Source: Pararhodobacter aggregans
Lineage (GTDB): Bacteria > Pseudomonadota > Alphaproteobacteria > Rhodobacterales > Rhodobacteraceae
Reading direction: 5' to 3'
Assembly: GCF_003075525.1 (NCBI RefSeq)
Contig: NZ_QDDR01000001.1
Location: 310,001 to 374,000 of the forward strand
Length of the DNA stretch: 64,000 nucleotides
Numbering within the stretch: position 1 is the first letter of the stretch; each line of letters starts with the position of its first letter. The position numbers were made by a program, and so were the translations under genes. The notes under the pieces were generated by a model. The model was not told the origin of the DNA, searched no databases, and saw only the letters and a program-made list of their open reading frames with translations. Shown piece after piece: positions 1 through 64,000 of the stretch.

Positions 1-1064
1 GCACCGACCGGATGCTGGCGGTCGAGGACATGATGGCCTTCCGCCGCGCCTTCGCCCCTGATTTCGCCCGGCCGAACGTGACGCTGCACCTGAACACCAG
101 CGCCCGGCGGCTGGTGACCGAAGGGGGCCGCGTGACGGGCCTGATCGCCGAGGATGCCACCGGCCAGACCCGCCGCTGGCAGGCCCGCAAGGGGGTGGTG
201 CTGGCCACCGGCGGCTTTCAGGCGAACCCGGAACTGCGCGCCCGCCATGTGCCCGGCTATCTGGCCCGCGCGCCCTATCTCGGCGTCGATACCTGCCGGG
301 GCGACGGGCACCTGATGGCCGGCGCAGTGGGGGCCGACCTCATCAACATGGCGCAGGTTCTGCCCCTGGTGATCGTCTCGTCCTCCCTGGTCGAGGATTG
401 CATCGCCGTCACCCGCGAGGGCCGCCGCTTCCATGACGAGGCCGGTCCCTACGAGCGCCGGGTCGAGGCCTTGCAGGCCCAGCCGGGACGCGAGGCCTGG
501 TACATCATCGACGACGAGACCCTGCGCCGCAAAGGGCAGCTGGTGGCGCAGATGCCGCGCCCGGGTGTCTCGGCCCCGGATCTGGCGACGCTGGCTTCGC
601 GGATCGGGGTGGATCCCGCGGGGCTTGCCGCATCGGTCGCCGGCTGGAACGCCTTCCTTGCCGGGACCGGGGCAAAGGACCCCGATTTCGGCCGGGTCAT
701 CCTGCCCGAAGGCCGCCGCCCCATCGCAAAGGGGCCGTTCCACGCCCTGCCCATGGTCGTGGGCTCAAACTTCGTGGCGGGCGGCCTCAGGGTCACCGCG
801 GCGATGCAGGCGGTCGATGTGTTCGGCGCGGCGATCCCCGGGCTTTACGCGGCGGGCGACGCGGTGGGCGGGCTGAACCCGACGGCGGAACTGGGCGGCA
901 TGCGGCTTTGCGGTGGCTTCACGCTGGGCCGGATCGCGGGCCATGCCGCAGCGCTGGGCCTGAGCGCCCCGGTCGAGGGGCCGCGTCTGCAAGGCGCCCA
1001 TTTGCCGAGCATGGTCGGCACCAGGGTCGCCCTGCAGGACATCCCCGGTGACGGGTCTCAGTAA
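1..1064 (+). CDS. FAD-dependent dehydrogenase, fumarate reductase/KstD-like (5' partial)
   Basis: The reading frame is open from base 3, so the N-terminus with the FAD-binding GxGxxG lies before the window; at least 353 codons remain. Visible family marks are GVVLATGGF near residue 65 and a C-terminal block GLYAAGDAVGG followed by GGMRLCGGFTLGR, the second FAD contact of the FAD_binding_2 family (fumarate reductase, 3-ketosteroid delta-1-dehydrogenase, tricarballylate dehydrogenase). Such enzymes oxidise or reduce a C-C bond next to a carbonyl or carboxylate. Substrate cannot be told from the sequence. It converges on the reductase gene 9 bases downstream, and both genes end in the same ten bases, CTCAGTAATC. 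Confidence 0.8.
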   Translation, partial: TDRMLAVEDMMAFRRAFAPDFARPNVTLHLNTSARRLVTEGGRVTGLIAEDATGQTRRWQARKGVVLATGGFQANPELRARHVPGYLARAPYLGVDTCRGDGHLMAGAVGADLINMAQVLPLVIVSSSLVEDCIAVTREGRRFHDEAGPYERRVEALQAQPGREAWYIIDDETLRRKGQLVAQMPRPGVSAPDLATLASRIGVDPAGLAASVAGWNAFLAGTGAKDPDFGRVILPEGRRPIAKGPFHALPMVVGSNFVAGGLRVTAAMQAVDVFGAAIPGLYAAGDAVGGLNPTAELGGMRLCGGFTLGRIAGHAAALGLSAPVEGPRLQGAHLPSMVGTRVALQDIPGDGSQ

Positions 1065-1073
1065 TCGGGGCTC

Positions 1074-2039
1074 TCAGTAATCCGGCTCGATCACCAGCCG
1101 TGCCCCCAGCGCGCGCGACGAACAGGGCATGAAGCAATCGTTGCGCGCGCGCTCGGCTGCGGTCAGGAACTGGTCGCGATGGTCGGGCGCGCCGTCGATG
1201 ACCCGGGTCATGCACATGCCGCAGACCCCCTCGGTGCAGGAATTGGGCACGTCGAGCCCCGCCGCCAGCAGCGCGTCCAGCGCCGTCTGGCCCTTGGCGA
1301 CCGTCACCACCTGCCCGCTGCCCGCCACCTCGATCTCGAAGGCGCAATCGCTGTCGCGCTGCTCGACAGTGCCGGAGAAATATTCGGTATGCACCGCTTC
1401 CTCGGGCCAGCCCGCCGCCAGAGCCGCGCCCTTCACCCAGTCCAGAAACCCCGAGGGTCCGCAGATGTAGACGTGATCCCCGGCCCCCCGCGCCGCCAGC
1501 AGGGCAGCCAAGGGCAGGCGCTGCGCCTCTGGCCCGTCATCCAGATGCAGATGCACCCGGTCGCGGAAGGGTGCTGCCGCCAGCCGCCCGGCAAAGGCCA
1601 TCCGCGCAGCCGACCGGGCGCAGTAATGCAGGGCGAAGGACGCGCCCTCGGCCGCCAGCGCCTCGGCCATGGCCAGGATCGGCGTCACCCCGATCCCGCC
1701 CGCGATCAGCAGCGAATGCCCGGCGCCGGGGGCCAGCTCGAAATGGTTCTTCGGCGGGCCGATCAGCAGCCGGTCACCGGTCGCCACCCGCTCGTGCAGA
1801 TGTTGCGATCCCCCGCGCGATGCCGGTTCGAGCAGGACCGCGATCTGGTAGCGATGCGTCTCGCCCGGCGCGTTGCAGAGCGAATATTGCCGGGCGGGCA
1901 GGCCGGGCAGCATCACGTCGATATGGGCGCCTGCCGTGAAGGCAGGCAGCGCGCCGCCGGTGACCGGCACCAGGTCGAAGCCCAGAATCCCCTCGGCCTC
2001 GCGCCGGATTGCGGCCACGCGCATCTCTAGCACGCTCAT
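1074..2039 (-). CDS. Phthalate dioxygenase reductase-type oxidoreductase (FMN/FAD, NAD, 2Fe-2S)
   Basis: 321 aa, the normal length for the PDR/VanB family. Order of domains: flavin-binding barrel with RQYSL at 50-54, nucleotide-binding domain with GGIGVTP at 114-120 and CGP near 193, then a C-terminal plant-type ferredoxin. Iron-sulfur ligands are Cys268, Cys273, Cys276 and Cys306 (CX4CX2CX29C). It would pass electrons from NAD(P)H to a Rieske oxygenase or a similar monooxygenase, but no oxygenase gene is seen nearby, so its partner lies outside the window. The start ATG is preceded by GGGAGG. It is divergent from the LysR gene at 2173, a likely regulator. Confidence 0.88.
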   Translation of the reverse strand: MSVLEMRVAAIRREAEGILGFDLVPVTGGALPAFTAGAHIDVMLPGLPARQYSLCNAPGETHRYQIAVLLEPASRGGSQHLHERVATGDRLLIGPPKNHFELAPGAGHSLLIAGGIGVTPILAMAEALAAEGASFALHYCARSAARMAFAGRLAAAPFRDRVHLHLDDGPEAQRLPLAALLAARGAGDHVYICGPSGFLDWVKGAALAAGWPEEAVHTEYFSGTVEQRDSDCAFEIEVAGSGQVVTVAKGQTALDALLAAGLDVPNSCTEGVCGMCMTRVIDGAPDHRDQFLTAAERARNDCFMPCSSRALGARLVIEPDY

Positions 2040-2120
2040 TGGAATCCTCCCTCATTGCATCTCCCTGATTGCCAGCTTGCCCAGGACACAGATATAGTCA
2101 AACCGGATATTCTTATGAGT

Positions 2121-2133
2121 AAATTCTGAATTT
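2121..2133. promoter_or_regulatory. Palindrome between LysR and reductase genes, candidate operator
   Basis: AAATTC and GAATTT form perfect six-base arms around one central T, in the AT-rich gap between the divergent reductase (start 2039) and LysR gene (start 2173). Position fits a LysR binding site, but this is inference from location and symmetry only. Confidence 0.35.
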
Positions 2134-2172
2134 CAGATGGAGAGCGGCTCGGCCCCGGGGGAGGGGGCGTCC

Positions 2173-3096
2173 ATGAAGGCACCGAATTTCACCCTGCGGC
2201 AGCTGATGTATTTCGTGGCCGCCGCCAAATACGGCAAGATCGCCAATGCCGCGGTCGAGATCGGCATCTCGCAATCGGCGGTGACCACGGCGATCCTCGA
2301 TCTGGAGCGCACGCTGGGCTTCCCGCTGCTCGATCGCCATGTCAGCGGCGTCACGCTGACCCATCGCGGGCACCTCTTCCACCAGCACGCCATGAAGGTG
2401 CTGGAGGCCGCGGACGAGGCGCAGCGCTGGCCGTTCCAGGCCTCGCTCAACCTGTCGGGCACGCTGAGGATCGCCGCCACCCATGTCGTCGTCGGCTATT
2501 TCCTGCTGCCCTATCTGGGCAAGTTCCTGGCCGCGCATCCCAAGGTCGAGGTCTCGCTGTCCGAGATGACGCGGCCCGAATGCGAGGATGCGCTGATCGC
2601 CGGCAAGGCCGACCTGGGGATCATCCTGACCTCGAACCTCGGCAATCCCGACGAATTGCAGAAGCGCCCGCTGATCCAGGCGCAGCGGCGGCTCTGGATC
2701 TCGAACAACTCGCCCCTGATGGCGGAAAAGTCGGTGCCGTTGGAGCGGCTGAACGGGCTGCCCTACGTCTTCCTGATGGTGGACGAGGGCGAGCGGGTCT
2801 TGCGCGAACTGGTCCGTCCCTTCGGCTTCGAGCCGAATGTGGTCCTGCGCACCACCTCGATGGAGGCGATGCGCGAATGGATCGGGCTGGGACTGGGGGT
2901 GACCATCGTCGCCGACACGGTCTATCGGCCCTGGTCGCTGGAGGGGCTGAAGATCGAGCGCCGCCCGCTGGCCGATCCGATCCCGCCGCTGGAAATCGGC
3001 CTCGTCTGGCGCAAGGACCGGCCGATGGACGAGGTGACCGAAGGTTTCGCCAGCTTCCTGCGCCAGTCGGTGCCGGTCAGCGACGGGCTGGACTGA
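2173..3096 (+). CDS. LysR-family transcriptional regulator
   Basis: 307 aa from ATG 2173, chosen over the in-frame ATG at 2137 because the G-rich GGAGGGGG tract lies just before it and the family winged helix begins directly after (FTLRQLMYFVAAAKYGKIANAA). The helix-turn-helix ISQSAVTTAILDLERTLGFPLLDR is followed by a periplasmic-binding-like effector domain. It is divergent from the phthalate-type reductase gene at 1074-2039, the usual arrangement for a LysR protein and its target. The effector is unknown. The last base is 4 bases from the stop of the convergent exporter gene. Confidence 0.92.
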   Translation: MKAPNFTLRQLMYFVAAAKYGKIANAAVEIGISQSAVTTAILDLERTLGFPLLDRHVSGVTLTHRGHLFHQHAMKVLEAADEAQRWPFQASLNLSGTLRIAATHVVVGYFLLPYLGKFLAAHPKVEVSLSEMTRPECEDALIAGKADLGIILTSNLGNPDELQKRPLIQAQRRLWISNNSPLMAEKSVPLERLNGLPYVFLMVDEGERVLRELVRPFGFEPNVVLRTTSMEAMREWIGLGLGVTIVADTVYRPWSLEGLKIERRPLADPIPPLEIGLVWRKDRPMDEVTEGFASFLRQSVPVSDGLD

Positions 3097-3100
3097 ATAG

Positions 3101-4270
3101 TCAGGCCCGCCCCAGCCGCAACAGCAGGAAGCTGAGGATCGTGGCCCCGGTCAGCACGATCCCGCAACTCAGGTCATGCTGGGCGCCGATGCCGACAAGG
3201 AAGGTCGACAGTGCCCCGCAGGCCATCTGCGCCGCGCCGAACAGCCCCGCGGCCGAGCCCGCCAGTTCCGGCACCGCGTCGAGCGAGGCGGACAGCCCGG
3301 TCGGGCTGATGCAGCCCGCCGCGAACATCAGCCCCAGCGTCAACAGGAAGATCAGCGCGGGCGTCATCAGCCCGGCCCAGGCGGCGGCCAGGAAAGCCCC
3401 CGCCATGGCGATGGCGAAAAGGCCCGCCAGCAGGAAGAACCCATCGCGCGAGACATGGCCGACCCTGAGCCGCGAGACCCAGGTCCCGGCCAGCGCCCCC
3501 AGCAGGATGCCGCCGACGTAGAAACCGACCTCGCCCCCCGGCACGCCCAGTTGCTCCTGCAAGATGAAGGGGGCGGCCGCGAAATAGCCATAGGTGGTGG
3601 TCGAGCCCATCGCGCCGCCCAGCGCGATGCAGACGAAGCGGCGGTTGCGGCCCAGCGTGGCGAAATCGCGGCCCATCTGGCCGAACCTCAGCGGCTTGCG
3701 GTGGCGCGCGGTCTCGGGCAGGGACCAGAGCGTCGCGGCGAGCGTGCCCAGCGCCAGCAGCCCCAGCACCAGGAAGATCCCCCGCCAGTCGGCATAGGCG
3801 GCGACGCCCGCGCCCAGCACCGGGCTGATGGCGGGGCCGATCAGCATGACGGTGTTGAGAAGCGAGATGTCGCGCTGCGAGCCCTCGGGCCCCGCCGCAT
3901 CCCGGGCGATGGCCCGGGCCAGGGCCAGCCCTCCGGCCCCGCCCAGCGCCTGCGTCAGCCGCCCGGCCAGAAGCCAGGGCAGCGTCGGCGCCAGCGCGCA
4001 GAGCAAGGAGCCTAGGACGAAGATCCCCAGCGCCGCGATCACCACCGGCCGCCGGCCCAGCGCGTCGGAAACCGGCCCGTAGCCGATCTGCCCCAGCGCG
4101 AGGCCCAGCACATAAAGCGTGAGCGACAGCTGCACCGCGGCGCTGCCGACGCCCAGATCCTCGGCCGCATAGGGCAGGGCGGGCACGAACATGTGCATGG
4201 CCAGCGTGCCGGTCGAGGCCAGCGCGACCAGCAGGCCCAAAGCGGGTTTCGGGGAAGACGGGGCCACGGA
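3101..4270 (-). CDS. MFS drug efflux transporter, Bcr/CflA type
   Basis: 389 aa with about 12 hydrophobic segments. MHMFVPALP in the first helix and GPVSDALGRRPV after helix 2 (MFS motif A) are typical of the Bcr/CflA subfamily of proton-driven drug exporters. I place the start at GTG 4270 because GGAGG lies four bases before it; an ATG further upstream (4303) would add eleven residues without a ribosome site. It stands alone, convergent with the LysR gene, and its substrate cannot be predicted. Confidence 0.85.
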   Translation of the reverse strand, partial: SVAPSSPKPALGLLVALASTGTLAMHMFVPALPYAAEDLGVGSAAVQLSLTLYVLGLALGQIGYGPVSDALGRRPVVIAALGIFVLGSLLCALAPTLPWLLAGRLTQALGGAGGLALARAIARDAAGPEGSQRDISLLNTVMLIGPAISPVLGAGVAAYADWRGIFLVLGLLALGTLAATLWSLPETARHRKPLRFGQMGRDFATLGRNRRFVCIALGGAMGSTTTYGYFAAAPFILQEQLGVPGGEVGFYVGGILLGALAGTWVSRLRVGHVSRDGFFLLAGLFAIAMAGAFLAAAWAGLMTPALIFLLTLGLMFAAGCISPTGLSASLDAVPELAGSAAGLFGAAQMACGALSTFLVGIGAQHDLSCGIVLTGATILSFLLLRLGRA

Positions 4271-4381
4271 TCCTCCATCCTTGGCGGCCCGACCAGCCTG
4301 CAACCCCGCCCGCCGCGCGAAAAGACGAAAATCCGCGGCGGGGATATCGGTTTTTCAGATCGCGCGCCGAGGCTCAGGGCC

Positions 4382-5245
4382 TCAGCGCATCAGCACCACC
4401 GGCACCTTGCACGACCGGATCATCGCCGTGGTGGTCGAACCGATAATCAGGCTGCGGATCCGGCTGTGGCCATAGGCGCCCATCACCAGCATGTCGAAGC
4501 CCTCGTCCTCGACAATCGAGGCGAGCGCGGTCTCGGGCTGGCCGGGACGGACCGAGGACTCGGCGCTGATCCCCGCGGTGCGCAGCATGGCGGTCGTGTC
4601 CTCCAGCCCGTTGACGGTATCGGGCGTGGCAGGACCCAGCGTCACCACATGCACCTCGAGCCCCTGGAACACCGCGCTCTGGGCGATGTGGTCGATGGCC
4701 TTCATCGCCGAGACGCCGCCGTCATAGGCCACCAGCACCTTCCGGATCGGCCGGAAGGCGCGCGAGGCCACGAAGATCGGCCGGTGGCTGGCGCGCACGA
4801 TCCGCTCCAGGTTCGAACCCAGATGCCCCTTGGCGAAATCCGCCGCCTCGCCGCGCTTGCCGATCAGCACGACGCGGGCCTCGGCCTCGACCTCGGCCAG
4901 GGTGTCGACGATATCGCCCTGCCTGAGCCGCGTGGTGACCTCGGCCACGCCCGCGGTTTCGAGGAGCGCGCGCGCATCGTCCAGGATCGCCCGGCCGCGA
5001 TGGCCGATCAGCTTGGCGCGCTGCGCGTCCAGATCGGCCAGCTCCTGCATCAGCGCGCTGCGTGCGCCCAGCGCCAGCGTGCCCGAACGGTCCTGCGTCT
5101 GCGCCGCCTCGCGCCGGCCCAGCACATGCACCACCTCGACCGGCTCGCCCGTCAGGCCGGAAATCCACGCGGCGTGGTCGCAGACCGAGGCGGAATAGAC
5201 AGACCCGTCGACAAGGGCTACGATTTTCTGTTCCGCTCTGTTCAT
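4382..5245 (-). CDS. Universal stress protein, tandem UspA domains
   Basis: 287 aa made of two Usp domains. The first starts at KIVALVDGSVYSA; the second starts near residue 145 with KVLVAYDGG and ends in the ATP-binding pattern GAYGHSRIRSLIIGSTT, so at least this half should bind ATP. The start is ATG 5245 with GAGGAA upstream; a TTG codon further up is in frame but unlikely. It begins 11 bases after the stop of the SulP transporter gene, so the two are probably co-transcribed, suggesting the stress protein modulates or accompanies anion transport. Confidence 0.9.
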   Translation of the reverse strand: MNRAEQKIVALVDGSVYSASVCDHAAWISGLTGEPVEVVHVLGRREAAQTQDRSGTLALGARSALMQELADLDAQRAKLIGHRGRAILDDARALLETAGVAEVTTRLRQGDIVDTLAEVEAEARVVLIGKRGEAADFAKGHLGSNLERIVRASHRPIFVASRAFRPIRKVLVAYDGGVSAMKAIDHIAQSAVFQGLEVHVVTLGPATPDTVNGLEDTTAMLRTAGISAESSVRPGQPETALASIVEDEGFDMLVMGAYGHSRIRSLIIGSTTTAMIRSCKVPVVLMR

Positions 5246-5256
5246 GTCCCCGTTCC

Positions 5257-6747
5257 TCAATGCGCCATCAGCGCGTCACCCGCGCCGGGTTTGTCGTGCA
5301 CGGCAAGCCGGTCGACGATGGTTTCCGATGCCTTGTTCATGCCGACGATCTCCACCTCGGCCCCGTCGCGGCGGAATTTCAACACCGCCATGTCCAGCGC
5401 CTGAACCGAGGAAATATCCCAGATATGCGCCGCGCTGACGTCGATGACCACCCGCTCCAGCGCCTCGCCGAAGTCGAAAGCGGCCATGAAATCCTCGACC
5501 GAGCCGTAGAACATCTGACCCTCGACACGATAGACCCTCTCGCGCCCGTCGGGCGAGATGGTCGAGGTGACCCTGAAGAGCTGGGCGATCTTGGCGGCAA
5601 AGAAGATGCCCGACAGCAGCACGCCCACCAGCACGCCGATGGCCAGGTTATGCGTCCAGACCACCGTCGCCACCGTCGCCAGCATCACCACCGAGGACGA
5701 ACGCGGATGCGTCCGCAGGTTCCTGATCGACGACCACGAGAAGGTGCCGACCGAGACCATGATCATGATCGCCACCAGCGCGGGCATCGGGATCTTCGCC
5801 ACCCACTCGCCCAGAAAGACCACGAGGATCAGCAGCACCGTTCCGGCGGTGAAGGACGACAGCCGCCCCCGGCCACCCGATTTCACGTTGATCATGCTCT
5901 GCCCGATCATCGCACAACCCGCCATGCCGCCGATGAAGCCGGTCGCGGTATTGGCGATGCCCTGGCCGATGCATTCCTGATTGCGGTCGGTGCGGGTGTC
6001 GGTCAGCTCGTCGACCAGGTTCTGGGTCATCAGGCTTTCCAGCAGCCCGACCACGGCAACGGCAATCGAATAGGGCAGGATGATGCCCAGCGTCTCCCAG
6101 GTCAGGGGCACCTCGGGCAGCAGGAACATCGGCAGCGTGTCGGGCAATTCGCCCATGTCGCCCACCGTGCGCACGTCCCATTGGAAGATCAGCGTCAGCG
6201 CGGTCAGCACGATGATGGTGACCAGGGGCGAGGGCACCGCGCGGGTGATCCGGGGAAACAGATAGATGATCGCCAGCCCCGCCGCGACCATGGCATAGGT
6301 GGTCCAGCTGACGCGGGTCGGGTCCAGTTCCGGCAGCTGTGCCATGAAGATCAGGATCGCCAGCGCGTTGACGAAGCCGGTCATCACCGATTTCGAGACA
6401 TAGCGCATGACGAACCCCAGCCGCAGCAGCCCCGCCGCGATCTGGATCAGCCCGGCCAGCACCGTGGCGGCCAGCAGGTATTGCAGCCCGTGGTCGCGCA
6501 CCAGCGTCACCATCAGCACCGCCGTCGCCGCCGTCGCGGCCGAGATCATGCCGGGCCGTCCTCCGGCGATGGCGGTCAGCACGGCGATGGAGAAGCTGGC
6601 ATAAAGCCCGACCTTGGGGTCCACGCCCGCGATCAGCGAAAAGGCGATGGCTTCGGGGATCAGCGCCAGCGCCACCACGAGGCCGGACAGCAGGTCGGGC
6701 CGGATATTGCCGAACCACTGCGCGCGGTAGGCGTCGAGAGAGATCAT
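5257..6747 (-). CDS. SulP-family anion transporter with STAS domain
   Basis: 496 aa, the usual length. The N-terminal part has repeated hydrophobic helices beginning [31 protein letters not shown], the SulP signature near residues 20-50; the C-terminal 100 residues form a STAS domain ([20 protein letters not shown]). The family moves sulfate, bicarbonate or other anions across the inner membrane using sodium or proton gradients. The sequence alone does not separate sulfate from bicarbonate. It is first in an operon with the universal stress protein. Confidence 0.9.
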
Positions 6748-6907
6748 GTCGTCATCCAGTCGGCCCGGTCGGGCCGTTGTTCCAAAGCGGGGTTTGGTCT
6801 GGTTGTCCGGCGGATCGGCGGCCGGAAGAGCCAGCCGGGGCTTGCACCCGGCTCCGTGTTCGCTGGCCCCCGGTTACGGCGATCCGGCGCCGATGCCAAG
6901 TCTTAAG

Positions 6908-6930
6908 GCCCCGGCAGCGGCTGCCGGGGC
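6908..6930 (-). terminator. Hairpin after the MltB-type gene
   Basis: GCCCCGGCAG and CTGCCGGGGC form a perfect ten-base stem with a CGG loop, 33 bases past the stop of the transglycosylase gene on the minus strand, followed by TTAAGACTT. It sits in the 215-base gap before the SulP gene start; I see nothing else in that gap. Confidence 0.6.
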
Positions 6931-6962
6931 GGGGATTGGCGGATTTTCCGGCAGTGCCGGGT

Positions 6963-8108
6963 TCAGCCGAGGCTTTGCAGCAGCTCGCGCGAGGGGGTGC
7001 CGGTCACCGCCATGCCGCGGCTCTGCTGATAGGCGCGGATCGCGCTCTCGGTGTTGCGGCCGATCACCCCGTCCGAGCCCTGCGTGTCGAAGCCCCGGGC
7101 GGTGAGGCGCTGTTGCAGCGCGATGCGGTCGGCGCGGCTGAGCCCGTTCTCGTCGGGCGGGAAGGGGCTGCGAAGGGGGCCCGCGCCGCCGATCCGGTCG
7201 GCCAGATGCCCGACCCCCAGCGCATAGGCGTCCGACGGGTTGTAGCGCTTGATGACCCGGAAGTTCGAGGTCACGTCAAAGCGCGGCCCGCCCGCCTGCG
7301 GTTGCAGCACCGTCCCGCTGGCCGAACCGCTCAGCAATTCGCGCCCCCAGGGCAGGCCGCGGGTCCAGCCGTGGCGGCGCAGATAGGTCGCGGTGGTGGC
7401 CAGCGCGTCCGAGGGATCCTCGGACCAGATGTCGCGCCGCCCGTCGCCGGTGAAATCGACGGCGTATTCCTGAAACACCGTCGGCATGCATTGCGTGTGG
7501 CCCATGGCGCCGGCCCAGCTGCCGGTCATGCGGCTGGCGGGGATGTCGCCGTTCTGCACGATCCTCAGCGCCGCGATCAGCTCGCGCTCGAAATAGCGGC
7601 CGCGGCGGCCCTCGAACGCCAGGGTCGAGGTGGCCGAGATCACCGGGATCAGGCCCTGCCGCTCGCCGTAATAGCTTTCCAGCCCCCAGATGGCGGTCAC
7701 GATCTTCGCATCGACGCCGGTATCGGCCTCGATCGCCTCCAGCGTGCGGCGGTGGCGGGCAAAGGCGGCGCGGCCCTTTTCGATCCGCTCGTCCGACGCG
7801 GCGATGGAGAGGTAATCCTCCAGCGAGCGGCGGAATTCGGTCTGGTTCTGGTCGCGGGTGACCACGCCCGGCAGGAAGCCCGCACCGCGGAAGGCGGTGT
7901 TCAGGGTCTGGCGGGTGATGCCCGCGGCCTCGGCCCGGCTGCGGAAGGCCTCGACCCAGGCGTCATACTCGCGGTTCGAGGCGGGCAACAGGTCGGGCGG
8001 CAATTCGTCCGGGCTCGCGCTGCTGGCCCGCGAGGGCAGGCTGCGCGAACAGGCAGCCAGGCCGAGGCCCAGAAGCCCCGCCCCGAATAGGCGTCGATTG
8101 ATCGGCAT
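6963..8108 (-). CDS. Lytic murein transglycosylase, MltB-type lipoprotein with peptidoglycan-binding domain
   Basis: 381 aa from ATG 8108, which has GGGAGGTGAG upstream; the frame stays open far beyond but without family sequence. Signal peptide with lipobox LAAC, lipidated Cys20. The SLT domain carries AIWGLESYYGER with catalytic Glu144, then DIWSEDPSDALATTATYLRRHGW, both typical of MltB. The C-terminal 60 residues form a peptidoglycan-binding type 1 domain (LQQRLTARGFDTQGSDGVIG). It would cleave murein glycan strands from the periplasmic face of the outer membrane. It is divergent from the nuclease-like gene at 8262. Confidence 0.9.
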   Translation of the reverse strand: MPINRRLFGAGLLGLGLAACSRSLPSRASSASPDELPPDLLPASNREYDAWVEAFRSRAEAAGITRQTLNTAFRGAGFLPGVVTRDQNQTEFRRSLEDYLSIAASDERIEKGRAAFARHRRTLEAIEADTGVDAKIVTAIWGLESYYGERQGLIPVISATSTLAFEGRRGRYFERELIAALRIVQNGDIPASRMTGSWAGAMGHTQCMPTVFQEYAVDFTGDGRRDIWSEDPSDALATTATYLRRHGWTRGLPWGRELLSGSASGTVLQPQAGGPRFDVTSNFRVIKRYNPSDAYALGVGHLADRIGGAGPLRSPFPPDENGLSRADRIALQQRLTARGFDTQGSDGVIGRNTESAIRAYQQSRGMAVTGTPSRELLQSLG

Positions 8109-8261
8109 CGGCTGCTCACCTCCCGGTCTTGTTTTGCCCCATGGTGCCGCGAACGGCCCCCGGGCACAATGGCCGAGTGCCCCGCCCCTCGCCCGGGCGG
8201 CGGGTCTGCGCCGGCCGCGCGCCTCCGCAAAAGCGCCGCAATTCCTGTCGAGACTTCGGGA

Positions 8262-8798
8262 ATGGCACCGCGAAACCTTCCGCCCTGGGCGCTGTCGCGC
8301 CGTCGAAAACAGCGTCTGCGCCTGTTGCGGCGGGGGCTGATGGTGGCGCTGGTGGTCGCCGCGGGGTTGACGCCTCTGGCCTGGTCGCCCGGGGCCCGCG
8401 ACGGCCTTCCGCCGGGCGAGCGCCTGCCGCGCGTCCTGAACGGCGGGCAGGCCTGGGGCGGGTTCGAGGCGCCGCCCACCGCCACGCCGTCCACCGCCAC
8501 CTCCGCAACCGCCCGCACCCTCGGCCCCGCCGCCGTGACCCATGTCCGGGACGGCGACACGATCGAGCTGGGCGCCCTCGCCCTGCGCCTCGCCACGCTC
8601 GATTGCGCCGAGCTGGGCACGGTCGAGGGCGCGCGGGCCAAGGCGCGGATGGAGGCCCTCGTGCGGGGCGCGCGGCTCACCTGCCGCCTGACGGGCGAGA
8701 CCTCCTACGACCGGCAGATCGCCAGTTGCCAGCTGCCCGGGGGGCGCGATCTGGCGGCGGCGATGATCGCGGACGGCAGCTGCCGCGCCCGCCGCTAG
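8262..8798 (+). CDS. Thermonuclease-like (SNase-fold) membrane-anchored or secreted protein
   Basis: About 178 aa from ATG 8262. A basic N-terminus (RRRKQRLRLLRRG) and one hydrophobic helix at about residues 28-42 suggest export or membrane anchoring, followed by a low-complexity Pro/Thr/Ala linker. The rest is a short SNase-like domain with VRDGDTIEL, LATLDCAELG and ETSYDRQIASC, ending MIADGSCRARR. Catalytic arginines of staphylococcal nuclease are not clearly all present, so nuclease activity is uncertain. No strong ribosome site is seen, and an upstream ATG at 8169 is possible. It converges with the fusion gene at 8805. Confidence 0.65.
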   Translation: MAPRNLPPWALSRRRKQRLRLLRRGLMVALVVAAGLTPLAWSPGARDGLPPGERLPRVLNGGQAWGGFEAPPTATPSTATSATARTLGPAAVTHVRDGDTIELGALALRLATLDCAELGTVEGARAKARMEALVRGARLTCRLTGETSYDRQIASCQLPGGRDLAAAMIADGSCRARR

Positions 8799-8804
8799 CC
8801 GCGC

Positions 8805-10793
8805 TCAGCCCCCCTGCACCAGCGCCAGCGCCCGGATGGGCGAGCCGGTGCCGTGCTCGATCTTCAGGGGCGCCACCATCAGGATCGCGCCCTTGGGCGG
8901 CAGCTGGTCGAGGTTGCACAGGCTGGCGAGGCCGAAGCAATTGTCGCGGTGCAGGAAGTTATGCGCGGGATAGGGCGGGCTGAATTTCCCGGCCATCCCG
9001 GCATCGGTACCCACGCATTGCGTGCCCCAGCCAACGATGCCCTTGGACAGCAGGTAATCCATGCAATCGGTCGAGGGGCCGGGGGTATGCGCGCCGTCGC
9101 CGTCAGGGCCCTGATCCATGTTCAGGAACAGTTCCGCATCCTGCATGCGCTTGTCCCAATCGGTGCGCATGACGACCCATTCGCCCGGCCCGATCTCGCC
9201 ATGCCGGGCCTCCCATTCCTTGACCCGCTGGGCGGTCAGCAGGAAATCGGGGTCGGCCGCGGCCTCGGTCGAGCAGTCGATGACATTGACCGGCGCCATC
9301 AGCCGCTGCACGTCCAGCGTGTCGGTGGCGCCGTCGGGGTAATCCTTGCCGGTCAGCCAATGGTGCGGCGCGTCGAAATGGGTGCCGGAATGCTCGCCCA
9401 GTTCCAGCCAGTTCCAGGCCCAATAGGGCCCGTCGATGTCGTAATTGCTGATCTTGTGGATCTTCACCTGCGGGGTGTTGCGGGCGATCTCCTCGGGCAG
9501 GCGCAGAAGCGGCGTGTCGGGGCCCAGCACCGCGGTGCAATCGACGATCCTGACCGCGCCGGTCAGCAGGGCCTCGCCCAGCCCGCCCAGAAGATTGTCC
9601 ATCGTCTTGCCCTTCCGTTCCAGATTGATCCCTTGGCCTGCGAAACGGGCCTGGCGGCGGTCCATGGTGCGTTTGGTGATGTCGAAGACCGTCTCGATGG
9701 CGCTGTCCTCGGTGACGATCCCGGGTGAAAGCCGCAGGATCGTGTCGCGGAAATCGACCGAATAGCCCTCGACCCCCAGGGCGCCGACCACCGCCGCCGC
9801 CTCGGCCCGCGACGGCATGCGCAGCATCGCCGCGCCGCCCCGGCGTTCCGCCTCACGCGGGGAGAGGAGCGGCAGGCCCAGCGCGTCGGCATGGCCGATG
9901 ATCTGGTCGACCATCGACCGGTTGCGGGCAGCGATGGCGCCCTGATCCTGCGCGGTGAACCACTGGATCGCGGGCAACGAGGCGATGGCCGCGACCGATC
10001 CCGGCGTGCCGGTGTCGAAGCGGCGCACGTCGGGGGCGTATTGGAACTTGTCGAGATCCCAGGAGAAGGGGTTGTTCTGGCTGAACCAGCCGCGCGCCTC
10101 GGGCTGCAACTCGGCCACCAGCCCCTTGTCGACATAGAGGATCCCGGCGCCCGGCGTGCCGCAAAGCCATTTGAGGCTGGTCGAGACGACGAAGTCGACC
10201 CGCGGCTCGGTCACGTCGAAGGGCAGAAGCCCCGCCGCCTGGGTGATGTCGGCGACCATCAGGCTGCCCATCGCCCGGCCATGCGCCACCAGCGCCGGGT
10301 AATCCATCCGGGCCGAGGCGGTGGAGGTGACCCAGGTCAGCAGGGACAAGGCGACGTCGCGATCCCACTGGGCGATGAAATCCTCGGTCTCGACCCAGGC
10401 CTTGCCCTCGGACCGGGGCACGGTGACCAGCGTGAAGCCGATTTTCGGCGCCAGCCCAGCCAGCATGAAATGCAGGGACGGGAAGCAATCGGCGCCGACC
10501 AGCACCTTCTTGCCCCTCAGCCAGCCCTCGGGCAGCGAGCGCATCAGCTTGTGCATGCCCTCGGTCACGTTGTCGACATGGGTGAGCGAACCCTTGGGCG
10601 CCCGGATCAGCCGCCCCCAGGCGTCGAGGTATTCCTGACGCTTCCTCAGCACATAGCCCCATTGCCGGTCATCGGGCGCGGCCCAGATGGCCGAGAACTC
10701 GGCCATGGCGCGGGCCATGTCCTCGTCCTTGCCGGGATAGATGCCGATGGAGTGATAGAGGAAATATCCGGCGGCCTTGGTGTTGCGGCGCAT
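8805..10793 (-). CDS. Fusion of kynureninase-like PLP enzyme and kynurenine-formamidase-like cyclase
   Basis: 662 aa in one uninterrupted frame. Residues 1 to about 390 are a class V aminotransferase/kynureninase fold: Asp182 in ADITQAAG should contact the PLP ring and Lys208 in STSLKWLCGTPGAG is the Schiff-base lysine. From Met398 the sequence is a complete cyclase-family (KynB-like) protein of 265 aa with HSGTHFDAPHHW, the metal-binding signature. The two families act in sequence in tryptophan catabolism (formylkynurenine to kynurenine to anthranilate). GGAAGG stands nine bases before codon 398 (ATG 9602), so an internal start that also makes the cyclase alone is possible. It is the last gene of the TRAP operon, 15 bases after dctM. 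The true substrate may be a related compound. Confidence 0.8.
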   Translation of the reverse strand: MRRNTKAAGYFLYHSIGIYPGKDEDMARAMAEFSAIWAAPDDRQWGYVLRKRQEYLDAWGRLIRAPKGSLTHVDNVTEGMHKLMRSLPEGWLRGKKVLVGADCFPSLHFMLAGLAPKIGFTLVTVPRSEGKAWVETEDFIAQWDRDVALSLLTWVTSTASARMDYPALVAHGRAMGSLMVADITQAAGLLPFDVTEPRVDFVVSTSLKWLCGTPGAGILYVDKGLVAELQPEARGWFSQNNPFSWDLDKFQYAPDVRRFDTGTPGSVAAIASLPAIQWFTAQDQGAIAARNRSMVDQIIGHADALGLPLLSPREAERRGGAAMLRMPSRAEAAAVVGALGVEGYSVDFRDTILRLSPGIVTEDSAIETVFDITKRTMDRRQARFAGQGINLERKGKTMDNLLGGLGEALLTGAVRIVDCTAVLGPDTPLLRLPEEIARNTPQVKIHKISNYDIDGPYWAWNWLELGEHSGTHFDAPHHWLTGKDYPDGATDTLDVQRLMAPVNVIDCSTEAAADPDFLLTAQRVKEWEARHGEIGPGEWVVMRTDWDKRMQDAELFLNMDQGPDGDGAHTPGPSTDCMDYLLSKGIVGWGTQCVGTDAGMAGKFSPPYPAHNFLHRDNCFGLASLCNLDQLPPKGAILMVAPLKIEHGTGSPIRALALVQGG

Positions 10794-10808
10794 GCCTTGT
10801 CCTTTTCG

Positions 10809-12101
10809 TCAGAATCCGAGGGCCGCGGGCAGCCAGAGGCTGAAGCCCGGAACGGCCGCGATGAGGCCCAGCCCGGCCAGATTGACCAGCAGGAAGGGCG
10901 TGTTGGCTTTGATGAGCGTGCCAAGGCCGCAACCGGCGATCCGCTCGGCGGCGAACAGGCAGACGCCCAGCGGCGGGGTCAGCAGGCCGATGTTCAGGTT
11001 GAGGATGGCGATCACGCCGAAATGCAGCGGGTCGATCCCGGCATGGACGGCGGCGGCCGACAGGATCGGACCGAAGAGGATGATGACCGTGGTCGGGTCG
11101 ATGAACATCCCCAGCACGAGGAGGATGGCGTTGAAGACCAGCAGCGTGCCCAGATAGCCCATCTCCCAGCCGCCGATCCAGCCTGCGACCATGCGCGGCA
11201 CGTTCTCCATGCCCATGACCCAGGAAAAGGCCGCGCCGCAGCCGACGATGATGAGGAGCTGCCCGGAAAAGAGCGCCGAGCGCTGGAAGACCTCGCCCAG
11301 CGTGCCCAGCCGCAGGCTGCGATAGACCAGCGTGGCCACGACCAACGCGTAGCCCGCCGCGACCGCCCCGGCCTCGGTCGGGGTCATCAGCCCGCCCATC
11401 AGCCCCGCCAGGATGATGACGGGGATCATCAGCGGCACCAGCGCCTGCCCGGTGGCGCGCACCGCCACGGCGGGGCTGCGGTCCATCTCGACCTGGGGGA
11501 AATTGTGGCGGCGGGCCTGCACCGCGACCAGCAGCATCTGCACCAGCCCGATCAGCAGCCCCGGGATCAGCGTCGCCGCCATCAGCGCGCCGATCGAAAG
11601 CCCGGTCATCGAGCCATAGATCACCGCGACCAGCGAGGGCGGCACCATCGGCCCGATGATCGACGAGGACGCGGTGACGGCCGCGGCATAGGCGGGGCTG
11701 TAGCCCTGTTTCACCATGGCCGGGATGAACACCCGGCCCAGCGCGGCGATATCGCCCAAAGCCACGCCGGTGATGCCGGAGAACAGGATCGAGGCGCCGA
11801 TATTCACCTGCGCCAGCCCGCCCCGCATCCAGCCGAAGAGGACATTGGCGAAATGGATCAGCCGGTCGGTGATCTTGCCCGCGTTGACCAGTTCCCCGGC
11901 CAGGATGAAGAGCGGAATGGCCATCAGCACGAAGACATCCATGCCCTGCCAGATCCGTTCGGCGGCGATGGGCAGGAAGCGCCATTGCCCGCCATAGGCG
12001 ACCCAGGCCAGCATCGAGGTCAGCAGCGACCAGGCGACCGGCAGGCCCAGCAGCATCAGCAGCAGGAAGCTGCCCAGCAGCACCATGAGTGTGTCGGTCA
12101 T
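10809..12101 (-). CDS. dctM: TRAP transporter large permease (DctM)
   Basis: 430 aa, about twelve hydrophobic helices, typical of the DctM subunit that forms the sodium-driven translocation path for organic acids taken up through a periplasmic binding protein. Family blocks include GMDVFVLMAIPLFILAGELV and GASILFSGITGVALGDIAALG. Start ATG 12101 overlaps the dctQ stop by four bases (ATGA), so translation is coupled; a second ATG lies 15 bases downstream. It is in the operon with dctP, dctQ and the kynureninase-cyclase fusion, which probably acts on the imported compound. Confidence 0.93.
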   Translation of the reverse strand: MTDTLMVLLGSFLLLMLLGLPVAWSLLTSMLAWVAYGGQWRFLPIAAERIWQGMDVFVLMAIPLFILAGELVNAGKITDRLIHFANVLFGWMRGGLAQVNIGASILFSGITGVALGDIAALGRVFIPAMVKQGYSPAYAAAVTASSSIIGPMVPPSLVAVIYGSMTGLSIGALMAATLIPGLLIGLVQMLLVAVQARRHNFPQVEMDRSPAVAVRATGQALVPLMIPVIILAGLMGGLMTPTEAGAVAAGYALVVATLVYRSLRLGTLGEVFQRSALFSGQLLIIVGCGAAFSWVMGMENVPRMVAGWIGGWEMGYLGTLLVFNAILLVLGMFIDPTTVIILFGPILSAAAVHAGIDPLHFGVIAILNLNIGLLTPPLGVCLFAAERIAGCGLGTLIKANTPFLLVNLAGLGLIAAVPGFSLWLPAALGF

Positions 12102-12580
12102 GCCGGGGTCCTCCGCTCGAACAGTCGCGCCAGCGCCAGGATCGCGGCAAGGCCGAAGGCCACCGGCATCGCGCCATAGGGCCAGGACATCGGGATCCGC
12201 AGCCCGTCGCTTCGCTGGCCCGCGGCGAAGGACACGATGTCGAGCCCCTGCCAGAAGATCACCAGACAGATGCCGAGCGTCAGCGCGTCCAGCACAGCCT
12301 CCAGCGCCCGGCCGAGGACAGGCGCCGCCGCGCCCAGCGCGAGGGGAACGAAATCCACGCGGATATGGCTGCCTTCCCGCACCGCGACGGCGGTGGCCAG
12401 CAGCGCCATCCAGACCATGGCGTAGCGGGCCAGTTCCTCGGCAAAGGCCGGCACGCCCAGCGCGGTATAGCGCAGCGCCACCTGCGCCAGCATCAGCAGG
12501 AACAGCCCCGCGAGGCAGAGGGCCGCGACGATGCGCAGCCCCCTGTCCAGGGCGCCGACGAGGGAGGCCAGCGCCTTCAT
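12098..12580 (-). CDS. dctQ: TRAP transporter small permease (DctQ)
   Basis: 160 aa with four hydrophobic helices; the family mark FAEELARYAMVWMALLATAVAVREGSHI lies in the middle. I start it at ATG 12580, two bases after the dctP stop, because an upstream extension would read a non-homologous Arg-rich stretch. No strong ribosome site is seen, consistent with coupling to dctP. Together with DctM it forms the membrane part of the importer. Confidence 0.9.
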   Translation of the reverse strand: MKALASLVGALDRGLRIVAALCLAGLFLLMLAQVALRYTALGVPAFAEELARYAMVWMALLATAVAVREGSHIRVDFVPLALGAAAPVLGRALEAVLDALTLGICLVIFWQGLDIVSFAAGQRSDGLRIPMSWPYGAMPVAFGLAAILALARLFERRTPA

Positions 12581-12582
12581 CG

Positions 12583-13584
12583 TCACTCGGCCGCCGCGAC
12601 CGCGGCCAGCGCGGCGTCGATCAGGTCGGGATGGTCGACGTTGCCCTGCAGCCACTCGATGGCGGCGGGCTGCATGACCTGCCGGAAGGCATCGCGCTGC
12701 TCGTCGGTCATGCGGACCACGGTGACGCCCGCCTCCTCGGCCCGGGTGATGGCCGAGGCCTCGACCGCGCGCGAGGTCTCGCGGTTATAGGCGATGGCGG
12801 TGGCGGCGGCATCCAGGATCACCTGCTGGTTTTCCGGCGTGAGGCCCGAGAAGAAGGCGTCCGAGATCCCCAGCGGGCCGAAGGCATAGACATGGCCGGT
12901 CATCATCAGATGCGACTGCACCTCGTAGAGCCGGATCAGGTTGAAGGTGGAGACCGAATTGTCCTGTCCGTCCACCACGCCGGTGCTGAGCGCGGTATAG
13001 AGCTCGCCAAAGGCCACGGGACTGGCCGAGGCGCCCATCGCCTCGACCGGGATCGTCGCCAGGGGGCCGAGGACCCGCATCTTCAGCCCTTCCATGTCGG
13101 CCGGGCTTTCGATCAGGCGGCTGGCGCTGAAATGCTTGAAGCCGCCCGATTCCCACCAGCCCAGCACGCGGATGCCGGTGGCTTCGCGGATATCCTCGGC
13201 CATCTGGGTGCCGAAGGGGCCGTCGAAGACCTGCCAGGCCACCTGTTCCGAGGGGAAGAGGTAGGGCATGTTCAGGACCATGATGTCCGAGAAGATCGAG
13301 GCGTAATTGCCGTCCGCGGCATCGGTCATCTCGATCACGCCGCGGCGCATCTGCGCCAGCCGGTCGTTGGGATTGCCCAGCGCGCCGCCGTAGACGATGT
13401 TCACCGACATGTCCGAATGCGCCTCAACCTCTGCGGCGAAGGTCCGGTACATGCCGTTGACGAAGTCGAAGCCCTCGATGTTTTCGGGCAGCGACAGGCC
13501 GATGGTGATGGTCTGCGCGGCGGCGGGCAGGGCCAGACCGGCCGACAGCAGCAGCGCGGCAAGGGAGGGGACAAGCGGTTTCAT
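12583..13584 (-). CDS. dctP: TRAP transporter solute-binding protein (DctP)
   Basis: 333 aa with a clear signal peptide (cleavage after about ALPAAAQ) and the DctP fold: LPENIEGFDFVNGMYRTFA near the start, RVLGWWESGGFKHF in the middle and the ligand-site region ALSTGVVDGQDN. It would capture the substrate in the periplasm and hand it to DctQM. No ligand can be assigned from sequence, but the neighbouring kynureninase-like and cyclase domains hint at an aromatic amino-acid derivative or similar carboxylate. The gap upstream holds a run of ten G (13600-13609). Confidence 0.92.
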   Translation of the reverse strand: MKPLVPSLAALLLSAGLALPAAAQTITIGLSLPENIEGFDFVNGMYRTFAAEVEAHSDMSVNIVYGGALGNPNDRLAQMRRGVIEMTDAADGNYASIFSDIMVLNMPYLFPSEQVAWQVFDGPFGTQMAEDIREATGIRVLGWWESGGFKHFSASRLIESPADMEGLKMRVLGPLATIPVEAMGASASPVAFGELYTALSTGVVDGQDNSVSTFNLIRLYEVQSHLMMTGHVYAFGPLGISDAFFSGLTPENQQVILDAAATAIAYNRETSRAVEASAITRAEEAGVTVVRMTDEQRDAFRQVMQPAAIEWLQGNVDHPDLIDAALAAVAAAE

Positions 13585-13620
13585 GGCGTTTCCTCTGTTG
13601 GGGGGGGGGCGGGAAGGGGG

Positions 13621-14295
13621 TTAGCGGGTATAGGCACGCTTGGCGTGGCGTTCGAGCCGGCCGGTCAGCCGGACGAGGGGCCACAGGATCGCGACATAGA
13701 TCAGCGCCGCCCCGATCAGGGGCGAGGGATTGGCAAAGAGCGCCTGCGCGTCCGTCGCCTGTTTCAGAAGGTCCGACAGCGCCACGACCGAGGCCAGCGC
13801 CGTGTCCTTGATGACCGAGACGCAATTCGAGGCATGCGGCGGAATGACGATGCGGATCGCCTGCGGCAGGATCACCTTGCGCATCGTCACCCAGAAGCCG
13901 AGCCCGAGGGCCGAGGCGGCCTCGAACTGGCCCTTGGGCGTGGCCTCGATGCCCGAGCGGACGACCTCGGCGGTGAAGGCGGCCAGCACCATGGTCAGCG
14001 CCGTGGCGGCGGCCGCGAAGGACGAGAGCGTGATGCCCGCGAAGGGCAGCGCGTAATAGAGCAGGATCAAGAGCACCAGCACCGGCACCGCACGCACCAG
14101 ATCGGTGTAGAGCACGGCCAGCAGGCGCAGGGGCTTGGGCGCATAAAGCCGGGTGATGGCGATCATCACGCCCAGGGCCGAGCCCAGCACGATGGCCGTG
14201 ACGCCCAGGCTGAGCGTGTACCACAACCCCCGCAGCAGCATCGGCAGCGCGCGTTCCAGAACACTCAGGTTGAAGAAGATATCGACCGCGCTCAT
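13621..14295 (-). CDS. Amino-acid-type ABC transporter permease (HisM/GlnP family)
   Basis: 224 aa with about five membrane helices. The EAA loop reads GIEATPKGQFEAASALGLGFW followed by KVILPQAIRIVIP, typical of polar amino-acid importers. It directly follows the solute-binding gene. No ATPase and no second permease gene accompany it, so it must either form a homodimer with an ATPase encoded elsewhere or serve as half of an incomplete set. It is in the same minus-strand run as the TRAP genes. Confidence 0.9.
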   Translation of the reverse strand: MSAVDIFFNLSVLERALPMLLRGLWYTLSLGVTAIVLGSALGVMIAITRLYAPKPLRLLAVLYTDLVRAVPVLVLLILLYYALPFAGITLSSFAAAATALTMVLAAFTAEVVRSGIEATPKGQFEAASALGLGFWVTMRKVILPQAIRIVIPPHASNCVSVIKDTALASVVALSDLLKQATDAQALFANPSPLIGAALIYVAILWPLVRLTGRLERHAKRAYTR

Positions 14296-14318
14296 GCCAT
14301 CCCTCCGCTCGGGTCAGG

Positions 14319-14340
14319 CGGGGGGCAGGGCCGCCCCCCG
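14319..14340 (-). terminator. Intercistronic hairpin between solute-binding protein and permease genes
   Basis: CGGGGGGC and GCCCCCCG form a perfect eight-base stem with loop AGGGCC in the 54-base gap. No U-tract follows, so it more likely stabilises or attenuates the message after the binding-protein gene than ends it. Confidence 0.45.
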
Positions 14341-14349
14341 GCCGGCGTC

Positions 14350-15156
14350 TCAGTAATTGCCGGGGGTCGGGATCGGCAGCGGCGTCACGGTCAGGCTGCC
14401 CTCGGCCGGGGCCACACCCATCCAGCGCTCGAAGATCGCGGCCATGGTGCCGTCTTCCTTCATCGCGCTGATCGCCTCGTTCACCGGCTCCAGCAGCGGC
14501 GAATCCTTGGCCATCATCATGGCGAAACGCTCGCCGGTGACGATCTCATGGGCGACCTCCAGCCCGGTCATCTGCTGGAAGGCATAGCGCAGGCCGACCA
14601 CATCATTGACCACCGCGTCGATGCGTCCGGCCATCAGGTCGGTCAGCATGTTGGCCGTGGTGTCGTAGCTGTTGTTGGCGGCAAAGCCGATCTCGCCCGC
14701 GCGTTCGTTCAGCCATGCCTCGGGGAACGAGGTGGCGATGGTGCCGATCCGGCGGTCGCGCAGGTCCTCGAGGCCGTGAATGTCGCTGCCCGCCCGCACG
14801 CCGATACCCATGGCGCCCTCGACATAGGGCTGGGTGAAGCTTTGCGATTCAAGGCGCTCGTCGGTGATGGTCAGGGACGAGATGACGATATCGACCCGGC
14901 CCGAGGCGGTGGCGACGAACAGCGCGCGGAAATCATAGCCCTCGATCTCGGCGGTGCGGCCGATGCGGTTGGCGATCTCGGTGACGATATCGACCTCGAA
15001 CCCCTCGAACACGCCCTCGGCATTGCGGTTCTCCCACGGCGGGTTGGCCGGGTAGGAGCCGACGCGCAGGACATCCTGCGCAAGGGCGGGAAGGGAGGCG
15101 AGCGACAGCGCAAGGCCGGTCGCGGCGCCAAGGAACAGGCGGCGGTGAAGCGTCAT
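14350..15156 (-). CDS. Amino-acid-type ABC transporter substrate-binding protein
   Basis: 268 aa from ATG 15156 (GGGGAGA upstream), with signal peptide ending near SLPALAQ. Family-3 solute-binding pattern: VLRVGSYPANPPWENRNAEGVFEGFEVDIVTEIANRIGR, then DIVISSLTITDERLESQSFTQPY and GTIATSFPEAWL. It binds a small polar molecule in the periplasm for the adjacent permease. The upstream 70 bases before the next gene's stop contain nothing else. Confidence 0.9.
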   Translation of the reverse strand: MTLHRRLFLGAATGLALSLASLPALAQDVLRVGSYPANPPWENRNAEGVFEGFEVDIVTEIANRIGRTAEIEGYDFRALFVATASGRVDIVISSLTITDERLESQSFTQPYVEGAMGIGVRAGSDIHGLEDLRDRRIGTIATSFPEAWLNERAGEIGFAANNSYDTTANMLTDLMAGRIDAVVNDVVGLRYAFQQMTGLEVAHEIVTGERFAMMMAKDSPLLEPVNEAISAMKEDGTMAAIFERWMGVAPAEGSLTVTPLPIPTPGNY

Positions 15157-15226
15157 CAGGTTTTCTCCCCGTGGGTGGTGGCCGGGTCCTGTCGGGCGGC
15201 CGGTTGATCCGGGCGGATGTTTCCGT

Positions 15227-16012
15227 TCACCGGGTGGTTTCTGGCGCAAGTTCCCGGGCTGGCAGATCGGTAATCAGCATGTGGCCGGGGGCATGGGTGA
15301 TGGCGAGGTCGGGCGCGGCATGGGCGATGGCCCGTTCGAGCGAGACGCCGCAGGCCCAGAACACCGGCACCTCGCCCGGCCGGATGTCGGTCAGGCCGAT
15401 CCCGTCGATCGGGCGGCCGAGGTCGGCGCCGATCGCGGCGGGGTCGCCGACATGGACCGGCGCGCCATGCGATTGCGGATGCGCCCGGGTCACCGCCTCG
15501 GCCAGCGCGACCTGAGCGGCGGGGACGGCGCGCATCGAGACGACGAGCCTGCCGCCGAAAGGGCCCGAAGGGGTAAGCGGCAGATCGGTGTCGAAGGCCG
15601 AACAGGTCAGCCCCGGCGCATGGCAGCGCAGGGTCACGCCCGCCGCCACCAGATCCGCCTCGAAACTGAGCGAACAGCCGATGGCGAAGGCGGTCAGGTC
15701 GTCGCGCCAGAGGCCGGTGATGTCGGTGGGCATCGCCACCGGCCCGCCGTCGCGGAACACCCGGTAGCGGGGCAGGTCGGTCCTGAGGTCGATATCCGCG
15801 CCCAGCTCGGGCAATGCGGGATCCCCGGCGCGGCCCCGGGCCAGCAGCGGGAAGGCGGCGGGATTGGCCCGCAGGAAGGCCTCGAAATCATCGGCCAGCC
15901 GGGCGGGGATCAGCGCCAGATTGGCCTGCGCCAGCCCCGGCGCCATCGAGCCGGTCGGCCCGTTCAGGCGCCCCGCCCGCGCCTCGAGCCTGAGGGCGTG
16001 GCCGGTCGTCAT
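15227..16012 (-). CDS. D-glutamate cyclase/DUF1445 family putative hydro-lyase
   Basis: 261 aa, the usual length of the YcsI/DUF1445 family whose human homologue domain converts D-glutamate to 5-oxoproline. Conserved blocks seen: GLAQANLALIPARLADDF near residue 25, DIRTDLPRYRV-like DLRTDLPRYRVFRDG, FAIGCSLSFEADLVAAG, and VSMRAVPAAQVALA followed by HGAPVHVGDP. Its 5' end overlaps the upstream gene by four bases. The place in an operon with an amino-acid-type binding protein fits a role in handling an amino-acid-like compound, but the substrate is unknown. Confidence 0.82.
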   Translation of the reverse strand: MTTGHALRLEARAGRLNGPTGSMAPGLAQANLALIPARLADDFEAFLRANPAAFPLLARGRAGDPALPELGADIDLRTDLPRYRVFRDGGPVAMPTDITGLWRDDLTAFAIGCSLSFEADLVAAGVTLRCHAPGLTCSAFDTDLPLTPSGPFGGRLVVSMRAVPAAQVALAEAVTRAHPQSHGAPVHVGDPAAIGADLGRPIDGIGLTDIRPGEVPVFWACGVSLERAIAHAAPDLAITHAPGHMLITDLPARELAPETTR

Positions 16013-16455
16013 CCGCCGGTCCCCGCGAAGGCGGTTTCGAGCTGCGCCTTGATCAGCAGGATCTCGGTCTCGTGGGTGATGCAGGTGCGCGCCCAGCGCT
16101 CGTCCGGGCTGCCCGCCGCGCGCAGCGCGTGCAGCGCGATCTGGCAGCGGCCTTCGGGATGGCCCAGATCGGGGCCGGGGGTCACGCGGATATAGATGCG
16201 GGGCGTGCGCGCCGCGAGGGTGCCGACGCCGAAATCGATCAGCCCCAGCGCCGGGACCGGGCGGATATCGACATGCGCGGCGCTGCCGTCAAAGAGCGAG
16301 GTGCCGCGGTAGACCCCCTCGGCGACCTCGGTCAGGCCCATGGATCCCAGCGACCAGCCGCCGACGAAAGCGGGCTCGGACAGAAGCGCGAAGGCGAAAG
16401 CGGCCGGGACCTCGGCCAGAATGGCCGTCATATGGGCAAGATCCGGGCTGGGCAT
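16009..16455 (-). CDS. Small SRPBCC-like protein of unknown function
   Basis: 148 aa from ATG 16455 with GAGGAG upstream. The pattern of alternating strands, FVGGWSLGSMGLTEVAEGVYRG, then FDGSAAHVDIRPVPALGLIDFGVG and a C-terminal helix, resembles a START/SRPBCC (Bet v 1) fold, but I cannot name the family with certainty. It has no signal peptide. It is the first gene of the eight-gene operon that ends with the kynureninase-cyclase fusion, and it is divergent from the GntR gene at 16651. Confidence 0.6.
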   Translation of the reverse strand: MPSPDLAHMTAILAEVPAAFAFALLSEPAFVGGWSLGSMGLTEVAEGVYRGTSLFDGSAAHVDIRPVPALGLIDFGVGTLAARTPRIYIRVTPGPDLGHPEGRCQIALHALRAAGSPDERWARTCITHETEILLIKAQLETAFAGTGG

Positions 16456-16491
16456 CGGGCGCTCCTCTCTGGTGCTGGGTCGAGGATGGCA

Positions 16492-16499
16492 AACAGTAT
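16492..16499 (+). promoter_or_regulatory. Left arm of candidate GntR operator pair
   Basis: AACAGTAT, just upstream of the first gene of the minus-strand operon. Its exact reverse complement is at 16605-16612 before the GntR gene. Symmetric placement in the divergent promoter gap suggests regulator binding to both promoters; inference only. Confidence 0.4.
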
Positions 16500-16604
16500 G
16501 CAATTGTCAATCCATTTCTTTTAAGATTAAAATTGTTGGGCGCGATATGCTTGGTTTTGCCGCGAATTCTGCGTGACAAAGGCTGCCGTGCGGGTAAATT
16601 TAGT

Positions 16605-16612
16605 ATACTGTT
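16605..16612 (+). promoter_or_regulatory. Right arm of candidate GntR operator pair
   Basis: ATACTGTT, inside TAGTATACTGTT, 38 bases before the GntR start codon. The local GTATAC core is itself palindromic, as is common for FCD-type GntR operators. Confidence 0.4.
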
Positions 16613-16650
16613 CGACCCGTAATGCCTGCTCCTTGACCGAAAGAAGGCTC

Positions 16651-17301
16651 ATGTCCCGTTCCAGCCAGCGCCCCAGCCACCGGCAGCGAATCCATGACAC
16701 GATCCGCACGAGGATCCTGACCGGCAAGATCGGCGCGGCCGACAGGCTGGTCGATACCGCCATCGCCGCCGAGATGGGCGTCTCGCGCATGCCGGTGCGC
16801 GAGGCGCTGATGCAGCTGGTGAGCGAGGGCTATCTGGAGGGCACGACGCGCGGCTATTCGCTGCCCAATTTCACCCATGAGAAGATCATGCAGGTCTTCG
16901 TCCTGCGCCGCCTGCTGGAGCCCCATGCCGCGGCCAGCGCCGCCCAGGCCTGCAGCGAGGCGCATGTGGCGCGGATGCGGGCGGCGGTGGACGAGGCGAT
17001 GGGCACGCTGGAGAAGGACGATTTCGAGACCTTCTACCGCGCGTCCGAGGTGTTCCGGAACACCTGGCTCTCGGCGGTGCCGAATGCGGAGCTGGGCGCG
17101 GCGATCCAGCGGCTGTCGGGGCAGGTGCAGGCGGTGCGGCTGGCGACGATGCGCGACGGCGAGGCGCATCGCACCATCATCGCCGGACAGCGCGACCTGC
17201 TGGCGGCCTTCGCCGCCCGCGACGCCCTGGCGGCCGAGGCGCGGATCCTGCGTTTCGTGCTGGAGGGGGAGGGGAGCTATCTGCGGCTGCGGGCGGGGTG
17301 A
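16651..17301 (+). CDS. GntR-family regulator (FCD subfamily)
   Basis: 216 aa from ATG 16651 (AGAAGG upstream). The N-terminal winged helix (RQRIHDTIRTRILTGKIGAADRLVDTAIAAEMGVSRMPVREAL) is followed by an all-helical FCD effector domain with LEPHAAASAA. Such proteins are usually repressors released by a carboxylic-acid ligand. It is divergent from the TRAP/ABC/fusion operon, whose control it most likely exerts; an inverted repeat lies in the gap. Confidence 0.92.
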   Translation: MSRSSQRPSHRQRIHDTIRTRILTGKIGAADRLVDTAIAAEMGVSRMPVREALMQLVSEGYLEGTTRGYSLPNFTHEKIMQVFVLRRLLEPHAAASAAQACSEAHVARMRAAVDEAMGTLEKDDFETFYRASEVFRNTWLSAVPNAELGAAIQRLSGQVQAVRLATMRDGEAHRTIIAGQRDLLAAFAARDALAAEARILRFVLEGEGSYLRLRAG

Positions 17302-17366
17302 GGGGGTTCGCCCTCGTGCCTCGGGCGACCAAGGCGGCTGGCTGCCGCCCCCAGAGAACGCAAAGA

Positions 17367-17423
17367 GCGGGGGGCTGCCGCCCCCCGCACCCCCTGCTTC
17401 AAGGGGGGCACGCCCCCCTTGAA
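17367..17423. repeat. Two strong GC-rich palindromes in intergenic gap
   Basis: GCGGGGGGC/GCCCCCCGC (17367-17388, loop TGCC) and TTCAAGGGGGGC/GCCCCCCTTGAA (17398-17423, two-base loop) are perfect palindromes between the GntR and aldehyde dehydrogenase genes, which are tail to tail. They can act as a bidirectional terminator and belong with the short element at 17431. Confidence 0.6.
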
Positions 17424-17430
17424 AATCCCC

Positions 17431-17453
17431 GTGGATATTTGAGGAACAAAGAT
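17431..17453 (+). repeat. Intergenic repeat element, copy 1
   Basis: GTGGATATTT, three variable bases, then GAACAAAGAT. A second copy with 20 of 23 identical bases is at 57699-57721 in the same orientation, also right after a GC-rich hairpin. It looks like a dispersed extragenic repeat. Confidence 0.6.
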
Positions 17454-17454
17454 A

Positions 17455-18891
17455 TCAGGGCTGTTGGTAGGCGGTCTTGATGCTGGTGAAGAACTCGGCG
17501 GCGTAGCGGCCCTGTTCGCGGGGGCCGTGGCTGGAGCCCTTGGTGCCGCCGAAGGGGACGTGGAAATCCACCCCCGCGGTCGGCAGGTTGACCATCACCA
17601 TCCCGGCCTGGGCGTTGCGCTTGAAATGGCTGGCGTGTTTCAGGCTGGTGGTGGCGATCCCGGCCGAGAGCCCGTAGGGCGTGTCATTGGCGAGGCTCAG
17701 CGCTTCGTCATAGTCGCGCACCGGGATCACCGCGGCGACCGGGCCGAAGATCTCGTCCCGGGCGATGGTCATCTGGTTGGTGCAATCGGCGAAGAGGGCG
17801 GGGGTGAGGAAGAAGCCTTCGGTCGCGCGGCTCACCCGCTCGCCGCCGGTGACGAGGCGGGCGCCTTCGCCTTGGCCCCGGGCGATGTAATCGAGGTCCT
17901 GCGCGAGCTGGCTTTCGTCGACCACCGGGCCGATATCGGTGCCCGTCTCCAGCGCGTGACCGGTGGTCAGCGCCTCGAGCCGGGCTTTCACCGCGGCGAG
18001 GAAGGGCGCGTAGACCGCCTGTTCGACGATGATCCGCGAGGAGGCGGTGCAGCGCTGGCCGGTCGAGAAGAACGAGCCGTTGACCACCGCCTCGACCGCC
18101 ACGTCGAGGTCGGCGTCCTTCAGCACGACGAAGGGGTTCTTGCCGCCCATTTCGAACTGCACCTTGCGCATCAGCCGGGCCGAGGCCTGGGCCAGCGCTT
18201 CGCCGGTCTGGCGCGAGCCGGTGAAGGTCAGCGCCGTCACGTCCGGGCTTTCGACGATCGCCTGACCGACCACCGAGCCGCGGCCCATGACCAGGTTCAG
18301 AACGCCTTCGGGAAGGCCCGCGCGGTGCAGGATGTCAACGAGTGCCCAGGCCGAGCCGGGGACCAGATCGGCGGGTTTGAAAACCACGGTATTGCCATGG
18401 CAGAGCGCGGGCGCGATCTTCCAGGCCGGGATGGCGATGGGGAAGTTCCAGGGCGTGATGATGCCGACGACGCCGACCGCCTCGCGGGTGATCTCGACCC
18501 CGACGCCGGGGCGGACCGAGGGCAGGAGCTCGCCCGAGAGCCTGAGGCATTCCCCGGCGAAGAAATCGAAGATCTGGCCGGCGCGGGTCACCTCGCCGAT
18601 GCCTTCGGGCAGGGTCTTGCCCTCTTCGAGGGACAGAAGCCGTCCCAGTTCCTCGCGCCGTGCCAGGATCTCGTCGGCGGCCTTGCGCAGGATGGCGTGG
18701 CGGGTGAGCGGGGCCGAGCGCGACCAGGCCGGGAAGGCGGCTTTGGCGGCGGCAATGGCGTCGAGCGCATCGGCGCGGGTGCCACGGGCATATGCGCCCA
18801 GCGTCAGCGACAGGTCGGAGGGGCAGGCGTTGGGCGCGCCCTCGCCGGGGCGCCAGGCGCCGCCGATCAGGTTGGGTTTGGGGTCGGACAT
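17455..18891 (-). CDS. Aldehyde dehydrogenase, ketoglutarate-semialdehyde/succinate-semialdehyde type
   Basis: 478 aa with all catalytic parts of the ALDH superfamily: Asn149 in ITPWNFP, Glu247 in FEMGGKNP and nucleophile Cys281 in GQRCTASS. The order and length fit NAD(P)-dependent semialdehyde dehydrogenases; closest by eye to 2-oxoglutarate semialdehyde dehydrogenases (VQFEMGGKNP, PREQGRYAAEFFT). It is the last of six genes running from the FMN reductase at 22956, so it probably finishes oxidation of an aldehyde formed in this catabolic region. Confidence 0.88.
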   Translation of the reverse strand: MSDPKPNLIGGAWRPGEGAPNACPSDLSLTLGAYARGTRADALDAIAAAKAAFPAWSRSAPLTRHAILRKAADEILARREELGRLLSLEEGKTLPEGIGEVTRAGQIFDFFAGECLRLSGELLPSVRPGVGVEITREAVGVVGIITPWNFPIAIPAWKIAPALCHGNTVVFKPADLVPGSAWALVDILHRAGLPEGVLNLVMGRGSVVGQAIVESPDVTALTFTGSRQTGEALAQASARLMRKVQFEMGGKNPFVVLKDADLDVAVEAVVNGSFFSTGQRCTASSRIIVEQAVYAPFLAAVKARLEALTTGHALETGTDIGPVVDESQLAQDLDYIARGQGEGARLVTGGERVSRATEGFFLTPALFADCTNQMTIARDEIFGPVAAVIPVRDYDEALSLANDTPYGLSAGIATTSLKHASHFKRNAQAGMVMVNLPTAGVDFHVPFGGTKGSSHGPREQGRYAAEFFTSIKTAYQQP

Positions 18892-18914
18892 CGGGGTCTT
18901 TCCTGAAAGGGGGC

Positions 18915-19298
18915 TCAGCCCAGAACGAGGCTCTGGTCGGAATAGCGCAGGGTGAGGGTCATCGACCCCTCGTTCAGCAGCCAGCGGTGCAGGGTGAACT
19001 GCCTGAGGCCCCTGGCATGGAACGGGTCGGCTTCGGCGATCTGCCGCGCCTCGGCCTCGGATCCCGCGCGCAGGATGACCATGCCGCCGGTGGGGGGCGC
19101 TGCGTCGCCGTCCTCGAAGATCGGACCCGCACCAAAGAGCGTGCCCGCGCGTTCCAGCGCCACCTGATAGGCCAGATGCTCGGGCAGCACCGCCTGGATG
19201 CCGGGGCCGCGGGCGGGGCGGGTGGTCACCACCCAGAGCGACTGGCGCAGCATGCTGGCATAGAGGGATTCGGGCGTCGTCTCGGTCATCTTGTCCAT
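18915..19298 (-). CDS. YciI-family protein
   Basis: 127 aa, without signal peptide. Features such as LPEHLAYQVALERAGTLFGAGPI and ADPFHARGLRQFTLHRW match the YciI/muconolactone-isomerase-like ferredoxin fold, where His of the ExHL-type segment and the DPF motif are conserved. Members are small enzymes or accessory factors in catabolic operons. Placed between tctC and the aldehyde dehydrogenase gene, it may act on a pathway intermediate. Confidence 0.78.
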   Translation of the reverse strand: MDKMTETTPESLYASMLRQSLWVVTTRPARGPGIQAVLPEHLAYQVALERAGTLFGAGPIFEDGDAAPPTGGMVILRAGSEAEARQIAEADPFHARGLRQFTLHRWLLNEGSMTLTLRYSDQSLVLG

Positions 19299-19315
19299 CC
19301 GGGCAGCGGGGGGGT

Positions 19316-19345
19316 GGACCGGCCGCGGGAGCGGGCGGCCGGTCC
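19316..19345 (-). terminator. Hairpin downstream of tctC
   Basis: GGACCGGCCGC and GCGGCCGGTCC form a perfect 11-base stem with an eight-base loop in the 57-base gap after tctC. No U-tract follows; it may protect the binding-protein message or cut down expression of the next two genes. Confidence 0.5.
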
Positions 19346-19355
19346 GGGCGAGGGC

Positions 19356-20318
19356 TCAGCGGCGCTCGATCTCGGCGGCGTCGATCACCCGGGTCCAGGT
19401 GGCGATCTGCCGCTCGACCATGGCGCGGAACTCCTCGCCGGTGGAGCCCACGGGGCTCGCGCCCAGCGCCAGGATCCGCTCGCGCACGCCCTCGTCCTGC
19501 AGGGCGCGGTTGACGGCGGCGTTCAGCGTCTCGGCGATGTCGGCGGGCAGGCCGGCGGGGGCGCCGATGCCGGTCCAGGACAGGACGTCAAAGCCCGGCG
19601 CCACGGTTTCGGCCAGCGTCGGCACGTCGGGGCGGTCGTCCCAGCGTTCGCCCGAGGTCACCGCCAGCGCGTCGAAGACGCCCGCATCGGCCTGGCCCAG
19701 GATCACGGTGCCCGCGTCGATCACCAGGTCGATCTCGCCGCCCATCAGCGCCGTCGTTGCAGCCGCGCCGCCCTGATAGGGCACGTGCAGGAACTGCACG
19801 CCGGTCTCCAGCCCCAGCAATTCGCCGGTCAGGTGCTGGGTGGAGCCGACACCGGCATGGCCGATGCGGATCGAGCGCGGGTTGGCGCGGGCTGCGTCGA
19901 TGACCTCCTGGATCGAGGCGAAGCGGCCATGCTGGGCGCCGACGAAGAAGGGAAACTGCCCGACGGTCGAGATGAAGGTGAAGTCGTCAAGCGAGTCGAA
20001 GGGCAGGGAATTGTAGAGGGCCGCCGCGACCGGGTGACCGCCGACCAGCAATTGCAGCGTGTAGCCGTCGGCCTCCTGCTGGGCGACATAGCCCGAAGCG
20101 ACGGTGCCACCGGCGCCCGGGCGGGCCTCGACGATCACGGCCTGGCCCAGATCCTGCGACAGTGCGTCGGCGATGATGCGCGAGACGGTATCGGCGTTGC
20201 CGCCGGCGGCGAAGCCGTGGACGATGCGGATGGTGTGGTCGGGATAGGGGCTTTGCGCGGCGGCGGGCAGGCTCAGGGCCAAGGCCAGCGGCAGGGCGGC
20301 GAACAGGGTTTTCAACAT
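19356..20318 (-). CDS. tctC: Tripartite tricarboxylate transporter substrate-binding protein (TctC/Bug), first set
   Basis: 320 aa with signal peptide ending near LPAAAQS. Bug-family marks are PYPDHTIRIVHGFAAGGNADTVSRIIAD at the mature N-terminus, VEARPGAGGTVASGYVA and PYQGGAAATTALMGGEIDLV. These proteins bind carboxylates including aromatic acids and feed TctAB. It follows tctB and tctA in the same operon, so this set is complete. Confidence 0.92.
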   Translation of the reverse strand: MLKTLFAALPLALALSLPAAAQSPYPDHTIRIVHGFAAGGNADTVSRIIADALSQDLGQAVIVEARPGAGGTVASGYVAQQEADGYTLQLLVGGHPVAAALYNSLPFDSLDDFTFISTVGQFPFFVGAQHGRFASIQEVIDAARANPRSIRIGHAGVGSTQHLTGELLGLETGVQFLHVPYQGGAAATTALMGGEIDLVIDAGTVILGQADAGVFDALAVTSGERWDDRPDVPTLAETVAPGFDVLSWTGIGAPAGLPADIAETLNAAVNRALQDEGVRERILALGASPVGSTGEEFRAMVERQIATWTRVIDAAEIERR

Positions 20319-20366
20319 GGTTCCTCCGTTGGGATGTTGCGCCGGGCCTCCCCCCGGCAGGTGGGG

Positions 20367-21869
20367 TCAGGAAGGGGGCGCGGCACGGCGGGCGCGGCGG
20401 CGGGCGGCAAGGCCCGAGGCGAGCGAATAGACCAAGAGCGCGACGGTGCAGGCCAGCAGCGTGCCGCTGATCGGACGGGTGGCGAAGACGGTGAAATCGC
20501 CCCCGTTGAGCAGCATCGCCCGGCGGAAGTTTTCCTCGAACAGCGGACCCAGGACGAAGCCCAGCAGGATCGGCGCCGGCTCGAAACGGACGTTCTTCAG
20601 CAGATAGCCGAGGATGCCGAAGCCCAGCGTCAGCACCACATCCACCACGCTGGTGCGGTGCGAATAGACGCCGACGCAGATCATGATGATGATGACCGGA
20701 TAGAGCTTGCGGTAGGGGATGCGCAGCAGCAGGACCCAGAGGCGGATCAGCGGGATGTTGATCAGCAGCAGGATCAGGTTGCCGATGAAGAAGCTGGCGA
20801 TGACCCCCCAGAACAGCGTCGGCTGGTCGATCATCAGCCGCGGCCCCGGGATCACCCCGTTCAGGACCAGCGCGCCGATCATCAGCGCCATCACCGCATC
20901 CCCGGGCACGCCCAGCGTCAGCGTCGGGATGAAGCTGGTCTGCGCCGCCGCGTTGTTCGAGGATTCGGGCGCGGCGATGCCCGGCAGATGGCCGGTGCCG
21001 AACCTGCCCGGCGTGCGCGAGACGCGCTTTTCCACGGCATAGGCCATGAACGAGGCGATGGCGGCCCCGGTTCCGGGCAGGGCGCCGAAGAAGCTGCCGA
21101 TCCCGGCGCCGCGCAGGATCGGGCCGGTGATCTCCCGGAACTCGGCGCGGGTCGGCAGGATGTCCCGCATCGAGACGGCGATTCTGGTCTGTCGCGGGGC
21201 CTCGGAATTGACCGAGCGGATGATCTCGCTGACGCCGAACAGGCCCATGGCCAGCGACACAAGGCTGATGCCTTCCGCCAGCTCCGGCATGCCGACGAAG
21301 CGGTAGAAGCCCGTGGTCGTGTCGGCGCCGACCAGGCCCAGCGCGATGCCGACCAGCACCATGGCCAGCGAGCGCAGTTGCGAGCCGGTGCCGATCAGCG
21401 AGGCCGCGATCAGCCCCAGCACCACCAGCATGGCGTATTCGGCGGCGCCGAAGCGCAGCGCGATCGAGGCCATGGGGATCGCTGCCGCCACCACCAGCGC
21501 CACGCCGATCATGCCGCCGATGAAGGACGAGAAGGCGGCGATGAACAGCGCAAGCCCCGCCCGGCCCTTCTGCGCCATCGGGTAGCCTTCGAGGCAGGTG
21601 ACGACCGACGAGGGCGTGCCGGGCAGGTTCAGCAGGATCGAAGCGATCGAGCCGCCGTATTGCGAGCCGTAGTAGATGCCCGCCAGCAGGATGATCGACG
21701 AGGTGGCGTCGAGGTGAAAGGTGATCGGCAGCAACAGCGAGATGGCGGTGATCGCGCCGATCCCCGGCAGCACGCCGATCAGCTGGCCGATGACCACGCC
21801 CGCCAGCGCGTAGACTAGGACCGAGGGCTGCATGACCACGCCCAGGCCCATCATGAATTGCTCGAGCAT
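20367..21869 (-). CDS. tctA: Tripartite tricarboxylate transporter large permease (TctA), first set
   Basis: 500 aa, about twelve helices, with family blocks GVLPGIGAITAISLLLPITFHLDATSSIILLAGIYYGSQYGGS near residues 30-75 and AETSNN-like APESSNNAAAQTSFIPTLTLGVPGD in the second half. It is the sodium/proton-driven channel subunit in the inner membrane. It starts three bases after tctB. Confidence 0.93.
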   Translation of the reverse strand: MLEQFMMGLGVVMQPSVLVYALAGVVIGQLIGVLPGIGAITAISLLLPITFHLDATSSIILLAGIYYGSQYGGSIASILLNLPGTPSSVVTCLEGYPMAQKGRAGLALFIAAFSSFIGGMIGVALVVAAAIPMASIALRFGAAEYAMLVVLGLIAASLIGTGSQLRSLAMVLVGIALGLVGADTTTGFYRFVGMPELAEGISLVSLAMGLFGVSEIIRSVNSEAPRQTRIAVSMRDILPTRAEFREITGPILRGAGIGSFFGALPGTGAAIASFMAYAVEKRVSRTPGRFGTGHLPGIAAPESSNNAAAQTSFIPTLTLGVPGDAVMALMIGALVLNGVIPGPRLMIDQPTLFWGVIASFFIGNLILLLINIPLIRLWVLLLRIPYRKLYPVIIIMICVGVYSHRTSVVDVVLTLGFGILGYLLKNVRFEPAPILLGFVLGPLFEENFRRAMLLNGGDFTVFATRPISGTLLACTVALLVYSLASGLAARRRARRAAPPS

Positions 21870-21872
21870 GGT

Positions 21873-22355
21873 TTACCTCCAGAAGGCGCGGATCGGCAGT
21901 TCCAGAGCGACCAGGAACAGCGCCCAGCCGCCCAGCGCGGCCAGCACCGCGTAGATCAGGATCGGCAGCACCCGGTTGGTGCTGTCGCCGAATTTCGAGA
22001 TGGCGACGGCGGCGAACATCGCGGGGACCAGACCCGCGGGCTGGATCAGCCCGGCGAAGGCGAGGATCGAGGCCGAGACGAAGATCAGCCCCCGCCAGTG
22101 CAGGCCGGGCATGGCCAGATCCGGCTGCGGCCGCAGGTCGGCGATCAGGATCGCCAGCCCCATCAGGCAAAGCGCAACGCCGGTCCAGACCGGGACAAAG
22201 CCCGGGCCCATGTCGTAAAGGCGCCCCATCGGATAGTCGCGGGCGATGACCAGCAGGGCCGCGCCCAGCGCCAGCACCAGCCCGCCGCCGAGGGCGCGCT
22301 GGACCAGGCCGGGGACGCTGCGGGGCATCGTCGGGATCGGGTCGGGATGTGACAT
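21873..22355 (-). CDS. tctB: Tripartite tricarboxylate transporter small permease (TctB), first set
   Basis: 160 aa, four hydrophobic helices with the family start LGAALLVIARDYPMGRLYDMGPGFVPVWTGVALCLMG. It partners TctA. The gene lies 28 bases after the FMN reductase gene and just before tctA. Confidence 0.88.
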   Translation of the reverse strand: MSHPDPIPTMPRSVPGLVQRALGGGLVLALGAALLVIARDYPMGRLYDMGPGFVPVWTGVALCLMGLAILIADLRPQPDLAMPGLHWRGLIFVSASILAFAGLIQPAGLVPAMFAAVAISKFGDSTNRVLPILIYAVLAALGGWALFLVALELPIRAFWR

Positions 22356-22383
22356 GGGGTCTCCTTCCTTGCCGGATGGTCCG

Positions 22384-22956
22384 TCAGGCCTCGGTCAGCG
22401 CCGTCTGGCGGCTGTAGCGCAGGAATTGCTCCAGATGGCCGCGCAGGAAGGCCTCGGTCTGGGGATCGGTGATGCGCCCGGCCTCGACATCGAGCTTGGC
22501 GCGGGCCTGGGCGATCTGCACCTCGGGCTTGGCCATGATGCGCATGTCCTGCGAATGCAGCACGTGGCGCAGGCTCTCATGCACGCGGGCGCCGCCCAGA
22601 AGCCCGGGCGAGACGCTCCAGATCGCCACGGGTTTCCCCGCCAGCGGCACCGGCTGGGCGCGCGACACCCAGTCGATGGCGTTCTTCAGAGCGCCCGGCA
22701 CGGACCAATTGTATTCGGGGGTGACGATCAGGATGGCGTCGCAGCGGGTGACGGCGGCCAGCAGCGCCGCGACGCTTTCGGGCAGGCCCCGATCCATCAC
22801 GTCCTGGTCGAAAAGCGGCAGCGTGCCGGGATTGGGCAGCGTTTCGACGCTGAATCCCCCGGGCGCCAGCCCCGCCACGGCCCGGGCGGCGGCGCGCGAC
22901 AGCGAGGCGCTGCGCAGCGATCCTTCCCAGATGCCGAGATGCCGTTTGCCTGTCAC
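22384..22956 (-). CDS. NADPH-dependent FMN reductase family protein
   Basis: 190 aa from GTG 22956, chosen because GGGAGG lies five bases upstream and the flavodoxin-like fold begins right there (GIWEGSLRSASLSRAAAR, the FMN phosphate loop). Other marks: VTPEYNWSVPGALKNAIDWVSR, the flavin-contact and dimer motif. It could supply reduced flavin or reduce a quinone or azo-type compound. It is the first gene of the six-gene operon facing the GntR regulator, with a TTTTCGAAAA palindrome between the two. Confidence 0.87.
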   Translation of the reverse strand: MTGKRHLGIWEGSLRSASLSRAAARAVAGLAPGGFSVETLPNPGTLPLFDQDVMDRGLPESVAALLAAVTRCDAILIVTPEYNWSVPGALKNAIDWVSRAQPVPLAGKPVAIWSVSPGLLGGARVHESLRHVLHSQDMRIMAKPEVQIAQARAKLDVEAGRITDPQTEAFLRGHLEQFLRYSRQTALTEA

Positions 22957-23018
22957 GAAGACCTCCCTGACTCGTCTTGCTGCGGTCGGGGGTAGCACAC
23001 AGTTTCAGATAACTCAAA

Positions 23019-23032
23019 TATTTTCGAAAATA
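23019..23032. promoter_or_regulatory. TTTCGAAA operator candidate 1 (perfect 14-base palindrome)
   Basis: TATTTTCGAAAATA between the divergent FMN-reductase and GntR genes. It is the best copy of a motif also found at 27283, 33520 and 34457, each time in a promoter gap of the same catabolic region. Likely site of the GntR protein at 23178. Confidence 0.65.
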
Positions 23033-23077
23033 CGACGTTGATCGAAGGATCGACGAGTATATGCAAGAATTCTTTTT

Positions 23078-23089
23078 TTCTTCGAAAAT
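23078..23089. promoter_or_regulatory. TTTCGAAA operator candidate 2 (degenerate)
   Basis: TTCTTCGAAAAT, with a perfect right half and one changed base in the left half, about 90 bases before the GntR start. Probably an auxiliary site in the same divergent gap. Confidence 0.45.
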
Positions 23090-23177
23090 CACGCTATGCT
23101 GGAAGTTGATCGCCAGCGCCGGCGGGTTCTTGGGCGTGACAGGGCCGGGTAACGGGTCGAAGCTAAAGGTGGTACGC

Positions 23178-23903
23178 ATGACAATACGGTCCCTGCCCGC
23201 AACGGGGCGCGCGGTGGCAAAGACGGCGGCAGCGAAGGCCGAGGCCTCGACTGGCGGCCATGTCCTGACCCGGCTGCGCTCGGATATCGTCAGCAGCGAG
23301 TTCAAACCCTCGGCCCGGTTGAAATTCGCCGAACTGACCAAGCGCTACGATGTCGGCATCGGCACCCTGCGCGAGGCGCTGTCGCAGCTGGCCTCCGAAG
23401 GTTTCGTCACTGTCGAGGCGGGCAAGGGCTTCAAGGTTGCCCCCGTTTCGGCCGAGGAACTGGTCGAGATCACCGACCTTTTCATCAGCTTCGAGAAGCG
23501 GGCGATTCGCGAGGCCATCGCCGATGGCGACGAGGATTGGGAGGCCAATATCGTCGCCGTGCACCACCGGCTGAGCCTGATCGAGGGGCTGCCCTGGGCC
23601 GACCGGATGGAGCGGCATGCCGAATGGGTGCAGCGCCACCGCGAGTTCCACGAGGCGCTGGTTGCAGCCTGCCCGGGGCATTGGCTGCTCAGGCTCAGGA
23701 CGATGATGTTCGACCAGCTCGACCGCTACCGTTTCGTCACCAAGAACGCCTCGGAAAGCCAGGGGCGCAAGAAGTTCGACGAGCACCGCGAGATCATGCT
23801 GGCCACCATCGCCCGCGACGGCGACAAGGCCGCCGAACTGATCGAGAAGCACATCCGCGACACCTCGGACCGGGCGCTGACCATCCTGGCCCGCAACGGC
23901 TGA
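23178..23903 (+). CDS. GntR-family regulator (FCD subfamily), likely regulator of the aromatic catabolic region
   Basis: 241 aa from ATG 23178, with AAAGGTGG upstream; earlier in-frame ATG 23061 would run through the operator region. The winged helix (LRSDIVSSEFKPSARLKFAELTKRYDVGIGTLREALSQLASEGFV) is followed by a helical FCD domain with HREFHEALVAACPGHWLLRL and the C-terminal EHREIMLATIARD metal/ligand-site histidines typical of the family. It is divergent from the FMN reductase-Tct-aldehyde dehydrogenase operon and adjacent to the monooxygenase cluster; shared palindromes suggest it controls all of them. Confidence 0.93.
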   Translation: MTIRSLPATGRAVAKTAAAKAEASTGGHVLTRLRSDIVSSEFKPSARLKFAELTKRYDVGIGTLREALSQLASEGFVTVEAGKGFKVAPVSAEELVEITDLFISFEKRAIREAIADGDEDWEANIVAVHHRLSLIEGLPWADRMERHAEWVQRHREFHEALVAACPGHWLLRLRTMMFDQLDRYRFVTKNASESQGRKKFDEHREIMLATIARDGDKAAELIEKHIRDTSDRALTILARNG

Positions 23904-23948
23904 GGCCCCCGGCGGCGCGGGCAAGAAGCGCCGGGCCGGAGCCTCGGG

Positions 23949-24398
23949 TCAGCCCCGCCCGACGCTCGGCGCCGTCACCGCCTCGACCGGAGCAAGGCCG
24001 GGATGGCGCGTCAGGTAGTCGGCAAGTCCGGGGTCCTCGGCGTAGCGCGGCTGCTCGTCCCGGATCGTGTAATCCCGCCCCAGCTCCTGACGCAACAGCA
24101 TGAGAAGCCTATCCACATCGGCATTGAAGCGCTCGCAAAGGCCCTGTGACCACAGACTGGGATCGGTCGGGGAGAGCGGGTTCAGGTAGCCCGCATGCAG
24201 CGAGTCGAGGTGGTCGCGCAGGCACCGCGCCGCCACCGGGAGGGGCAGCCTGACCGGCGAGAGCAGCCGCCCGTCCAAGGCGAAGGTTCCGGCATCCAGC
24301 GGCCCGAGGCCAAGGCTCGACCGCGTCTCGTCGTCGCCCGCCCATAGGCAGCCGCCGGCGCCATAGTCGAAAAAGAATCTGAGAACGCCCCTGGTCAT
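23949..24398 (-). CDS. Hypothetical protein
   Basis: 149 aa; I do not recognise the family. It has no signal peptide or membrane helix and contains an aromatic N-terminus (VLRFFFDYGAGGCLWAGDDETR) followed by a mainly helical region with CLRDHLDSLHAGYLNPLSPTDPSLW and LLMLLRQELGRDY. Coding appearance is good (GC-rich third positions, no overlap with other genes), but no clear ribosome site precedes the ATG. It lies between the GntR gene and the terminator of the tctC/monooxygenase operon and may be unrelated to the catabolic genes. Confidence 0.6.
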   Translation of the reverse strand: MTRGVLRFFFDYGAGGCLWAGDDETRSSLGLGPLDAGTFALDGRLLSPVRLPLPVAARCLRDHLDSLHAGYLNPLSPTDPSLWSQGLCERFNADVDRLLMLLRQELGRDYTIRDEQPRYAEDPGLADYLTRHPGLAPVEAVTAPSVGRG

Positions 24399-24473
24399 GC
24401 CGGAAGGCTACGCGGTCGATCCGGCGCAGGGAAGGAGGGTCACGCCTGCGTGGCGGGCCCTCCCTCGACAGGA

Positions 24474-24502
24474 AAGCCCCGCGGCCGAACGGCGCGGGGC
24501 TT
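24474..24502 (-). terminator. Terminator of the monooxygenase-tctC operon
   Basis: AAGCCCCGCG and CGCGGGGCTT form a perfect ten-base stem with a nine-base loop, 23 bases past the tctC stop; the minus strand continues TTTCC. Confidence 0.7.
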
Positions 24503-24524
24503 GGTCTTTGTCAGGGGCGGCGCC

Positions 24525-25505
24525 TCAGTTGGCGGCGATGCCCGCCTCGCGGGTCAGCACTTCCATCTCGGCCAGGTCCCGCGCGACCAGATCGGCCAGC
24601 GCCGCCGGATCGCCGACCCGCGCCGTCGCCGCATTGGCGTCGAGCACTTCCTGCACCGCCGGGGTGGCGACGGCCTGGGCGAAGATGCCGGAGAGGGTGG
24701 TCACCACATCCTCGGGCGTGCCGGCCGGGGCGAAGACGGCGAACCAGAATTCCTTGTTCACCTGCGGGTAACCCAGTTCCCCCAGCGAGGGCACGTCGGG
24801 CAGGAAGGGCAGCCGTTCCGAGCCGGTCACCGCGATCACCCGCAGCGTCCCGTCATTGACGAAAGAGCGCGTCGGCCCATAGCCCGAGAACATGAAATCG
24901 ACCCGCCCGGTCGAGGTTTCCAGCAGCGCGGGCCCGCCGCCCTGAAAGGGCACGGCAACCATGTTGGCGCCGGTGGCGAGGCGCAGCTGTTCGCCCAGCA
25001 ATTGCCCGCCCGAGCCCAGGCCCTGCGTGGCAAAGCTCAAGCCGCCCGGCCGCCCGGCCGCCGCCGCCAGCAGATCGTCCAGCGTCTGGATCTCGCTGTC
25101 GCCCGGCACCACCAGCACATGCGGGAAGAGCATGATCTCGGTGACCGGCGCGAAATCGGCGACGGGGTCGTAGGTGATGTTCATCAGATAGGGGTTGATG
25201 GCATGGGTCGAGGCATTGCCGAAGAACAGCGTGTAGCCGTCGGCTTCGGCGTTCTTCACATACATCGCCGCGATCGAGCCACCGGCACCGGGGCGGTTCT
25301 CGACGATCAGCTGATGACCCATCTGCTGGCTGGCCTCGGCGGCGATGACGCGCATCACCTGATCGGTGCCGCCGCCGGGCGGGAAGGGCAGGACGATGGT
25401 CACGTCGCGCTCGGGAAAGGTATCGGCCGACGCGGGCAGGGCGAGCGGCGCCATCAGCGCGGTTGCCGCGATCAGGCTGCGGGTCAGGGTCGCAAATCGG
25501 GTCAT
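24525..25505 (-). CDS. tctC: Tripartite tricarboxylate transporter substrate-binding protein (TctC/Bug), second set
   Basis: 326 aa from ATG 25505 (GAGGAG upstream), signal peptide ending near LALPASA. Bug-family marks: FPERDVTIVLPFPPGGGTDQVMR, VENRPGAGGSIAAMYVKNAEADGYTL and PFQGGGPALLETSTGRVDFMF. It is cotranscribed with the aromatic monooxygenase and divergent from tctB-tctA of the same set, so the three transporter genes are split between two facing operons. The pairing with a monooxygenase suggests an aromatic carboxylate as ligand. Confidence 0.9.
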   Translation of the reverse strand: MTRFATLTRSLIAATALMAPLALPASADTFPERDVTIVLPFPPGGGTDQVMRVIAAEASQQMGHQLIVENRPGAGGSIAAMYVKNAEADGYTLFFGNASTHAINPYLMNITYDPVADFAPVTEIMLFPHVLVVPGDSEIQTLDDLLAAAAGRPGGLSFATQGLGSGGQLLGEQLRLATGANMVAVPFQGGGPALLETSTGRVDFMFSGYGPTRSFVNDGTLRVIAVTGSERLPFLPDVPSLGELGYPQVNKEFWFAVFAPAGTPEDVVTTLSGIFAQAVATPAVQEVLDANAATARVGDPAALADLVARDLAEMEVLTREAGIAAN

Positions 25506-25576
25506 GTCTCTCCTCCTCTGGTGCCCGGCGGGATGCCGGGGCTTGGGGCGGCGGCCCGGGGACCGCCGCCTGATTG

Positions 25577-27202
25577 TCAGGCGCCGGTGACGCGGGCGAT
25601 CAGCGCGCCGCAATCCCCGGGCAAGGCGTCGCCGCGCCAGGCGACATGGCCGTCCGGGCGCACCAGCACCAGCGGCGCGCCGTAAAGCGTCTCGATGGCG
25701 GGATCCGTCAGCCAATGGCTGCGCAGGCTGAGGTTGCGGGCCCGGGCGGCGCGGGCCAGCGCCTCGCCCTCGGGCGGCTGGGCGCCCAGACGCAGCAGCA
25801 CGAAGCCCTCGCCGAAAAGGTCGAGCGTCGACAGCCCCTCGCGCGCGCCGCCGCTGATCCAGGCATGCGGCGCACGGTGGCCCGGCCGGGCGCTGGGCTT
25901 GTACCAGCGCCAGTCGTCGCTGTCGGCCCCGGTCCCGTCGGGCGCGATGACCGGCGAGCCCTCGTAGCGGTAGCCAAGGTGTATGCCCAGCGTCTCCCAT
26001 TCCGTTTCGGTCGCCTTGGTGATCGTCTCGCCGACCCGGGCGCGGGCGGCTTCGCCCTCGGGCGTTTCATCAAGGATGCCCTTGCAATCCTGCACCGATT
26101 TCAGCTGCGAATAATTCCGGGTCGAGGCGCTGGAATTGCGCTGGGCGATCGGCCGCCGCTCGACCTCGTAGCTGGCCAGCAGCGACGGCCCGCCCCAGCC
26201 CTGCAGCATCGCCGCCAGTTTCCAGCCGAGGTTCTCGACATCGCCCATGCCGGTGTTCATGCCCAGCCCGCCGGTCGGCGACATCGTGTGCGCGCTGTCG
26301 CCGCAGAGCCAGACGCGGCCCCTTCCGTAGCTGTCGGCGGTCAGTTCCGTCCGCCGCCACGGCAGGGCCGAGATCACCTCGAACAACATGTCGTCGGTCC
26401 CCAGCGCCTTGCGCACCCAGGCGTCGGCGGTGCGGATCACCTCGTCCACGCCGTCCTTGTTCGACGGCACGGTCAGGCGCCACAGCTCATGCCCGTCCAT
26501 GGCCGAGATATTGCCCCACCAGCCATTCTCGCCGAGGAAATAATACCGCTCGGCATGGCCCATCTTGTGCTCGCCCCCCAGCGCGGCAGAGCGGAAAAAG
26601 ACGGCGACGGAATGATCCAGCTCCTGCTTGCCGGTCATGCCGATGTCGAGCGCCCGGCGCACGCGGCTGCCCGCCCCGTCGCAACCGACCAGATAGGCGC
26701 CCGACAGCACCGCTTGCGCGCCATCCGGCCCGGTCACGGTGACCGAGACGCCCTCGTCCTGATCGGCGAACGCGTCGAGGCTGGTGTTCAGCCGCAGGTC
26801 GATCAGCGGTTCGGCCTCGACCCGGGCCTGAAGCATCGGGTTGAGGAAGATCTGCGAGCAGCGCCACTTGGTTTCCGGGCTCTCGGCGATCGGGGGCTCG
26901 TCCTGAAGCGAGGGATAGGCGATGCGGCCGAGGAAATGCTGGGCGATGGTGGTGCAATAGACCATCGACAGGCCGAAATCGCGCCGGAACTCGGTGTCGC
27001 GCACGTCATCCGCCAGCCCCATGCGGCGGAAGATCTCCATCGTGCGGATGCCGACCAGGCCCAGCTTCGGCGTCTCGACCCGGCCGTCGGTGCGCTCGAT
27101 CAAGGTGCTGCGGATCCCCCGCCGCGCCAGGTCCAGCGCCAGCGTCATCCCGATGGGCCCCGCCCCGCAGATGATGACCTGTGTTTGGGTGCTGCTCGAC
27201 AT
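25577..27202 (-). CDS. FAD-dependent aromatic monooxygenase (phenol hydroxylase/MhpA type)
   Basis: 541 aa. N-terminal dinucleotide fold VIICGAGPIGMTLALDLARRG ends at the acidic Glu of LIER; the DG motif VGCDGAGSRVRRAL follows near residue 160 and the GD motif GRVWLCGDSAHTMSPTGGLGMN near residue 300; a thioredoxin-like C-terminal domain completes the TfdB/PheA/MhpA family layout. It would hydroxylate an aromatic ring with NAD(P)H and oxygen in the cytoplasm. Its gene is 71 bases upstream of tctC and faces tctBA across a TTTCGAAA palindrome. Confidence 0.93.
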   Translation of the reverse strand: MSSSTQTQVIICGAGPIGMTLALDLARRGIRSTLIERTDGRVETPKLGLVGIRTMEIFRRMGLADDVRDTEFRRDFGLSMVYCTTIAQHFLGRIAYPSLQDEPPIAESPETKWRCSQIFLNPMLQARVEAEPLIDLRLNTSLDAFADQDEGVSVTVTGPDGAQAVLSGAYLVGCDGAGSRVRRALDIGMTGKQELDHSVAVFFRSAALGGEHKMGHAERYYFLGENGWWGNISAMDGHELWRLTVPSNKDGVDEVIRTADAWVRKALGTDDMLFEVISALPWRRTELTADSYGRGRVWLCGDSAHTMSPTGGLGMNTGMGDVENLGWKLAAMLQGWGGPSLLASYEVERRPIAQRNSSASTRNYSQLKSVQDCKGILDETPEGEAARARVGETITKATETEWETLGIHLGYRYEGSPVIAPDGTGADSDDWRWYKPSARPGHRAPHAWISGGAREGLSTLDLFGEGFVLLRLGAQPPEGEALARAARARNLSLRSHWLTDPAIETLYGAPLVLVRPDGHVAWRGDALPGDCGALIARVTGA

Positions 27203-27282
27203 CCTGTTCTCCTCCCGGCCGTCGATGCCCGGCGCGGCGCGGACAGACCGGCCTGCACTGGGTAATTTTCGGCACAGTGATT

Positions 27283-27294
27283 ACTTTCGAAACT
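27283..27294. promoter_or_regulatory. TTTCGAAA operator candidate 3
   Basis: ACTTTCGAAACT, in the middle of the 197-base gap between the divergent monooxygenase and tctB genes. A half-site ATTTTCG lies 20 bases before it. Confidence 0.6.
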
Positions 27295-27399
27295 TATGTC
27301 AATTGTTGAATAATCGGATCTTTGCGATTAGGGTGCCCGGCAACCGCCTTCCGCGCGCTCCTGTCGCACGGGGCGCAGGACACAGCACGGGAGGGTTGG

Positions 27400-27858
27400 G
27401 TGTCTGAACCGAAATTCGAGATCTTTCAGGGCAATCTGGTCATCGGCGGGGTCCTCTCGCTGATCGGGGCCGGGGCGCTCTGGACCGGGCTGGGCTATGG
27501 CATGGGCAGCATGATGCGCGTCGGCGCCGGGGCCTTTCCGGTCGTCGTGTCGGGGCTGATGCTGGCCTGCGGGCTGGCGGTGATGGCCGAATCGCTCTGG
27601 GGCAGGGGACGGGCGGCGGTCATCCCGCTGGGCGCGCTGCGGGCCGGGCTGGGCCTTGTCGCGGCCATCGCCACCTTTGCCCTGACCATTCAGAGCCTGG
27701 GTCTGCTGGCGGCGGTGGCGCTTTGCGTCTTCTTCGTCTCGCTGGCGGGCCAGAGCGTCAACTGGCGCCACACTCTGGCGCTGATGGTGGTGCTGCCGCT
27801 CGCCTCGTGGCTCATCTTCGCGCTGGGCCTCGGCCAGCAATTGCACGCATTCGGGTAG
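27400..27858 (+). CDS. tctB: Tripartite tricarboxylate transporter small permease (TctB), second set
   Basis: 152 aa from GTG 27400, with GGAGGG five bases before it; the ATG at 27322 has no ribosome site. Four hydrophobic segments with GALWTGLGYGMGSMMRVGAGAFPVVVSG, the TctB signature. It lies seven bases ahead of tctA. Confidence 0.85.
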   Translation: MSEPKFEIFQGNLVIGGVLSLIGAGALWTGLGYGMGSMMRVGAGAFPVVVSGLMLACGLAVMAESLWGRGRAAVIPLGALRAGLGLVAAIATFALTIQSLGLLAAVALCVFFVSLAGQSVNWRHTLALMVVLPLASWLIFALGLGQQLHAFG

Positions 27859-27865
27859 GATCATC

Positions 27866-29371
27866 ATGCTGGACGGACTTCTCCTGGGCGTCGAGGTCGC
27901 GCTGTCGTGGCAGGGCCTGTTGATGTGCGCCATCGGCGTGACGCTGGGCACGGTCATCGGGGTGTTGCCGGGGATCGGGGTGCTGGCCTCGGTGTCGCTG
28001 CTGATGCCGATCACCTTCGGCTACCCGCCGGCCATCGGGCTCATCATGCTGTCGGGCGTGTTCTACGGCGCCGCCTATGGCGGCTCGACCACCTCGATCC
28101 TGATGAACCTGCCGGGAACCGCGAACACGGCCGTCACCTGTCTGGACGGTCATCCGATGGCGCAGCAGGGGCGGGCGGGGGTCGCGCTGTTCATCACCAC
28201 CATCGCCTCGTTCATCGGCTCCATCGGCGGGGCCATCGTGCTGGCGGTGCTGTCGATGCCGCTGGCCAATCTGGCGCGCAACTTCGGCTCGCAGGAGTAT
28301 CTGGCGGTCATGGTGCTGGGCCTGATGGCGGCCGCGGCCTTCGCCACCTACGGGCTGGCGCGGGCCATGGCGATGACGGCGCTGGGCATCCTGATCGGTC
28401 TGATCGGCATCGACCTCAACACCGGGCTCGAGCGCTATACCTTCGGCATGCCGTCCCTTTTCGACGGGGTGCCGATCGTGGCCATCGCCATCGGCCTGTT
28501 CGGCCTGCCCGAGGTTCTGGCCAATCTCTCGCGCCGGGATGAGGCCCCGCCGCCGGTCATCTCGGTCACGCTGCGCGAGATGCTGCCCACGCGCGAGGAC
28601 ATGCGCCGCTCGACCCCCTCGATGGTCCGGGGCGGGCTGGTCGGCTGCCTGTTCGGCATCCTGCCCGGTGCGGGGAGCCTGCTGGCCTCGTTCATGTCCT
28701 ACGCGGTCGAGCGCAATTCCTCGAAAACCCCCGAGAAGTTCGGCACCGGCATGATCGAGGGGATCGCCGGCCCCGAGACGGCCAACAACGCCGCCATCCA
28801 GACCGCCTTCATCCCGACGCTGAGCCTGGGCGTGCCGGGCGATTCGACCATGGCCATCGTGCTGGTGGCGCTGATCTATCACGGCATCGACCCGGGGCCG
28901 AATTTCGTCACCCAGCACCCGAACATCTTCTGGGGCCTGATCGTCAGCTTCCTGATCGGCAACCTGATGCTGCTGGTGCTGAACCTGCCGTTCATCGGTC
29001 TGTGGGTGAAAATGCTGCGGATCCCCAATTCGATCCTCTATCCCGCCATCGTCGTCTTCAGCTGCATCGGCGTATACAGCGTCCGGCTGATGCCCAGCGA
29101 CCTGTTCCTGATGGCTGGCTGCGCGGTGCTGGGCTACCTGATGCGCAGTTTCCGGCTGGATGCGCCGCCGCTGCTTCTGGGCTTCGTTCTGGGGCCGATG
29201 ATGGAGGAGCATTTCCGCCGCACCCTGCTGATTTCGCGCGGCGATCCGGCCGCCTTCCTGTCGACCGGGCTGACCTGGGGGATCTACCTGCTGATGATCG
29301 CCATGGTCGGCTGGTCGCTGTGGCGCAACGCCCTGACCAGGCGGCGGGTGAAGGCACAGGCGGCGGGCTGA
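27866..29371 (+). CDS. tctA: Tripartite tricarboxylate transporter large permease (TctA), second set
   Basis: 501 aa, about twelve helices. Family blocks: GVLPGIGVLASVSLLMPITFGYPPAIGLIMLSGVFYGAAYGGS near residue 30 and GPETANNAAIQTAFIPTLSLGVPGDSTMA near residue 300. Start ATG has AGGAT upstream. With TctB it forms the membrane part of the second transporter, whose binding protein is in the divergent operon. The operon ends at the strong terminator at 29396. Confidence 0.93.
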   Translation: MLDGLLLGVEVALSWQGLLMCAIGVTLGTVIGVLPGIGVLASVSLLMPITFGYPPAIGLIMLSGVFYGAAYGGSTTSILMNLPGTANTAVTCLDGHPMAQQGRAGVALFITTIASFIGSIGGAIVLAVLSMPLANLARNFGSQEYLAVMVLGLMAAAAFATYGLARAMAMTALGILIGLIGIDLNTGLERYTFGMPSLFDGVPIVAIAIGLFGLPEVLANLSRRDEAPPPVISVTLREMLPTREDMRRSTPSMVRGGLVGCLFGILPGAGSLLASFMSYAVERNSSKTPEKFGTGMIEGIAGPETANNAAIQTAFIPTLSLGVPGDSTMAIVLVALIYHGIDPGPNFVTQHPNIFWGLIVSFLIGNLMLLVLNLPFIGLWVKMLRIPNSILYPAIVVFSCIGVYSVRLMPSDLFLMAGCAVLGYLMRSFRLDAPPLLLGFVLGPMMEEHFRRTLLISRGDPAAFLSTGLTWGIYLLMIAMVGWSLWRNALTRRRVKAQAAG

Positions 29372-29395
29372 TCCCGCCGCCAGAGGGGCAAAGCG

Positions 29396-29431
29396 AAACC
29401 CCCGCGCCGGAGTTCCGGCGCGGGGGTTTTT
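29396..29431. terminator. Bidirectional terminator between tctA and CoA-transferase genes
   Basis: AAACCCCCGCGCCGG and CCGGCGCGGGGGTTT form a perfect 15-base stem with loop AGTT, flanked by T on the plus side and by A on the minus side. It lies 24 bases after the tctA stop and 14 bases before the last codon of the convergent CoA-transferase gene, serving both. Confidence 0.88.
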
Positions 29432-29444
29432 CGTGGGAAGCGCC

Positions 29445-30605
29445 TCAGTCGCGGGCCGAAAACGCCCAGTCGCCGGTCCCCAGTGCCGGGGCCGCCCGGT
29501 CCAGCGCCAGATCGCTGCGCGAAAAGCGCAGGGGCGAGCGCAGGCCCGCCAGCCCCTCGGGCGCGATCTTCAGGTCGCGGGCCAGGACCTGCGGCTCTTC
29601 CAGCGCCTCGGCCACCGTGTTGATCGGCCCGCCGGGGACGCCGTTGGCCTCCATCAACGCGATCAGCGCGGCCTTGGTGTGGCGGGTGGTCGCCTCGGCC
29701 AGCAGGGGGCACAGCGTCTGGCGATGCGCGACGCGGGCCGGGTTGGTGGCATAATCGGGGTTCCCCGGCAGGTCGGGCAGATCCAGCACCCGGCAGAAGG
29801 CCGCGAATTGCCGGTCATTGCCGCAGGCGACGATCACATGCCCGTCCGAGGCCGGAAACACCTGATAGGGCACGATATTCGGATGCGCATTGCCCAGCCG
29901 GGTGGGGGTCACCCCGCCCAGCAGGTAATTCGTTGCCTGATTGGCCAGCACCGCCACGCCGCAATCCAGCAAGGACAGGTCCAGATGCTGGCCCCGGCCG
30001 GACCGCGCCCGCTCGGTCAGCGCCGCCTGAATGCCGATCACCCCGTAAAGCCCGGTGAAGATGTCGATCCAGGCCACGCCCACCTTCTGCGGCTCGCCCG
30101 CGGGATCGCCGGTCAGGTCCATGATCCCGCTCATGCCCTGCACGAGGAAATCGTAGCCCGGTAGGGCGGCGCGGGGGCCGGTCTGGCCGAAGCCGGTGAC
30201 CGAGGCATAGACGAGGCGCGGGTTCAGCACGCTCAGGCTCTCGTAATCGAGGCCGAACTTCCGCAGGCCCCCCAGCTTGAAATTCTCGACCAGCACATCG
30301 GCTTCGGCGATGAGGTCGCGCAGACGGGCCAGGTCGCCCTCGTTCTGGAAATCGCAGATGACCGAGGTCTTGCCCCGGTTCGCCGCGTGGAAATAGGCGG
30401 CGACCGTCTCGGTGCCGCCGCCGGGCAGCGGGCGCTCGATGAAAGGCGGGCCCCAGCGGCGGGTATCGTCGCCCTCGGGCGCCTCGATCTTGATGACCTC
30501 GGCGCCGAGGTCGGCCAGCGTCTGGCCGATCCAGGGCCCGGCGAGGATGCGCGCCAGTTCGACGACGCGCAGCCCCTTGAGGGGCGCAGCCGCCTCAGAG
30601 GTCAT
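29445..30605 (-). CDS. Class III CoA-transferase (CaiB/BaiF family)
   Basis: 386 aa. Typical order: LKGLRVVELARILAGPWIGQTLADLGAEVIKIE at the N-terminus, FHAANRGKTSVICDF near residue 75, GQTGPRAALPGYDFLVQGMSGIMDLTG near 140-165, and HRQTLCPLLAEATTRHTKAALIALMEANGVPGGPINT near the C-terminus. These enzymes move CoA between carboxylic acids. It overlaps the dehydrogenase gene by 11 bases and is last in the operon starting with the VOC gene; it probably activates an acid product of ring cleavage. Confidence 0.92.
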   Translation of the reverse strand: MTSEAAAPLKGLRVVELARILAGPWIGQTLADLGAEVIKIEAPEGDDTRRWGPPFIERPLPGGGTETVAAYFHAANRGKTSVICDFQNEGDLARLRDLIAEADVLVENFKLGGLRKFGLDYESLSVLNPRLVYASVTGFGQTGPRAALPGYDFLVQGMSGIMDLTGDPAGEPQKVGVAWIDIFTGLYGVIGIQAALTERARSGRGQHLDLSLLDCGVAVLANQATNYLLGGVTPTRLGNAHPNIVPYQVFPASDGHVIVACGNDRQFAAFCRVLDLPDLPGNPDYATNPARVAHRQTLCPLLAEATTRHTKAALIALMEANGVPGGPINTVAEALEEPQVLARDLKIAPEGLAGLRSPLRFSRSDLALDRAAPALGTGDWAFSARD

Positions 30606-31626
30606 AGGGAACCGCCACGCCCAGCCTGCCCGCCAGCGCCGCCAGATTGGCGGCAGTGCCGGCGGCCAGCGGGATGCCCTCGGCCCTGCGTCGTGCTGCG
30701 GTCTGCGCGCCGCGCTCGCCCGGCAGCAGCACCGCGTCGGTGCCGGGGGCGGGGGGCAGGGCGTGGATCTGGTCGACCAGCAGCCGGACCGAAGCCAGGA
30801 AAACCTCGGTCGCGCCGAAGGCCGCCGGGTCGATGGCCAGCACCATGCCGTTGAACCCGCCCTTCTTCGTCCCCTCCAGCACCGGGCCGATCACCGGATT
30901 GCCCGCCAGTACGCTGGTCAGAAGCTCGATCATCAGCGACAGGCCCGAGCCCTTCGCCCCCGCCATCGGCAGAAGCGAGGTCACGGCGGCGGGGTCGGTC
31001 GTCTCGCGCCCCTCGGCATCGACGCCCCAGCCCCTGGGGATCGCCCGCCCGTTCTCCTTGGCGGCCATGATCTTGCCCAGGGCCACGGCGGCGGTGGACA
31101 TGTCCAGCACCACCGGCTCGGCGCCCGGGACCGGCACGGCGATGGCGAGGGGGTTGGTGGACAAGGCCTCGCCCACCGCGCCATGATAGTTCATCAGGGG
31201 TTTCGAGGCCGTCATCGCCAGCCCCACCAGCCCCTGCCGGGCCAGCGCGCTGGTGAAATAGCCGACCGCGCCGGCATGGCTGATCCGTCGTACGGCGCAC
31301 CAGCCCAACCCCTGCACGCGGGCCAGGTCGGCCGCCTTGGCGACGGCCGCGTTCATCCCCACCGCGCCCGGGCATTTGCCGCCATCGAGCAGGCAGACCG
31401 CGCCGCGCTCGCTCACCGTCTCGATGCTGCCGCCCGACAGCATGACGCCCGTCTCGATCATCTCCAGATACCGCGGGATGCGCAGCACCCCGTGGCTGTC
31501 GACGCCGCGCAGGTTGGCCCAGACCAGCAGCTCGGCGGTCTGGGTGGCATCGGCATTGGTGAACCCGCCCGCGCAGAGCAGGTCATGGGCGAAACGGCGC
31601 AGGACGGCGGCGTCGATCTGGGGCAT
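30595..31626 (-). CDS. Malate/L-lactate dehydrogenase (Ldh) family oxidoreductase
   Basis: 343 aa. The family signature GVDSHGVLRIPRYLEMIETG is near residue 40, and VRRISHAGAVGYFTSALARQGLVGLAMT carries the conserved histidine. Members reduce 2-oxo acids or imines with NAD(P)H (malate, sulfolactate, ureidoglycolate and others). In this operon a 2-hydroxy or 2-oxo acid from the aromatic pathway is a likely substrate. Confidence 0.9.
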   Translation of the reverse strand: MPQIDAAVLRRFAHDLLCAGGFTNADATQTAELLVWANLRGVDSHGVLRIPRYLEMIETGVMLSGGSIETVSERGAVCLLDGGKCPGAVGMNAAVAKAADLARVQGLGWCAVRRISHAGAVGYFTSALARQGLVGLAMTASKPLMNYHGAVGEALSTNPLAIAVPVPGAEPVVLDMSTAAVALGKIMAAKENGRAIPRGWGVDAEGRETTDPAAVTSLLPMAGAKGSGLSLMIELLTSVLAGNPVIGPVLEGTKKGGFNGMVLAIDPAAFGATEVFLASVRLLVDQIHALPPAPGTDAVLLPGERGAQTAARRRAEGIPLAAGTAANLAALAGRLGVAVPYDL

Positions 31627-31644
31627 CTGTCGGTCTTTCCAGCG

Positions 31645-32523
31645 TCAGGCCGAGAGGGGCGTCGGGAAGAACTTGTCCAGCCAGCCCTTCATCATCGCCT
31701 TGGTGCGCGGCGCATCCTGGGGCGAGAGCGGGAAATGCGCCATCGTGTCGACCAGCATCAACTCCTTGGGATGGCCCGCCTTTTCCCACAGCCGCACCGA
31801 TTCAATCGTCGGCGTGATCGTGTCATTGGCGGTGTGGAACAACAGCAGCGGCCGCGGTGCGATGTTCGCCACCACATCGTCGGCACGGAAATTGCGCATC
31901 GACCAGGCGGTTTCGGTGGGGATCTCCATGATGGCCTTGGGCGAGAGGTTGGCACGCAGCGCGGGCGGTATCGGCACGGCGTCGAAGCGCGACATCCAGG
32001 CGCTTTCGCCGGTCTCCTGCTTGTGCTTGCGGCCCTCGTCCAGGATCGTCACGAACTTGGTCCAGCTTTCCTCGGTCGGGTGCTGGCCGCGGAACTTGCG
32101 CTCGCCATCGCCCCAGCCGCAGGAGGACAGGCAGCAGGCGACGCGTTCGTCGACCCCGGCGGTATAGACCGAGACGGCGGCACCGAAGCTGTGGCCGGTG
32201 ATGCCGATGCGCTTGGCATCGACCTCGGGGCGCCTGGCCAGCCAGGTCAGCGCGTTCTTGGCGTCGGCCACCTGATCCATGCAGCGGACCTGCGCCCGCT
32301 CGCCTTCTGATTCACCGCAGCAGCGGAAATCGAAGCGCAGCGCGACATAGCCGAACTCCTCCATCATCTCGGCCTGGATCTGGGCATGGCTCTCGTCCTT
32401 GGAGCCGACGAAACCATGGCAGACGATGAAGGCGGGCAGCGGCGTGCCGTCATAGCCATCGGGGATATGCACGACGCCCGAGAGTTTCAGCCCGTCGGAG
32501 TCGAAGGTGATCTTTTCCTGCAT
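31645..32523 (-). CDS. Alpha/beta hydrolase, prolyl-oligopeptidase/DLH-like
   Basis: 292 aa, cytoplasmic. Nucleophile Ser112 in GHSFG, likely Asp234 in HTANDTITP and His263 in MAHFPLS complete the triad; the oxyanion loop is VCHGFVGSKDE. It resembles small dipeptidyl-aminopeptidase-like esterases and dienelactone hydrolases. Location between the VOC gene and the Ldh gene suggests hydrolysis of an ester, lactone or ring-fission product. Confidence 0.88.
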   Translation of the reverse strand: MQEKITFDSDGLKLSGVVHIPDGYDGTPLPAFIVCHGFVGSKDESHAQIQAEMMEEFGYVALRFDFRCCGESEGERAQVRCMDQVADAKNALTWLARRPEVDAKRIGITGHSFGAAVSVYTAGVDERVACCLSSCGWGDGERKFRGQHPTEESWTKFVTILDEGRKHKQETGESAWMSRFDAVPIPPALRANLSPKAIMEIPTETAWSMRNFRADDVVANIAPRPLLLFHTANDTITPTIESVRLWEKAGHPKELMLVDTMAHFPLSPQDAPRTKAMMKGWLDKFFPTPLSA

Positions 32524-32544
32524 TGTCAGGCTCCTTGTTCCGGT

Positions 32545-33450
32545 TCAGGCCAGCGCCATGAAGGGGAAGAAATGCTCGCGCCATTCGAGGGGCGCGGGCG
32601 TGCCCCAGACGTTCATCACCCGCACATTGCCGGGCCGTTCGAGGTTGGTGATGATGTTGGCTTCGAAATGCGCGTCATCGGCCACCGTCGACATGGGGCC
32701 CGCGCATTCGACCATCGCGCCCGAGCTGTCGAGGTAATAGGCATAGGTGTTGTCGCCCGGCCGGTGGCGGCCCGGGCCCCAGATGAACTGCCGGTCGTAA
32801 TCGTCCAGCAGGTCGCCCAGACGGCAGTACATGTTGAATTCGGGGAATTCGAACGAGTAATGGTGCAGCCCGGCGGCATGGCTTTTGACGATGCCGAGGA
32901 TGTGGTGCTGGCGGTTGCCGCCATAGAGCCAGGTGAGCGAGTCGTTCACCATCTTTTCCGACATGCCCAGATCGCCGATCGCCTTGAGCTGGCGCACGGT
33001 GGCCTGCGGATCGGGGCTGAGCAGGTTCATGTGGTCCAGCCGCCGCGGTGCCACGCCGGGCGTCGCCTGACGCGGGTTGTGGATGTCGTTGCGGATCGGC
33101 GTGTGGATCTCGAATTGCAGGCCCTCGGGCGTGGCGAAGGTGACGCCCGCGTCCATGCAATCGAGGCTCGGCTCGCGCGCGGTGATGCGGCAGCCCGCGC
33201 CCTCGACCCGGGCGGCGGCAGCCTCGACATCGGCGGCGGTCAGTGCTTCCAGCCCGATGGTGTGGGTCGAGTTCTCGGTAGCCTCGACCAGCACCAGTTC
33301 GGCCTTGCGCCCGTTCGAGCTGAGCCAGACCTGACCCTGGCCCTCATGCGTCACGCGCAGGCCGAGGATCTCGGTCGAGTCGCGCACCACATCGGCGATG
33401 CAGCTGGTGTTGAGCTTCACATGCCCCACGGCGTGGACGATCTGGGCCAT
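32545..33450 (-). CDS. VOC-family extradiol dioxygenase-like protein
   Basis: 301 aa made of two paired vicinal-oxygen-chelate modules, the size of catechol 2,3-dioxygenases. Probable iron ligands in the C-terminal half: His140 in RLDHMNL, His196 or His197 in GLHHYSFE and Glu248 in GAMVECAG. This arrangement supports ring-cleaving activity on a catechol-type compound, but other VOC enzymes share it. It is first in the operon with hydrolase, dehydrogenase and CoA-transferase, and three TTTCGAAA-like sites lie upstream. Confidence 0.86.
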   Translation of the reverse strand: MAQIVHAVGHVKLNTSCIADVVRDSTEILGLRVTHEGQGQVWLSSNGRKAELVLVEATENSTHTIGLEALTAADVEAAAARVEGAGCRITAREPSLDCMDAGVTFATPEGLQFEIHTPIRNDIHNPRQATPGVAPRRLDHMNLLSPDPQATVRQLKAIGDLGMSEKMVNDSLTWLYGGNRQHHILGIVKSHAAGLHHYSFEFPEFNMYCRLGDLLDDYDRQFIWGPGRHRPGDNTYAYYLDSSGAMVECAGPMSTVADDAHFEANIITNLERPGNVRVMNVWGTPAPLEWREHFFPFMALA

Positions 33451-33519
33451 AGGCCGCCTCCCTCAATGCGAACGATTCCGGTATCGCGGTTGTAGAGAGG
33501 AATTTTGAAAGACGCAAGA

Positions 33520-33531
33520 AGTTTCGAAAAT
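33520..33531. promoter_or_regulatory. TTTCGAAA operator candidate 4
   Basis: AGTTTCGAAAAT, 70 bases upstream of the VOC gene start. A looser copy AATTTTGAAA lies 20 bases closer to the gene. Confidence 0.6.
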
Positions 33532-33538
33532 CTGATGT

Positions 33539-33550
33539 ATTCCGAAAAAC
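33539..33550. promoter_or_regulatory. TTTCGAAA operator candidate 5 (one mismatch)
   Basis: ATTCCGAAAAAC, 19 bases from candidate 4, in the short gap between the VOC start and the FAH gene stop. One base differs from the core. Confidence 0.35.
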
Positions 33551-33556
33551 GCCGGA

Positions 33557-34399
33557 TCAGCGGGGCTCGGCCCCGTCCTGCACCACCCGGTTGCGCAACA
33601 GGCCGAGGCCCGGCACCTCGACCTCGACCAGATCGCCGGGGGCCAGGAATTCCGGCGGTTTGCGGGTGGCGCCGAAGCCCGAGGGCGTGCCGGTGACGAT
33701 CACGTCACCGGGGGCCAGCGGAGTGAAGCTGGACATGTAGGCGATCAGCCAGGCCGGATCGAAGATCATGGTCGACAGCGCCACCTGCTGCTTGACCACG
33801 CCGTTGACCCGGGTCCGAAGCACCAGCGCCGACAGATCCGGCACCGAGTCGCGGCTGACCATCCAGGGGCCGAAGGCGCCGCTTTCCCAGAAGTTCTTGC
33901 CGGGCGTGAACTGGGTCGAGTGCTTCTGCCAGTCCCGCACCGAGCCGTCGTTGAACAGCGCGTATCCGGCAATATGGCTTTGGGCACGCTCGCGCGGGAT
34001 CCGGTGGCCGGGCTTGCCGATGATGAGCGCCACCTCGCCCTCGTAGTCGAACCTCTCGGACGCCGCGGGTTTCCGCAGCGGCTGATCGTGGCCGGTCAGC
34101 GATTCGGCGAAGCGGGTGAAGACCAGCGGATAGGCAGGCGCCTCCTTTCCGGCCTCGTGGAAATTCGTCGCGACGCAGAGCACCTTGCCCGGATCCGGCA
34201 CCGGCGGCAGATAGGTCAGCCCCGCCAGCGGCAGCACCGGCGCCGCGGACAGATCGGGGCGGAACCCTTCGGCGAGGCGGGGCAGCAGCGCTTTCAGGGT
34301 GGGCGGCAGGCCGGGCAGGGTATCCAGCCGGTGCAGGCTTTCCCCCTGAACGACGCCATAGATCACCTGCGCACCAAGGCGGAAACTGGCGTAGTTCAT
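33557..34399 (-). CDS. Fumarylacetoacetate hydrolase family protein
   Basis: 280 aa from ATG 34399. FAH fold marks: VLCVATNFHEAGKE, then FDYEGEVALIIGKPGHRIPRERAQSHIAGYALFNDGSVRDWQ with the metal-binding acids, and DVIVTGTPSGFGATRKPPEFLAPGD near the C-terminus. Members hydrolyse or decarboxylate and isomerise ring-cleavage products of aromatic pathways (fumarylpyruvate, 5-carboxymethyl-type diacids). It has its own promoter gap with a TTTCGAAA site, placing it in the same proposed regulon. Confidence 0.92.
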   Translation of the reverse strand: MNYASFRLGAQVIYGVVQGESLHRLDTLPGLPPTLKALLPRLAEGFRPDLSAAPVLPLAGLTYLPPVPDPGKVLCVATNFHEAGKEAPAYPLVFTRFAESLTGHDQPLRKPAASERFDYEGEVALIIGKPGHRIPRERAQSHIAGYALFNDGSVRDWQKHSTQFTPGKNFWESGAFGPWMVSRDSVPDLSALVLRTRVNGVVKQQVALSTMIFDPAWLIAYMSSFTPLAPGDVIVTGTPSGFGATRKPPEFLAPGDLVEVEVPGLGLLRNRVVQDGAEPR

Positions 34400-34456
34400 C
34401 GGGGGCGTCCTTCCGGCGGAAATTTGAAATCGTCTCAGATTATCGGCATATAGCAA

Positions 34457-34468
34457 ATTTTCGAAACT
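34457..34468. promoter_or_regulatory. TTTCGAAA operator candidate 6
   Basis: ATTTTCGAAACT, 58 bases upstream of the FAH-family gene start. It matches the copies at 23019 and 27283 in ten of twelve bases or better. Confidence 0.6.
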
Positions 34469-34504
34469 ATGCCAGAGCGGGAAAATCCTCTTGCGACCCG
34501 GCAA

Positions 34505-34534
34505 ATGAAAAACGGGCCCGCGAGGGGCCCGTTT
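34505..34534 (-). terminator. Intrinsic terminator of the MetE-like gene
   Basis: AAACGGGCCC and GGGCCCGTTT form a perfect ten-base stem with a five-base loop; the minus strand continues with TTTTTC. It lies 21 bases past the stop of the MetE-like gene. Confidence 0.85.
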
Positions 34535-34555
34535 CCTGTCCGGTGGCAGGCGGTC

Positions 34556-35683
34556 TCAGCTCTCGCCCCAGATCGCCTGCGCGGTGCTGACCACCAGCTC
34601 CAGCTTGCGCTTCTCGTATTCCACCGTGATCGCGTTGCCGTGCTCGGTCGAGGCGAAACCGCATTGCGGGGCGATGCCCAGCTGGTCGAGATCGACGTAT
34701 TTCGACGCCTCGTCGAATTTCGCCTTCAGCCAGTCTGGGCTTTCCAGCGTGCCGGTCTTGGTGGTGATGAACCCGGCCATGACCCGCTTGTGGCCCTTGG
34801 GCAGCAGCTTCAGCGGCTCCAGCCCGCCCGCGCGCTCGGTGTCGTATTCCATGAAATAGACATCGACCGAGGTGCGGTTGAAGATCGCATCGGCGGCAAG
34901 GTCATAGCCCCCCTCGGCCACATGCGACGAGCGGAAATTGCCGCGGCACATGTGCATGCCGATCACCATATCCTCGGGCCGGTCCTTGATCGCCTCTTCC
35001 AGCATCCAGGCATAGGTATCGACCAGCTTGTCGGGGTCCTGGCCCTTGGCGCGGCGCATCTCGCGCTGTTTGGGATCCGAGAGATAGGCGAAGAAGATGT
35101 CGTCCAGTTGCAGATAGCGGCAGCCCGCATCGTAGAAGGCCTGCACGGCTTTCTTGTAGGTCTTGGCGATGTCCTGAACCATCAGGTCCGGGTCACGGTA
35201 GGGGGCGTGGTCGATATTCTCGGGCTCCATGCGGAAATGGCAGGCCGAGGGGCCGGGGATCGAGATTTTGGCCACGCCATCCTCCGGGCTGACCAGCCCC
35301 TGCAGATAGGTGAAATGGCGCAGCATCGGGTGGTCGGCCGGGAAATCCAGCGGCCCGGTCAGATGCGGCTCGATGGGCGGCGTCTTGTGCTCGGTCTTGA
35401 AATCCAGCGATTTGGTCGCGGCTTTCATGTCGAGCCCGGTCAGCATGCCCATGAAATCGTAATGCCAGAAGGCCCGGCGCGCCTCGCCATCGGTAAAGAC
35501 CTTGAGGCCGGTCGCCCGTTGCAGATCGACCAGCTCGCGGATGCCCGCATCCTCGATGGCGGTCAGTTCATCGGCCGGGACAGGGGCGTTGCGCGCGGCC
35601 TGGATCGCGGCCGGGCGCAGCAGCGAGCCGACATGGTCCGCGCGATGCGGCGCGCGGCGTTTGGGGGTGTTGGTGTCGATCAT
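34556..35683 (-). CDS. MetE C-terminal-like (cobalamin-independent methyltransferase) protein
   Basis: 375 aa, about half the length of full MetE, so it has only the catalytic barrel. It begins RADHVGSLLRPAAI, and the probable zinc ligands are in GMHMCRGNFR and APQCGFAS, both typical of the family; YLQLDD is also conserved. These short homologues transfer methyl groups from unusual donors, or to homocysteine from a non-folate donor; the donor here is unknown. It is a single-gene unit with its own terminator, divergent from nothing and 107 bases from the LysR gene. Confidence 0.88.
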   Translation of the reverse strand: MIDTNTPKRRAPHRADHVGSLLRPAAIQAARNAPVPADELTAIEDAGIRELVDLQRATGLKVFTDGEARRAFWHYDFMGMLTGLDMKAATKSLDFKTEHKTPPIEPHLTGPLDFPADHPMLRHFTYLQGLVSPEDGVAKISIPGPSACHFRMEPENIDHAPYRDPDLMVQDIAKTYKKAVQAFYDAGCRYLQLDDIFFAYLSDPKQREMRRAKGQDPDKLVDTYAWMLEEAIKDRPEDMVIGMHMCRGNFRSSHVAEGGYDLAADAIFNRTSVDVYFMEYDTERAGGLEPLKLLPKGHKRVMAGFITTKTGTLESPDWLKAKFDEASKYVDLDQLGIAPQCGFASTEHGNAITVEYEKRKLELVVSTAQAIWGES

Positions 35684-35790
35684 GATCGTGCCTTTCGGAG
35701 GGCCCGCAGGGGCGGGCCCGGGATGGCGGCAAAATCATGCAGCCGAGTTGCCAGGTCAACATGAGGGACGCCGCATAATTCTCATGACGA

Positions 35791-36684
35791 TCATGAGGGT
35801 GACGCCATGTTCGCCGCCCTCAGCAGCGCCAGGAAATTCTCGGCGGCGCGGCTGCGGTGGCGCGGGCGGTGGCTGAGGGCGGTGAAGCGGCGGGCGGGGA
35901 AGGGGGCAGGCCCCTCGAAGACCCGGCCCCGCTCGCAATGCGGCGCGGCGGCCAGATCCGACAGCACGCTGGCCCCGCGCCCGGTCTCGATGGCGGCGAC
36001 GCAGGCCTCGTTCGACGGCAGTTCCAGCATCGGCGCCACCGGCCCGATGCCCAGCGCCGCCAGCGCCTCGTCCACCGTGGCGCGGGTGCCGGACCCCGGC
36101 TCGCGCAGCACCCAATCCGCGCCCGCCAGATCGTCCGGCCCCAGCCGCTGGCGCCCGCGCCAGGGATGGTCCCGGCCCACCAGCAACACCAACCGGTCGC
36201 CGCCGATGGTCTCGACCGCCAGATCCGAGCCTTCGACGCGCCCCTCGACCAGCCCCAGATCGGTCTCTCCCGCCCGCACCGCGGCCAGGACCGAGGCGGT
36301 ATTGCCCTGCCTGAAATCCAGCGCGACGCGGGGGTGGCGGGTCTGGAAGGCGATCAGATGCCGGGGCAGGAAATAGCTGGCGACGGTCTGGCTGGCCTGA
36401 AGGCGCAGGGTGCCGACCTCGCCGCCGCGCAGATCCGCGAGCCAGGCCTCGGCCTCGCGCGCCCGGGCCAACAGCGCCTCGGCCCGGGGTAGGAACAGCC
36501 GCCCCGCCTCGTTCAGCGCGATCCCCCGGCCGACCCGGTCGAAAAGCGCGACGCCATGCTGCGCCTCCAGCGCCTGCACCGAGGCGCTGACCGCCGATTG
36601 CGTCAGGTTCAGCACCTCGGCGGCGCGGGTGACGTGCTGAAGCCGGGCCACGGCCAGGAAGATGCGGAGCTGTTCCAGGGTCAT
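35791..36684 (-). CDS. LysR-family regulator (YeiE-like by context)
   Basis: 297 aa. Winged helix at the N-terminus (MTLEQLRIFLAVARLQHVTRAAEVLNLTQSAVSASVQALE) and effector-binding domain with LRLQASQTVASYFLPRHLIAFQTRHP, close to the YeiE/CysL type. It is divergent from a yeiH-like gene with 93 bases between them, the same pairing as yeiE-yeiH, where YeiE answers to sulfite. The gap holds a loose inverted repeat ATCATT/AATAAT at 36700-36719 that could be its site. Confidence 0.9.
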   Translation of the reverse strand: MTLEQLRIFLAVARLQHVTRAAEVLNLTQSAVSASVQALEAQHGVALFDRVGRGIALNEAGRLFLPRAEALLARAREAEAWLADLRGGEVGTLRLQASQTVASYFLPRHLIAFQTRHPRVALDFRQGNTASVLAAVRAGETDLGLVEGRVEGSDLAVETIGGDRLVLLVGRDHPWRGRQRLGPDDLAGADWVLREPGSGTRATVDEALAALGIGPVAPMLELPSNEACVAAIETGRGASVLSDLAAAPHCERGRVFEGPAPFPARRFTALSHRPRHRSRAAENFLALLRAANMASPS

Positions 36685-36777
36685 TGATCGGAATCCAAGA
36701 TCATTTCATCCAGAATAATCAGTTGGAGTGCTGGGACACAAGCCACTAGAGCCCAAGGCAGCGATGAAGGAGAGCCC

Positions 36778-37785
36778 ATGTCCACCCTTGCCCCCCATGT
36801 CCGCAGCACGCTGGGTGATCTGGTGCCGGGTCTCCTGCTGGTGGGCATCGTCACGGCGGCCGCCTTTCAGGCCAGCGCGTTGCCGGGTCTGTCGGGGCTG
36901 AGCCCGGTCATTCTGGCGATCCTGCTGGGCATGGCCTTTGCCAATCTGGTCGGGGTGTCCGAATCCTGCCGCCCCGGGATCGCCTTCGCCGGGCGGCGGG
37001 TGATGCGGGCGGCGGTGGCGCTCTTGGGGGCGCAGATCACCCTGGCCGACCTGATGGCGTTCGGCTGGCAGGGGCTGGTGGCTGTACTGGCCGCCGTCGC
37101 GGTGACGCTGCCGGTCAGCCATGGGATCGGCCGCAGGCTGGGCGTGGCGCCGGACCTGTCGATCCTCATCGCCACCGGCAGCGCGGTCTGCGGCGCCTCG
37201 GCCATCGCCGGGGCCAATTCGGTGATCCGGGCGCGGGAGGATCACGTCAGCTATGCCGTCGCCGTCATCACGCTCTGGGGCACGATCGGGCTGTTCGCCG
37301 TGCCGTTGCTGGGCGATCTGATCGGCCTCAGCCCGGTGCAGACCGGGATCTGGGCGGGCCTCTCGCTGCACGAGGTGGCGCAGGCGGTCGGCGCCGGATT
37401 CGCGGGGGGCGAGGCCTCGGGCCAGGCGGCGGTGGCGATGAAACTCGGCCGGGTGCTGCTGCTGGCGGGGGTGGTCTTCGCTCTGGGCCGGTTCTGGCAC
37501 CGGCAACCCGCCCCGGGCGAGGGCAAGCCCCGCGCCGTGCCGGAATTCCTGCTGGTTTTCCTGGGCCTCGCCGCGCTGAATTCCGCGGGCTTCCTGCCCG
37601 GCGCGCTGCGCGACCTCGCGGCGCTGGCCACGCCCCTGATGCTGGCCGCCTCGCTGGCCGCGCTGGGCATGGGGACGCGCTTTGCCAGCCTGCGGGCGCT
37701 GGGCGCCGCGCCCCTCTGGCAGGGGGCGGCCACCTATGCGGTGATCGCCGGGCTGGGGCTGGGGGCGGCGCTGGTCCTCGGCTGA
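36778..37785 (+). CDS. yeiH: YeiH/UPF0324 family putative sulfate exporter
   Basis: 335 aa, about ten hydrophobic helices. Conserved blocks: PVILAILLGMAFANLVG, GIAFAGRRVMRAAVALLGAQITLADL and IATGSAVCGASAIAGANSVI, then SLHEVAQAVGAGFAGG. The family is annotated as sulfate or other anion exporter, but transport has not been firmly shown for most members. Start ATG has GGAGAG upstream. It is divergent from its presumed LysR regulator. Confidence 0.9.
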   Translation: MSTLAPHVRSTLGDLVPGLLLVGIVTAAAFQASALPGLSGLSPVILAILLGMAFANLVGVSESCRPGIAFAGRRVMRAAVALLGAQITLADLMAFGWQGLVAVLAAVAVTLPVSHGIGRRLGVAPDLSILIATGSAVCGASAIAGANSVIRAREDHVSYAVAVITLWGTIGLFAVPLLGDLIGLSPVQTGIWAGLSLHEVAQAVGAGFAGGEASGQAAVAMKLGRVLLLAGVVFALGRFWHRQPAPGEGKPRAVPEFLLVFLGLAALNSAGFLPGALRDLAALATPLMLAASLAALGMGTRFASLRALGAAPLWQGAATYAVIAGLGLGAALVLG

Positions 37786-37792
37786 GCCGGGC

Positions 37793-38449
37793 TCAGAACT
37801 CGACGTCCAGTTCGGTGATCTCGTCGGGTTCGGCTAGCGCGCCCTCGGTCCATTCGACCATCAGATCCCAGGCCAGCACCGCCTCGACATAGGCCTGAAG
37901 CACCGGGTCCAGATCGACCGAATAGGTGCGGAAGCGGGTGCAGACCGGGGCATACATCGCATCGGCCACGCTGGGCGTCGGCCCGAACAGGAAGGGCCCG
38001 GGCGAGGTCAGCAGGCATTGATGCCAGATCTCCTTGACCCGCTCGATATCCGGCCGCGCGCCCGAGAAGATCTTGAACGCCTTGTGCCGGGCCTTCAGGT
38101 TCATCGGCAGGGCCGAGCGCAGGTTGTAGAACCCCGAATGCATCTCGCCCGAGATCGAGCGGCAGAGCGCCCGCTGGGTCACGTCGCGGGGGTAGAGCCC
38201 GGCCTCGGGGAAGGTCTCGTGCAGGTATTCGGCGATGGCCAGCGTGTCCCAGACGGCGATGGTCCCGCGTTCCAGCCGCGGCACCCGGACCGAGGGCGAG
38301 AGCAGCAGCAGCTCCTGCCGGTTGGCGGCGCTGTCGGGGTCGACCTGCGCCTCGTCAAAGGCGATTCCGGCCATCTTGCACAATAACCAGCCGCGCAGAG
38401 ACCAGGACGAGTAATTCTTTGATGAAATCGTAAGCGTTGCGCGTGGCAT
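37793..38449 (-). CDS. Glutathione S-transferase family protein
   Basis: 218 aa from ATG 38449, with GGAGG six bases upstream. N-terminal thioredoxin-fold part LTISSKNYSSWSLRGWLLCKMAGI carries Ser/Tyr residues for glutathione; VPRLERGTIAVWDTLAIAEYLHETFP is the conserved cis-Pro and Glu/Ser glutathione contact region; the C-terminus is helical. Role would be conjugation or glutathione-dependent detoxification in the cytoplasm. It is divergent from phaZ and convergent with yeiH. Confidence 0.9.
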   Translation of the reverse strand: MPRATLTISSKNYSSWSLRGWLLCKMAGIAFDEAQVDPDSAANRQELLLLSPSVRVPRLERGTIAVWDTLAIAEYLHETFPEAGLYPRDVTQRALCRSISGEMHSGFYNLRSALPMNLKARHKAFKIFSGARPDIERVKEIWHQCLLTSPGPFLFGPTPSVADAMYAPVCTRFRTYSVDLDPVLQAYVEAVLAWDLMVEWTEGALAEPDEITELDVEF

Positions 38450-38550
38450 GATCGCCTCCTGATGCCGCAATGCAGCGAAGCACACGATTTGTGTCGCATG
38501 GGTCCTGGCGCGTGGCTAGTCTTTTCCCAGGATCAGGAGGGCGGAACGCC

Positions 38551-39762
38551 GTGCTTTATGCAGCTTATCAGGGGGCTGATGATTTCTTCGCCCCTTTGAG
38601 AACCTGGGCCCAGCTTGGACTGGCGCTCACCCCGAAACTCTCCGGTCCCTTCGCCGATCTGCTGCGCCACACCGCGGCAGGGCTGGAGATGGTCTCGCGC
38701 TACCAGCTGACGCATGCGCGGCCCGATTGGGGCATCACCTCGGTCCGGGTCGGCAACCGCGACGTGCCGGTGACCGAGGAGGTGGCGCTGGACCTGCCCT
38801 TCGGCCAGTTGCTGCACTTCAGGCGCGACATCGACACGCCGCAGCCCAAGGTCCTGCTGACCGCGCCGCTGTCGGGGCATTTCGCGACCTTGCTGGCGCA
38901 GACGGTGCAGGTGCTGCTGCGCGACCACGATGTCTATGTCACCGACTGGAAGAACGCCCGCGACGTGCCGCGCTCGGCCGGCGAATTCGGGGTCGAGGAT
39001 TACATCGGCTATGTCATCCGCTTCATGGAGGAGCTGGGGCCGGGCAGCCATGTCGTCGCCGTCTGTCAGCCCTGCGTGCAGACGCTGGCCGCCGTCGCCG
39101 TCATGTCGGCCGACAGGAACCCGGCGACGCCGCTGAGCATGACCCTGATGGCCGGGCCGGTCGATGTGCGCGAAAGCCCGACGGCGGTGAACGCTCTGGC
39201 GATGGAAAAGCCGCTGTCGTGGTTTCAGAAGAACGTCATCGCCACGGTGCCCGGGCGGTTCGCGGGCGGCGGGCGCAAGGTCTATCCGGGCTTCGTGCAG
39301 CTGACCGCCTTCATGACCATGAACATGGAGCGTCACCTCGCCACCCACCGCAAGCTCTACGACCATCTGGCGGCGGGCGAACACGAGGAAGCGCGCAGGA
39401 TCAAGGAATTCTACGACGAGTATTTCGCCGTCCTCGACCTGACCGAGGAATTCTACATCGAGACCATCGACCGGGTCTTCCAGCGCGCGGAACTGGCCAC
39501 GGGCGATTTCACCTATCGCGGCAAGCCGGTCGACCCGGGGACGATTCGCAACACCCTGTTGCTGACGGTCGAGGGCGGGCGGGACGACATCTGCGGGCTG
39601 GGCCAGACCAGCGCCGCGCATGACCTCTGTTCCTCGCTCCGCCCGCATCTGAAGCGCCATCATCTGCAGGCCAATGTCGGCCATTACGGCGTTTTCGCCG
39701 GGCGCCGCTGGGAGAACGAGATCTATCCCGTGGTGCGCAACGCCATCCTTGCCATGCACTGA
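38551..39762 (+). CDS. phaZ: Intracellular polyhydroxyalkanoate depolymerase
   Basis: 403 aa from GTG 38551, with CAGGAGG upstream; the family typically begins MLYxxYQ as here. The lipase-box position is VAVCQPC with Cys172 in place of serine, as in the PhaZ1 group of intracellular depolymerases where cysteine is the nucleophile. Other conserved blocks: DVYVTDWKNARDVP and LLTVEGGRDDICGLGQTSAAH (catalytic Asp region) with a C-terminal VGHYGVFAGRRWE (catalytic His). It mobilises stored PHB/PHA granules. It stands alone. Confidence 0.92.
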   Translation: MLYAAYQGADDFFAPLRTWAQLGLALTPKLSGPFADLLRHTAAGLEMVSRYQLTHARPDWGITSVRVGNRDVPVTEEVALDLPFGQLLHFRRDIDTPQPKVLLTAPLSGHFATLLAQTVQVLLRDHDVYVTDWKNARDVPRSAGEFGVEDYIGYVIRFMEELGPGSHVVAVCQPCVQTLAAVAVMSADRNPATPLSMTLMAGPVDVRESPTAVNALAMEKPLSWFQKNVIATVPGRFAGGGRKVYPGFVQLTAFMTMNMERHLATHRKLYDHLAAGEHEEARRIKEFYDEYFAVLDLTEEFYIETIDRVFQRAELATGDFTYRGKPVDPGTIRNTLLLTVEGGRDDICGLGQTSAAHDLCSSLRPHLKRHHLQANVGHYGVFAGRRWENEIYPVVRNAILAMH

Positions 39763-39802
39763 CCGCCGCCTTGCCGGGGCAGGGCCGTGGCGCAGGATAT
39801 GA

Positions 39803-39816
39803 GTTGACATAACAAC
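39803..39816. promoter_or_regulatory. MarR operator candidate A upstream of the ligM-like gene
   Basis: GTTGACATAACAAC, with arms GTTG/CAAC extended to GAGTTG/CAACTC. It differs by one base from the site at 48828 read on the minus strand, in front of the Liv transporter operon. Confidence 0.65.
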
Positions 39817-39838
39817 TCGCTTGCGTCACAACGGGCGT

Positions 39839-39852
39839 GTTGACATGACAAC
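39839..39852. promoter_or_regulatory. MarR operator candidate B upstream of the ligM-like gene
   Basis: GTTGACATGACAAC, near-palindromic (12 of 14 bases), 36 bases from candidate A. Confidence 0.62.
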
Positions 39853-39940
39853 CGATTGTCCGTCCAATCCCGCCGAGGAGGAGGCCCGGAAACCCGGGTC
39901 CGCGGGGCTGGCCGACACCGGACCCGGAGGAGGAGTCCCG

Positions 39941-41395
39941 ATGAACCGTCCCGATACGCCCAAATCCCTGGCCGAGATGATCGCGCAGGTGCCCAGCATC
40001 ACCGATCACCTGTTCCAGAACGCGCCGAAGAACGCGCTGACCATCTACACGCAGATGATGCCAGGCGACGGCGTGCGCCCCGAATTCACCACCTGGCGCG
40101 ACGAGCAATGGGCCTGGCGCAACACCATCGCCGTGCATGACCAGAGCTACCACATGTGCTCGACCCATGTGCGCGGCCCCGATGCGCTGGCCTTCACGCA
40201 ATACCTGTCGGTCAATACCTTCAGGAATTTCGAGGTCGGCGCGGCCAAGCAGCTCGTCTGCTGCTCGCCCGAAGGCTATCTGATCGGCGACGCGATCCTC
40301 TACCGCATGGCCGAGGACGATTACATGGTGGTCGGCAACCCGGCGACGACCGAATGGGTCGAATACAACGCCCAGGCGCTGGATTTCGACGTGACGACCG
40401 ACTCCGACATGATGTGGACCCTGAACAAGGCCAAGCGGCGCGAGTTCTACCGCTTCCAGGTCGAGGGGCCCAAGGCCTGGGAATTGCTGGAAGAATTGAA
40501 CGGCGGCCCGCTGCCCGAGATCAAGTTCTTCAAATCGGCCGAGATCGGACTGGGCAAGTTCCGCGCCCGGGGCATGCGGCATTCGATGGGCGGGATGCCG
40601 GGCCTCGAAATCTCGGGCCCCTGGGATGAGTACCGCGAGGTGAAGCGCCTGATCCAGAAGGCTGGCCAGAAATACGGCCTGCGCATGGTCGGCTCGATCG
40701 CCTATTTCACCACCGTCATCGAATCGGGCTGGTGGGCGGTCCCGGTCTCGGGCGTCTACACGGGGCAGGGGACCGAGGGCTACCGGCAATGGTGCTCGGC
40801 CCAGAACGCGGCGATGCGCATGTCGCTGGGCGGCAGCTTCTACAGCCCGAATATCGCCGATTACTACCTGACGCCCTATGACGTGAACTACGGCCATATC
40901 ATCAAGTTCGACCACGATTACATCGGCCGCGCCGCGCTGGAGGCGATGAAGGATCAGCCCCACCGCAAGAAGGTGACGCTGGTCTGGAACGCCGACGACG
41001 TGCTCTCGGTCATGGCGGCGGGGTTGGAGGCGGGCGAGGCGGCCGACAAGCCCTTGCCGATCACGCTGCCCTTGGCCGCCGCCGCCCGGATGCATTACGA
41101 CCGGGTGACGGATACCCAGGGGAATACCATCGGGCTGGCCACCTATCCCGGCTATACCGCCAACGAACGGGCGATGATGTCGCTCGCCTCGGTCGATGCG
41201 GATTTTGCCGAGCCGGGGACGGAAGTGGTGCTGCTTTGGGGCGAGGATGGCGGCGGCAGCCGCAGCGCCGGCCATATCGAGCCGCATAAACAGGTGAAGA
41301 TCCGCGCCATTGTCGCGCCCAGCCCGATCAGCCGCGCGGCGCAGAGCTATCGCAGCGAGATCGGCATCAAGCGCGGCTCGCTGTCGGACGTGTGA
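39941..41395 (+). CDS. LigM-like tetrahydrofolate-dependent aromatic O-demethylase (GcvT family)
   Basis: 484 aa from ATG 39941, preceded by GGAGGAGGAG; an upstream in-frame ATG at 39821 would cover the operator sites. GcvT/aminomethyltransferase fold with FTTWRDEQWAWRNTIAVHDQ near residue 50, the start of the fold as in LigM and DesA, which move the methyl group of vanillate, 3-O-methylgallate or syringate to tetrahydrofolate. Length fits LigM (about 470 aa) rather than DmdA (about 370). First gene of an operon with a CoA ligase, a thioesterase and a GFA protein. Exact methoxy-aromatic substrate is not known. Confidence 0.82.
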   Translation: MNRPDTPKSLAEMIAQVPSITDHLFQNAPKNALTIYTQMMPGDGVRPEFTTWRDEQWAWRNTIAVHDQSYHMCSTHVRGPDALAFTQYLSVNTFRNFEVGAAKQLVCCSPEGYLIGDAILYRMAEDDYMVVGNPATTEWVEYNAQALDFDVTTDSDMMWTLNKAKRREFYRFQVEGPKAWELLEELNGGPLPEIKFFKSAEIGLGKFRARGMRHSMGGMPGLEISGPWDEYREVKRLIQKAGQKYGLRMVGSIAYFTTVIESGWWAVPVSGVYTGQGTEGYRQWCSAQNAAMRMSLGGSFYSPNIADYYLTPYDVNYGHIIKFDHDYIGRAALEAMKDQPHRKKVTLVWNADDVLSVMAAGLEAGEAADKPLPITLPLAAAARMHYDRVTDTQGNTIGLATYPGYTANERAMMSLASVDADFAEPGTEVVLLWGEDGGGSRSAGHIEPHKQVKIRAIVAPSPISRAAQSYRSEIGIKRGSLSDV

Positions 41396-41451
41396 GACGG
41401 CTTCCTGCCCGCAGAGGAGGCGGGCAGGAGACCTTTCGGGGAGGGAGAGAA

Positions 41452-42873
41452 ATGACGCATCCGTCAAGCCGTGCCGCCGAGACCCGCCAAGCGTGGAAAG
41501 CGGTGCTGGAGAAATACTACGAAGACCGCAGCACGCCCCTGAGCGCGCAATACTGGTCCGAAAAGGACACCTGGTCGCGCGACAGGATCCGCGCGGTACA
41601 GGACGAGAAGCTGGCCGCCGTGGCGCCGTTCCTCTATGAAAACAGCGATTTCTACCGGCGCCGGTTCGACAGCCTCGGCGTGGCGCCCAGCGATATCCGC
41701 GATGTGGACAGCCTGATCGCCAACTGGCCCGTCATCACCAAGCAGGAGATGATGGAGGACGCGCTGGCCCATCCGCCCTATGGCACCTACACCACCTGCG
41801 GGCCCGAGGAATGGGCGGATCGCGGCTGGATGCACTTCTCCTCCTCCGGCTCGACCGGGGTGCCGCGGGTCTTCCGCTACACCCATTTCGACCGCCGCTT
41901 CTGGGAGCAGGCCAACGCGCGGGCTCTCTATTCCGGCGGCCTCAGGAAGGGCGACACCGCCTTTCCGATGGTGGGTTTCGGCCCGCATGTCTTTGCCTGG
42001 GGCGTGCAATACACGCTGGCCAAGATGGAACTGCCGGTGATCCCCGGCGGCGGCATGGACGGCAAGGCCCGCGCCCATCACATCGAGCGGTTCAAGCCCA
42101 CCGTGCTGGTCTGCACGCCCTCCTATGCGCTCTATCTGGGGCGGGTGATGCAGGACATGGGGCTGGATCCCGCAGCGTCCTCGGTCAAGTGGCTGGTGAC
42201 GGGGGGCGAGCCCTTCTCGGGCGTCGAAGGGACGCTGGAACGGTTGCAGGACCTCTGGGGCGCGAAATCGCTTGAGTTCTACGGCTGCACCGAGGTTTCG
42301 CCCCATTGCGGCGGTTATTCCTGCCCGGAATATCAGGAGGGGGACGAGAATTTCATCCACCTGATGGAGGATATTCAGGTCTGGGAAACCGTCGATCCCG
42401 ACACGCTGTCCCCGGTGGCCGAAGGCGCGCGCGGCCTGACCGTCTGCTCGAACCTCAACAGCGAAAGCTCGGCGCAGCTGCGGTTTCTGGTCGGCGATTA
42501 CACGCGCCTGTCCCATGAGCCCTGCGCCTGCGGTCGCAACCATGTGCGGGCCATGGGCTGCATGACGGGCCGCTCGGACGACCTGATCAACCTGCGCGGC
42601 ATCAAGTTCTTCCCGGTGCAGATCGAGGAGGCGGTGCGCGCGGTGAAGGGCACCGGCGACGAGTTCCAGATCAGGCTGGTGACGCAGCCCGACGGGCTGG
42701 ACGTCATGACCGTGCTGGTGGAACATGCCGACCAGTCGGCGGGCGAGGCGGTGGCGCGGGAAATCCGCTCGCGCTGCGAGATCCGCTGCGCGGTCGAGGT
42801 GCTGGCCCCCGACACCCTGCCCAAGACCGAGATGAAAGCCAAGCGCGTGAACGACCAGAGGAACAAGGGCTGA
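41452..42873 (+). CDS. Phenylacetate-CoA ligase-like AMP-binding enzyme
   Basis: 473 aa from ATG 41452 (GGGAGGGAG upstream). PaaK-type sequence: FSSSGSTGVPRVFRYTHFD is the phosphate loop, LEFYGCTEVSPHCGGYSC the adenine/aryl pocket, and YTRLSHEPCACGRNHVRAMGCMTGRSDDLINLRGIKFFP the hinge with a cysteine-containing CACG segment as in PaaK. It would activate an aromatic or aryl-alkyl acid to its CoA thioester. It lies 56 bases after the ligM-like gene and overlaps the thioesterase gene by one base. Confidence 0.88.
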   Translation: MTHPSSRAAETRQAWKAVLEKYYEDRSTPLSAQYWSEKDTWSRDRIRAVQDEKLAAVAPFLYENSDFYRRRFDSLGVAPSDIRDVDSLIANWPVITKQEMMEDALAHPPYGTYTTCGPEEWADRGWMHFSSSGSTGVPRVFRYTHFDRRFWEQANARALYSGGLRKGDTAFPMVGFGPHVFAWGVQYTLAKMELPVIPGGGMDGKARAHHIERFKPTVLVCTPSYALYLGRVMQDMGLDPAASSVKWLVTGGEPFSGVEGTLERLQDLWGAKSLEFYGCTEVSPHCGGYSCPEYQEGDENFIHLMEDIQVWETVDPDTLSPVAEGARGLTVCSNLNSESSAQLRFLVGDYTRLSHEPCACGRNHVRAMGCMTGRSDDLINLRGIKFFPVQIEEAVRAVKGTGDEFQIRLVTQPDGLDVMTVLVEHADQSAGEAVAREIRSRCEIRCAVEVLAPDTLPKTEMKAKRVNDQRNKG

Positions 42874-43286
42874 TGCTGTCCAACATCCTGAAACGGCGGG
42901 TCGAATGGGGCGATTGCGACCCGGCCGGTATCGTCTTCAACCCGCAATTCTTCCGCTGGTTCGACCACGGCACGACCATGCTTTATGAGGCCGCGGGCTG
43001 GCCCAAGCAGGAGATGCTGGCGCGGTTCGGCGGCGCAGGCTGTCCGCTGGTCGACACCCGCGCCCTGTTCAAGGCGCCCTGCCGCTATGGCGACGATGTG
43101 GAGATCACCACCGAAATCGCCGAGGTGAAGGACCGCAGCTTTGACATCCGCCACAGCCTCACGCTGAACGGCAGGCTCTGCGTCGAGGGGTTTGAAACCC
43201 GCGTCTGGACCGTCAAGGACCTCGAGCGCGGCCTCAAGTCGGCGCCGATCCCGCCCGAGCTGGCGGTGCGGTTCCGGGGCGAGTGA
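42873..43286 (+). CDS. Acyl-CoA thioesterase, 4-hydroxybenzoyl-CoA thioesterase family
   Basis: 137 aa hot-dog fold. The signature VEWGDCDPAGIVFNPQFFRWFDHGT at the N-terminus carries the catalytic Asp of 4-hydroxybenzoyl-CoA thioesterases. The start overlaps the ligase stop (TGATG). Together with the ligase it may form a CoA activation and release pair on an aromatic or ring-cleavage acid. Confidence 0.9.
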   Translation: MLSNILKRRVEWGDCDPAGIVFNPQFFRWFDHGTTMLYEAAGWPKQEMLARFGGAGCPLVDTRALFKAPCRYGDDVEITTEIAEVKDRSFDIRHSLTLNGRLCVEGFETRVWTVKDLERGLKSAPIPPELAVRFRGE

Positions 43287-43287
43287 C

Positions 43288-43770
43288 GTGCAGGGGCGGT
43301 GTCTGTGCGGCGCGCTGGTCTACGAGGCCGAGGGGCAGCCCGCGACGGTGACGATCTGTCACTGCCGCTTCTGCCAGCGGGCGACGGGCGGCGCCTATCT
43401 GGTGGATGCGCTGTTCAAACGCGCGCGGTTTCGCATCGTGCAGGGCAGGCCCCGGGTTTATGACCACCGGTCCGAGGGCAGCGGCAATCTGGTGCATATC
43501 CAGTTCTGCGAGGCCTGCGGCACCAAGCTCTGGCTGGAATTCGACCGCTGGCCGGATCTGGTCGGCGTCTATGCGGGGACGCTGGACGATCCCAACGGCT
43601 TTGACCGCAGCCCGGCCCGGACGCATTACATCTTCACCGATCAGGCGGCCGACTGGACGGTGATGCCTGCGGGCGCGCGGCTTTACCCCGGGGACACGAC
43701 CCTGCCATCGGGCGAGCGGGTGGTGCCCCTTTGCCTGACCGAGCCGCAGGTGAGGGGTCACTCCACGTAG
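43288..43770 (+). CDS. GFA/CENP-V-domain zinc protein
   Basis: 160 aa from GTG 43288, just after the thioesterase stop, so translation is coupled. Zinc ligands of the GFA fold are visible: CLCG at the start, CHCRFCQRATG, and CEACGTKLW. Family members are annotated as formaldehyde-activating glutathione enzymes, but most have unproved function. Its presence with an O-demethylase suggests handling of a C1 compound, which is inference. Its end overlaps the convergent MarR gene by 13 bases. Confidence 0.8.
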   Translation: MQGRCLCGALVYEAEGQPATVTICHCRFCQRATGGAYLVDALFKRARFRIVQGRPRVYDHRSEGSGNLVHIQFCEACGTKLWLEFDRWPDLVGVYAGTLDDPNGFDRSPARTHYIFTDQAADWTVMPAGARLYPGDTTLPSGERVVPLCLTEPQVRGHST

Positions 43771-44270
43771 CGCAGATTGCCCTTCATGACGCGCATCACC
43801 CGCAGGAAGGCTTCCAGATCCTCGGGCTCGACCCCCTGGATCAGCGCACGCTCGCGCTCCAGCGCGATGGCGAGGATCTCGTCATGCAGGGCATAGCCCT
43901 TGTCGTTCAGCGCGTAGGTCTTGCGCCGCGCGTCCTGTTCCGAGGCCTCGTGGTCCAGAAACCCGGTTTCGACCAGCTTGACCAGCGAGCGGCTGGTCGC
44001 GCCCTTGTCCAGCTGCACCACGGTGCAGATGCGCGACGCCGGGATCCAGGGCTCGATGGCCAGCATCGAGATCACCCGCCAGTCGACGATGCCGATCCCG
44101 AAGCGGTCCAGATAGATTTGCGAGGCGCCGCGCGACATCGCATTGCTGACCGAGGACAGGAAATAGGGGACATAGGTGTCGATATCGACGATCGCCCGAC
44201 CGTCCCGCAGCTTGGTCGGGCGCGAGAGACGCGCATCGGGGCACAGGCGGGCCGGGTCTTTGTCGGTCAC
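43758..44270 (-). CDS. MarR-family regulator
   Basis: 170 aa. Winged helix: DWRVISMLAIEPWIPASRICTVVQLDKGATSRSLVKLVETGFLDHEASEQDARRKTYALNDKG, the classic MarR core, preceded by a dimerisation region and a long N-terminal tail. It lies between the O-demethylase operon and the Liv transporter operon. Four similar GTTGAC-type palindromes stand upstream of those two operons, so it is a good candidate for their common aromatic-acid-responsive repressor. It sits upstream-distal to livF by 15 bases in the same direction, so it may be read through from the liv operon. Confidence 0.9.
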   Translation of the reverse strand: MTDKDPARLCPDARLSRPTKLRDGRAIVDIDTYVPYFLSSVSNAMSRGASQIYLDRFGIGIVDWRVISMLAIEPWIPASRICTVVQLDKGATSRSLVKLVETGFLDHEASEQDARRKTYALNDKGYALHDEILAIALERERALIQGVEPEDLEAFLRVMRVMKGNLRYVE

Positions 44271-44285
44271 GTCAAATCCAGAGGC

Positions 44286-45005
44286 TCAGGGTGGCGGGGC
44301 GGCGAGGCCCACGCCTACATGGCGCTCCAGGATCGAGGGGTCAAGCCGCAAGGTTTCGGCGGGCCCTGCGTGGACGATTGACCCGGCGTCGAGGATCAGC
44401 ACCTGTTCGGCAAAGCTGAGCGCGAGGTCGGTGTGTTGTTCGACCAGAACAATCGTGTGCCGCCCGTCGGCGGCCAGCGCCTCGAACGTCTCCATCAGCA
44501 TGTCGCAGATGACCGGCGCCAGCCCCTCCAGCGGCTCGTCCAGCATCAGCAATTCCGGCCGTCCCATCAGCGTGCGGGCGATGGACAGCATCTGTTGCTC
44601 GCCGCCCGACAACTGCCCGCCGCCGTTGCGCCGGCGTTCCTTCAGCCGGGGGAAGAGGGCATAGGCCTCGTCAAGGCTGGCGTCGCCGCGCATCCCGGCG
44701 ATCAGGTTTTCCTCGACGCTGAGCGAGGGGAAGATGTCGCGCGTCTGCGGCACAAGGCCCAGACCCAGCGCCGAGCGGCGGTGCGGCGCCAGCCCGTGCA
44801 GGTCGTGGCCACGGTAGCGGACCTTTCCGCCATGCTGCCGCGTCAGCCCCATGATCGAGGCCAGCAGCGTCGTCTTGCCCACCCCGTTGCGGCCGATCAC
44901 CGCCAGCCGCTGCCCTTTGGGCACCGACAGGCTGATCCCCTGCAGGACCGTCGTGTCGCCATAGCCCGCGACCAGCCCCTCCAGTTCCAGCACCGCCTCA
45001 GGCAT
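44286..45005 (-). CDS. livF: Branched-chain/aromatic acid ABC transporter ATP-binding protein (LivF)
   Basis: 239 aa. Walker A GRNGVGKTTLL, signature LSGGEQQMLSIARTL, Walker B LLMLDEPLEGLAP and a downstream VEQH switch. LivF type by length and IMGL spacing. It overlaps livG by eight bases and is the last transporter gene before the MarR gene. Confidence 0.93.
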   Translation of the reverse strand: MPEAVLELEGLVAGYGDTTVLQGISLSVPKGQRLAVIGRNGVGKTTLLASIMGLTRQHGGKVRYRGHDLHGLAPHRRSALGLGLVPQTRDIFPSLSVEENLIAGMRGDASLDEAYALFPRLKERRRNGGGQLSGGEQQMLSIARTLMGRPELLMLDEPLEGLAPVICDMLMETFEALAADGRHTIVLVEQHTDLALSFAEQVLILDAGSIVHAGPAETLRLDPSILERHVGVGLAAPPP

Positions 45006-45744
45006 GATGCGCCCCCAGATAGAGGTCGCGCACTCGCGTATCGGCGGCGATCTCGGCCGGGGTGCCCTGTGTCAGGATCGCGCCCTGCACCAGCACGATG
45101 ATCGACCGGGCGACCTTGAAGACCAGTTTCATGTCATGCTCGATGATGAGGACCGCCAGATCCTTGGGCAGCGCCTCGATGGCGTCGGTGATCAGTGGGC
45201 TGTCGGACGAGGGCACGCCCGCCGCGGGTTCGTCCAGGATCAGCACGCGCGGTTTCAGCGCCAGCGTCATCGCCATCTCCACCAGCCGCTGCTGGCCATA
45301 GGCGAGGTCGGCGACCGGCTTGTCGGCGAGCGGCACCAGCCGGAAGGCGGCCAGCTGCGCCTCGATCTCGGCCTCGACCCCCGGGTCGCGGTCGGCGCGG
45401 TGCCAGAACCTCAGCGCCCGGCCCTCGCGTTCCAGCAGCGCAAGGCGGATGTTCTCGCGCACCGTCAGCTGGCGGAAAAGGGTGGTGATCTGGAAGGTCT
45501 TGGCGATGCCGGCCTTGACCCGTTGCGCCTCGCCCAGCCGCCTGATGTCGCGCCCGTCCAGCGTGATTTCCCCGGACGAGGGTTTCAGGATCCCGGTGAT
45601 AAGGTTCGAAAACGTGGTTTTGCCCGCGCCGTTCGGCCCGATCAGCGCCGTCCGGTCGCCGGGCTGCAACGACAGGGTGATATCGCGGGCCACGACCAGC
45701 CCGCCGAAGGCCTTGTTCAGGCCCGTGACCTGCAAGCCTTTCAT
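44998..45744 (-). CDS. livG: Branched-chain/aromatic acid ABC transporter ATP-binding protein (LivG)
   Basis: 248 aa from ATG 45744, which overlaps the livM stop by four bases; the frame stays open upstream but that sequence is antisense-like. Walker A GPNGAGKTTFSN, LAYGQQRLVEMAMTL as the LivG-type signature, and VLILDEPAAG as Walker B. Usual LivG proteins continue AGLNP after Walker B; here it is AGVPSSDSP, a divergent D-loop. Confidence 0.92.
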   Translation of the reverse strand: MKGLQVTGLNKAFGGLVVARDITLSLQPGDRTALIGPNGAGKTTFSNLITGILKPSSGEITLDGRDIRRLGEAQRVKAGIAKTFQITTLFRQLTVRENIRLALLEREGRALRFWHRADRDPGVEAEIEAQLAAFRLVPLADKPVADLAYGQQRLVEMAMTLALKPRVLILDEPAAGVPSSDSPLITDAIEALPKDLAVLIIEHDMKLVFKVARSIIVLVQGAILTQGTPAEIAADTRVRDLYLGAHHA

Positions 45745-46691
45745 CGCGCACCCCCGATCAGCCGTTGCAGGGCCGGCGGCAGCGACAGCAGGCCCTTGGG
45801 CAGGAAGAACACCACCAGCAGCACCATCAGCCCGATCAGGAACAGCCAGTTGATCGGATCGACCGAGGCGGCGAGGTGATGGACCACCATGAAGATCAGG
45901 ACCCCCAGAATGGCCCCGTAAAGCCGCCCGGCGCCGCCGAGGATCAGCATGATGACCGCCTCGGCGCTGAGCGTGAAGCTGAACACCTCCAGACTGACCA
46001 GCTGGGTGATCTGCGCGGCGAGCGCGCCCGCGATCCCGGCAATCGCCCCGCCGATGGTATAAAGGATCAGCCGCCGCTGATAGACCGGCGCGCCGATGGC
46101 CCGCATCCGGGCCGGGCTTTCGTGGATGCCGCGCGCCATCAGGCCGAGGGGCGAGGCTTTCAGCCCCTTCAGCGCGAAAAGCACGACGAAGAGCACCACG
46201 ACGCAATAGATATAGCCCGTCTGACCGATGAAATCGAAGCGCCATTGCCCCAGGATCGGCCCCATGCGGATGCCGCGCATCCCGTCGGCGCCGCCGGTCC
46301 AGTCGCGGGCGCGGTTGGCGATCTCGGCCAGGACCTGCGCCACGGCGATGGAGAGCATGATGAGCGTGAGCCCCCCGGCCCGCATCAGCAAAAGGCCCGA
46401 CATGAGCGCGATGACCGCCCCCGCCGCCATGCCCGCGAGCAGCCCCAGCAGCGGATCGTTCGAGACATGCACCGCGAAAAGCCCCGCCGCATAGGCCCCG
46501 GTTCCGTACATCGCCGCCTGTCCCAGCGTGACGATGCCGCCCAGCCCCAGGATCAGGTCGATGGACAGGACGAAGATCATCATGATGACGATCCGCGTCA
46601 GGAACGCGAGGTCATAGGGGAAGGCGAAGAAAGCCCCGACCGCCAGCGCGATCAGCAGCGTGTCGGGGATGAACGAACGCAGCATCTTCAT
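45741..46691 (-). CDS. livM: Branched-chain/aromatic acid ABC transporter permease (LivM)
   Basis: 316 aa, about eight to ten helices. LDLILGLGGIVTLGQAAMYGTGAYAAGL is the LivM start; KASPLGLMARGIHESPARMRAIG holds the EAA-like loop. It overlaps livH by four bases and livG by four bases. Confidence 0.93.
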   Translation of the reverse strand: MKMLRSFIPDTLLIALAVGAFFAFPYDLAFLTRIVIMMIFVLSIDLILGLGGIVTLGQAAMYGTGAYAAGLFAVHVSNDPLLGLLAGMAAGAVIALMSGLLLMRAGGLTLIMLSIAVAQVLAEIANRARDWTGGADGMRGIRMGPILGQWRFDFIGQTGYIYCVVVLFVVLFALKGLKASPLGLMARGIHESPARMRAIGAPVYQRRLILYTIGGAIAGIAGALAAQITQLVSLEVFSFTLSAEAVIMLILGGAGRLYGAILGVLIFMVVHHLAASVDPINWLFLIGLMVLLVVFFLPKGLLSLPPALQRLIGGAR

Positions 46692-47551
46692 GCCCGGCCC
46701 TTTCCCAAAAGGCCCTGCGGGCGCAGCGTGAGGAGCACCGCCATGGTGACGAAGAAAACGATGGTGCCGTATTCCGGCGCCAGATAGCGCGACGCGGTAT
46801 CCAGTGTGCCAAGCCCCAGCGCCGCCACGAACGAGCCGGTGATCGACCCCATGCCGCCCACGGCGACGACGACGAGGAACAGGACCATGTAGCGCAGGGG
46901 GTAATAGGCCTCGATGGGCAGCAGTTCGGCGCCGAGGATGCCGCCCAGCGCCGCCAGCCCCGCCCCCAGCATGAAGGTCAGCGCGAAGATGCGGCCGGTG
47001 TTGATGCCCAGCGTCGCCGCCGTCGCCCGGTGATCGACCGCCGCGCGCAGGCGGATGCCGAAGCGGGTGCGCTCGATCAGAAGGTACAGGAACAGCGTCA
47101 CCAGCAGCCCCGCCACGATCACCGCCACCCGGTGATAGGGCAGGGTGCGGAAGCCGAGGTCCAGCGAGCCGCGCAACCCCTCGGGCGTGGGGATCGGCAA
47201 CAGGGTCGAGCCGAGCGTGTAATTCACCGTGGCGATGATCATGAAGGCGATCCCGATGGTGGCCAGCACCTGCTGCAACTCGCCCATCCGGTAGATCCTT
47301 GCGTAGAGCCCGCGCTCCATCGGCAGGGCGATCAGCATGGTGCCCAGCACCGCCAGCCCCATCCCGGCCCAGTAATTGACGCCATGGGTCACCAGCGCAT
47401 GGGCCAGCGCGCCGCCGATCAGGGCGAAGCCGCCATGGGCGAGGTTGATCACCCGCATCAGCCCCATCGTCACCGACAGGCCGACCGAGATCATGAACAG
47501 GATCATCCCGTAGGCGATGCCGTCCACCAGGATGGAAAGAAGCGTGGTCAT
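46688..47551 (-). CDS. livH: Branched-chain/aromatic acid ABC transporter permease (LivH)
   Basis: 287 aa, eight helices. It begins ILVDGIAYGMILFMISVGLSVTMGLMRVINLAHGGFALIGG, the LivH signature; FGIRLRAAVDHRATAATLGIN is the coupling loop. It is separated from the binding-protein gene by a hairpin at 47576. Confidence 0.93.
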   Translation of the reverse strand: MTTLLSILVDGIAYGMILFMISVGLSVTMGLMRVINLAHGGFALIGGALAHALVTHGVNYWAGMGLAVLGTMLIALPMERGLYARIYRMGELQQVLATIGIAFMIIATVNYTLGSTLLPIPTPEGLRGSLDLGFRTLPYHRVAVIVAGLLVTLFLYLLIERTRFGIRLRAAVDHRATAATLGINTGRIFALTFMLGAGLAALGGILGAELLPIEAYYPLRYMVLFLVVVAVGGMGSITGSFVAALGLGTLDTASRYLAPEYGTIVFFVTMAVLLTLRPQGLLGKGRA

Positions 47552-47575
47552 GGGGGAATGCCGGGCTCAGAGAGG

Positions 47576-47600
47576 GGGCCGCCCGGGATCCGGGCGGCCC
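47576..47600 (-). terminator. Hairpin between livK-like and livH genes
   Basis: GGGCCGCCCG and CGGGCGGCCC form a perfect ten-base stem with a five-base loop, six bases after the binding-protein stop. Without a U-tract on the minus strand, it probably gives more binding-protein than permease message. Confidence 0.6.
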
Positions 47601-47606
47601 TTTGGC

Positions 47607-48773
47607 TTATTGCGAGAGGCCGAGATCCGGCACCGCCTCGATGGTGTCGATCTCGCGGTTGATGAGGCGCCCTTCGGCGTCGCGGTCCACCATGCGGATA
47701 TAGACGTTCTGCGTGATATGCCGGGTGGCCGGGTCGATGGAGACCGGGCCGCGCGGGCTTTCCCAGGCATGGCCCATTGCCGCCTGCATCGCCGCCGGAC
47801 CGTCCGAGCCCGCGACCTCGACCATGTGGTAGATCAGCGCCGCGCCGTCATAGGCCCCGACCGAGGCCAGGTTCGCCACGCTGCCCGGGAACATCTCGGC
47901 CAGGCGGGCGGTGAAGGCGTGGTTCATCTCCGACTCGTGGGCGGCGGAGTAGTGATAGGCCGTGTGCAGGCCCATGGCAGGCTCGCCCAGCGCCTCCAGC
48001 GTCGTCTCGTCGGTCTCGCCGGTGCCGAGGAAGGTGATCCCCGCCTCGCGCAGGCCGTTCTCGTTATAGGCGCGGGTGAAGGCATAGGTGGGCGGACCCG
48101 CGGGCAGGAAGCCGAAGACCGCGGCCGGCGCCTGATCGCGCACGCGCTGCATGAAGGGGGCGAAATCGGTGGTCTGGATCGGCATGCGGATCGCATCCAG
48201 CACCGTGCCGCCGCCCGCCTCGAAGGCCGAGCGGAAGGCGTTCTCGGCGTCGATGCCGGGGCCGTAGTCGGTGACGGCCGTGACCGCCGTGGTGATCCCC
48301 TGCGCCAGCGCCCAATCGGCCATCGGCACCGTCACCTGCCACAGCGTGAAGCCGGTACGCAGGAAATAGTCGGATTGCGTGGTTATCATCGAGGTGGCGG
48401 CGTTCATGATAACGGTCGGGGTTTCCGACTGCGTGGCCAGTTCGGCGACCGCCAGGGCGTTGGGCGTGAAGACCAGCCCGCTGAGGTAATCGACGCCCTC
48501 GCGGATCAGCAGCTCCTGCGCCAGCGCGCGGGTCTGGTCCGGGTTCACCCCGCCGGTGTCGCGGTAGAGGAATTCGATGCTGTGGCCGCCGATCTCGGTG
48601 CCGTGCTCGGCCTGATAGACCTCGATGGCCTGCTGGAACTGCTGGCCCCAGATGGCGAAGGGGCCCGAGAAGGGCGCGATCACGCCCACGCGGATGGTAT
48701 CAGCCTGCGCCGCACCTGCCAGAAGGCAAGCCGCTACCGTCACGGCAAGCTGCCGTTTCGTGATGAATGTCAT
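47607..48773 (-). CDS. Liv-type ABC transporter substrate-binding protein
   Basis: 388 aa from ATG 48773 (GGGAGGACATC upstream), with a signal peptide ending near AGAAQA. Family-1 type II solute-binding fold: TIRVGVIAPFSGPFAIWGQQFQQAIEVY, then VDYLSGLVFTPNALAVAELA and AVTAVTDYGPGIDAENAFRSAFEAGG. Many relatives bind aromatic acids rather than leucine. It is the first gene of the transporter operon and has two GTTG/CAAC operators in its promoter gap. Confidence 0.92.
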   Translation of the reverse strand: MTFITKRQLAVTVAACLLAGAAQADTIRVGVIAPFSGPFAIWGQQFQQAIEVYQAEHGTEIGGHSIEFLYRDTGGVNPDQTRALAQELLIREGVDYLSGLVFTPNALAVAELATQSETPTVIMNAATSMITTQSDYFLRTGFTLWQVTVPMADWALAQGITTAVTAVTDYGPGIDAENAFRSAFEAGGGTVLDAIRMPIQTTDFAPFMQRVRDQAPAAVFGFLPAGPPTYAFTRAYNENGLREAGITFLGTGETDETTLEALGEPAMGLHTAYHYSAAHESEMNHAFTARLAEMFPGSVANLASVGAYDGAALIYHMVEVAGSDGPAAMQAAMGHAWESPRGPVSIDPATRHITQNVYIRMVDRDAEGRLINREIDTIEAVPDLGLSQ

Positions 48774-48827
48774 GATGTCCTCCCAGGTGGCGGGACGGGC
48801 CCGCACCCGGGAAGCATGACCGATTGT

Positions 48828-48841
48828 GTTGTTTTGTCAAC
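48828..48841. promoter_or_regulatory. MarR operator candidate C upstream of the Liv operon
   Basis: GTTGTTTTGTCAAC; on the minus strand GTTGACAAAACAAC, differing by one base from candidate A before the ligM-like gene. It is 55 bases before the binding-protein start. Confidence 0.65.
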
Positions 48842-48860
48842 TCGTGAATCGCCCGTCTCT

Positions 48861-48874
48861 GTTGACTTTGCAAC
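48861..48874. promoter_or_regulatory. MarR operator candidate D upstream of the Liv operon
   Basis: GTTGACTTTGCAAC, 33 bases from candidate C. Same GTTG/CAAC arms, 11 of 14 bases as in candidate B. Confidence 0.55.
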
Positions 48875-48908
48875 GCAGGGGGCGGGCCCGGGCGTTCAGC
48901 CGGGGGGC

Positions 48909-49295
48909 TCAGATCGCCGCGACGACATCCGCCAGCATGGTACGAACCTGCGCCGCCACGCCGGGCAGCGCCGGGTTGTCGATGGCCTGCATCGAGGCGA
49001 CCGGGTCGATGGCAGAAACCTCGACCCCGCCGTCGACCTCGCGCAGGATGAGGTTGCAGGGCAGCATGGCGCCGACCTTGGGTTCCATGCCGATGGCCTC
49101 CCAGGCCATGGCGGGATTGCAGGCGCCGAGGATGCGGTAGGCGGGCATGTCGCGGTCGAGCTTCTTCTTCATCGTCGCCTGTACGTCGATCTCGGTCAGC
49201 ACGCCGAAACCGCCGGCTTGCAGCGCGGCGCGGGTGCGGGTGTCGATCTCGGCGAAACTGGCGCCGGGGAAGTGACGGTCGATTGTATAGGGCAT
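48909..49295 (-). CDS. DUF302-domain protein
   Basis: 128 aa from ATG 49295 (GGAGG upstream). DUF302 pattern: YTIDRHFPGASFAEIDTRTRAALQAGGFGVLTEIDVQATMKKKL, then YRILGACNPAMAWEAIGMEPKVGAMLPCNLILRE with the conserved cysteines in GACNP and LPCN. Structure is known for relatives, function is not; heme or redox roles have been suggested for some. It has its own promoter region and reads out of the space between the Liv operon and the secreted-protein gene. Confidence 0.88.
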   Translation of the reverse strand: MPYTIDRHFPGASFAEIDTRTRAALQAGGFGVLTEIDVQATMKKKLDRDMPAYRILGACNPAMAWEAIGMEPKVGAMLPCNLILREVDGGVEVSAIDPVASMQAIDNPALPGVAAQVRTMLADVVAAI

Positions 49296-49378
49296 GGCGG
49301 CCTCCGTTCTTGCCCCTGTCAGATGGGAGCCGGGGCAGGGGCCTTGCAAGAGGATGTATTCAATTTATTAAATATGAA

Positions 49379-49405
49379 GCCGCCGCACGGGACCCGCGCG
49401 GCGGC
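49379..49405 (-). terminator. Hairpin downstream of the small secreted protein gene
   Basis: GCCGCCGC and GCGGCGGC form a perfect eight-base stem; the minus strand continues into AT-rich sequence TTCATATTTAATAAATTG, which could also be the promoter of the DUF302 gene. Confidence 0.45.
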
Positions 49406-49453
49406 CTTGTCTCTCGGCGCGGGCCCCTCAAGAGGGGCGCCGCCGGGCAGGGA

Positions 49454-49777
49454 TCACTCTTCGTGGATCGAGTAATCGGTCGCCGTGCAGGCGTTGATCG
49501 AATCCTCGAATTCCTCTTCGTCGTCGAACACCGCCTTGATGTCCCAGTCGCATTCGTCGCCGGTCAGGGTGACGGTGCCGGTCTCGCCGGCCTCGACCAC
49601 GCCGTCGCCGAGGATGTCGTCACCCCATTCGTCCGAGGACGAGGGCGAGACGTAGAGATACATGATCGTCCGCTCGGTCGCGTTGGTGAACGAGAAGCTG
49701 ATATCCGCGGCAGCGGGCAGCGCGACGAGCACCGTGGCCGCAGCCAGGGCGAGCGAACGCAGGGCGTTCAGGGTCAT
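49454..49777 (-). CDS. Small secreted acidic protein of unknown function
   Basis: 107 aa with a clear signal peptide (LALAAATVLVALPAAAD). The mature part is short, beta-rich and strongly acidic: FSFTNATERTIMYLYVSPSSSDEWGDDILGD, then CDWDIKAVFDDEEEFEDSINAC. Two cysteines (in DECDW and NACTA) could form a disulfide in the periplasm. I do not recognise a named family. On the minus strand TATGAT (49813-49818) is a fair -10 box. The start has AGG upstream. Confidence 0.7.
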   Translation of the reverse strand: MTLNALRSLALAAATVLVALPAAADISFSFTNATERTIMYLYVSPSSSDEWGDDILGDGVVEAGETGTVTLTGDECDWDIKAVFDDEEEFEDSINACTATDYSIHEE

Positions 49778-50099
49778 GATTAACCTGTTGGAAAAGGGTT
49801 GAAAGTAGCGCCATCATACGGAGCCCGGAGGGCCCCGAGAAGGGGGAATCTGAGCCCCTGTCAAGAAACCGGCGGCGCCTTCCGGGGCAGTCCGGCGTAT
49901 TTCTTCCGTGCATTAACAAGGCCTAACGCTGCGGGGGCAGGAAATCGGCAAGGCGGCCCTCGCAATCCGGCCGCGCGAGGGTCATATTGACAGGGCATTC
50001 GTCTATTTTCGGACCTGTTCCTTCCGGCTCAGCCTTCGATCTGCAGCTTTGCCGGGCTACCGCGCTGTGCGGGTGGCATATGACAGAAGGAATATCACG
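49778..50099. other. 322-base divergent promoter gap between secreted-protein and cold-shock genes
   Basis: Contains TATGAT (minus strand, 49813-49818) for the secreted-protein gene and TTGACA (plus, 49987-49992), a perfect -35 consensus for the cold-shock gene although no good -10 box lies 17 bases further on. That leaves a leader of up to about 80 bases or more before the cold-shock start, as is usual for csp mRNAs. I see no gene in it. Confidence 0.4.
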
Positions 50100-50306
50100 A
50101 TGGCCAAGGGCACCGTGAAATGGTTCAATTCGAGCAAAGGTTTCGGTTTCATCGCCCCCGAGGGTGGCTCGCAGGATGTCTTCGTGCATGCTTCGGCGCT
50201 TGAACGGGCGGGGATCCATCGCCTCGACGACGGCCAGGCCGTGACGTTCGAGCTGGAAACCGACCGCAACGGTCGTTCGTCGGCGACGAGCCTCGCGCTC
50301 GTCTGA
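50100..50306 (+). CDS. Cold-shock protein (CspA family)
   Basis: 68 aa from ATG 50100 (AAGGA eight bases upstream). Complete [23 protein letters not shown] with RNP1 KGFGFI, then [17 protein letters not shown] with RNP2 VFVH. It binds single-stranded RNA/DNA and acts as an RNA chaperone. The next 450 bases on the same strand hold two short genes that may form an operon with it. Confidence 0.95.
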
Positions 50307-50565
50307 GGTCGACGCGATCTGATGACGGGAAGCGTTCGGTCCCTCGACGGCCGCTTCTCTGCCGATCGTCCGTTCTGCGCCAATAGCGGACGGGCGATCG
50401 GTAACATCTTGCCGGACCTGCCGATCGCTGCCCGTTCCGGGCCGATCGTCACGTCTCCGGCCCCCGCGGCGAGCCGGGCCCGGCATTGGGCCGATGTGGT
50501 TCCGTCCTGACGTGGTTCCGCCCTGACGGGCGGGCCCCAGAAGCGACCGGAGACAAGGAGTCCCC

Positions 50566-50742
50566 ATGACCGACAAGCAACGCCGCACGACCTCTGCCCC
50601 CACGATGCCCGCCCCCGCGATCCCGGCCACTGGGCTCTCCTGGCGCGATTTCTTCGTGCGCCTGGGCGAGGGCAGCCTGCCGAGCGCCGCCAACGCCTCG
50701 GCGACCCGGGGCACGGTTGCGCCCGAACCCGCAGACAGCTGA
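50566..50742 (+). CDS. Small protein, 58 aa, downstream of the cold-shock gene
   Basis: ATG 50566 is preceded by AAGGAG at ideal distance. The product starts MTDKQRRTTSAPTMPAPAIP, has a short likely helix LSWRDFFVRLGEGSLP near residues 24-39 and a disordered tail. No signal peptide or membrane segment. The good ribosome site and codon use argue that it is real. The 259 bases between it and the cold-shock gene hold repeated GATCG-rich sequence and no convincing gene. Family unknown. Confidence 0.6.
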   Translation: MTDKQRRTTSAPTMPAPAIPATGLSWRDFFVRLGEGSLPSAANASATRGTVAPEPADS

Positions 50743-50783
50743 TCTGTCGCCGACCAACCATCACTGCCAATGGGAGCGCCCGC

Positions 50784-50954
50784 GTGGGATATTCGACGCC
50801 GAAGAAACAACTCGACCTGAAAGAATTCCTCAGCCATCCGGGAAAGAAGAACACCCGCCAGCCGTTCAATTTCCGGTCGGCCCAGAGCGCCAAGGCCGAG
50901 GAGGCCGAGGAAGCCACCCCCGCCGGGGCCGAGGCCCCCGCTAAGGGCGACTGA
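50784..50954 (+). CDS. Small basic-acidic protein, 56 aa, downstream of the cold-shock gene
   Basis: GTG 50784 has GGGAG eight bases upstream. The product begins GYSTPKKQLDLKEFLSHPGK, a Lys-rich part that may form a short helix, then QPFNFRSAQSAKAEEAEEA and an Ala/Pro/Glu-rich tail. Charge changes from basic to acidic along its length. It lies 41 bases after the preceding small gene, in the same direction. Family unknown; the charge pattern suggests nucleic-acid or ribosome contact but this is inference. Confidence 0.55.
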   Translation: MGYSTPKKQLDLKEFLSHPGKKNTRQPFNFRSAQSAKAEEAEEATPAGAEAPAKGD

Positions 50955-50978
50955 CCCCGGCCCGGGGGGATTGCCCTC

Positions 50979-52199
50979 TCAGGCCCCCGGATCCCCGGGC
51001 GCATAGAGGTAATCGCGCGTCAGCGGCACCGCCTGCTGATCGCGCGCCAGCTGCAGCTGGAACACGCATTGGCCGGCGAAGCGGAAGGTCTGCTCCGACG
51101 CCACCAGATAGAATTTCCACATCCGCACGAAGCGCTCGTCATAAAGCGCCACCGCCTCGTCCTGCCGGGCCATGAAGCGGTCGTACCAATGGCGCAGCGT
51201 ATAGGCGTAATGCAGGCGCCAGACCTCGACATCGGTCGAGACGAGGCCGGTCTTCTCGACCGCGGCCATCGTCTCGGACAGCGCCGGGATATAGCCGCCG
51301 GGAAAGATGTAGCGGGTGATCCAGGGATTGGTCGACCCGGGCGGGGTGAAGCGGCCGATGGTATGGATCAGCGCCACGCCCTCGGGTTTCAAGAGCTCCC
51401 GCACCTTGCCGAAATAGGTGGCGAAATTGGGCGCGCCGACATGTTCGAACATGCCCACCGACACGATGCGGTCGAATTGCCCGGCCACCGCCCGGTAATC
51501 CATCAGCTCGAACCGGACCCGGTTCGACAGCCCCGCGGCCTCGGCCCTTGCGCGGGCGACCTTCAGCTGTTCCTCGGACAGCGTGACGCCCAGAACCTCG
51601 GCCCCGTAATCGCGCGCCAGCGTCAGCCCCATGCCGCCCCAGCCGCAGCCGATATCCAGCACCGTCATCCCGGGTTCGAGCCTGAGCTTGCCGGCGATAT
51701 GCGCCTTTTTCTGGCGCTGGGCCTGATCCAGGCTATCCCCGGGCGTCTTGAAATAAGCGCAGGAATACTGCCGGTCCTCATCGAGGAAGAAGTCGTAAAG
51801 CGCCCCCGAAAGATCGTAGTGATGCGCCACATTGGCCTTCGAGCGCGCCGCCGGGTTGCGCTGGGCGATGCCCCGCGTCAGGTCGCGCAGCGCCGCCTGC
51901 AGTTTGGCCAGGCCGCGTTCATGACCATGCGCCAGATTGCGCAGCACCAGTTCCAGCAGCCCGTGCAGGTCGTCGCCTGCGATGGTCAGGCGCTGGTCCA
52001 TATAGGCCTCGCCCAGCGCCAGCTGCGGGTTGGTGGCAAGCGCCTTGAGCGTCGCCTCGTCGGTGATGGTGACCGCCACATCCGGGGCGTCGGGCCCGCC
52101 CGGGCCGAAGCGGCGCGTGGTGCCGTCCGGCAGGGTCAGGGTCAAAGCGCCGGTTCGGATCAGCGACTTGAGATAGGCATCGAGCAATTTTTGCCACAT
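50979..52199 (-). CDS. cfa: Cyclopropane-fatty-acyl-phospholipid synthase family methyltransferase
   Basis: 406 aa from ATG 52199; a TTG five codons earlier is possible. An N-terminal SCP2-like region (LTLTLPDGTTRRFGPGG and ATNPQLALGEAYMD) precedes the SAM-dependent core with motif I VLDIGCGWGGMGLTLA near residue 190 and FDRIVSVGMFEHVG. QYSCAYFKTPGDSLDQAQ is the lipid-substrate signature (usually YSxAxF). It would add a methylene bridge to unsaturated membrane lipids using SAM. Confidence 0.9.
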   Translation of the reverse strand: MWQKLLDAYLKSLIRTGALTLTLPDGTTRRFGPGGPDAPDVAVTITDEATLKALATNPQLALGEAYMDQRLTIAGDDLHGLLELVLRNLAHGHERGLAKLQAALRDLTRGIAQRNPAARSKANVAHHYDLSGALYDFFLDEDRQYSCAYFKTPGDSLDQAQRQKKAHIAGKLRLEPGMTVLDIGCGWGGMGLTLARDYGAEVLGVTLSEEQLKVARARAEAAGLSNRVRFELMDYRAVAGQFDRIVSVGMFEHVGAPNFATYFGKVRELLKPEGVALIHTIGRFTPPGSTNPWITRYIFPGGYIPALSETMAAVEKTGLVSTDVEVWRLHYAYTLRHWYDRFMARQDEAVALYDERFVRMWKFYLVASEQTFRFAGQCVFQLQLARDQQAVPLTRDYLYAPGDPGA

Positions 52200-52314
52200 G
52201 GCGGACCCCCACAATCCGATGCACGTTGCAAGGAGAGAAGATTAATACGTTAAGTAGACGGGTCAAGGCGGGTCGTTGCGGAATGCGACGGACCGCAGCC
52301 CCGGCCGGTTCCCC

Positions 52315-52342
52315 TTGCGTGGCGCGGCAATCCGGCTATAAG
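52315..52342 (+). promoter_or_regulatory. Promoter of the rpsF operon
   Basis: TTGCGT (52315-52320) and TATAAG (52337-52342) with a 16-base spacer resemble a sigma-70 promoter. It would start RNA near 52349, right where the structured leader begins. Confidence 0.6.
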
Positions 52343-52347
52343 GCCCC

Positions 52348-52417
52348 ATCCTGCCGCATCCCACGATTCCGGCGCAGATTCTCGTGGGCGGGCCGTGGCA
52401 GGATTTCGTAGCCCGCC
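52348..52417 (+). ncRNA. Candidate S6:S18-binding leader of the rpsF mRNA
   Basis: An outer stem ATCCTGCC (52348-52355)/GGCAGGAT (52397-52404) surrounds an inner stem CCCACGA (52360-52366)/TCGTGGG (52382-52388). The 3' bulge between them contains CCG (52393-52395), the hallmark of the known S6:S18 autoregulatory motif. A second hairpin, GGCGGGC (52387-52393)/GCCCGCC (52411-52417), uses part of the same sequence, so the two folds exclude each other. This arrangement would let free S6:S18 turn down its own operon. Confidence 0.6.
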
Positions 52418-52451
52418 TTATGAAATGCGCCCTGATAGAAATGGAGCACGC

Positions 52452-52823
52452 ATGTCTCTCTACGAGCATGTCATGATCGCGCGTCAGGACCTGTCCAACG
52501 CGCAGGCGGAAGGGCTGATCGAGCACTTCTCGACCGTGATTTCCGACAATGGCGGCAACGTCGTCGGCACCGAATACTGGGGTGTCAAGACGATGGCCTA
52601 CAAGATCAACAAGAACCGCAAGGGCCACTACATGTTCCTGCGCACCGACGCCCCGTCGGCCGCGATCCAGGAAATGGAGCGTCTGGCCCGTCTGCACGAC
52701 GACGTCATGCGCGTCCTCTCGATCAAGGTCGAGAAGCACGAAGACGGCCCCTCGGTGCAGATGCAAAAGCGGGACGAGCGTAGCGAGCGGGGCGACCGTC
52801 CCGAGCGCGGCCCGCGTCGCTGA
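52452..52823 (+). CDS. rpsF: 30S ribosomal protein S6
   Basis: 123 aa from ATG 52452 (GGAG upstream); earlier in-frame ATG codons would run through the leader. It begins MSLYEHVMIARQDLSN and has the conserved GVKTMAYKINKNRKGHYMFLRT. It binds S18 in the small-subunit platform. The charged C-terminus (KRDERSERGDRPERGPRR) is usual in alphaproteobacteria. First gene of rpsF-rpsR-rplI. Confidence 0.97.
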   Translation: MSLYEHVMIARQDLSNAQAEGLIEHFSTVISDNGGNVVGTEYWGVKTMAYKINKNRKGHYMFLRTDAPSAAIQEMERLARLHDDVMRVLSIKVEKHEDGPSVQMQKRDERSERGDRPERGPRR

Positions 52824-52847
52824 CCGGTCTTGAAGGAGTAAACCACC

Positions 52848-53075
52848 ATGGCCACCAAACCGTTTTTCCGCCGCCGCAAGGTTTGCCCGTTCTCGGGCGA
52901 CAACGCACCCGCCATCGACTACAAGGACGTGCGTCTGCTGCAGCGTTACATCTCCGAGCGCGGCAAGATCGTGCCCGCCCGTATCACCGCCGTCTCGGCG
53001 AAGAAGCAGCGCGAACTGGCCCGGGCCATCAAGCGCGCCCGCTTCCTCGCCCTGCTGCCCTACGCCGTGAAGTGA
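52848..53075 (+). CDS. rpsR: 30S ribosomal protein S18
   Basis: 75 aa, beginning with the short basic RRRKVCPF segment and containing [50 protein letters not shown], diagnostic of S18. Start has AAGGAGTAAACC upstream. Lies 24 bases after rpsF and 10 bases before rplI. Confidence 0.98.
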
Positions 53076-53085
53076 GGACCCCGCC

Positions 53086-53664
53086 ATGCAAGTGATTCTG
53101 CTGGAACGTGTGGCCAAGCTGGGCCAGATGGGCGACGTGGTGAAGGTGCGCGACGGCTTCGCCCGCAACTTCCTGCTGCCGCAAGGCAAGGCGCTGCGCG
53201 CGACCGATGCCAACAAGGCCGCCTTCGAGGACCAGAAAGCGCAGCTCGAAGCGCGCAACCTGGAAACCAAGAAAGAGGCCGCGGCCCTGGCCGAGAAGCT
53301 GGACGGCGCGATCTATGTCGTGATCCGCTCGGCCTCGGACAGCGGCGCGCTCTACGGCTCGGTCACCCCGCGTGACGTCGCCGATGCCGCCGAGGCCGAT
53401 GGCTTCACCATCGACCGTCGCCAGATCGTGCTGAACGCGCCGATCAAGAACCTGGGCCTGCACGGCATGACCGTCGTGCTGCACCCGGAAGTCACGGCGA
53501 AAATCTCGGTCAACGTCGCCCGTTCGATCGAGGAAGCCGAGCTGCAAGCCTCGGGCAAGTCGATCCAGGAACTGGCGGCCGAAGCCGAAGCCGCGGCCGA
53601 ATTCGAGATCGCCGAACTCTTCGACGATCTCGGCGGCGCTGCCGGCGAGGACGACGACGCCTGA
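53086..53664 (+). CDS. rplI: 50S ribosomal protein L9
   Basis: 192 aa; N-domain [36 protein letters not shown] is diagnostic and the central helix [22 protein letters not shown] connects to the C-domain ([17 protein letters not shown]). The tail of about 40 residues rich in Glu/Ala/Asp goes beyond the 148 aa of E. coli L9, as in other Rhodobacterales. Ends the operon, followed by the terminator at 53688. Confidence 0.97.
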
Positions 53665-53687
53665 TCGACCGCTTTGCGGTGATAGCG

Positions 53688-53717
53688 CGGGCGCACAGTC
53701 GCAAGACTGTGCGCCCG
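53688..53717 (+). terminator. Terminator of the rpsF-rpsR-rplI operon
   Basis: GGGCGCACAGTC and GACTGTGCGCCC form a perfect 12-base stem capped by the GNRA tetraloop GCAA, with one more C-G pair at the base and GTTT after it. Confidence 0.9.
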
Positions 53718-53758
53718 TTTGCCATTCTGCGCTCTTGCCCGGCGGGGGCGCTTGGCCT

Positions 53759-53798
53759 ATTTATGGAAAGACAGATTGCGATCCTTGCATCCATAAAT
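53759..53798. promoter_or_regulatory. Inverted repeat upstream of the ArsR-type gene, candidate operator
   Basis: ATTTATGGA (53759-53767) and TCCATAAAT (53790-53798) are perfect nine-base arms with 22 bases between them, ending 16 bases before the start codon. Position fits autoregulation by the ArsR protein. Confidence 0.5.
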
Positions 53799-53814
53799 CA
53801 CCGGAGTGGCGCGA

Positions 53815-54243
53815 ATGGCCCCGAATCCGACGGCCCAGAGCCCTGAAGACGCGATGTTCGACCCCGCTTTCGACGGGTTCGCGGGCGGTGGGGAATGCGC
53901 GTCGCGGCCGGTCGACGACATGGTCGAGCAGGCGCAGGCGGCAGCGGCCTTCCTCAAGGCACTGGCGCATGAGGGGCGGCTTCTGATCCTGTGCTACCTC
54001 TCCTCGGGCGAGAAATCGGTGACCGAGCTGGAGCAGCTTCTGGGCTCGCGGCAGGCGGCGGTCAGCCAGCAACTGGCGCGTCTGCGGCTGGAGGGGCTGG
54101 TGACCTGCCGGCGCGAGGGCAAGACGATCTATTACGCGCTGGGCGATCCCCGCGCCGCGCGGACCATCGGCCTCATGTACGAGATGTTCTGCGGCCAGCC
54201 GGTCGAGGCCCTGCAGCCCGACGCGTTCCGCGCCAGCGCCTGA
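53815..54243 (+). CDS. ArsR-family regulator with BigR/SqrR-type cysteine pair
   Basis: 142 aa from ATG 53815 (CGGAG upstream; GTG 53806 possible). Winged helix: FLKALAHEGRLLILCYLSSGEKSVTELEQLLGSRQAAVSQQLARLRLEGLVTCRREGKTIYYALGDPRA. Cys60 (LILCYL) and Cys126 (YEMFC) are 66 residues apart, the same spacing as Cys42/Cys108 of BigR and Cys41/Cys107 of SqrR, which sense sulfide-derived persulfide by a tetrasulfide bridge. Cys28 lies where SqrR also has an extra cysteine in the N-terminal arm. Expected targets are sulfide oxidation genes, not seen beside it. Confidence 0.85.
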   Translation: MAPNPTAQSPEDAMFDPAFDGFAGGGECASRPVDDMVEQAQAAAAFLKALAHEGRLLILCYLSSGEKSVTELEQLLGSRQAAVSQQLARLRLEGLVTCRREGKTIYYALGDPRAARTIGLMYEMFCGQPVEALQPDAFRASA

Positions 54244-54249
54244 CCCGGC

Positions 54250-54987
54250 TCACTCCCTGAGCGCCCTGCGCAATTGCAGCGCGGCGCGCACCTCATGCGC
54301 CTTGGGCTGCAGCCAGAGCACGAGCCGCGCCAGCGGCGCGATCCAGCGCACGCGGTCCACGCGGCGCTGCATCTTCTCCCAGATCCCCTCGGGCGCCTCG
54401 GCCCGGTAGGCTTGCGCGGCGGTGTCGAAAAAGGCGTCGCGGTCGCGCTGCTGTTGCAGGATCGAATGCAGGAACAGCACGGCATCGCGCACCAGCGCCG
54501 CCCGGTCGGCCGCCGGGTTGAAGAGTTCGAAGTCAATCAGCGTGGCGCCCCGGTCCCGCTGCCAGCAGATGTCGCGGATCTTGGGCCGGCCATGGGCGAT
54601 GCCCCGGTGATGCAACCGGGCCAGCGCCCGCGCCGCATCGCCCAGCGCCGCGTGGCGTTCGGCATCCGTGGCGCCGGGATCGCGCAGAAGCGTGGCGACC
54701 GGCGGCCCGACATCCTCGGTCAGCACGAAATCCGGTCCCTCGGCCAGCACCCGCGGCGCGGGCAGGCCCAGCGCCGCCATCCGTTTCAGCCCGGCGCGGT
54801 CGGCCGCCAGCGCCCGGGCAGGGTCGCCTTTCTGCAGGCGGCGGATCAGGGTCCGGTGAACCTCGGGGCGTTTGAGCCAGTAGTGCCGTCCCTCGACCGA
54901 CAGCGGCAGGATCCGCGACGGGGTCGAGGCCAGCGCGGCAGCGAGCGCCTGGGCGAGGGCGGGGGAGAGGGATGAGTCGTCGGTCAT
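54250..54987 (-). CDS. Kinase-like phosphotransferase (APH/lipopolysaccharide kinase fold)
   Basis: 245 aa. Resembles the small-molecule or Kdo/heptose kinase fold: YWLKRPE near residue 37 in the Lys strand, then LARLHHRGIAHGRPKIRDICW with an HG-type catalytic loop, and ATLIDFELFNP as the DFG-like metal site (DFE). The usual catalytic HxD appears as HGRPKIRD, so activity is likely but unproved. Substrate may be a lipopolysaccharide core sugar. It is divergent from the ABC transporter cluster and convergent with the ArsR gene. Confidence 0.7.
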   Translation of the reverse strand: MTDDSSLSPALAQALAAALASTPSRILPLSVEGRHYWLKRPEVHRTLIRRLQKGDPARALAADRAGLKRMAALGLPAPRVLAEGPDFVLTEDVGPPVATLLRDPGATDAERHAALGDAARALARLHHRGIAHGRPKIRDICWQRDRGATLIDFELFNPAADRAALVRDAVLFLHSILQQQRDRDAFFDTAAQAYRAEAPEGIWEKMQRRVDRVRWIAPLARLVLWLQPKAHEVRAALQLRRALRE

Positions 54988-55148
54988 GGTGGCGCCGGAC
55001 TATGCCCAAGCGCCCGCAGAAAGCCCAGAGGGGCGTCACGCGTCTGTCATCTTTACCTCCCCCCTTGCCAGAACCGGCCCGGAACGCAAAGCTGCCCTAT
55101 CGCTCATTCCCCCGGGCGACCCGGGACCAACAGAGAGGCCGCGCCACC

Positions 55149-55976
55149 ATGTCCGACCGTTTCCTCACCCCGTTCCTGGCGCTGGCCGCCGCGCTGACGC
55201 TGGCCACCGCCGCCCCCGCTCAGGACACCGGCACGCCCGACGATGCCCGCCTGATCCATCCCGGCATGCTGACCGTCGGCACCTCGGACCCGGTCTACCC
55301 ACCGTGGATGATGAACGATTCGCCCGAAAGCGGCGAAGGCTTCGAGAATGCGCTGGTCTATGCCCTGGCCGAGGAGATGGGCTTTCAGCGCGATCAGGTG
55401 CAATGGGTGCGGCTGACCTTCGAGCAGATCATCGCGCCGGGCGACAAGCCCTTCGATTTCGCCATCAACCAGGTCTCGGTCACGCCCGCCCGGGCCGAGG
55501 TGGCGGGCTTTTCGCAGGTCTATTACCAATCCGACAAGGCGGTGATCGCGCTGCCCGGCTCGCCGGTCGAGGGCGCCGCGTCCTTCGCCGATCTGCGGGG
55601 CGCCCGCTGGGGCGCGGCCATCGGCACCACCGATCTGGCCTATCTGGAGAGCGTGCTGGGCGCCACCGATGTGGCGGTCTATGACGATCAGGTCGGCGTC
55701 TTCCTGGCGATGCAGGCGGGGCAGATCGACGCCACCGTCGCCGCCGTGCCGACCGCGCTTTTCGCCACCGCCGTGCAGATCCCCGAGGCCTCGATCGTCG
55801 CCATCCTGCCGCCCGACGCGCATGACGAAGGCCATGGCCTGCTGTTCGAACAGGGCAATGCGCTGATCCCCTGGGTCGATGCCGCGCTCACCCGGCTGAT
55901 CGAGGCGGGGACCGTGCAGGAGCTGGTCAACACCTGGCTGGTGGCCGATCCCTCGCTGCCGATCATCACCGAATGA
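55149..55976 (+). CDS. Amino-acid ABC transporter substrate-binding protein
   Basis: 275 aa from ATG 55149, with signal peptide ending near TAAPAQD. Family-3 binding fold: LTVGTSDPVYPPWMMNDSPESGEGFENALVYALAEEMGF, then KPFDFAINQVSVTPARAEVAGFSQVYY and DEGHGLLFEQGNALIPWVDAALTRLIEAGTVQEL. Binds a polar small molecule in the periplasm. First of a three-gene importer, overlapping the permease gene by four bases. Confidence 0.92.
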   Translation: MSDRFLTPFLALAAALTLATAAPAQDTGTPDDARLIHPGMLTVGTSDPVYPPWMMNDSPESGEGFENALVYALAEEMGFQRDQVQWVRLTFEQIIAPGDKPFDFAINQVSVTPARAEVAGFSQVYYQSDKAVIALPGSPVEGAASFADLRGARWGAAIGTTDLAYLESVLGATDVAVYDDQVGVFLAMQAGQIDATVAAVPTALFATAVQIPEASIVAILPPDAHDEGHGLLFEQGNALIPWVDAALTRLIEAGTVQELVNTWLVADPSLPIITE

Positions 55977-56827
55977 TCCCCGAGCAACCGACAACGCCCC
56001 CGCCGCCCCCTCGGCGGCGGGGGTTCGACTGGCGCCGGGCGCTGGTTCCGGGGCTCATCAGTTCGCTGTCGATCCTGGTGGTGTTCGGCGGCCTCGCCTG
56101 GCTGATTGCCGGGAACGAGAACTGGCCGCGCATCCAGCGGCAGTTCTTCAGCCTCGACCATATGCTGGCGGCGCTGCCCCGCGTCGCCTGGGGCTTTCTG
56201 ACCAACATGAAGGTCTGGCTGATCGCCATGGCCTGTATCGGCGTCTGGGCGCTGCTGTTGGCGGTGATCCGCTCGCTCAGGGGGCCGTGGTTCGCGCCGT
56301 TCCGGTTGATGGTCGTGCTCTATATCGACCTCTTCCGCGGGTTGCCGGCGCTGCTGCTGGTCATCCTGTTCGGCTTCGGCATCCCGGCGCTCAGGATCCC
56401 GGGCCTGCCCAGTTCCGGCCTCTTCTGGGGCGGGTTCGCCATGGTGCTCAGCTATTCCGCCTATGTCTGCGAGATCTACCGCGCCGGCATCGACGCGGTG
56501 CACGAGGGCCAGCGCGCCGCCGCCAAGGCGCTGGGGTTGAACGAGGGGCAGGTGATGCTCTACGCCATCCTGCCGCAGGCCCTGCGCAACGCGGTGCCGT
56601 CCCTGATGAACATCGTCGTGGCGCTGCAAAAAGACGTGGCGCTGCTGTCGGTCATCGGCGTGCGCGACGCGGTGCGCGAGGCGCAGATCTATACCTCCAG
56701 CACCTTCAATTATTCCTCGATGGTGGTAGCGGCGCTGCTGTTCCTTCTGGCCACGATCCCGATGGCCCGGCTGGCCGATTGGGTCACGCACCGCGACCGG
56801 GTGCGGCGCCTGCAACTGGCGGGCTGA
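55973..56827 (+). CDS. Amino-acid ABC transporter permease
   Basis: 284 aa. A Pro/Arg-rich cytoplasmic start (PPPPPRRRGFDWRR) precedes about five helices. The EAA loop is EIYRAGIDAVHEGQRAAAKALGLNEGQVMLYAILPQALRNAVPSLMN. Only one permease gene is present, so a homodimer is likely. The start overlaps the binding-protein stop. Confidence 0.92.
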   Translation: MIPEQPTTPPPPPRRRGFDWRRALVPGLISSLSILVVFGGLAWLIAGNENWPRIQRQFFSLDHMLAALPRVAWGFLTNMKVWLIAMACIGVWALLLAVIRSLRGPWFAPFRLMVVLYIDLFRGLPALLLVILFGFGIPALRIPGLPSSGLFWGGFAMVLSYSAYVCEIYRAGIDAVHEGQRAAAKALGLNEGQVMLYAILPQALRNAVPSLMNIVVALQKDVALLSVIGVRDAVREAQIYTSSTFNYSSMVVAALLFLLATIPMARLADWVTHRDRVRRLQLAG

Positions 56828-56830
56828 CGG

Positions 56831-57568
56831 ATGATCGAAATTCGCGGCCTGACCAAGTATTTCGGCGAGCATCTGGTGCTGGACCGGGTGACCCTTGATG
56901 TCGCGAAGCACGAGGTGGTCTGCCTGATCGGCGCCTCGGGCTCGGGCAAATCGACGCTGCTGCGCTGCATCAACCGGCTGATCGAGCCCGATTGGGGCAG
57001 TATCCGGCTGGACGGCGTGGCGGTCGAGGATCCCTCCTGGGGCAAGACCGGGTTGCAACGACGGGTGGGGATCGTCTTTCAATCCTACAACCTGTTTCCG
57101 CATATGCGGGTCATCGACAACATCATGCTGGCGCCCCGCAAGGTCCGCGGCCTCTCGCGGGTCGAGGCTCATGACAAGGCGATGGCGGTGCTGGCGCTGT
57201 TCGGGATGGAGCGGTTCGCGCGGGCCTATCCCGAGCAGCTGTCGGGCGGGCAACAGCAGCGTGTGGCGCTGGCCCGGGCGCTGGCGGGTGAGCCGGAGGT
57301 GCTGCTGCTCGATGAGGTGACGGCGGCGCTGGACCCCGAGCTGGTGGGCGAGGTGATGGCGGCGATCCGGGGGCTGAAGGCACAGGGGTTGACCATGGTC
57401 ATCGTCACCCATGAGATGGGCTTTGCCCGGGATCTGGCCGACCGGGTCTGTTTCCTCGATGGCGGCCGCATCGTCGAGGAGGCGCCGCCCGGTGCGCTCT
57501 TCAACGCGCCCGAGCATCCGCGAACCCGGCAGTTTCTGGAACGGCTGCTGGAGGGCGGGCGGCTCTGA
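56831..57568 (+). CDS. Amino-acid ABC transporter ATP-binding protein
   Basis: 245 aa. Walker A GASGSGKSTLLRCINRL, Q-loop IVFQSYNLFPHM, signature LSGGQQQRVALARAL, Walker B VLLLDEVTAALDPE and H-switch IVTHEM, all complete, of the polar-amino-acid family (GlnQ/HisP). It lies three bases after the permease gene and ends the operon. Confidence 0.95.
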   Translation: MIEIRGLTKYFGEHLVLDRVTLDVAKHEVVCLIGASGSGKSTLLRCINRLIEPDWGSIRLDGVAVEDPSWGKTGLQRRVGIVFQSYNLFPHMRVIDNIMLAPRKVRGLSRVEAHDKAMAVLALFGMERFARAYPEQLSGGQQQRVALARALAGEPEVLLLDEVTAALDPELVGEVMAAIRGLKAQGLTMVIVTHEMGFARDLADRVCFLDGGRIVEEAPPGALFNAPEHPRTRQFLERLLEGGRL

Positions 57569-57573
57569 TCCGT

Positions 57574-57622
57574 GCGGGGGGAGGCGACCTCCCGCCCGCC
57601 CACCCCGGTCGCCTCCCCCCGC
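57574..57622 (+). terminator. Strong hairpin after the ABC transporter operon
   Basis: GCGGGGGGAGGCGACC and GGTCGCCTCCCCCCGC form a perfect 16-base stem with a 17-base loop, five bases after the stop. No U-tract, so it may slow or end RNA synthesis or protect the 3' end. Confidence 0.6.
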
Positions 57623-57698
57623 AGGCCATCACGGCGATGGGGCGGGGTGGTGATGCCCCGGCCGCGCCCCGGGCGCGTGGGCGGGGCGTTCCCCTGAA

Positions 57699-57721
57699 GT
57701 GGATATTTCCAGAACAAAGAT
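57699..57721 (+). repeat. Intergenic repeat element, copy 2
   Basis: GTGGATATTT, three variable bases, GAACAAAGAT; same orientation as the copy at 17431 and likewise just after a GC-rich hairpin region. Confidence 0.6.
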
Positions 57722-57783
57722 GTGAGGAGCGACGGAGCCGCGAATCGCTTGACGGGCAAGGGGTTGCGGCGTCGGATGGCGGG

Positions 57784-58452
57784 ATGCGCCTGGCCCTCGT
57801 CCTTCTGCTGCTGCTGGCTGCCTGCGGGCGTCCGCTGACGGTCCATGAGACCGATCTGGCCACGCGCCTGTTCGGCCCGGGCCTCGATACCACGCAGGTG
57901 CGCTTCTATCGCAACGGCTTTGTCGGCATGCGCAGCCATCTCTATCCGGCGCGCCCCCGCACCACCTGCCGCGAGCGGATCCTGCCGCCCCCGGACCAGC
58001 CCTATGAACGGGGCCGCGCGGCGGGGATCGTGCTGTTCAACACCGTCAACGTCCGGCCCGACGTGCTGCGCCCCGATTTCGCCTGGCACCGCGAGGGGCT
58101 GATGTCGCTGGGCGCGGCGATGTATCTGGTGCACGAGCTGACCCATGTCTGGCAATGGCAGAACCGGGCGCTGACCGGCTATTCGCCGCTCAGGGTCGGG
58201 AGTGAACACGCCACCTCGGACGATCCCTATCTCTTTGATACCGAGGCGAATGTCCGGTTCCTCGACTATGGCTACGAGCAGCAGGCCAGCCTGGTTGAGG
58301 AATATCTCTGCTGTCAGGTGCTCGACCCCGAGGGCGCCCGCACCGCCCGGTTGCAGGGGCTGATCTCGCAGGTGATGACCCCGGGCGATCTGCCCGATGT
58401 CCAGGTCCTGCTGCCCTGGCGCGGGGTGGAGCGGGCGGGGATCTGCGGTTGA
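57784..58452 (+). CDS. Lipoprotein with HExxH motif, unknown function
   Basis: 222 aa from ATG 57784. Signal peptide LALVLLLLLAAC with lipobox LAAC (Cys14). The motif HELTHVWQWQ (His117-Glu118...His121) matches an HExxH zinc-peptidase centre; upstream FYRNGFVGMRSHLYPARPRTTC and downstream YGYEQQASLVEEYLCC are conserved-looking. The site could make it a zinc peptidase or merely a zinc-binding protein, and the third ligand is not obvious. Four cysteines remain in the mature part, including the CC pair. Exported to the inner or outer membrane. Family not recognised. Confidence 0.65.
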   Translation: MRLALVLLLLLAACGRPLTVHETDLATRLFGPGLDTTQVRFYRNGFVGMRSHLYPARPRTTCRERILPPPDQPYERGRAAGIVLFNTVNVRPDVLRPDFAWHREGLMSLGAAMYLVHELTHVWQWQNRALTGYSPLRVGSEHATSDDPYLFDTEANVRFLDYGYEQQASLVEEYLCCQVLDPEGARTARLQGLISQVMTPGDLPDVQVLLPWRGVERAGICG

Positions 58453-58530
58453 CGCCGGTTTGAGTGCCGGTGAGCGCGGCCCGTGATAAGGTGCCGCCAA
58501 ACGCCTCTCACAGGCAGATTGGAGTACCCC

Positions 58531-59076
58531 ATGCACAGGCGCCATTTCCTGACGTCGCTGGCCCTGACCTTTCCGGCCCTTTCCGCCACCGTTGCGCTGG
58601 CCGATGGCCCCGAGGGGATCCAGCCCGGCGCCTATTACCCGGTTCGGGTGCTGGGGGCGGGCCAGTCCACGCGGATCGACCATGTCATCGTCACCGACGG
58701 GCGGCAGGCGCTGTCGATCGACTGGCGCTCGGGCGCGGCGCTTTACGATGAGGACCGGATCGACCTGTCGGGCGTGGGCGGCGGCATCGGCGCCTTGTTC
58801 CGCACGCCGTTCCGCACCCGCTGGCGGCAGGCGCTGCCCCTCGGCACGGTCGAGATCGACCGCGGCCGCAACACGCTGATCGCCCGGGTCGAGGATGCGG
58901 CGCCGCTGCTGGGCGCCGCGGCGACGGTGGCGGCGGGACACTACAGCTGGGACCTGCCGGGGCGTCTGGCACCGGGCAGGGCACCGGCAGCAGGCGGCGA
59001 ACCCGCAGGCGCGCTGAGGATCGAGCAGGACGGGCGGCTTCTGGTCAGCCTGCCGCAGATGGTGGCCCAGGTCTGA
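58531..59076 (+). CDS. Secreted hypothetical protein, possible Tat substrate
   Basis: 181 aa from ATG 58531 (GGAG six bases upstream). N-terminus RRHFLTSLALTFPALSATVALA resembles a Tat or Sec signal with twin arginine. The mature part is beta-rich (YPVRVLGAGQSTRIDHVIVTDG and LPLGTVEIDRGRNTLIARVEDA) with an Ala/Gly/Pro-rich stretch near residue 155. No known family by eye. Its stop lies where the HNH frame begins. Confidence 0.65.
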   Translation: MHRRHFLTSLALTFPALSATVALADGPEGIQPGAYYPVRVLGAGQSTRIDHVIVTDGRQALSIDWRSGAALYDEDRIDLSGVGGGIGALFRTPFRTRWRQALPLGTVEIDRGRNTLIARVEDAAPLLGAAATVAAGHYSWDLPGRLAPGRAPAAGGEPAGALRIEQDGRLLVSLPQMVAQV

Positions 59077-59375
59077 GCGGCGATCCCCTCTGCCCGCTCT
59101 GCCTCAGGCCGATCCCGCCCGATGCGCCGCAATCGCTGCACCATCTGGTGCCGAGGCTGAAGGGCGGCAAGGGCGGGCCGGTCGTCCTGCTGCACGCGCT
59201 TTGCCACAAGGAAATCCATGCGGCGCTGAGCGAGGCGGAACTGGCCCGCAACTATGCGACCATCGAGGCGCTGCGCGCCCATCCGCGCCTTCTGCGCTTC
59301 ATCGCCTGGGTGGCGAGGCGGCCGCCGGGCTTCGTGTCGCGGGTGCCGGGCGGGCGGCGGGCTCGACAGCGGTGA
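59073..59375 (+). CDS. HNH-type zinc-finger nuclease-like protein without canonical start codon
   Basis: About 100 aa. The frame reads CPLCLRPIPP at residues 7-16, SLHHLVPRLKGGK at 21-33 and LCHKEIHAALSEAEL from 43, so the HNH residues (Cys7, Cys10, His23/24, Cys44, His49) are all present, followed by RPPGFVSRVPGGRRARQR. No ATG, GTG or TTG lies in frame between at least 58983 and 59148; GTG 59148 would remove the first Cys pair and the HH. The likely start is CTG 59073, overlapping the previous gene's stop. Nucleic-acid cleavage is likely from the family, untested here. Confidence 0.6.
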   Translation: MSGDPLCPLCLRPIPPDAPQSLHHLVPRLKGGKGGPVVLLHALCHKEIHAALSEAELARNYATIEALRAHPRLLRFIAWVARRPPGFVSRVPGGRRARQR

Positions 59376-59398
59376 AGGGCTCGGATAGGGCGGGGCGC

Positions 59399-59629
59399 AT
59401 GGATTGGGATGACGAGATCGACGCGCGGGGCCTGCTGTGTCCCCTGCCGGTGCTGAAGGCGCGCAAGCGCCTGATGGCCATGGCGCCGGGTCAGGTGCTG
59501 CGGGTCCGGGCGACGGACAAGGCCTCGATCATCGACATGCCGCATTTCTGCTCGCAGGCGGGGCACGAGTATCTGGGCTGCGACGAGGTCGAGGGCGCGC
59601 TGGCCCATCGCCTGCGCCGGGGCGGCTAA
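59399..59629 (+). CDS. TusA/SirA-like sulfurtransferase
   Basis: 76 aa from ATG 59399, with GGGCGGGG upstream. The TusA signature is DARGLLCPLPVLKARKRLMAM with the active Cys14 in a CPxPV context, followed by VLRVRATDKASIIDMPHFCSQAGHEYLG. TusA-type proteins carry persulfide for thio-modification of tRNA, molybdopterin or sulfur oxidation. Neighbouring molybdenum cofactor genes make sulfur supply for Moco a possible role. It converges on the conserved hypothetical gene by four bases. Confidence 0.9.
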   Translation: MDWDDEIDARGLLCPLPVLKARKRLMAMAPGQVLRVRATDKASIIDMPHFCSQAGHEYLGCDEVEGALAHRLRRGG

Positions 59630-60462
59630 AGCCCCGCCCGCAGCGCCATTTCGTGGCCGAGGCCCAGAATCCAGCCCTCGTCCGCGATCCTTGGGTCGGG
59701 CGGCGTTTCCAGCAGCGGGCCGAGCGAGGGCAGGGCATGCAGCGCCCTTGCCAGCAGCGTGACCTGCACCTGATCCTTGACCACCCCCGGCCCGAGCCGG
59801 GCGTTGACCTCGGGCGCGAGGATCGAGGGGAAGACCTCGGCCAGAATCACCGGCGCTGTCAGCGGCTCGAAAGGCCAGACGGCGACCCGGCCGGGGAAGG
59901 CCCGCCTGAGCCGCTCCAGCATGGCGATCCCGGTCAGCGCCTGCGAGCCGACCGCTCCGGCGCCGCCCAGTTTCCACGGCGATTGCGCGCCTTTGGCGGT
60001 GGCATCGGCCAGCCGGTGTTCGGGGAAGCCATGGCCCGCGCGCTGGCTGCCCTTGTGGGGCAGGGCGGCGAAGCCCTGTCGCGTCGGGTTGAACCAGAAG
60101 GGGCCGAAGCCGGGCAGCATGCCGTTGATCCGCGCCGCCAGTTCGATCCGGTTCGAGCGGTTGTCGGGCCCGTCCGTCAGCTGCGCGGCCAGCCAGCCCC
60201 AGACCGCCAGCGCCCCGTCCCGCCCGGTCAGCGCCCGGGCGAAACCCGCCGGATAGCCGAAGGGAAAATCGGCACCGATCAGCAGCGTCTCGCCCCGGGT
60301 CAGCGTCTCCTCGACCAGGGTTGCCAGCGCCTCGAAGGCCAGCGCCCGGGTGCGGGGATTGCTGGCGGTGCCGTCCGACAGGCCCAGCCAGATCGAATCC
60401 TTGCCCTGCCGTGGCCGGTTGGCGGCCGACCAGTCGAGGATGGCCAGGCGCTCAGGTCGCAA
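59626..60462 (-). CDS. Conserved mobA-linked protein of unknown function
   Basis: 278 aa, cytoplasmic. LAILDWSAANRP and LLIGADFPFGYPAGFARAL with a later WPFEPL and VILAEVFPSIL suggest an RNase-H-like DUF429-type fold. It overlaps mobA by 11 bases and is translated with it; such genes next to mobA in this order of bacteria are often labelled as molybdopterin-guanine-dinucleotide synthesis proteins on this context alone. Biochemical role unknown. Confidence 0.65.
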   Translation of the reverse strand: MRPERLAILDWSAANRPRQGKDSIWLGLSDGTASNPRTRALAFEALATLVEETLTRGETLLIGADFPFGYPAGFARALTGRDGALAVWGWLAAQLTDGPDNRSNRIELAARINGMLPGFGPFWFNPTRQGFAALPHKGSQRAGHGFPEHRLADATAKGAQSPWKLGGAGAVGSQALTGIAMLERLRRAFPGRVAVWPFEPLTAPVILAEVFPSILAPEVNARLGPGVVKDQVQVTLLARALHALPSLGPLLETPPDPRIADEGWILGLGHEMALRAGL

Positions 60463-61027
60463 GGCGGTTCTGCGCCTCGTCCAGATCCTCGGGCGTATTG
60501 ACGTTGAAGAACGGGTCTTCGGGGCCGTCGAACCTCACCGACCTTGCGCCGAATTCCGCGGCGACCCGGCCGACCCGGCGCTCACCCCCGGCCAGCGCCT
60601 TGCGGATCGCCTCGCGCAGCACCACCGGCCAGAGGGCAACGACGGGATGCTTGCGGCCCCGGCTCTCGGCCATTGCGAACGGGTGACGGGCCAGCCGCAC
60701 CACCAGATCCGCGGGCAGAAACGGCGTGTCGCCCGGCGCGCTGAGGATATGCGAGAAACCCTTGGCCGCGGCCCAGTCCATCCCCGCCACGATCCCCGCC
60801 AGCGGCCCCGGGAAATCGGGCGTCGCATCGGGCAGGACCGGCAGGTCATAGGCCGCGAACCGGGCCGGGTCGCCATTGGCGCTGATCGCCATCGCCTCGA
60901 CCTGCGGATCCAGCCGGTCGATGACATGCGCCAGCAAAGGCCGGTCGCGCAGGGCCAGCAGCGGCTTGTCGCCGCCCCCCATCCGCGTTGCCCGCCCGCC
61001 TGCCAGGATCACCGCTGCGACCATCAT
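60452..61027 (-). CDS. mobA: Molybdenum cofactor guanylyltransferase
   Basis: 191 aa. Nucleotidyltransferase start VILAGGRATRMGGGDKPLLALRDRPLLAHVIDRL with the GTP-binding LAGGxxxRMG and the Lys after it, and LSAPGDTPFLPADL as the metal-binding part. It links GMP to molybdopterin to give the dinucleotide cofactor of DMSO-reductase-type enzymes. Divergent from the DUF2478 gene. Confidence 0.94.
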   Translation of the reverse strand: MMVAAVILAGGRATRMGGGDKPLLALRDRPLLAHVIDRLDPQVEAMAISANGDPARFAAYDLPVLPDATPDFPGPLAGIVAGMDWAAAKGFSHILSAPGDTPFLPADLVVRLARHPFAMAESRGRKHPVVALWPVVLREAIRKALAGGERRVGRVAAEFGARSVRFDGPEDPFFNVNTPEDLDEAQNRLAT

Positions 61028-61067
61028 CCACCTTTCCCCCTGACTGCCGACAGGCTATCAGGGTGCC

Positions 61068-61616
61068 ATGAGACCGCAAGAGCAAGCCCTTTTCCCTCTG
61101 GCTACCGTCACCGGCACCGAGCGCGGCCAGACCGACCGCCTGCTGGCCGAGGTGGCGCGGGTGCTGAGCGCCGAGGGCTGGGCGCTGGCCGGTGTCGTGC
61201 AGGTCAACAGCGGTCGCCCGGGCCGGGCGCATTGCGACATGGACCTGCAGGTGCTGGGCCGGGCCGAGGTGATCCGCATCAGCCAGAACCTGGGCGAGGA
61301 ATCGCGCGGCTGCCGGCTGGACCCCGAGGGGCTGGAAACCGCCGTGGCGCTGGTCGAGGGCACGCTGGCCGAACGGCCGCGCCTCTTGATCCTCAACAAA
61401 TTCGGCAAGGCCGAGATCGAGGGTCGCGGGTTCCGCCCGCTGATCGCCGCCGCGCTGGAACAGGGCATCCCGGTGCTGATGGGGCTGAAACCCCTCAACC
61501 GCCCGGGGTTCGAGACCTTCGCCGAGGGGCTGGGGCAGGGGCTGCCGGCCGAGCTCGACCAGATCCTCGACTGGTGCCGACAAACCGCGGCAATCGAGCC
61601 CTTGACCTTCCAGTAG
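61068..61616 (+). CDS. DUF2478-family protein
   Basis: 182 aa with a P-loop-like start FPLATVTGTERGQTDRLLAEVARVL and PRLLILNKFGKAEIEGRGFRPLIAAALEQGIPVLMG, both typical of DUF2478 proteins linked to molybdenum cofactor or molybdate genes. CDMDLQVLG is conserved. Possibly a nucleotide-binding accessory protein. Divergent from mobA across 40 bases. Its stop codon lies inside the copA promoter. Confidence 0.85.
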   Translation: MRPQEQALFPLATVTGTERGQTDRLLAEVARVLSAEGWALAGVVQVNSGRPGRAHCDMDLQVLGRAEVIRISQNLGEESRGCRLDPEGLETAVALVEGTLAERPRLLILNKFGKAEIEGRGFRPLIAAALEQGIPVLMGLKPLNRPGFETFAEGLGQGLPAELDQILDWCRQTAAIEPLTFQ

Positions 61617-61632
61617 CTGGAAGCAACATATC
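61602..61632 (+). promoter_or_regulatory. CueR-type copper-responsive promoter of copA
   Basis: TTGACC (61602-61607) as -35, CATATC (61627-61632) as -10, with the long 19-base spacer typical of MerR-family promoters. Inside the spacer are perfect arms CTTCCAG (61607-61613) and CTGGAAG (61617-61623). The pattern fits the known CueR/HmrR operator of copA genes. The regulator gene is not in the window. Confidence 0.8.
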
Positions 61633-61658
61633 GGTCAGGACCACCCATGGAGGGTCCG

Positions 61659-64000
61659 ATGACCGATATTCCGACTACCCAGACCCTGCGCATTGACGGC
61701 ATGACCTGCGCCTCCTGCACCGCCCGCGTCGAGCGGATGCTGGGCAAGGAAGAGGGCGTGACCGGCGTGCGCGCCAATTTCATGACCGGCACCGTCGCCA
61801 TCGACGGCGCCGCCGAACCCGCGCGCCTGGCCGAGAAACTGGCGGGCGCGGGCTTCACCGCGGCCGAGGATGTGACGCGCCTCGCCATCGGTGGCATGAC
61901 CTGCGCCTCCTGCGTCTCGCGCGTCGAGCGGGTGTTGCAGAAAGTGCCGGGCGTGACCGCGGCCAGCGTCAACCTCGCCGGCGAGACCGCCACCGTGCGC
62001 CATCTTGCCCTCACCGGCATGCCGGAAAAACTGGCCGAGGCGGTGCGTTCGGCCGGCTACGAGGCCCGCATCGCCACCGAAACCACGCGTGAGGATCTGG
62101 CCCGCCACAAGGGCGAGGAACAGGCGAAGCTGGCCCGCGCCGTGCTGCTGGCGGCCGCGCTCACCCTGCCGGTCTTCGTGCTGGAGATGGGCGGCCACGC
62201 GGTCCCGGCCTTTCACCATTGGCTGCACGGGCTCTTCGGGCAATTCCCCCTCTGGGTCGCGCAATTCCTGCTGACCTCGGCCGTCCTGTTCGGTCCCGGC
62301 CTGCGCTTCTACCGCGCGGGCGTCCCGGCGCTGCTGCATGGCGCGCCCGACATGAACTCGCTCGTCGTGCTGGGGGCGACCGCCGCCTGGGGCTATTCGA
62401 CACTCGCCACCTTCGCGCCGGGCCTTTTGCCCGAAGCCTCGCGCGTCGTCTATTTCGAGGCCGCGGCGGTGATCGTCACCCTGATCCTGCTGGGCCGCTG
62501 GCTGGAGGCCCGGGCCAAGGGCCGCACCGGCGCCGCCATCGAGAAACTGGTGGGCCTGCAGCCGAAAACCGCGCGCCGCGACCGCGCCGGGCTGATCGAG
62601 GAAGTGCCGATCGACCAGATCCGCCCCGGCGACCTGCTGCATCTGCGCCCCGGCGAGCGGGTGGCGGTCGATGGCGCGGTGGAAACCGGCCATTCCTGGC
62701 TCGATGAAAGCATGATTACCGGCGAGCCGCTCCCGGTCGAGAAGGCGCCGGGCGCCGCCCTCACCGCGGGCACCGTCAACGGCAGCGCCGCGATGACCTA
62801 CCGGGCCGAACGGGTCGGCGCCGACACGATGCTCGCCCGCATCATCCGCATGGTCGAAGAGGCCCAGGGCGCCAAGCTGCCGATCCAGGCGGCGGTCGAC
62901 CGGGTGACCCGGGTCTTCGTGCCGGTGGTCATGGGGATTGCCGCGCTGACCTTCGCGGTCTGGCTGATCTGGGGGCCGGGCCTCGCGCAGGCCATGGTCG
63001 CGGGTGTGGCGGTGCTGATTATCGCCTGCCCCTGTGCCATGGGGCTGGCCACGCCCACCTCGATCATGGTCGGCACCGGGCGCGGGGCCGAGATGGGCGT
63101 GCTGTTCCGCCGGGGCGATGCCTTGCAAGCCTTGCAAGGGGTCGAGGTCGTGGCCTTCGACAAGACCGGCACCCTGACCGAGGGCAGGCCTGCGCTGGTT
63201 GCAATCCACCCCGCGCCCGGCACCGCCGACGATGCGGCGCTGGCCCTCGCGGCGGCGGCCGAATCAGGCTCGGAACACCCGATCGCCGGCGCCATCCTGC
63301 GCGCCGCGGCCGAGCGCGACCTGACCCTGGCCCCGGCCGAGGGCGCCACCGCCATCGCGGGCTTCGGCCTTTCGGCCCGGGTCGGCGGGCAGACGGTGCT
63401 CTTGGGCGCCCGGCGGCTGATGGACCGCGAGGGGATCGTACTGGGTGACCTGCCCGCGCTGGCGGATCAGGCCGCGGCCGAGGGCGGCACGCCGCTCTAT
63501 CTGGCGGCGGATGGCGCGGTGCTGGCCCTCTTCATCGTCGCCGACCGCCTCAAGCCGACCACGAAACCGGCCATCGACGCGCTGCACGCGCTGGGCCTCA
63601 GGACCGCCATGGTGACCGGCGACGCCGCGCCCACCGCGCGGGCCATCGCCGCGCGGCTGGGCATCGACCAGGTCGAGGCCGAGGTCCTGCCCGAAGGCAA
63701 GGTCGCCGCCATCGAGGCCCTGCGACGGAACGGCGCCACGGTCGCCTTCGTCGGCGACGGCATCAACGACGCCCCGGCGCTGGCGGCGGCGGATGTCGGC
63801 CTCGCCATCGGCACCGGCACCGATGTCGCGGTCGAAGCGGCCGAGGTGGTGCTGATGTCGGGCGACCTCTCGGCGGTGGTCAACGCCATCCACCTGTCGC
63901 GCCGGGTGCTGCGCAACATCCGCCAGAACCTGTTCTGGGCCTTCGCCTATAACGCGGCGCTGATCCCGGTGGCGGCGGGGGTGCTCTATCCCGCCTTCGG
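61659..64000 (+). CDS. copA: Copper-exporting P1B-type ATPase (3' partial)
   Basis: 780 codons visible and the frame is open at the window end. Start ATG 61659 has GGAGGG four bases upstream; ATG 61647 is too close to the ribosome site. Two heavy-metal-binding domains, GMTCASC at residues 15-20 and again at 80-85, then membrane helices, the phosphatase loop ITGEPLPVEK, the CPC metal site IIACPCAMGLATPTS, phosphorylation motif FDKTGTLTEG, the HP motif GSEHPI, and hinge GDGINDAPALAAAD. It exports Cu(I) from the cytoplasm. Behind a CueR-type promoter. Confidence 0.97.
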   Translation, partial: MTDIPTTQTLRIDGMTCASCTARVERMLGKEEGVTGVRANFMTGTVAIDGAAEPARLAEKLAGAGFTAAEDVTRLAIGGMTCASCVSRVERVLQKVPGVTAASVNLAGETATVRHLALTGMPEKLAEAVRSAGYEARIATETTREDLARHKGEEQAKLARAVLLAAALTLPVFVLEMGGHAVPAFHHWLHGLFGQFPLWVAQFLLTSAVLFGPGLRFYRAGVPALLHGAPDMNSLVVLGATAAWGYSTLATFAPGLLPEASRVVYFEAAAVIVTLILLGRWLEARAKGRTGAAIEKLVGLQPKTARRDRAGLIEEVPIDQIRPGDLLHLRPGERVAVDGAVETGHSWLDESMITGEPLPVEKAPGAALTAGTVNGSAAMTYRAERVGADTMLARIIRMVEEAQGAKLPIQAAVDRVTRVFVPVVMGIAALTFAVWLIWGPGLAQAMVAGVAVLIIACPCAMGLATPTSIMVGTGRGAEMGVLFRRGDALQALQGVEVVAFDKTGTLTEGRPALVAIHPAPGTADDAALALAAAAESGSEHPIAGAILRAAAERDLTLAPAEGATAIAGFGLSARVGGQTVLLGARRLMDREGIVLGDLPALADQAAAEGGTPLYLAADGAVLALFIVADRLKPTTKPAIDALHALGLRTAMVTGDAAPTARAIAARLGIDQVEAEVLPEGKVAAIEALRRNGATVAFVGDGINDAPALAAADVGLAIGTGTDVAVEAAEVVLMSGDLSAVVNAIHLSRRVLRNIRQNLFWAFAYNAALIPVAAGVLYPAF

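Follow-up and report, generated by a model that had tools for sequence, protein, structure and literature searches.

Gene Cluster and Palindrome Copies

The window (the whole 64,000-nucleotide stretch of Pararhodobacter aggregans DNA analyzed here) contains a ring-cleavage cluster whose genes fall into six putative transcription units, the gene for an FCD-type GntR regulator among them (Table 1); a preliminary description had the gene list essentially right, but counted five units. Exact copies of the palindromic 8-mer TTTCGAAA were found at the four places that it had named and nowhere else in the window, all in gaps, as it had held, when genes are called with our own codon-usage gene caller. 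The range given there for the first copy, 23021-23030, is that of the inner 10-mer around the exact 8-mer, and is enclosed by the perfect 14-base palindrome described for this site, TATTTTCGAAAATA. The degenerate copies reported near 23078 and 33539 are CTTCGAAA and TTCCGAAA, and there is a third, TTTTGAAA.

TABLE 1. Features of the cluster and its surroundings, in window coordinates.
Feature	Position	Strand	Remarks
Second FCD GntR	16651-17301		
Unit 1	17455-22956	-	Six genes, single strand, gaps <60 bp
ALDH (unit 1)	17455-18891	-	
YciI-like (unit 1)	18915-19298	-	
TctC (unit 1)	19356-20318	-	
TctA (unit 1)	20367-21869	-	
TctB (unit 1)	21873-22355	-	
FMN reductase family (unit 1)	22384-22956	-	GTG start
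Inferred -10 of unit 1	22989-22994	-	TACCCC; aligned promoters
Inferred -35 of unit 1	23012-23017	-	TTGAGT; 4 bp from operator core; aligned promoters
Operator 1	23019-23032		TATTTTCGAAAATA, core TTTCGAAA at 23022-23029; unit 1/GntR gap; conserved in orthologues
Weaker second site	23080-23087		CTTCGAAA; before GntR, 58 bp from operator 1
FCD-type GntR regulator	23178-23903	+	Recognition helix VGIGTLREALSQL; Pfam GntR and FCD
Unit 2	24525-27202	-	FAD aromatic monooxygenase 25577-27202, TctC2 24525-25505
Operator 2	27285-27292		TTTCGAAA; unit 2/unit 3 gap; outer half-sites TTC (-22), GAA (+19) from alignment
Unit 3	27400-29371	+	TctB2 27400-27858, TctA2 27866-29371
Unit 4	29445-33450	-	Four genes, VOC to CaiB-type CoA transferase
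CaiB-type CoA transferase (unit 4)	29445-30605	-	
Ldh2 (unit 4)	30595-31626	-	
S15-type alpha/beta hydrolase (unit 4)	31645-32523	-	
VOC extradiol dioxygenase-like (unit 4)	32545-33450	-	
Inferred -10 of unit 4	33489-33494	-	TACAAC; aligned promoters
Inferred -35 of unit 4	33512-33517	-	TTGCGT; 4 bp from operator core; aligned promoters
Operator 3	33522-33529		TTTCGAAA; 71 bp upstream of VOC; weak flanking sites TTTTGAAA (33503-33510) and TTCCGAAA (33540-33547)
Unit 5, fumarylacetoacetate hydrolase family protein (FAH)	33557-34399	-	
Operator 4	34459-34466		TTTCGAAA; 59 bp upstream of FAH
LysR	35791-36684		

Shuffling the window 100 times gave a mean of 0.19 exact copies and a maximum of 2, in agreement with the earlier estimate of less than one by chance in 64 kb. 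With one mismatch allowed there are 14 matches against 6.6 expected, a number reached in one of the 100 shuffles; since this enrichment is mild, the signal in the window is carried by the exact copies.

Over the whole genome (5.08 Mb) there are 36 copies of TTTCGAAA and 3 of the reversed control, and the four intergenic sites of the window lie within 11.4 kb. Among the 32 copies elsewhere, at least 25 are within called genes, compared with none of the four in the window (Fisher p = 0.006); the remaining 7 are an upper bound for non-genic copies, because the site in L052 looks coding by eye. The 12-mer AKTTTCGAAAMT has exactly four copies in the genome, of which three are in the window; the remaining window site differs from it by one mismatch, as do seven other places in the genome. 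On these counts the motif is not common throughout the genome; it is commonness that the preliminary description had said would count against its proposal.

Conservation in Related Loci

The comparison set consisted of the window and relatives with GntR proteins 62-84% identical to the resident one, giving 11 other orthologous clusters. Counting the window, and with some start codons extrapolated from alignments, an exact TTTCGAAA is present at most 250 bp upstream of VOC in 11/11 loci, of FAH in 10/11 and of GntR in 10/12, numbers to be read as non-independent trials, since the promoters share descent and L082 and L084 are near copies. Upstream of VOC the site is 62-75 bp away in all 11. The other 255 palindromic 8-mers occur in the same promoters in a mean of 0.04-0.06 loci each, the best rival reaching 4. 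Of the 30 exact sites in the window and the 11 clusters, 27 are no more than 300 bp upstream of VOC, FAH, GntR, FMN reductase or the monooxygenase/TctB2 pair. Exact copies are absent before GntR in L079 and L083 (one-mismatch sites only) and before FAH in L083; in L085, a 57-58% relative, no site was found, and the neighboring genes differ too.

Gene order varies among the loci, and the palindrome stays with the orthologous genes and the orthologous GntR: a motif search of orthologous regions, as the preliminary description had recommended, finds it before the same genes despite rearrangement, so that the regulon looks real. The TctBAC-YciI run is present in relatives, joined by ALDH in L077, L080, L103, L104, and L105 and headed by FMN reductase in L077-L079 only. 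No match to the monooxygenase was found in the examined stretches of the 11 other clusters; the monooxygenase/second-Tct unit, seen in the window cluster only, bears the same operator.

Composite Operator and Putative Promoter Geometry

Alignment of the orthologous operators reveals a composite layout, in which the dyad ATTTTCGAAAAT is accompanied by outer TTC/GAA half-sites 18-19 bp away. The outer TTC is at offset -21 in 27 of 50 half-operators and at -22 in 12, with about one at each of the other offsets. Among nine distant TTTCGAAA sites, an exact GAA at +19 was seen in two and an exact TTC at -21 in none, so the composite layout is demonstrated for the orthologues only. The spacing of operator 1 to the weaker site before GntR is also kept in L077, L002/L078, and L079. 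Beyond the window, a possible further target is an amidohydrolase gene at G000:C11:77716.

When 14 VOC and FMN-reductase promoters are aligned, TTG follows the core by 4 bp in 12/14 and TA by 27 bp in 14/14. The operator is upstream of the putative -35 in both promoter types, and its locking to a -35-like box suggests occlusion. At the FAH gene of the window it is apparently inside the -35/-10 spacer (by eye), and in L080-L082, L084, L103, and L105 the FAH operator is 15-19 bp from the start codon. In the monooxygenase direction, no convincing -10 was seen by eye in the gap. The composite operator, the putative promoter geometry, and the same apparent operator on the monooxygenase/second-Tct unit, all read from sequence, are new in this analysis, as are the TCGA-centered palindromes of some distant FCD GntRs; the first two, and the possible further target, had been overlooked in the preliminary description.

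Enzymes and Substrate

In the VOC protein, H140, H197, and E248 are invariant in 10/10 orthologues. We take these to be metal ligands and 2-His-1-Glu to be the defining metal set of type I extradiol dioxygenases, a set that the VOC protein therefore has. Its identity as a catechol 2,3-dioxygenase equivalog (TIGR03211) was rejected, at 89.2 bits against a cut-off of 320, and no curated NCBIfam equivalog cut-off was reached by VOC or by the other enzymes scanned; the monooxygenase passes NF004780 alone, a subfamily named “hypothetical protein.” A substrate name was sought via NCBIfam and PDB matches, and none was obtained. The 17-kb regulon of the preliminary description is upheld insofar as the motif tracks the orthologous genes. 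Its dedication to one aromatic acid is not: the enzymes fall below the equivalog cut-offs, and two Tct transporters and a monooxygenase seen only in the window cluster could point to several substrates.

The Regulator and Its Relatives

Local GntR regulators of aromatic genes are a well-known general idea. The resident protein scores above cut-off for both Pfam PF00392 (51.2 bits) and PF07729 (54.5 bits), placing it in the FCD-type GntR family. Its best NCBIfam match, covering most of its length, is CsiR (NF008576); at 165.2 bits, below the cut-off of 218, the equivalog identity was rejected, and the target genes also differ. Pseudomonas putida CsiR is described as a csiD repressor, with one footprint over both promoter boxes (-10 and -35) of the target gene (PMC6667623).

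Closer parallels in operator form are AphS and BphS, GntR regulators of phenol/biphenyl genes described as binding AAATmTCGAkATTT (PMC6449761); operator-bound BphS reportedly blocks RNA polymerase when the pathway intermediate HOPD is absent (PMC10282184). Shared with these, as described, are the GntR family, linked extradiol meta-cleavage genes, multiple sites, and an even palindrome with TCGA center and A/T-rich flanks, here ATTTTCGAAAAT. At positions ±3 from the center, T/A is found here and m/k in AphS/BphS, as in TATCGATA; the pair is T (-3) and A (+3) in 25/25 aligned operators, which were picked for TTTCGAAA except for one TTTCGAAT. The operators here also have outer half-sites 18-19 bp away, and the gene set, with Tct transporters, Ldh2, CoA transferase, and S15-type hydrolase, is another one. 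The likeness was judged by operators, and no sequence named AphS or BphS was among the best 25 of 393 plasmid records.

For the FadR subfamily, the consensus is given as TKGT/ACMA, accompanied in some groups by half-sites that are weaker and lie 7-12 nt off the site center (PMC4494728). The resident GntR resembles it in combining GntR and FCD effector domains, and its operators in having a palindrome plus weaker flanking boxes. Compared with that account, the core in the aligned operators is without GT/AC boxes, and the outer half-sites are 19-22 nt from the center (18-19 bp from the matching core half). In the open-access literature searched, no paper paired GntR with TTTTCGAAAA, no apparent GntR study was among the matches listed for the 8-mer TTTCGAAA, and none of the titles found for combinations of GntR regulation, Tct transport, extradiol cleavage, and operators concerned this cluster. 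The regulator type is known (the AphS/BphS kind); the operator form here is a new variant of that type.

A ATTTTCGAAAAT-type dyad also occurs in a gentisate-linked group of GntRs with the helix GFSPLREAL (L018, L034, L037, L039, L111, L130, L144, L148, and C10 of the same genome), there between the regulator gene and one for a gentisate 1,2-dioxygenase-like protein. These proteins are only 34-39% identical to the resident GntR, and belong to another ring-cleavage pathway. Variants in the group are TTTCGCAAA/TTTGCGAAA in the host genome and L144, and CTTCGAAA in L037. The gap of the host paralogue itself (G000:C10) holds ATTTGCGAAAAT, an operator different by one core base, so that cross-binding is conceivable.

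Possible Mechanism and Alternatives

The sequences themselves show where the sites lie, that they are conserved along with the genes, how the operator is composed, and how far it is from -35- and -10-like boxes; from these we infer binding, a dimer, the sign of regulation, cooperativity, an effector, and the promoters themselves. It is very likely that the four palindromes are binding sites of the resident GntR, and the best explanation of the whole, which we hold with good confidence, is that a GntR dimer on four composite operators represses six uptake and extradiol-cleavage units. The protein would bind the 12-bp dyad as a dimer, assisted by the outer half-sites on each side, and at the four promoter regions would repress the six units, which include its own gene and would serve to take up an aromatic compound and open its ring by extradiol cleavage. 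In the VOC and FMN-reductase promoters, the core dyad and an outer half-site would flank the -35 hexamer, so that bound protein should exclude RNA polymerase. By analogy with BphS, release might be brought about by the pathway substrate or a ring-cleavage product.

Repression is the probable sign of this regulation. Bound to the same sites, immediately before the -35 boxes at VOC and FMN reductase, the resident GntR could instead be an activator that recruits polymerase with effector, like BphR1 of KF707, a GntR protein described as an activator of bph genes (PMC10282184). The near-fixed spacing of the core to the -35- and -10-like boxes in the 14 promoters, and -10 boxes far from TATAAT, would suit this reading; we nevertheless think it unlikely, given the outer half-site between -35 and -10 at these promoters, the different placement of the FAH operators, close to the start codon in six loci as suits blocking, and the description of CsiR and BphS as repressors (PMC6667623, PMC10282184). 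It seems very improbable that the resident GntR uses other DNA and that the palindromes are bound instead by the gentisate-linked GntR, the second FCD GntR, or the LysR. Nearly the same dyad is found with gentisate-linked GntRs, but the motif tracks the orthologues of the resident GntR and precedes their own gene in 10/12 loci, evidence that supports the earlier nomination of the protein at 23178 as the likely binder, and the paralogue's own gap carries ATTTGCGAAAAT instead; LysR relatives were found at 28-38% identity only, in L079, L083, and L105, and the second GntR has no labeled relative in L077-L091. Chance palindromes in AT-rich gaps are scarcely credible. In their favor are the only mild enrichment of one-mismatch matches in the window and an impression of higher A+T in gaps than in genes, but a chance origin is rejected by the shuffles (at most 2 copies, against 4) and by the comparison with all other palindromic 8-mers, which are far behind in the orthologous promoters, VOC above all. 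Repression by the resident GntR through the four operators remains the preferred reading.

Wider Implications

Among 117 distant GntRs, 86 are without an A/T-flanked TCGA palindrome upstream; some FCD GntRs share TCGA-centered palindromes, and A/T-flanked TATA-centered ones are enriched as well (12/117, compared with 2.0 in shuffles). A bulky helix residue is present in 18/19 GntRs with TTTCGAAA and 7/21 with TATCGATA/AATCGATT (Fisher p = 6e-5), or in 8/9 and 7/21 when orthologues are removed (p = 0.014), both comparisons being post hoc and uncorrected for kinship. A joint reading, offered tentatively and with rather less than even confidence, is that a branch of FCD GntRs for aromatic ring-cleavage genes reads TCGA-centered palindromes, without FadR-type GT/AC boxes, a helix residue picking the flanking pairs (bulky F/I/V for TTTCGAAA; mostly small A/S/P/G, or the GLSPLREAV type, for TATCGATA/AATCGATT). 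In an arrangement that other members may share, a central dimer would be joined by outer half-sites about 18 bp off, with the -35 box enclosed, and extradiol and gentisate regulators would be insulated within one genome by a single core base.

With these results an uncharacterized ring-cleavage cluster, which other alphaproteobacterial records have too, becomes a regulon with a likely regulator, an operator, and a testable promoter geometry, and the same operator is seen on a catabolic module made up of the monooxygenase and the second Tct. The cluster offers a starting point for deriving the operator specificity of FCD GntRs from the recognition helix.

Distribution of the motif

The preliminary description had proposed a regulon from four exact TTTCGAAA copies in promoter gaps, and these copies do lie where it placed them, in a number far above chance and all outside called genes (by our own gene caller, as below). 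The genome-wide count that it suggested gave 36 copies. Of the 32 found elsewhere than in the window, called genes contain 25; of the remaining seven, at least one (in stretch L052) looks coding by eye. With the next pairs added, the 12-mer AKTTTCGAAAMT occurs at exactly four places in the 5.08-Mb genome, and operator 2 is one mismatch from it, as are seven other genome places. By these counts, the motif is concentrated in the cluster region of the window. The one AKTTTCGAAAMT site beyond the cluster has, by eye, a TTC outer half-site, and the amidohydrolase gene that it precedes is a candidate distant target.

Features in the window and elsewhere in the host genome (G000)
Feature	Position	Strand	Remarks
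GntR gene (FCD type)	window 23178-23903	+	presumed binder of operators 1-4
Operator 1	window 23022-23029		diverging: unit 1 (ALDH, YciI-like, TctC, TctA, TctB, FMN reductase) vs GntR gene
Operator 2	window 27285-27292		diverging: unit 2 (FAD monooxygenase, TctC2) vs unit 3 (TctBA2)
Operator 3	window 33522-33529		VOC-hydrolase-Ldh2-CoA transferase operon
Operator 4	window 34459-34466		FAH gene
Exact AKTTTCGAAAMT	window 23020-23031; 33520-33531; 34457-34468
Sole exact AKTTTCGAAAMT beyond cluster	G000:C11:77716 (L066 position 2501 = G000:C11:77718)		upstream of amidohydrolase gene
Amidohydrolase gene	L066 2579-4069	+	downstream of cluster-external AKTTTCGAAAMT
Second FCD GntR gene	window 16651-17301		adjoins ALDH end of unit 1
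Meth_synt_2 gene	window 34556-35683
Paralogous GntR (GFSPLREAL helix)	L074 (G000:C10:101000-108000) 2989-3678	-
Gentisate 1,2-dioxygenase-like gene	L074 3838-4962	+	diverges from paralogous GntR

Strand and short gaps suggest that each gene run may be one transcript. The 300 bp before the Meth_synt_2 and LysR genes contain no exact TTTCGAAA; no relative of the former was found in the other clusters compared, and LysR relatives there are only 28-38% identical.

Conservation in relatives

Fifteen GntR relatives came out of a scan of named genome contigs. Eight are 65-84% identical (one, L078, evidently being the contig of L002/L040 again), L085 is 57% identical, and six lie at 32-40%. Whole-genome samples contain few close relatives: G142 alone exceeds 41% identity among the matches listed for 148 other genomes of the family, and matches at E 1e-50 or better come only from G489, G446 and G300 among 389 other genomes of the order.

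The window was compared with 11 clusters (L077-L084, L103-L105), some gene starts being extrapolated from tblastn alignments. The proposed motif search in orthologous regions supports the regulon: exact TTTCGAAA stands within 250 bp upstream of VOC, the extradiol dioxygenase-like gene, in all 11 loci holding its start, of FAH in 10/11 and of GntR in 10/12 (window included), while each of the 255 remaining palindromic 8-mers does so in 0.04-0.06 loci on average, the best rival reaching 4. The 12 stretches contain 30 exact sites, and 27 of these precede VOC, FAH, GntR, FMN reductase or the monooxygenase/TctB2 pair by no more than 300 bp; two of the others are in L083, one in L105. Gene order varies, FMN reductase adjoining VOC, and having no exact site of its own, in L080, L081, L083, L103 and L104. 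L085 has different neighbour genes and no TTTCGAAA site. The monooxygenase has no match in the 11 other clusters (covered to at most about 10 kb on each side of GntR), and operator 2, which precedes it, does carry outer half-sites: either its block was recruited to the regulon in the window's lineage, or it lies elsewhere in, or was lost from, the other genomes. G142 contigs C10, C46 and C67 have TTTCGAAA pairs, starts 24 bp apart, at three places, perhaps double operators of another regulator, or a repeat.

Operator structure and sign of control

Alignment of 25 operators (28 minus three near copies; one is TTTCGAAT) gives the consensus A(T/G)TTTCGAAA(A/C)T with, farther out, TTC on the left (-21 to -19) and a weaker GAA on the right (+19 to +21). 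Of the 50 half-operators, 27 have TTC at -21 and 12 have it at -22, against about one at each other offset. Orthologous sites are related by descent; the four window operators belong to different promoters, and all have left TTC at -21 or -22 in the alignment, with right GAA exact in two (one shifted 1 bp) and degenerate in two. This spacing is longer than in a survey of GntR motifs, which places weaker half-sites at 7-12 nt from the centre of the site (PMC4494728).

In 14 VOC and FMN reductase promoters (L084 left out), TTG occurs 4 bp past the core in 12 and TA 27 bp past it in all, directly preceded by TG in 11. We read TTG as marking a -35-like box and TA as marking an extended -10-like box across a 17-bp spacer. 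This spacing would therefore place the -35 box between core dyad and outer half-site. The FAH operators are positioned differently: the window's is, by eye, apparently inside the -35/-10 spacer, and in six relatives the operator is 15-19 bp from the start codon; toward the monooxygenase, inspection of the gap settled no -10. We take this geometry to mean, probably, repression by occlusion, the main rival being activation from the same sites.

The regulator and its family

The window GntR protein combines a GntR with an FCD domain and scores closest to, and below the cut-off of, the NCBIfam model for CsiR. Its known relatives in function are AphS/BphS, which bind AAATmTCGAkATTT (PMC6449761). 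Among 117 distant homologues (29-45% identical, mostly one family, ranked by similarity rather than randomly sampled), TTTCGAAA lies within 420 bp upstream in nine (shuffles 1.6, largest 5), and some A/T-flanked TCGA palindrome in 31 (shuffles 4.7, largest 10). At the nine TTTCGAAA sites, GAA is exact at +19 in two and TTC at -21 in none. Bulky recognition-helix residues accompany TTTCGAAA in 8/9 distant cases and 18/19 in all, and TATCGATA/AATCGATT go mostly with small ones (14/21), both comparisons being post hoc and ignoring kinship; in a quick FastTree tree, the branches with good support require six or more changes of the TTTCGAAA label. Two distant GntRs (L097, L102; 43-45% identical) adjoin a FAH gene that shares 41-42% identity with that of the window, and their upstream gaps hold TTTCGAAA with GAA at +19. 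The gapped palindrome ATAT-N3-ATAT, perhaps the operator of another GntR subgroup, occurs in 6 of 39 regions, each the 450 bp upstream of a GntR homologue (L001-L039; expected 0.12).

Ten GntRs share the helix GFSPLREAL. A gentisate 1,2-dioxygenase-like gene neighbours eight of the nine outside the host genome and the host's own C10 gene, whose neighbour's product scores 313 bits, below the cut-off of 442. Exact TTTCGAAA is in the shared gap of 6/10; L037, L144 and the host are one base off, and L033 is further off. The host gap holds ATTTGCGAAAAT (ATTTTCGCAAAT on the opposite strand), one base from the window regulon dyad.

As to the pathway, VOC keeps H140, H197 and E248 in 10/10 orthologues and matches 3b59 best in the PDB, with homoprotocatechuate and catechol 2,3-dioxygenases next; among the enzymes scanned, ALDH and FAH included, none reaches an equivalog cut-off. 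The cluster likely encodes an extradiol meta-cleavage pathway. The proposal that it forms a regulon around the TTTCGAAA sites is well supported at the level of sequence, and its GntR regulator is a variation on an already known regulator type, the variant itself being new.
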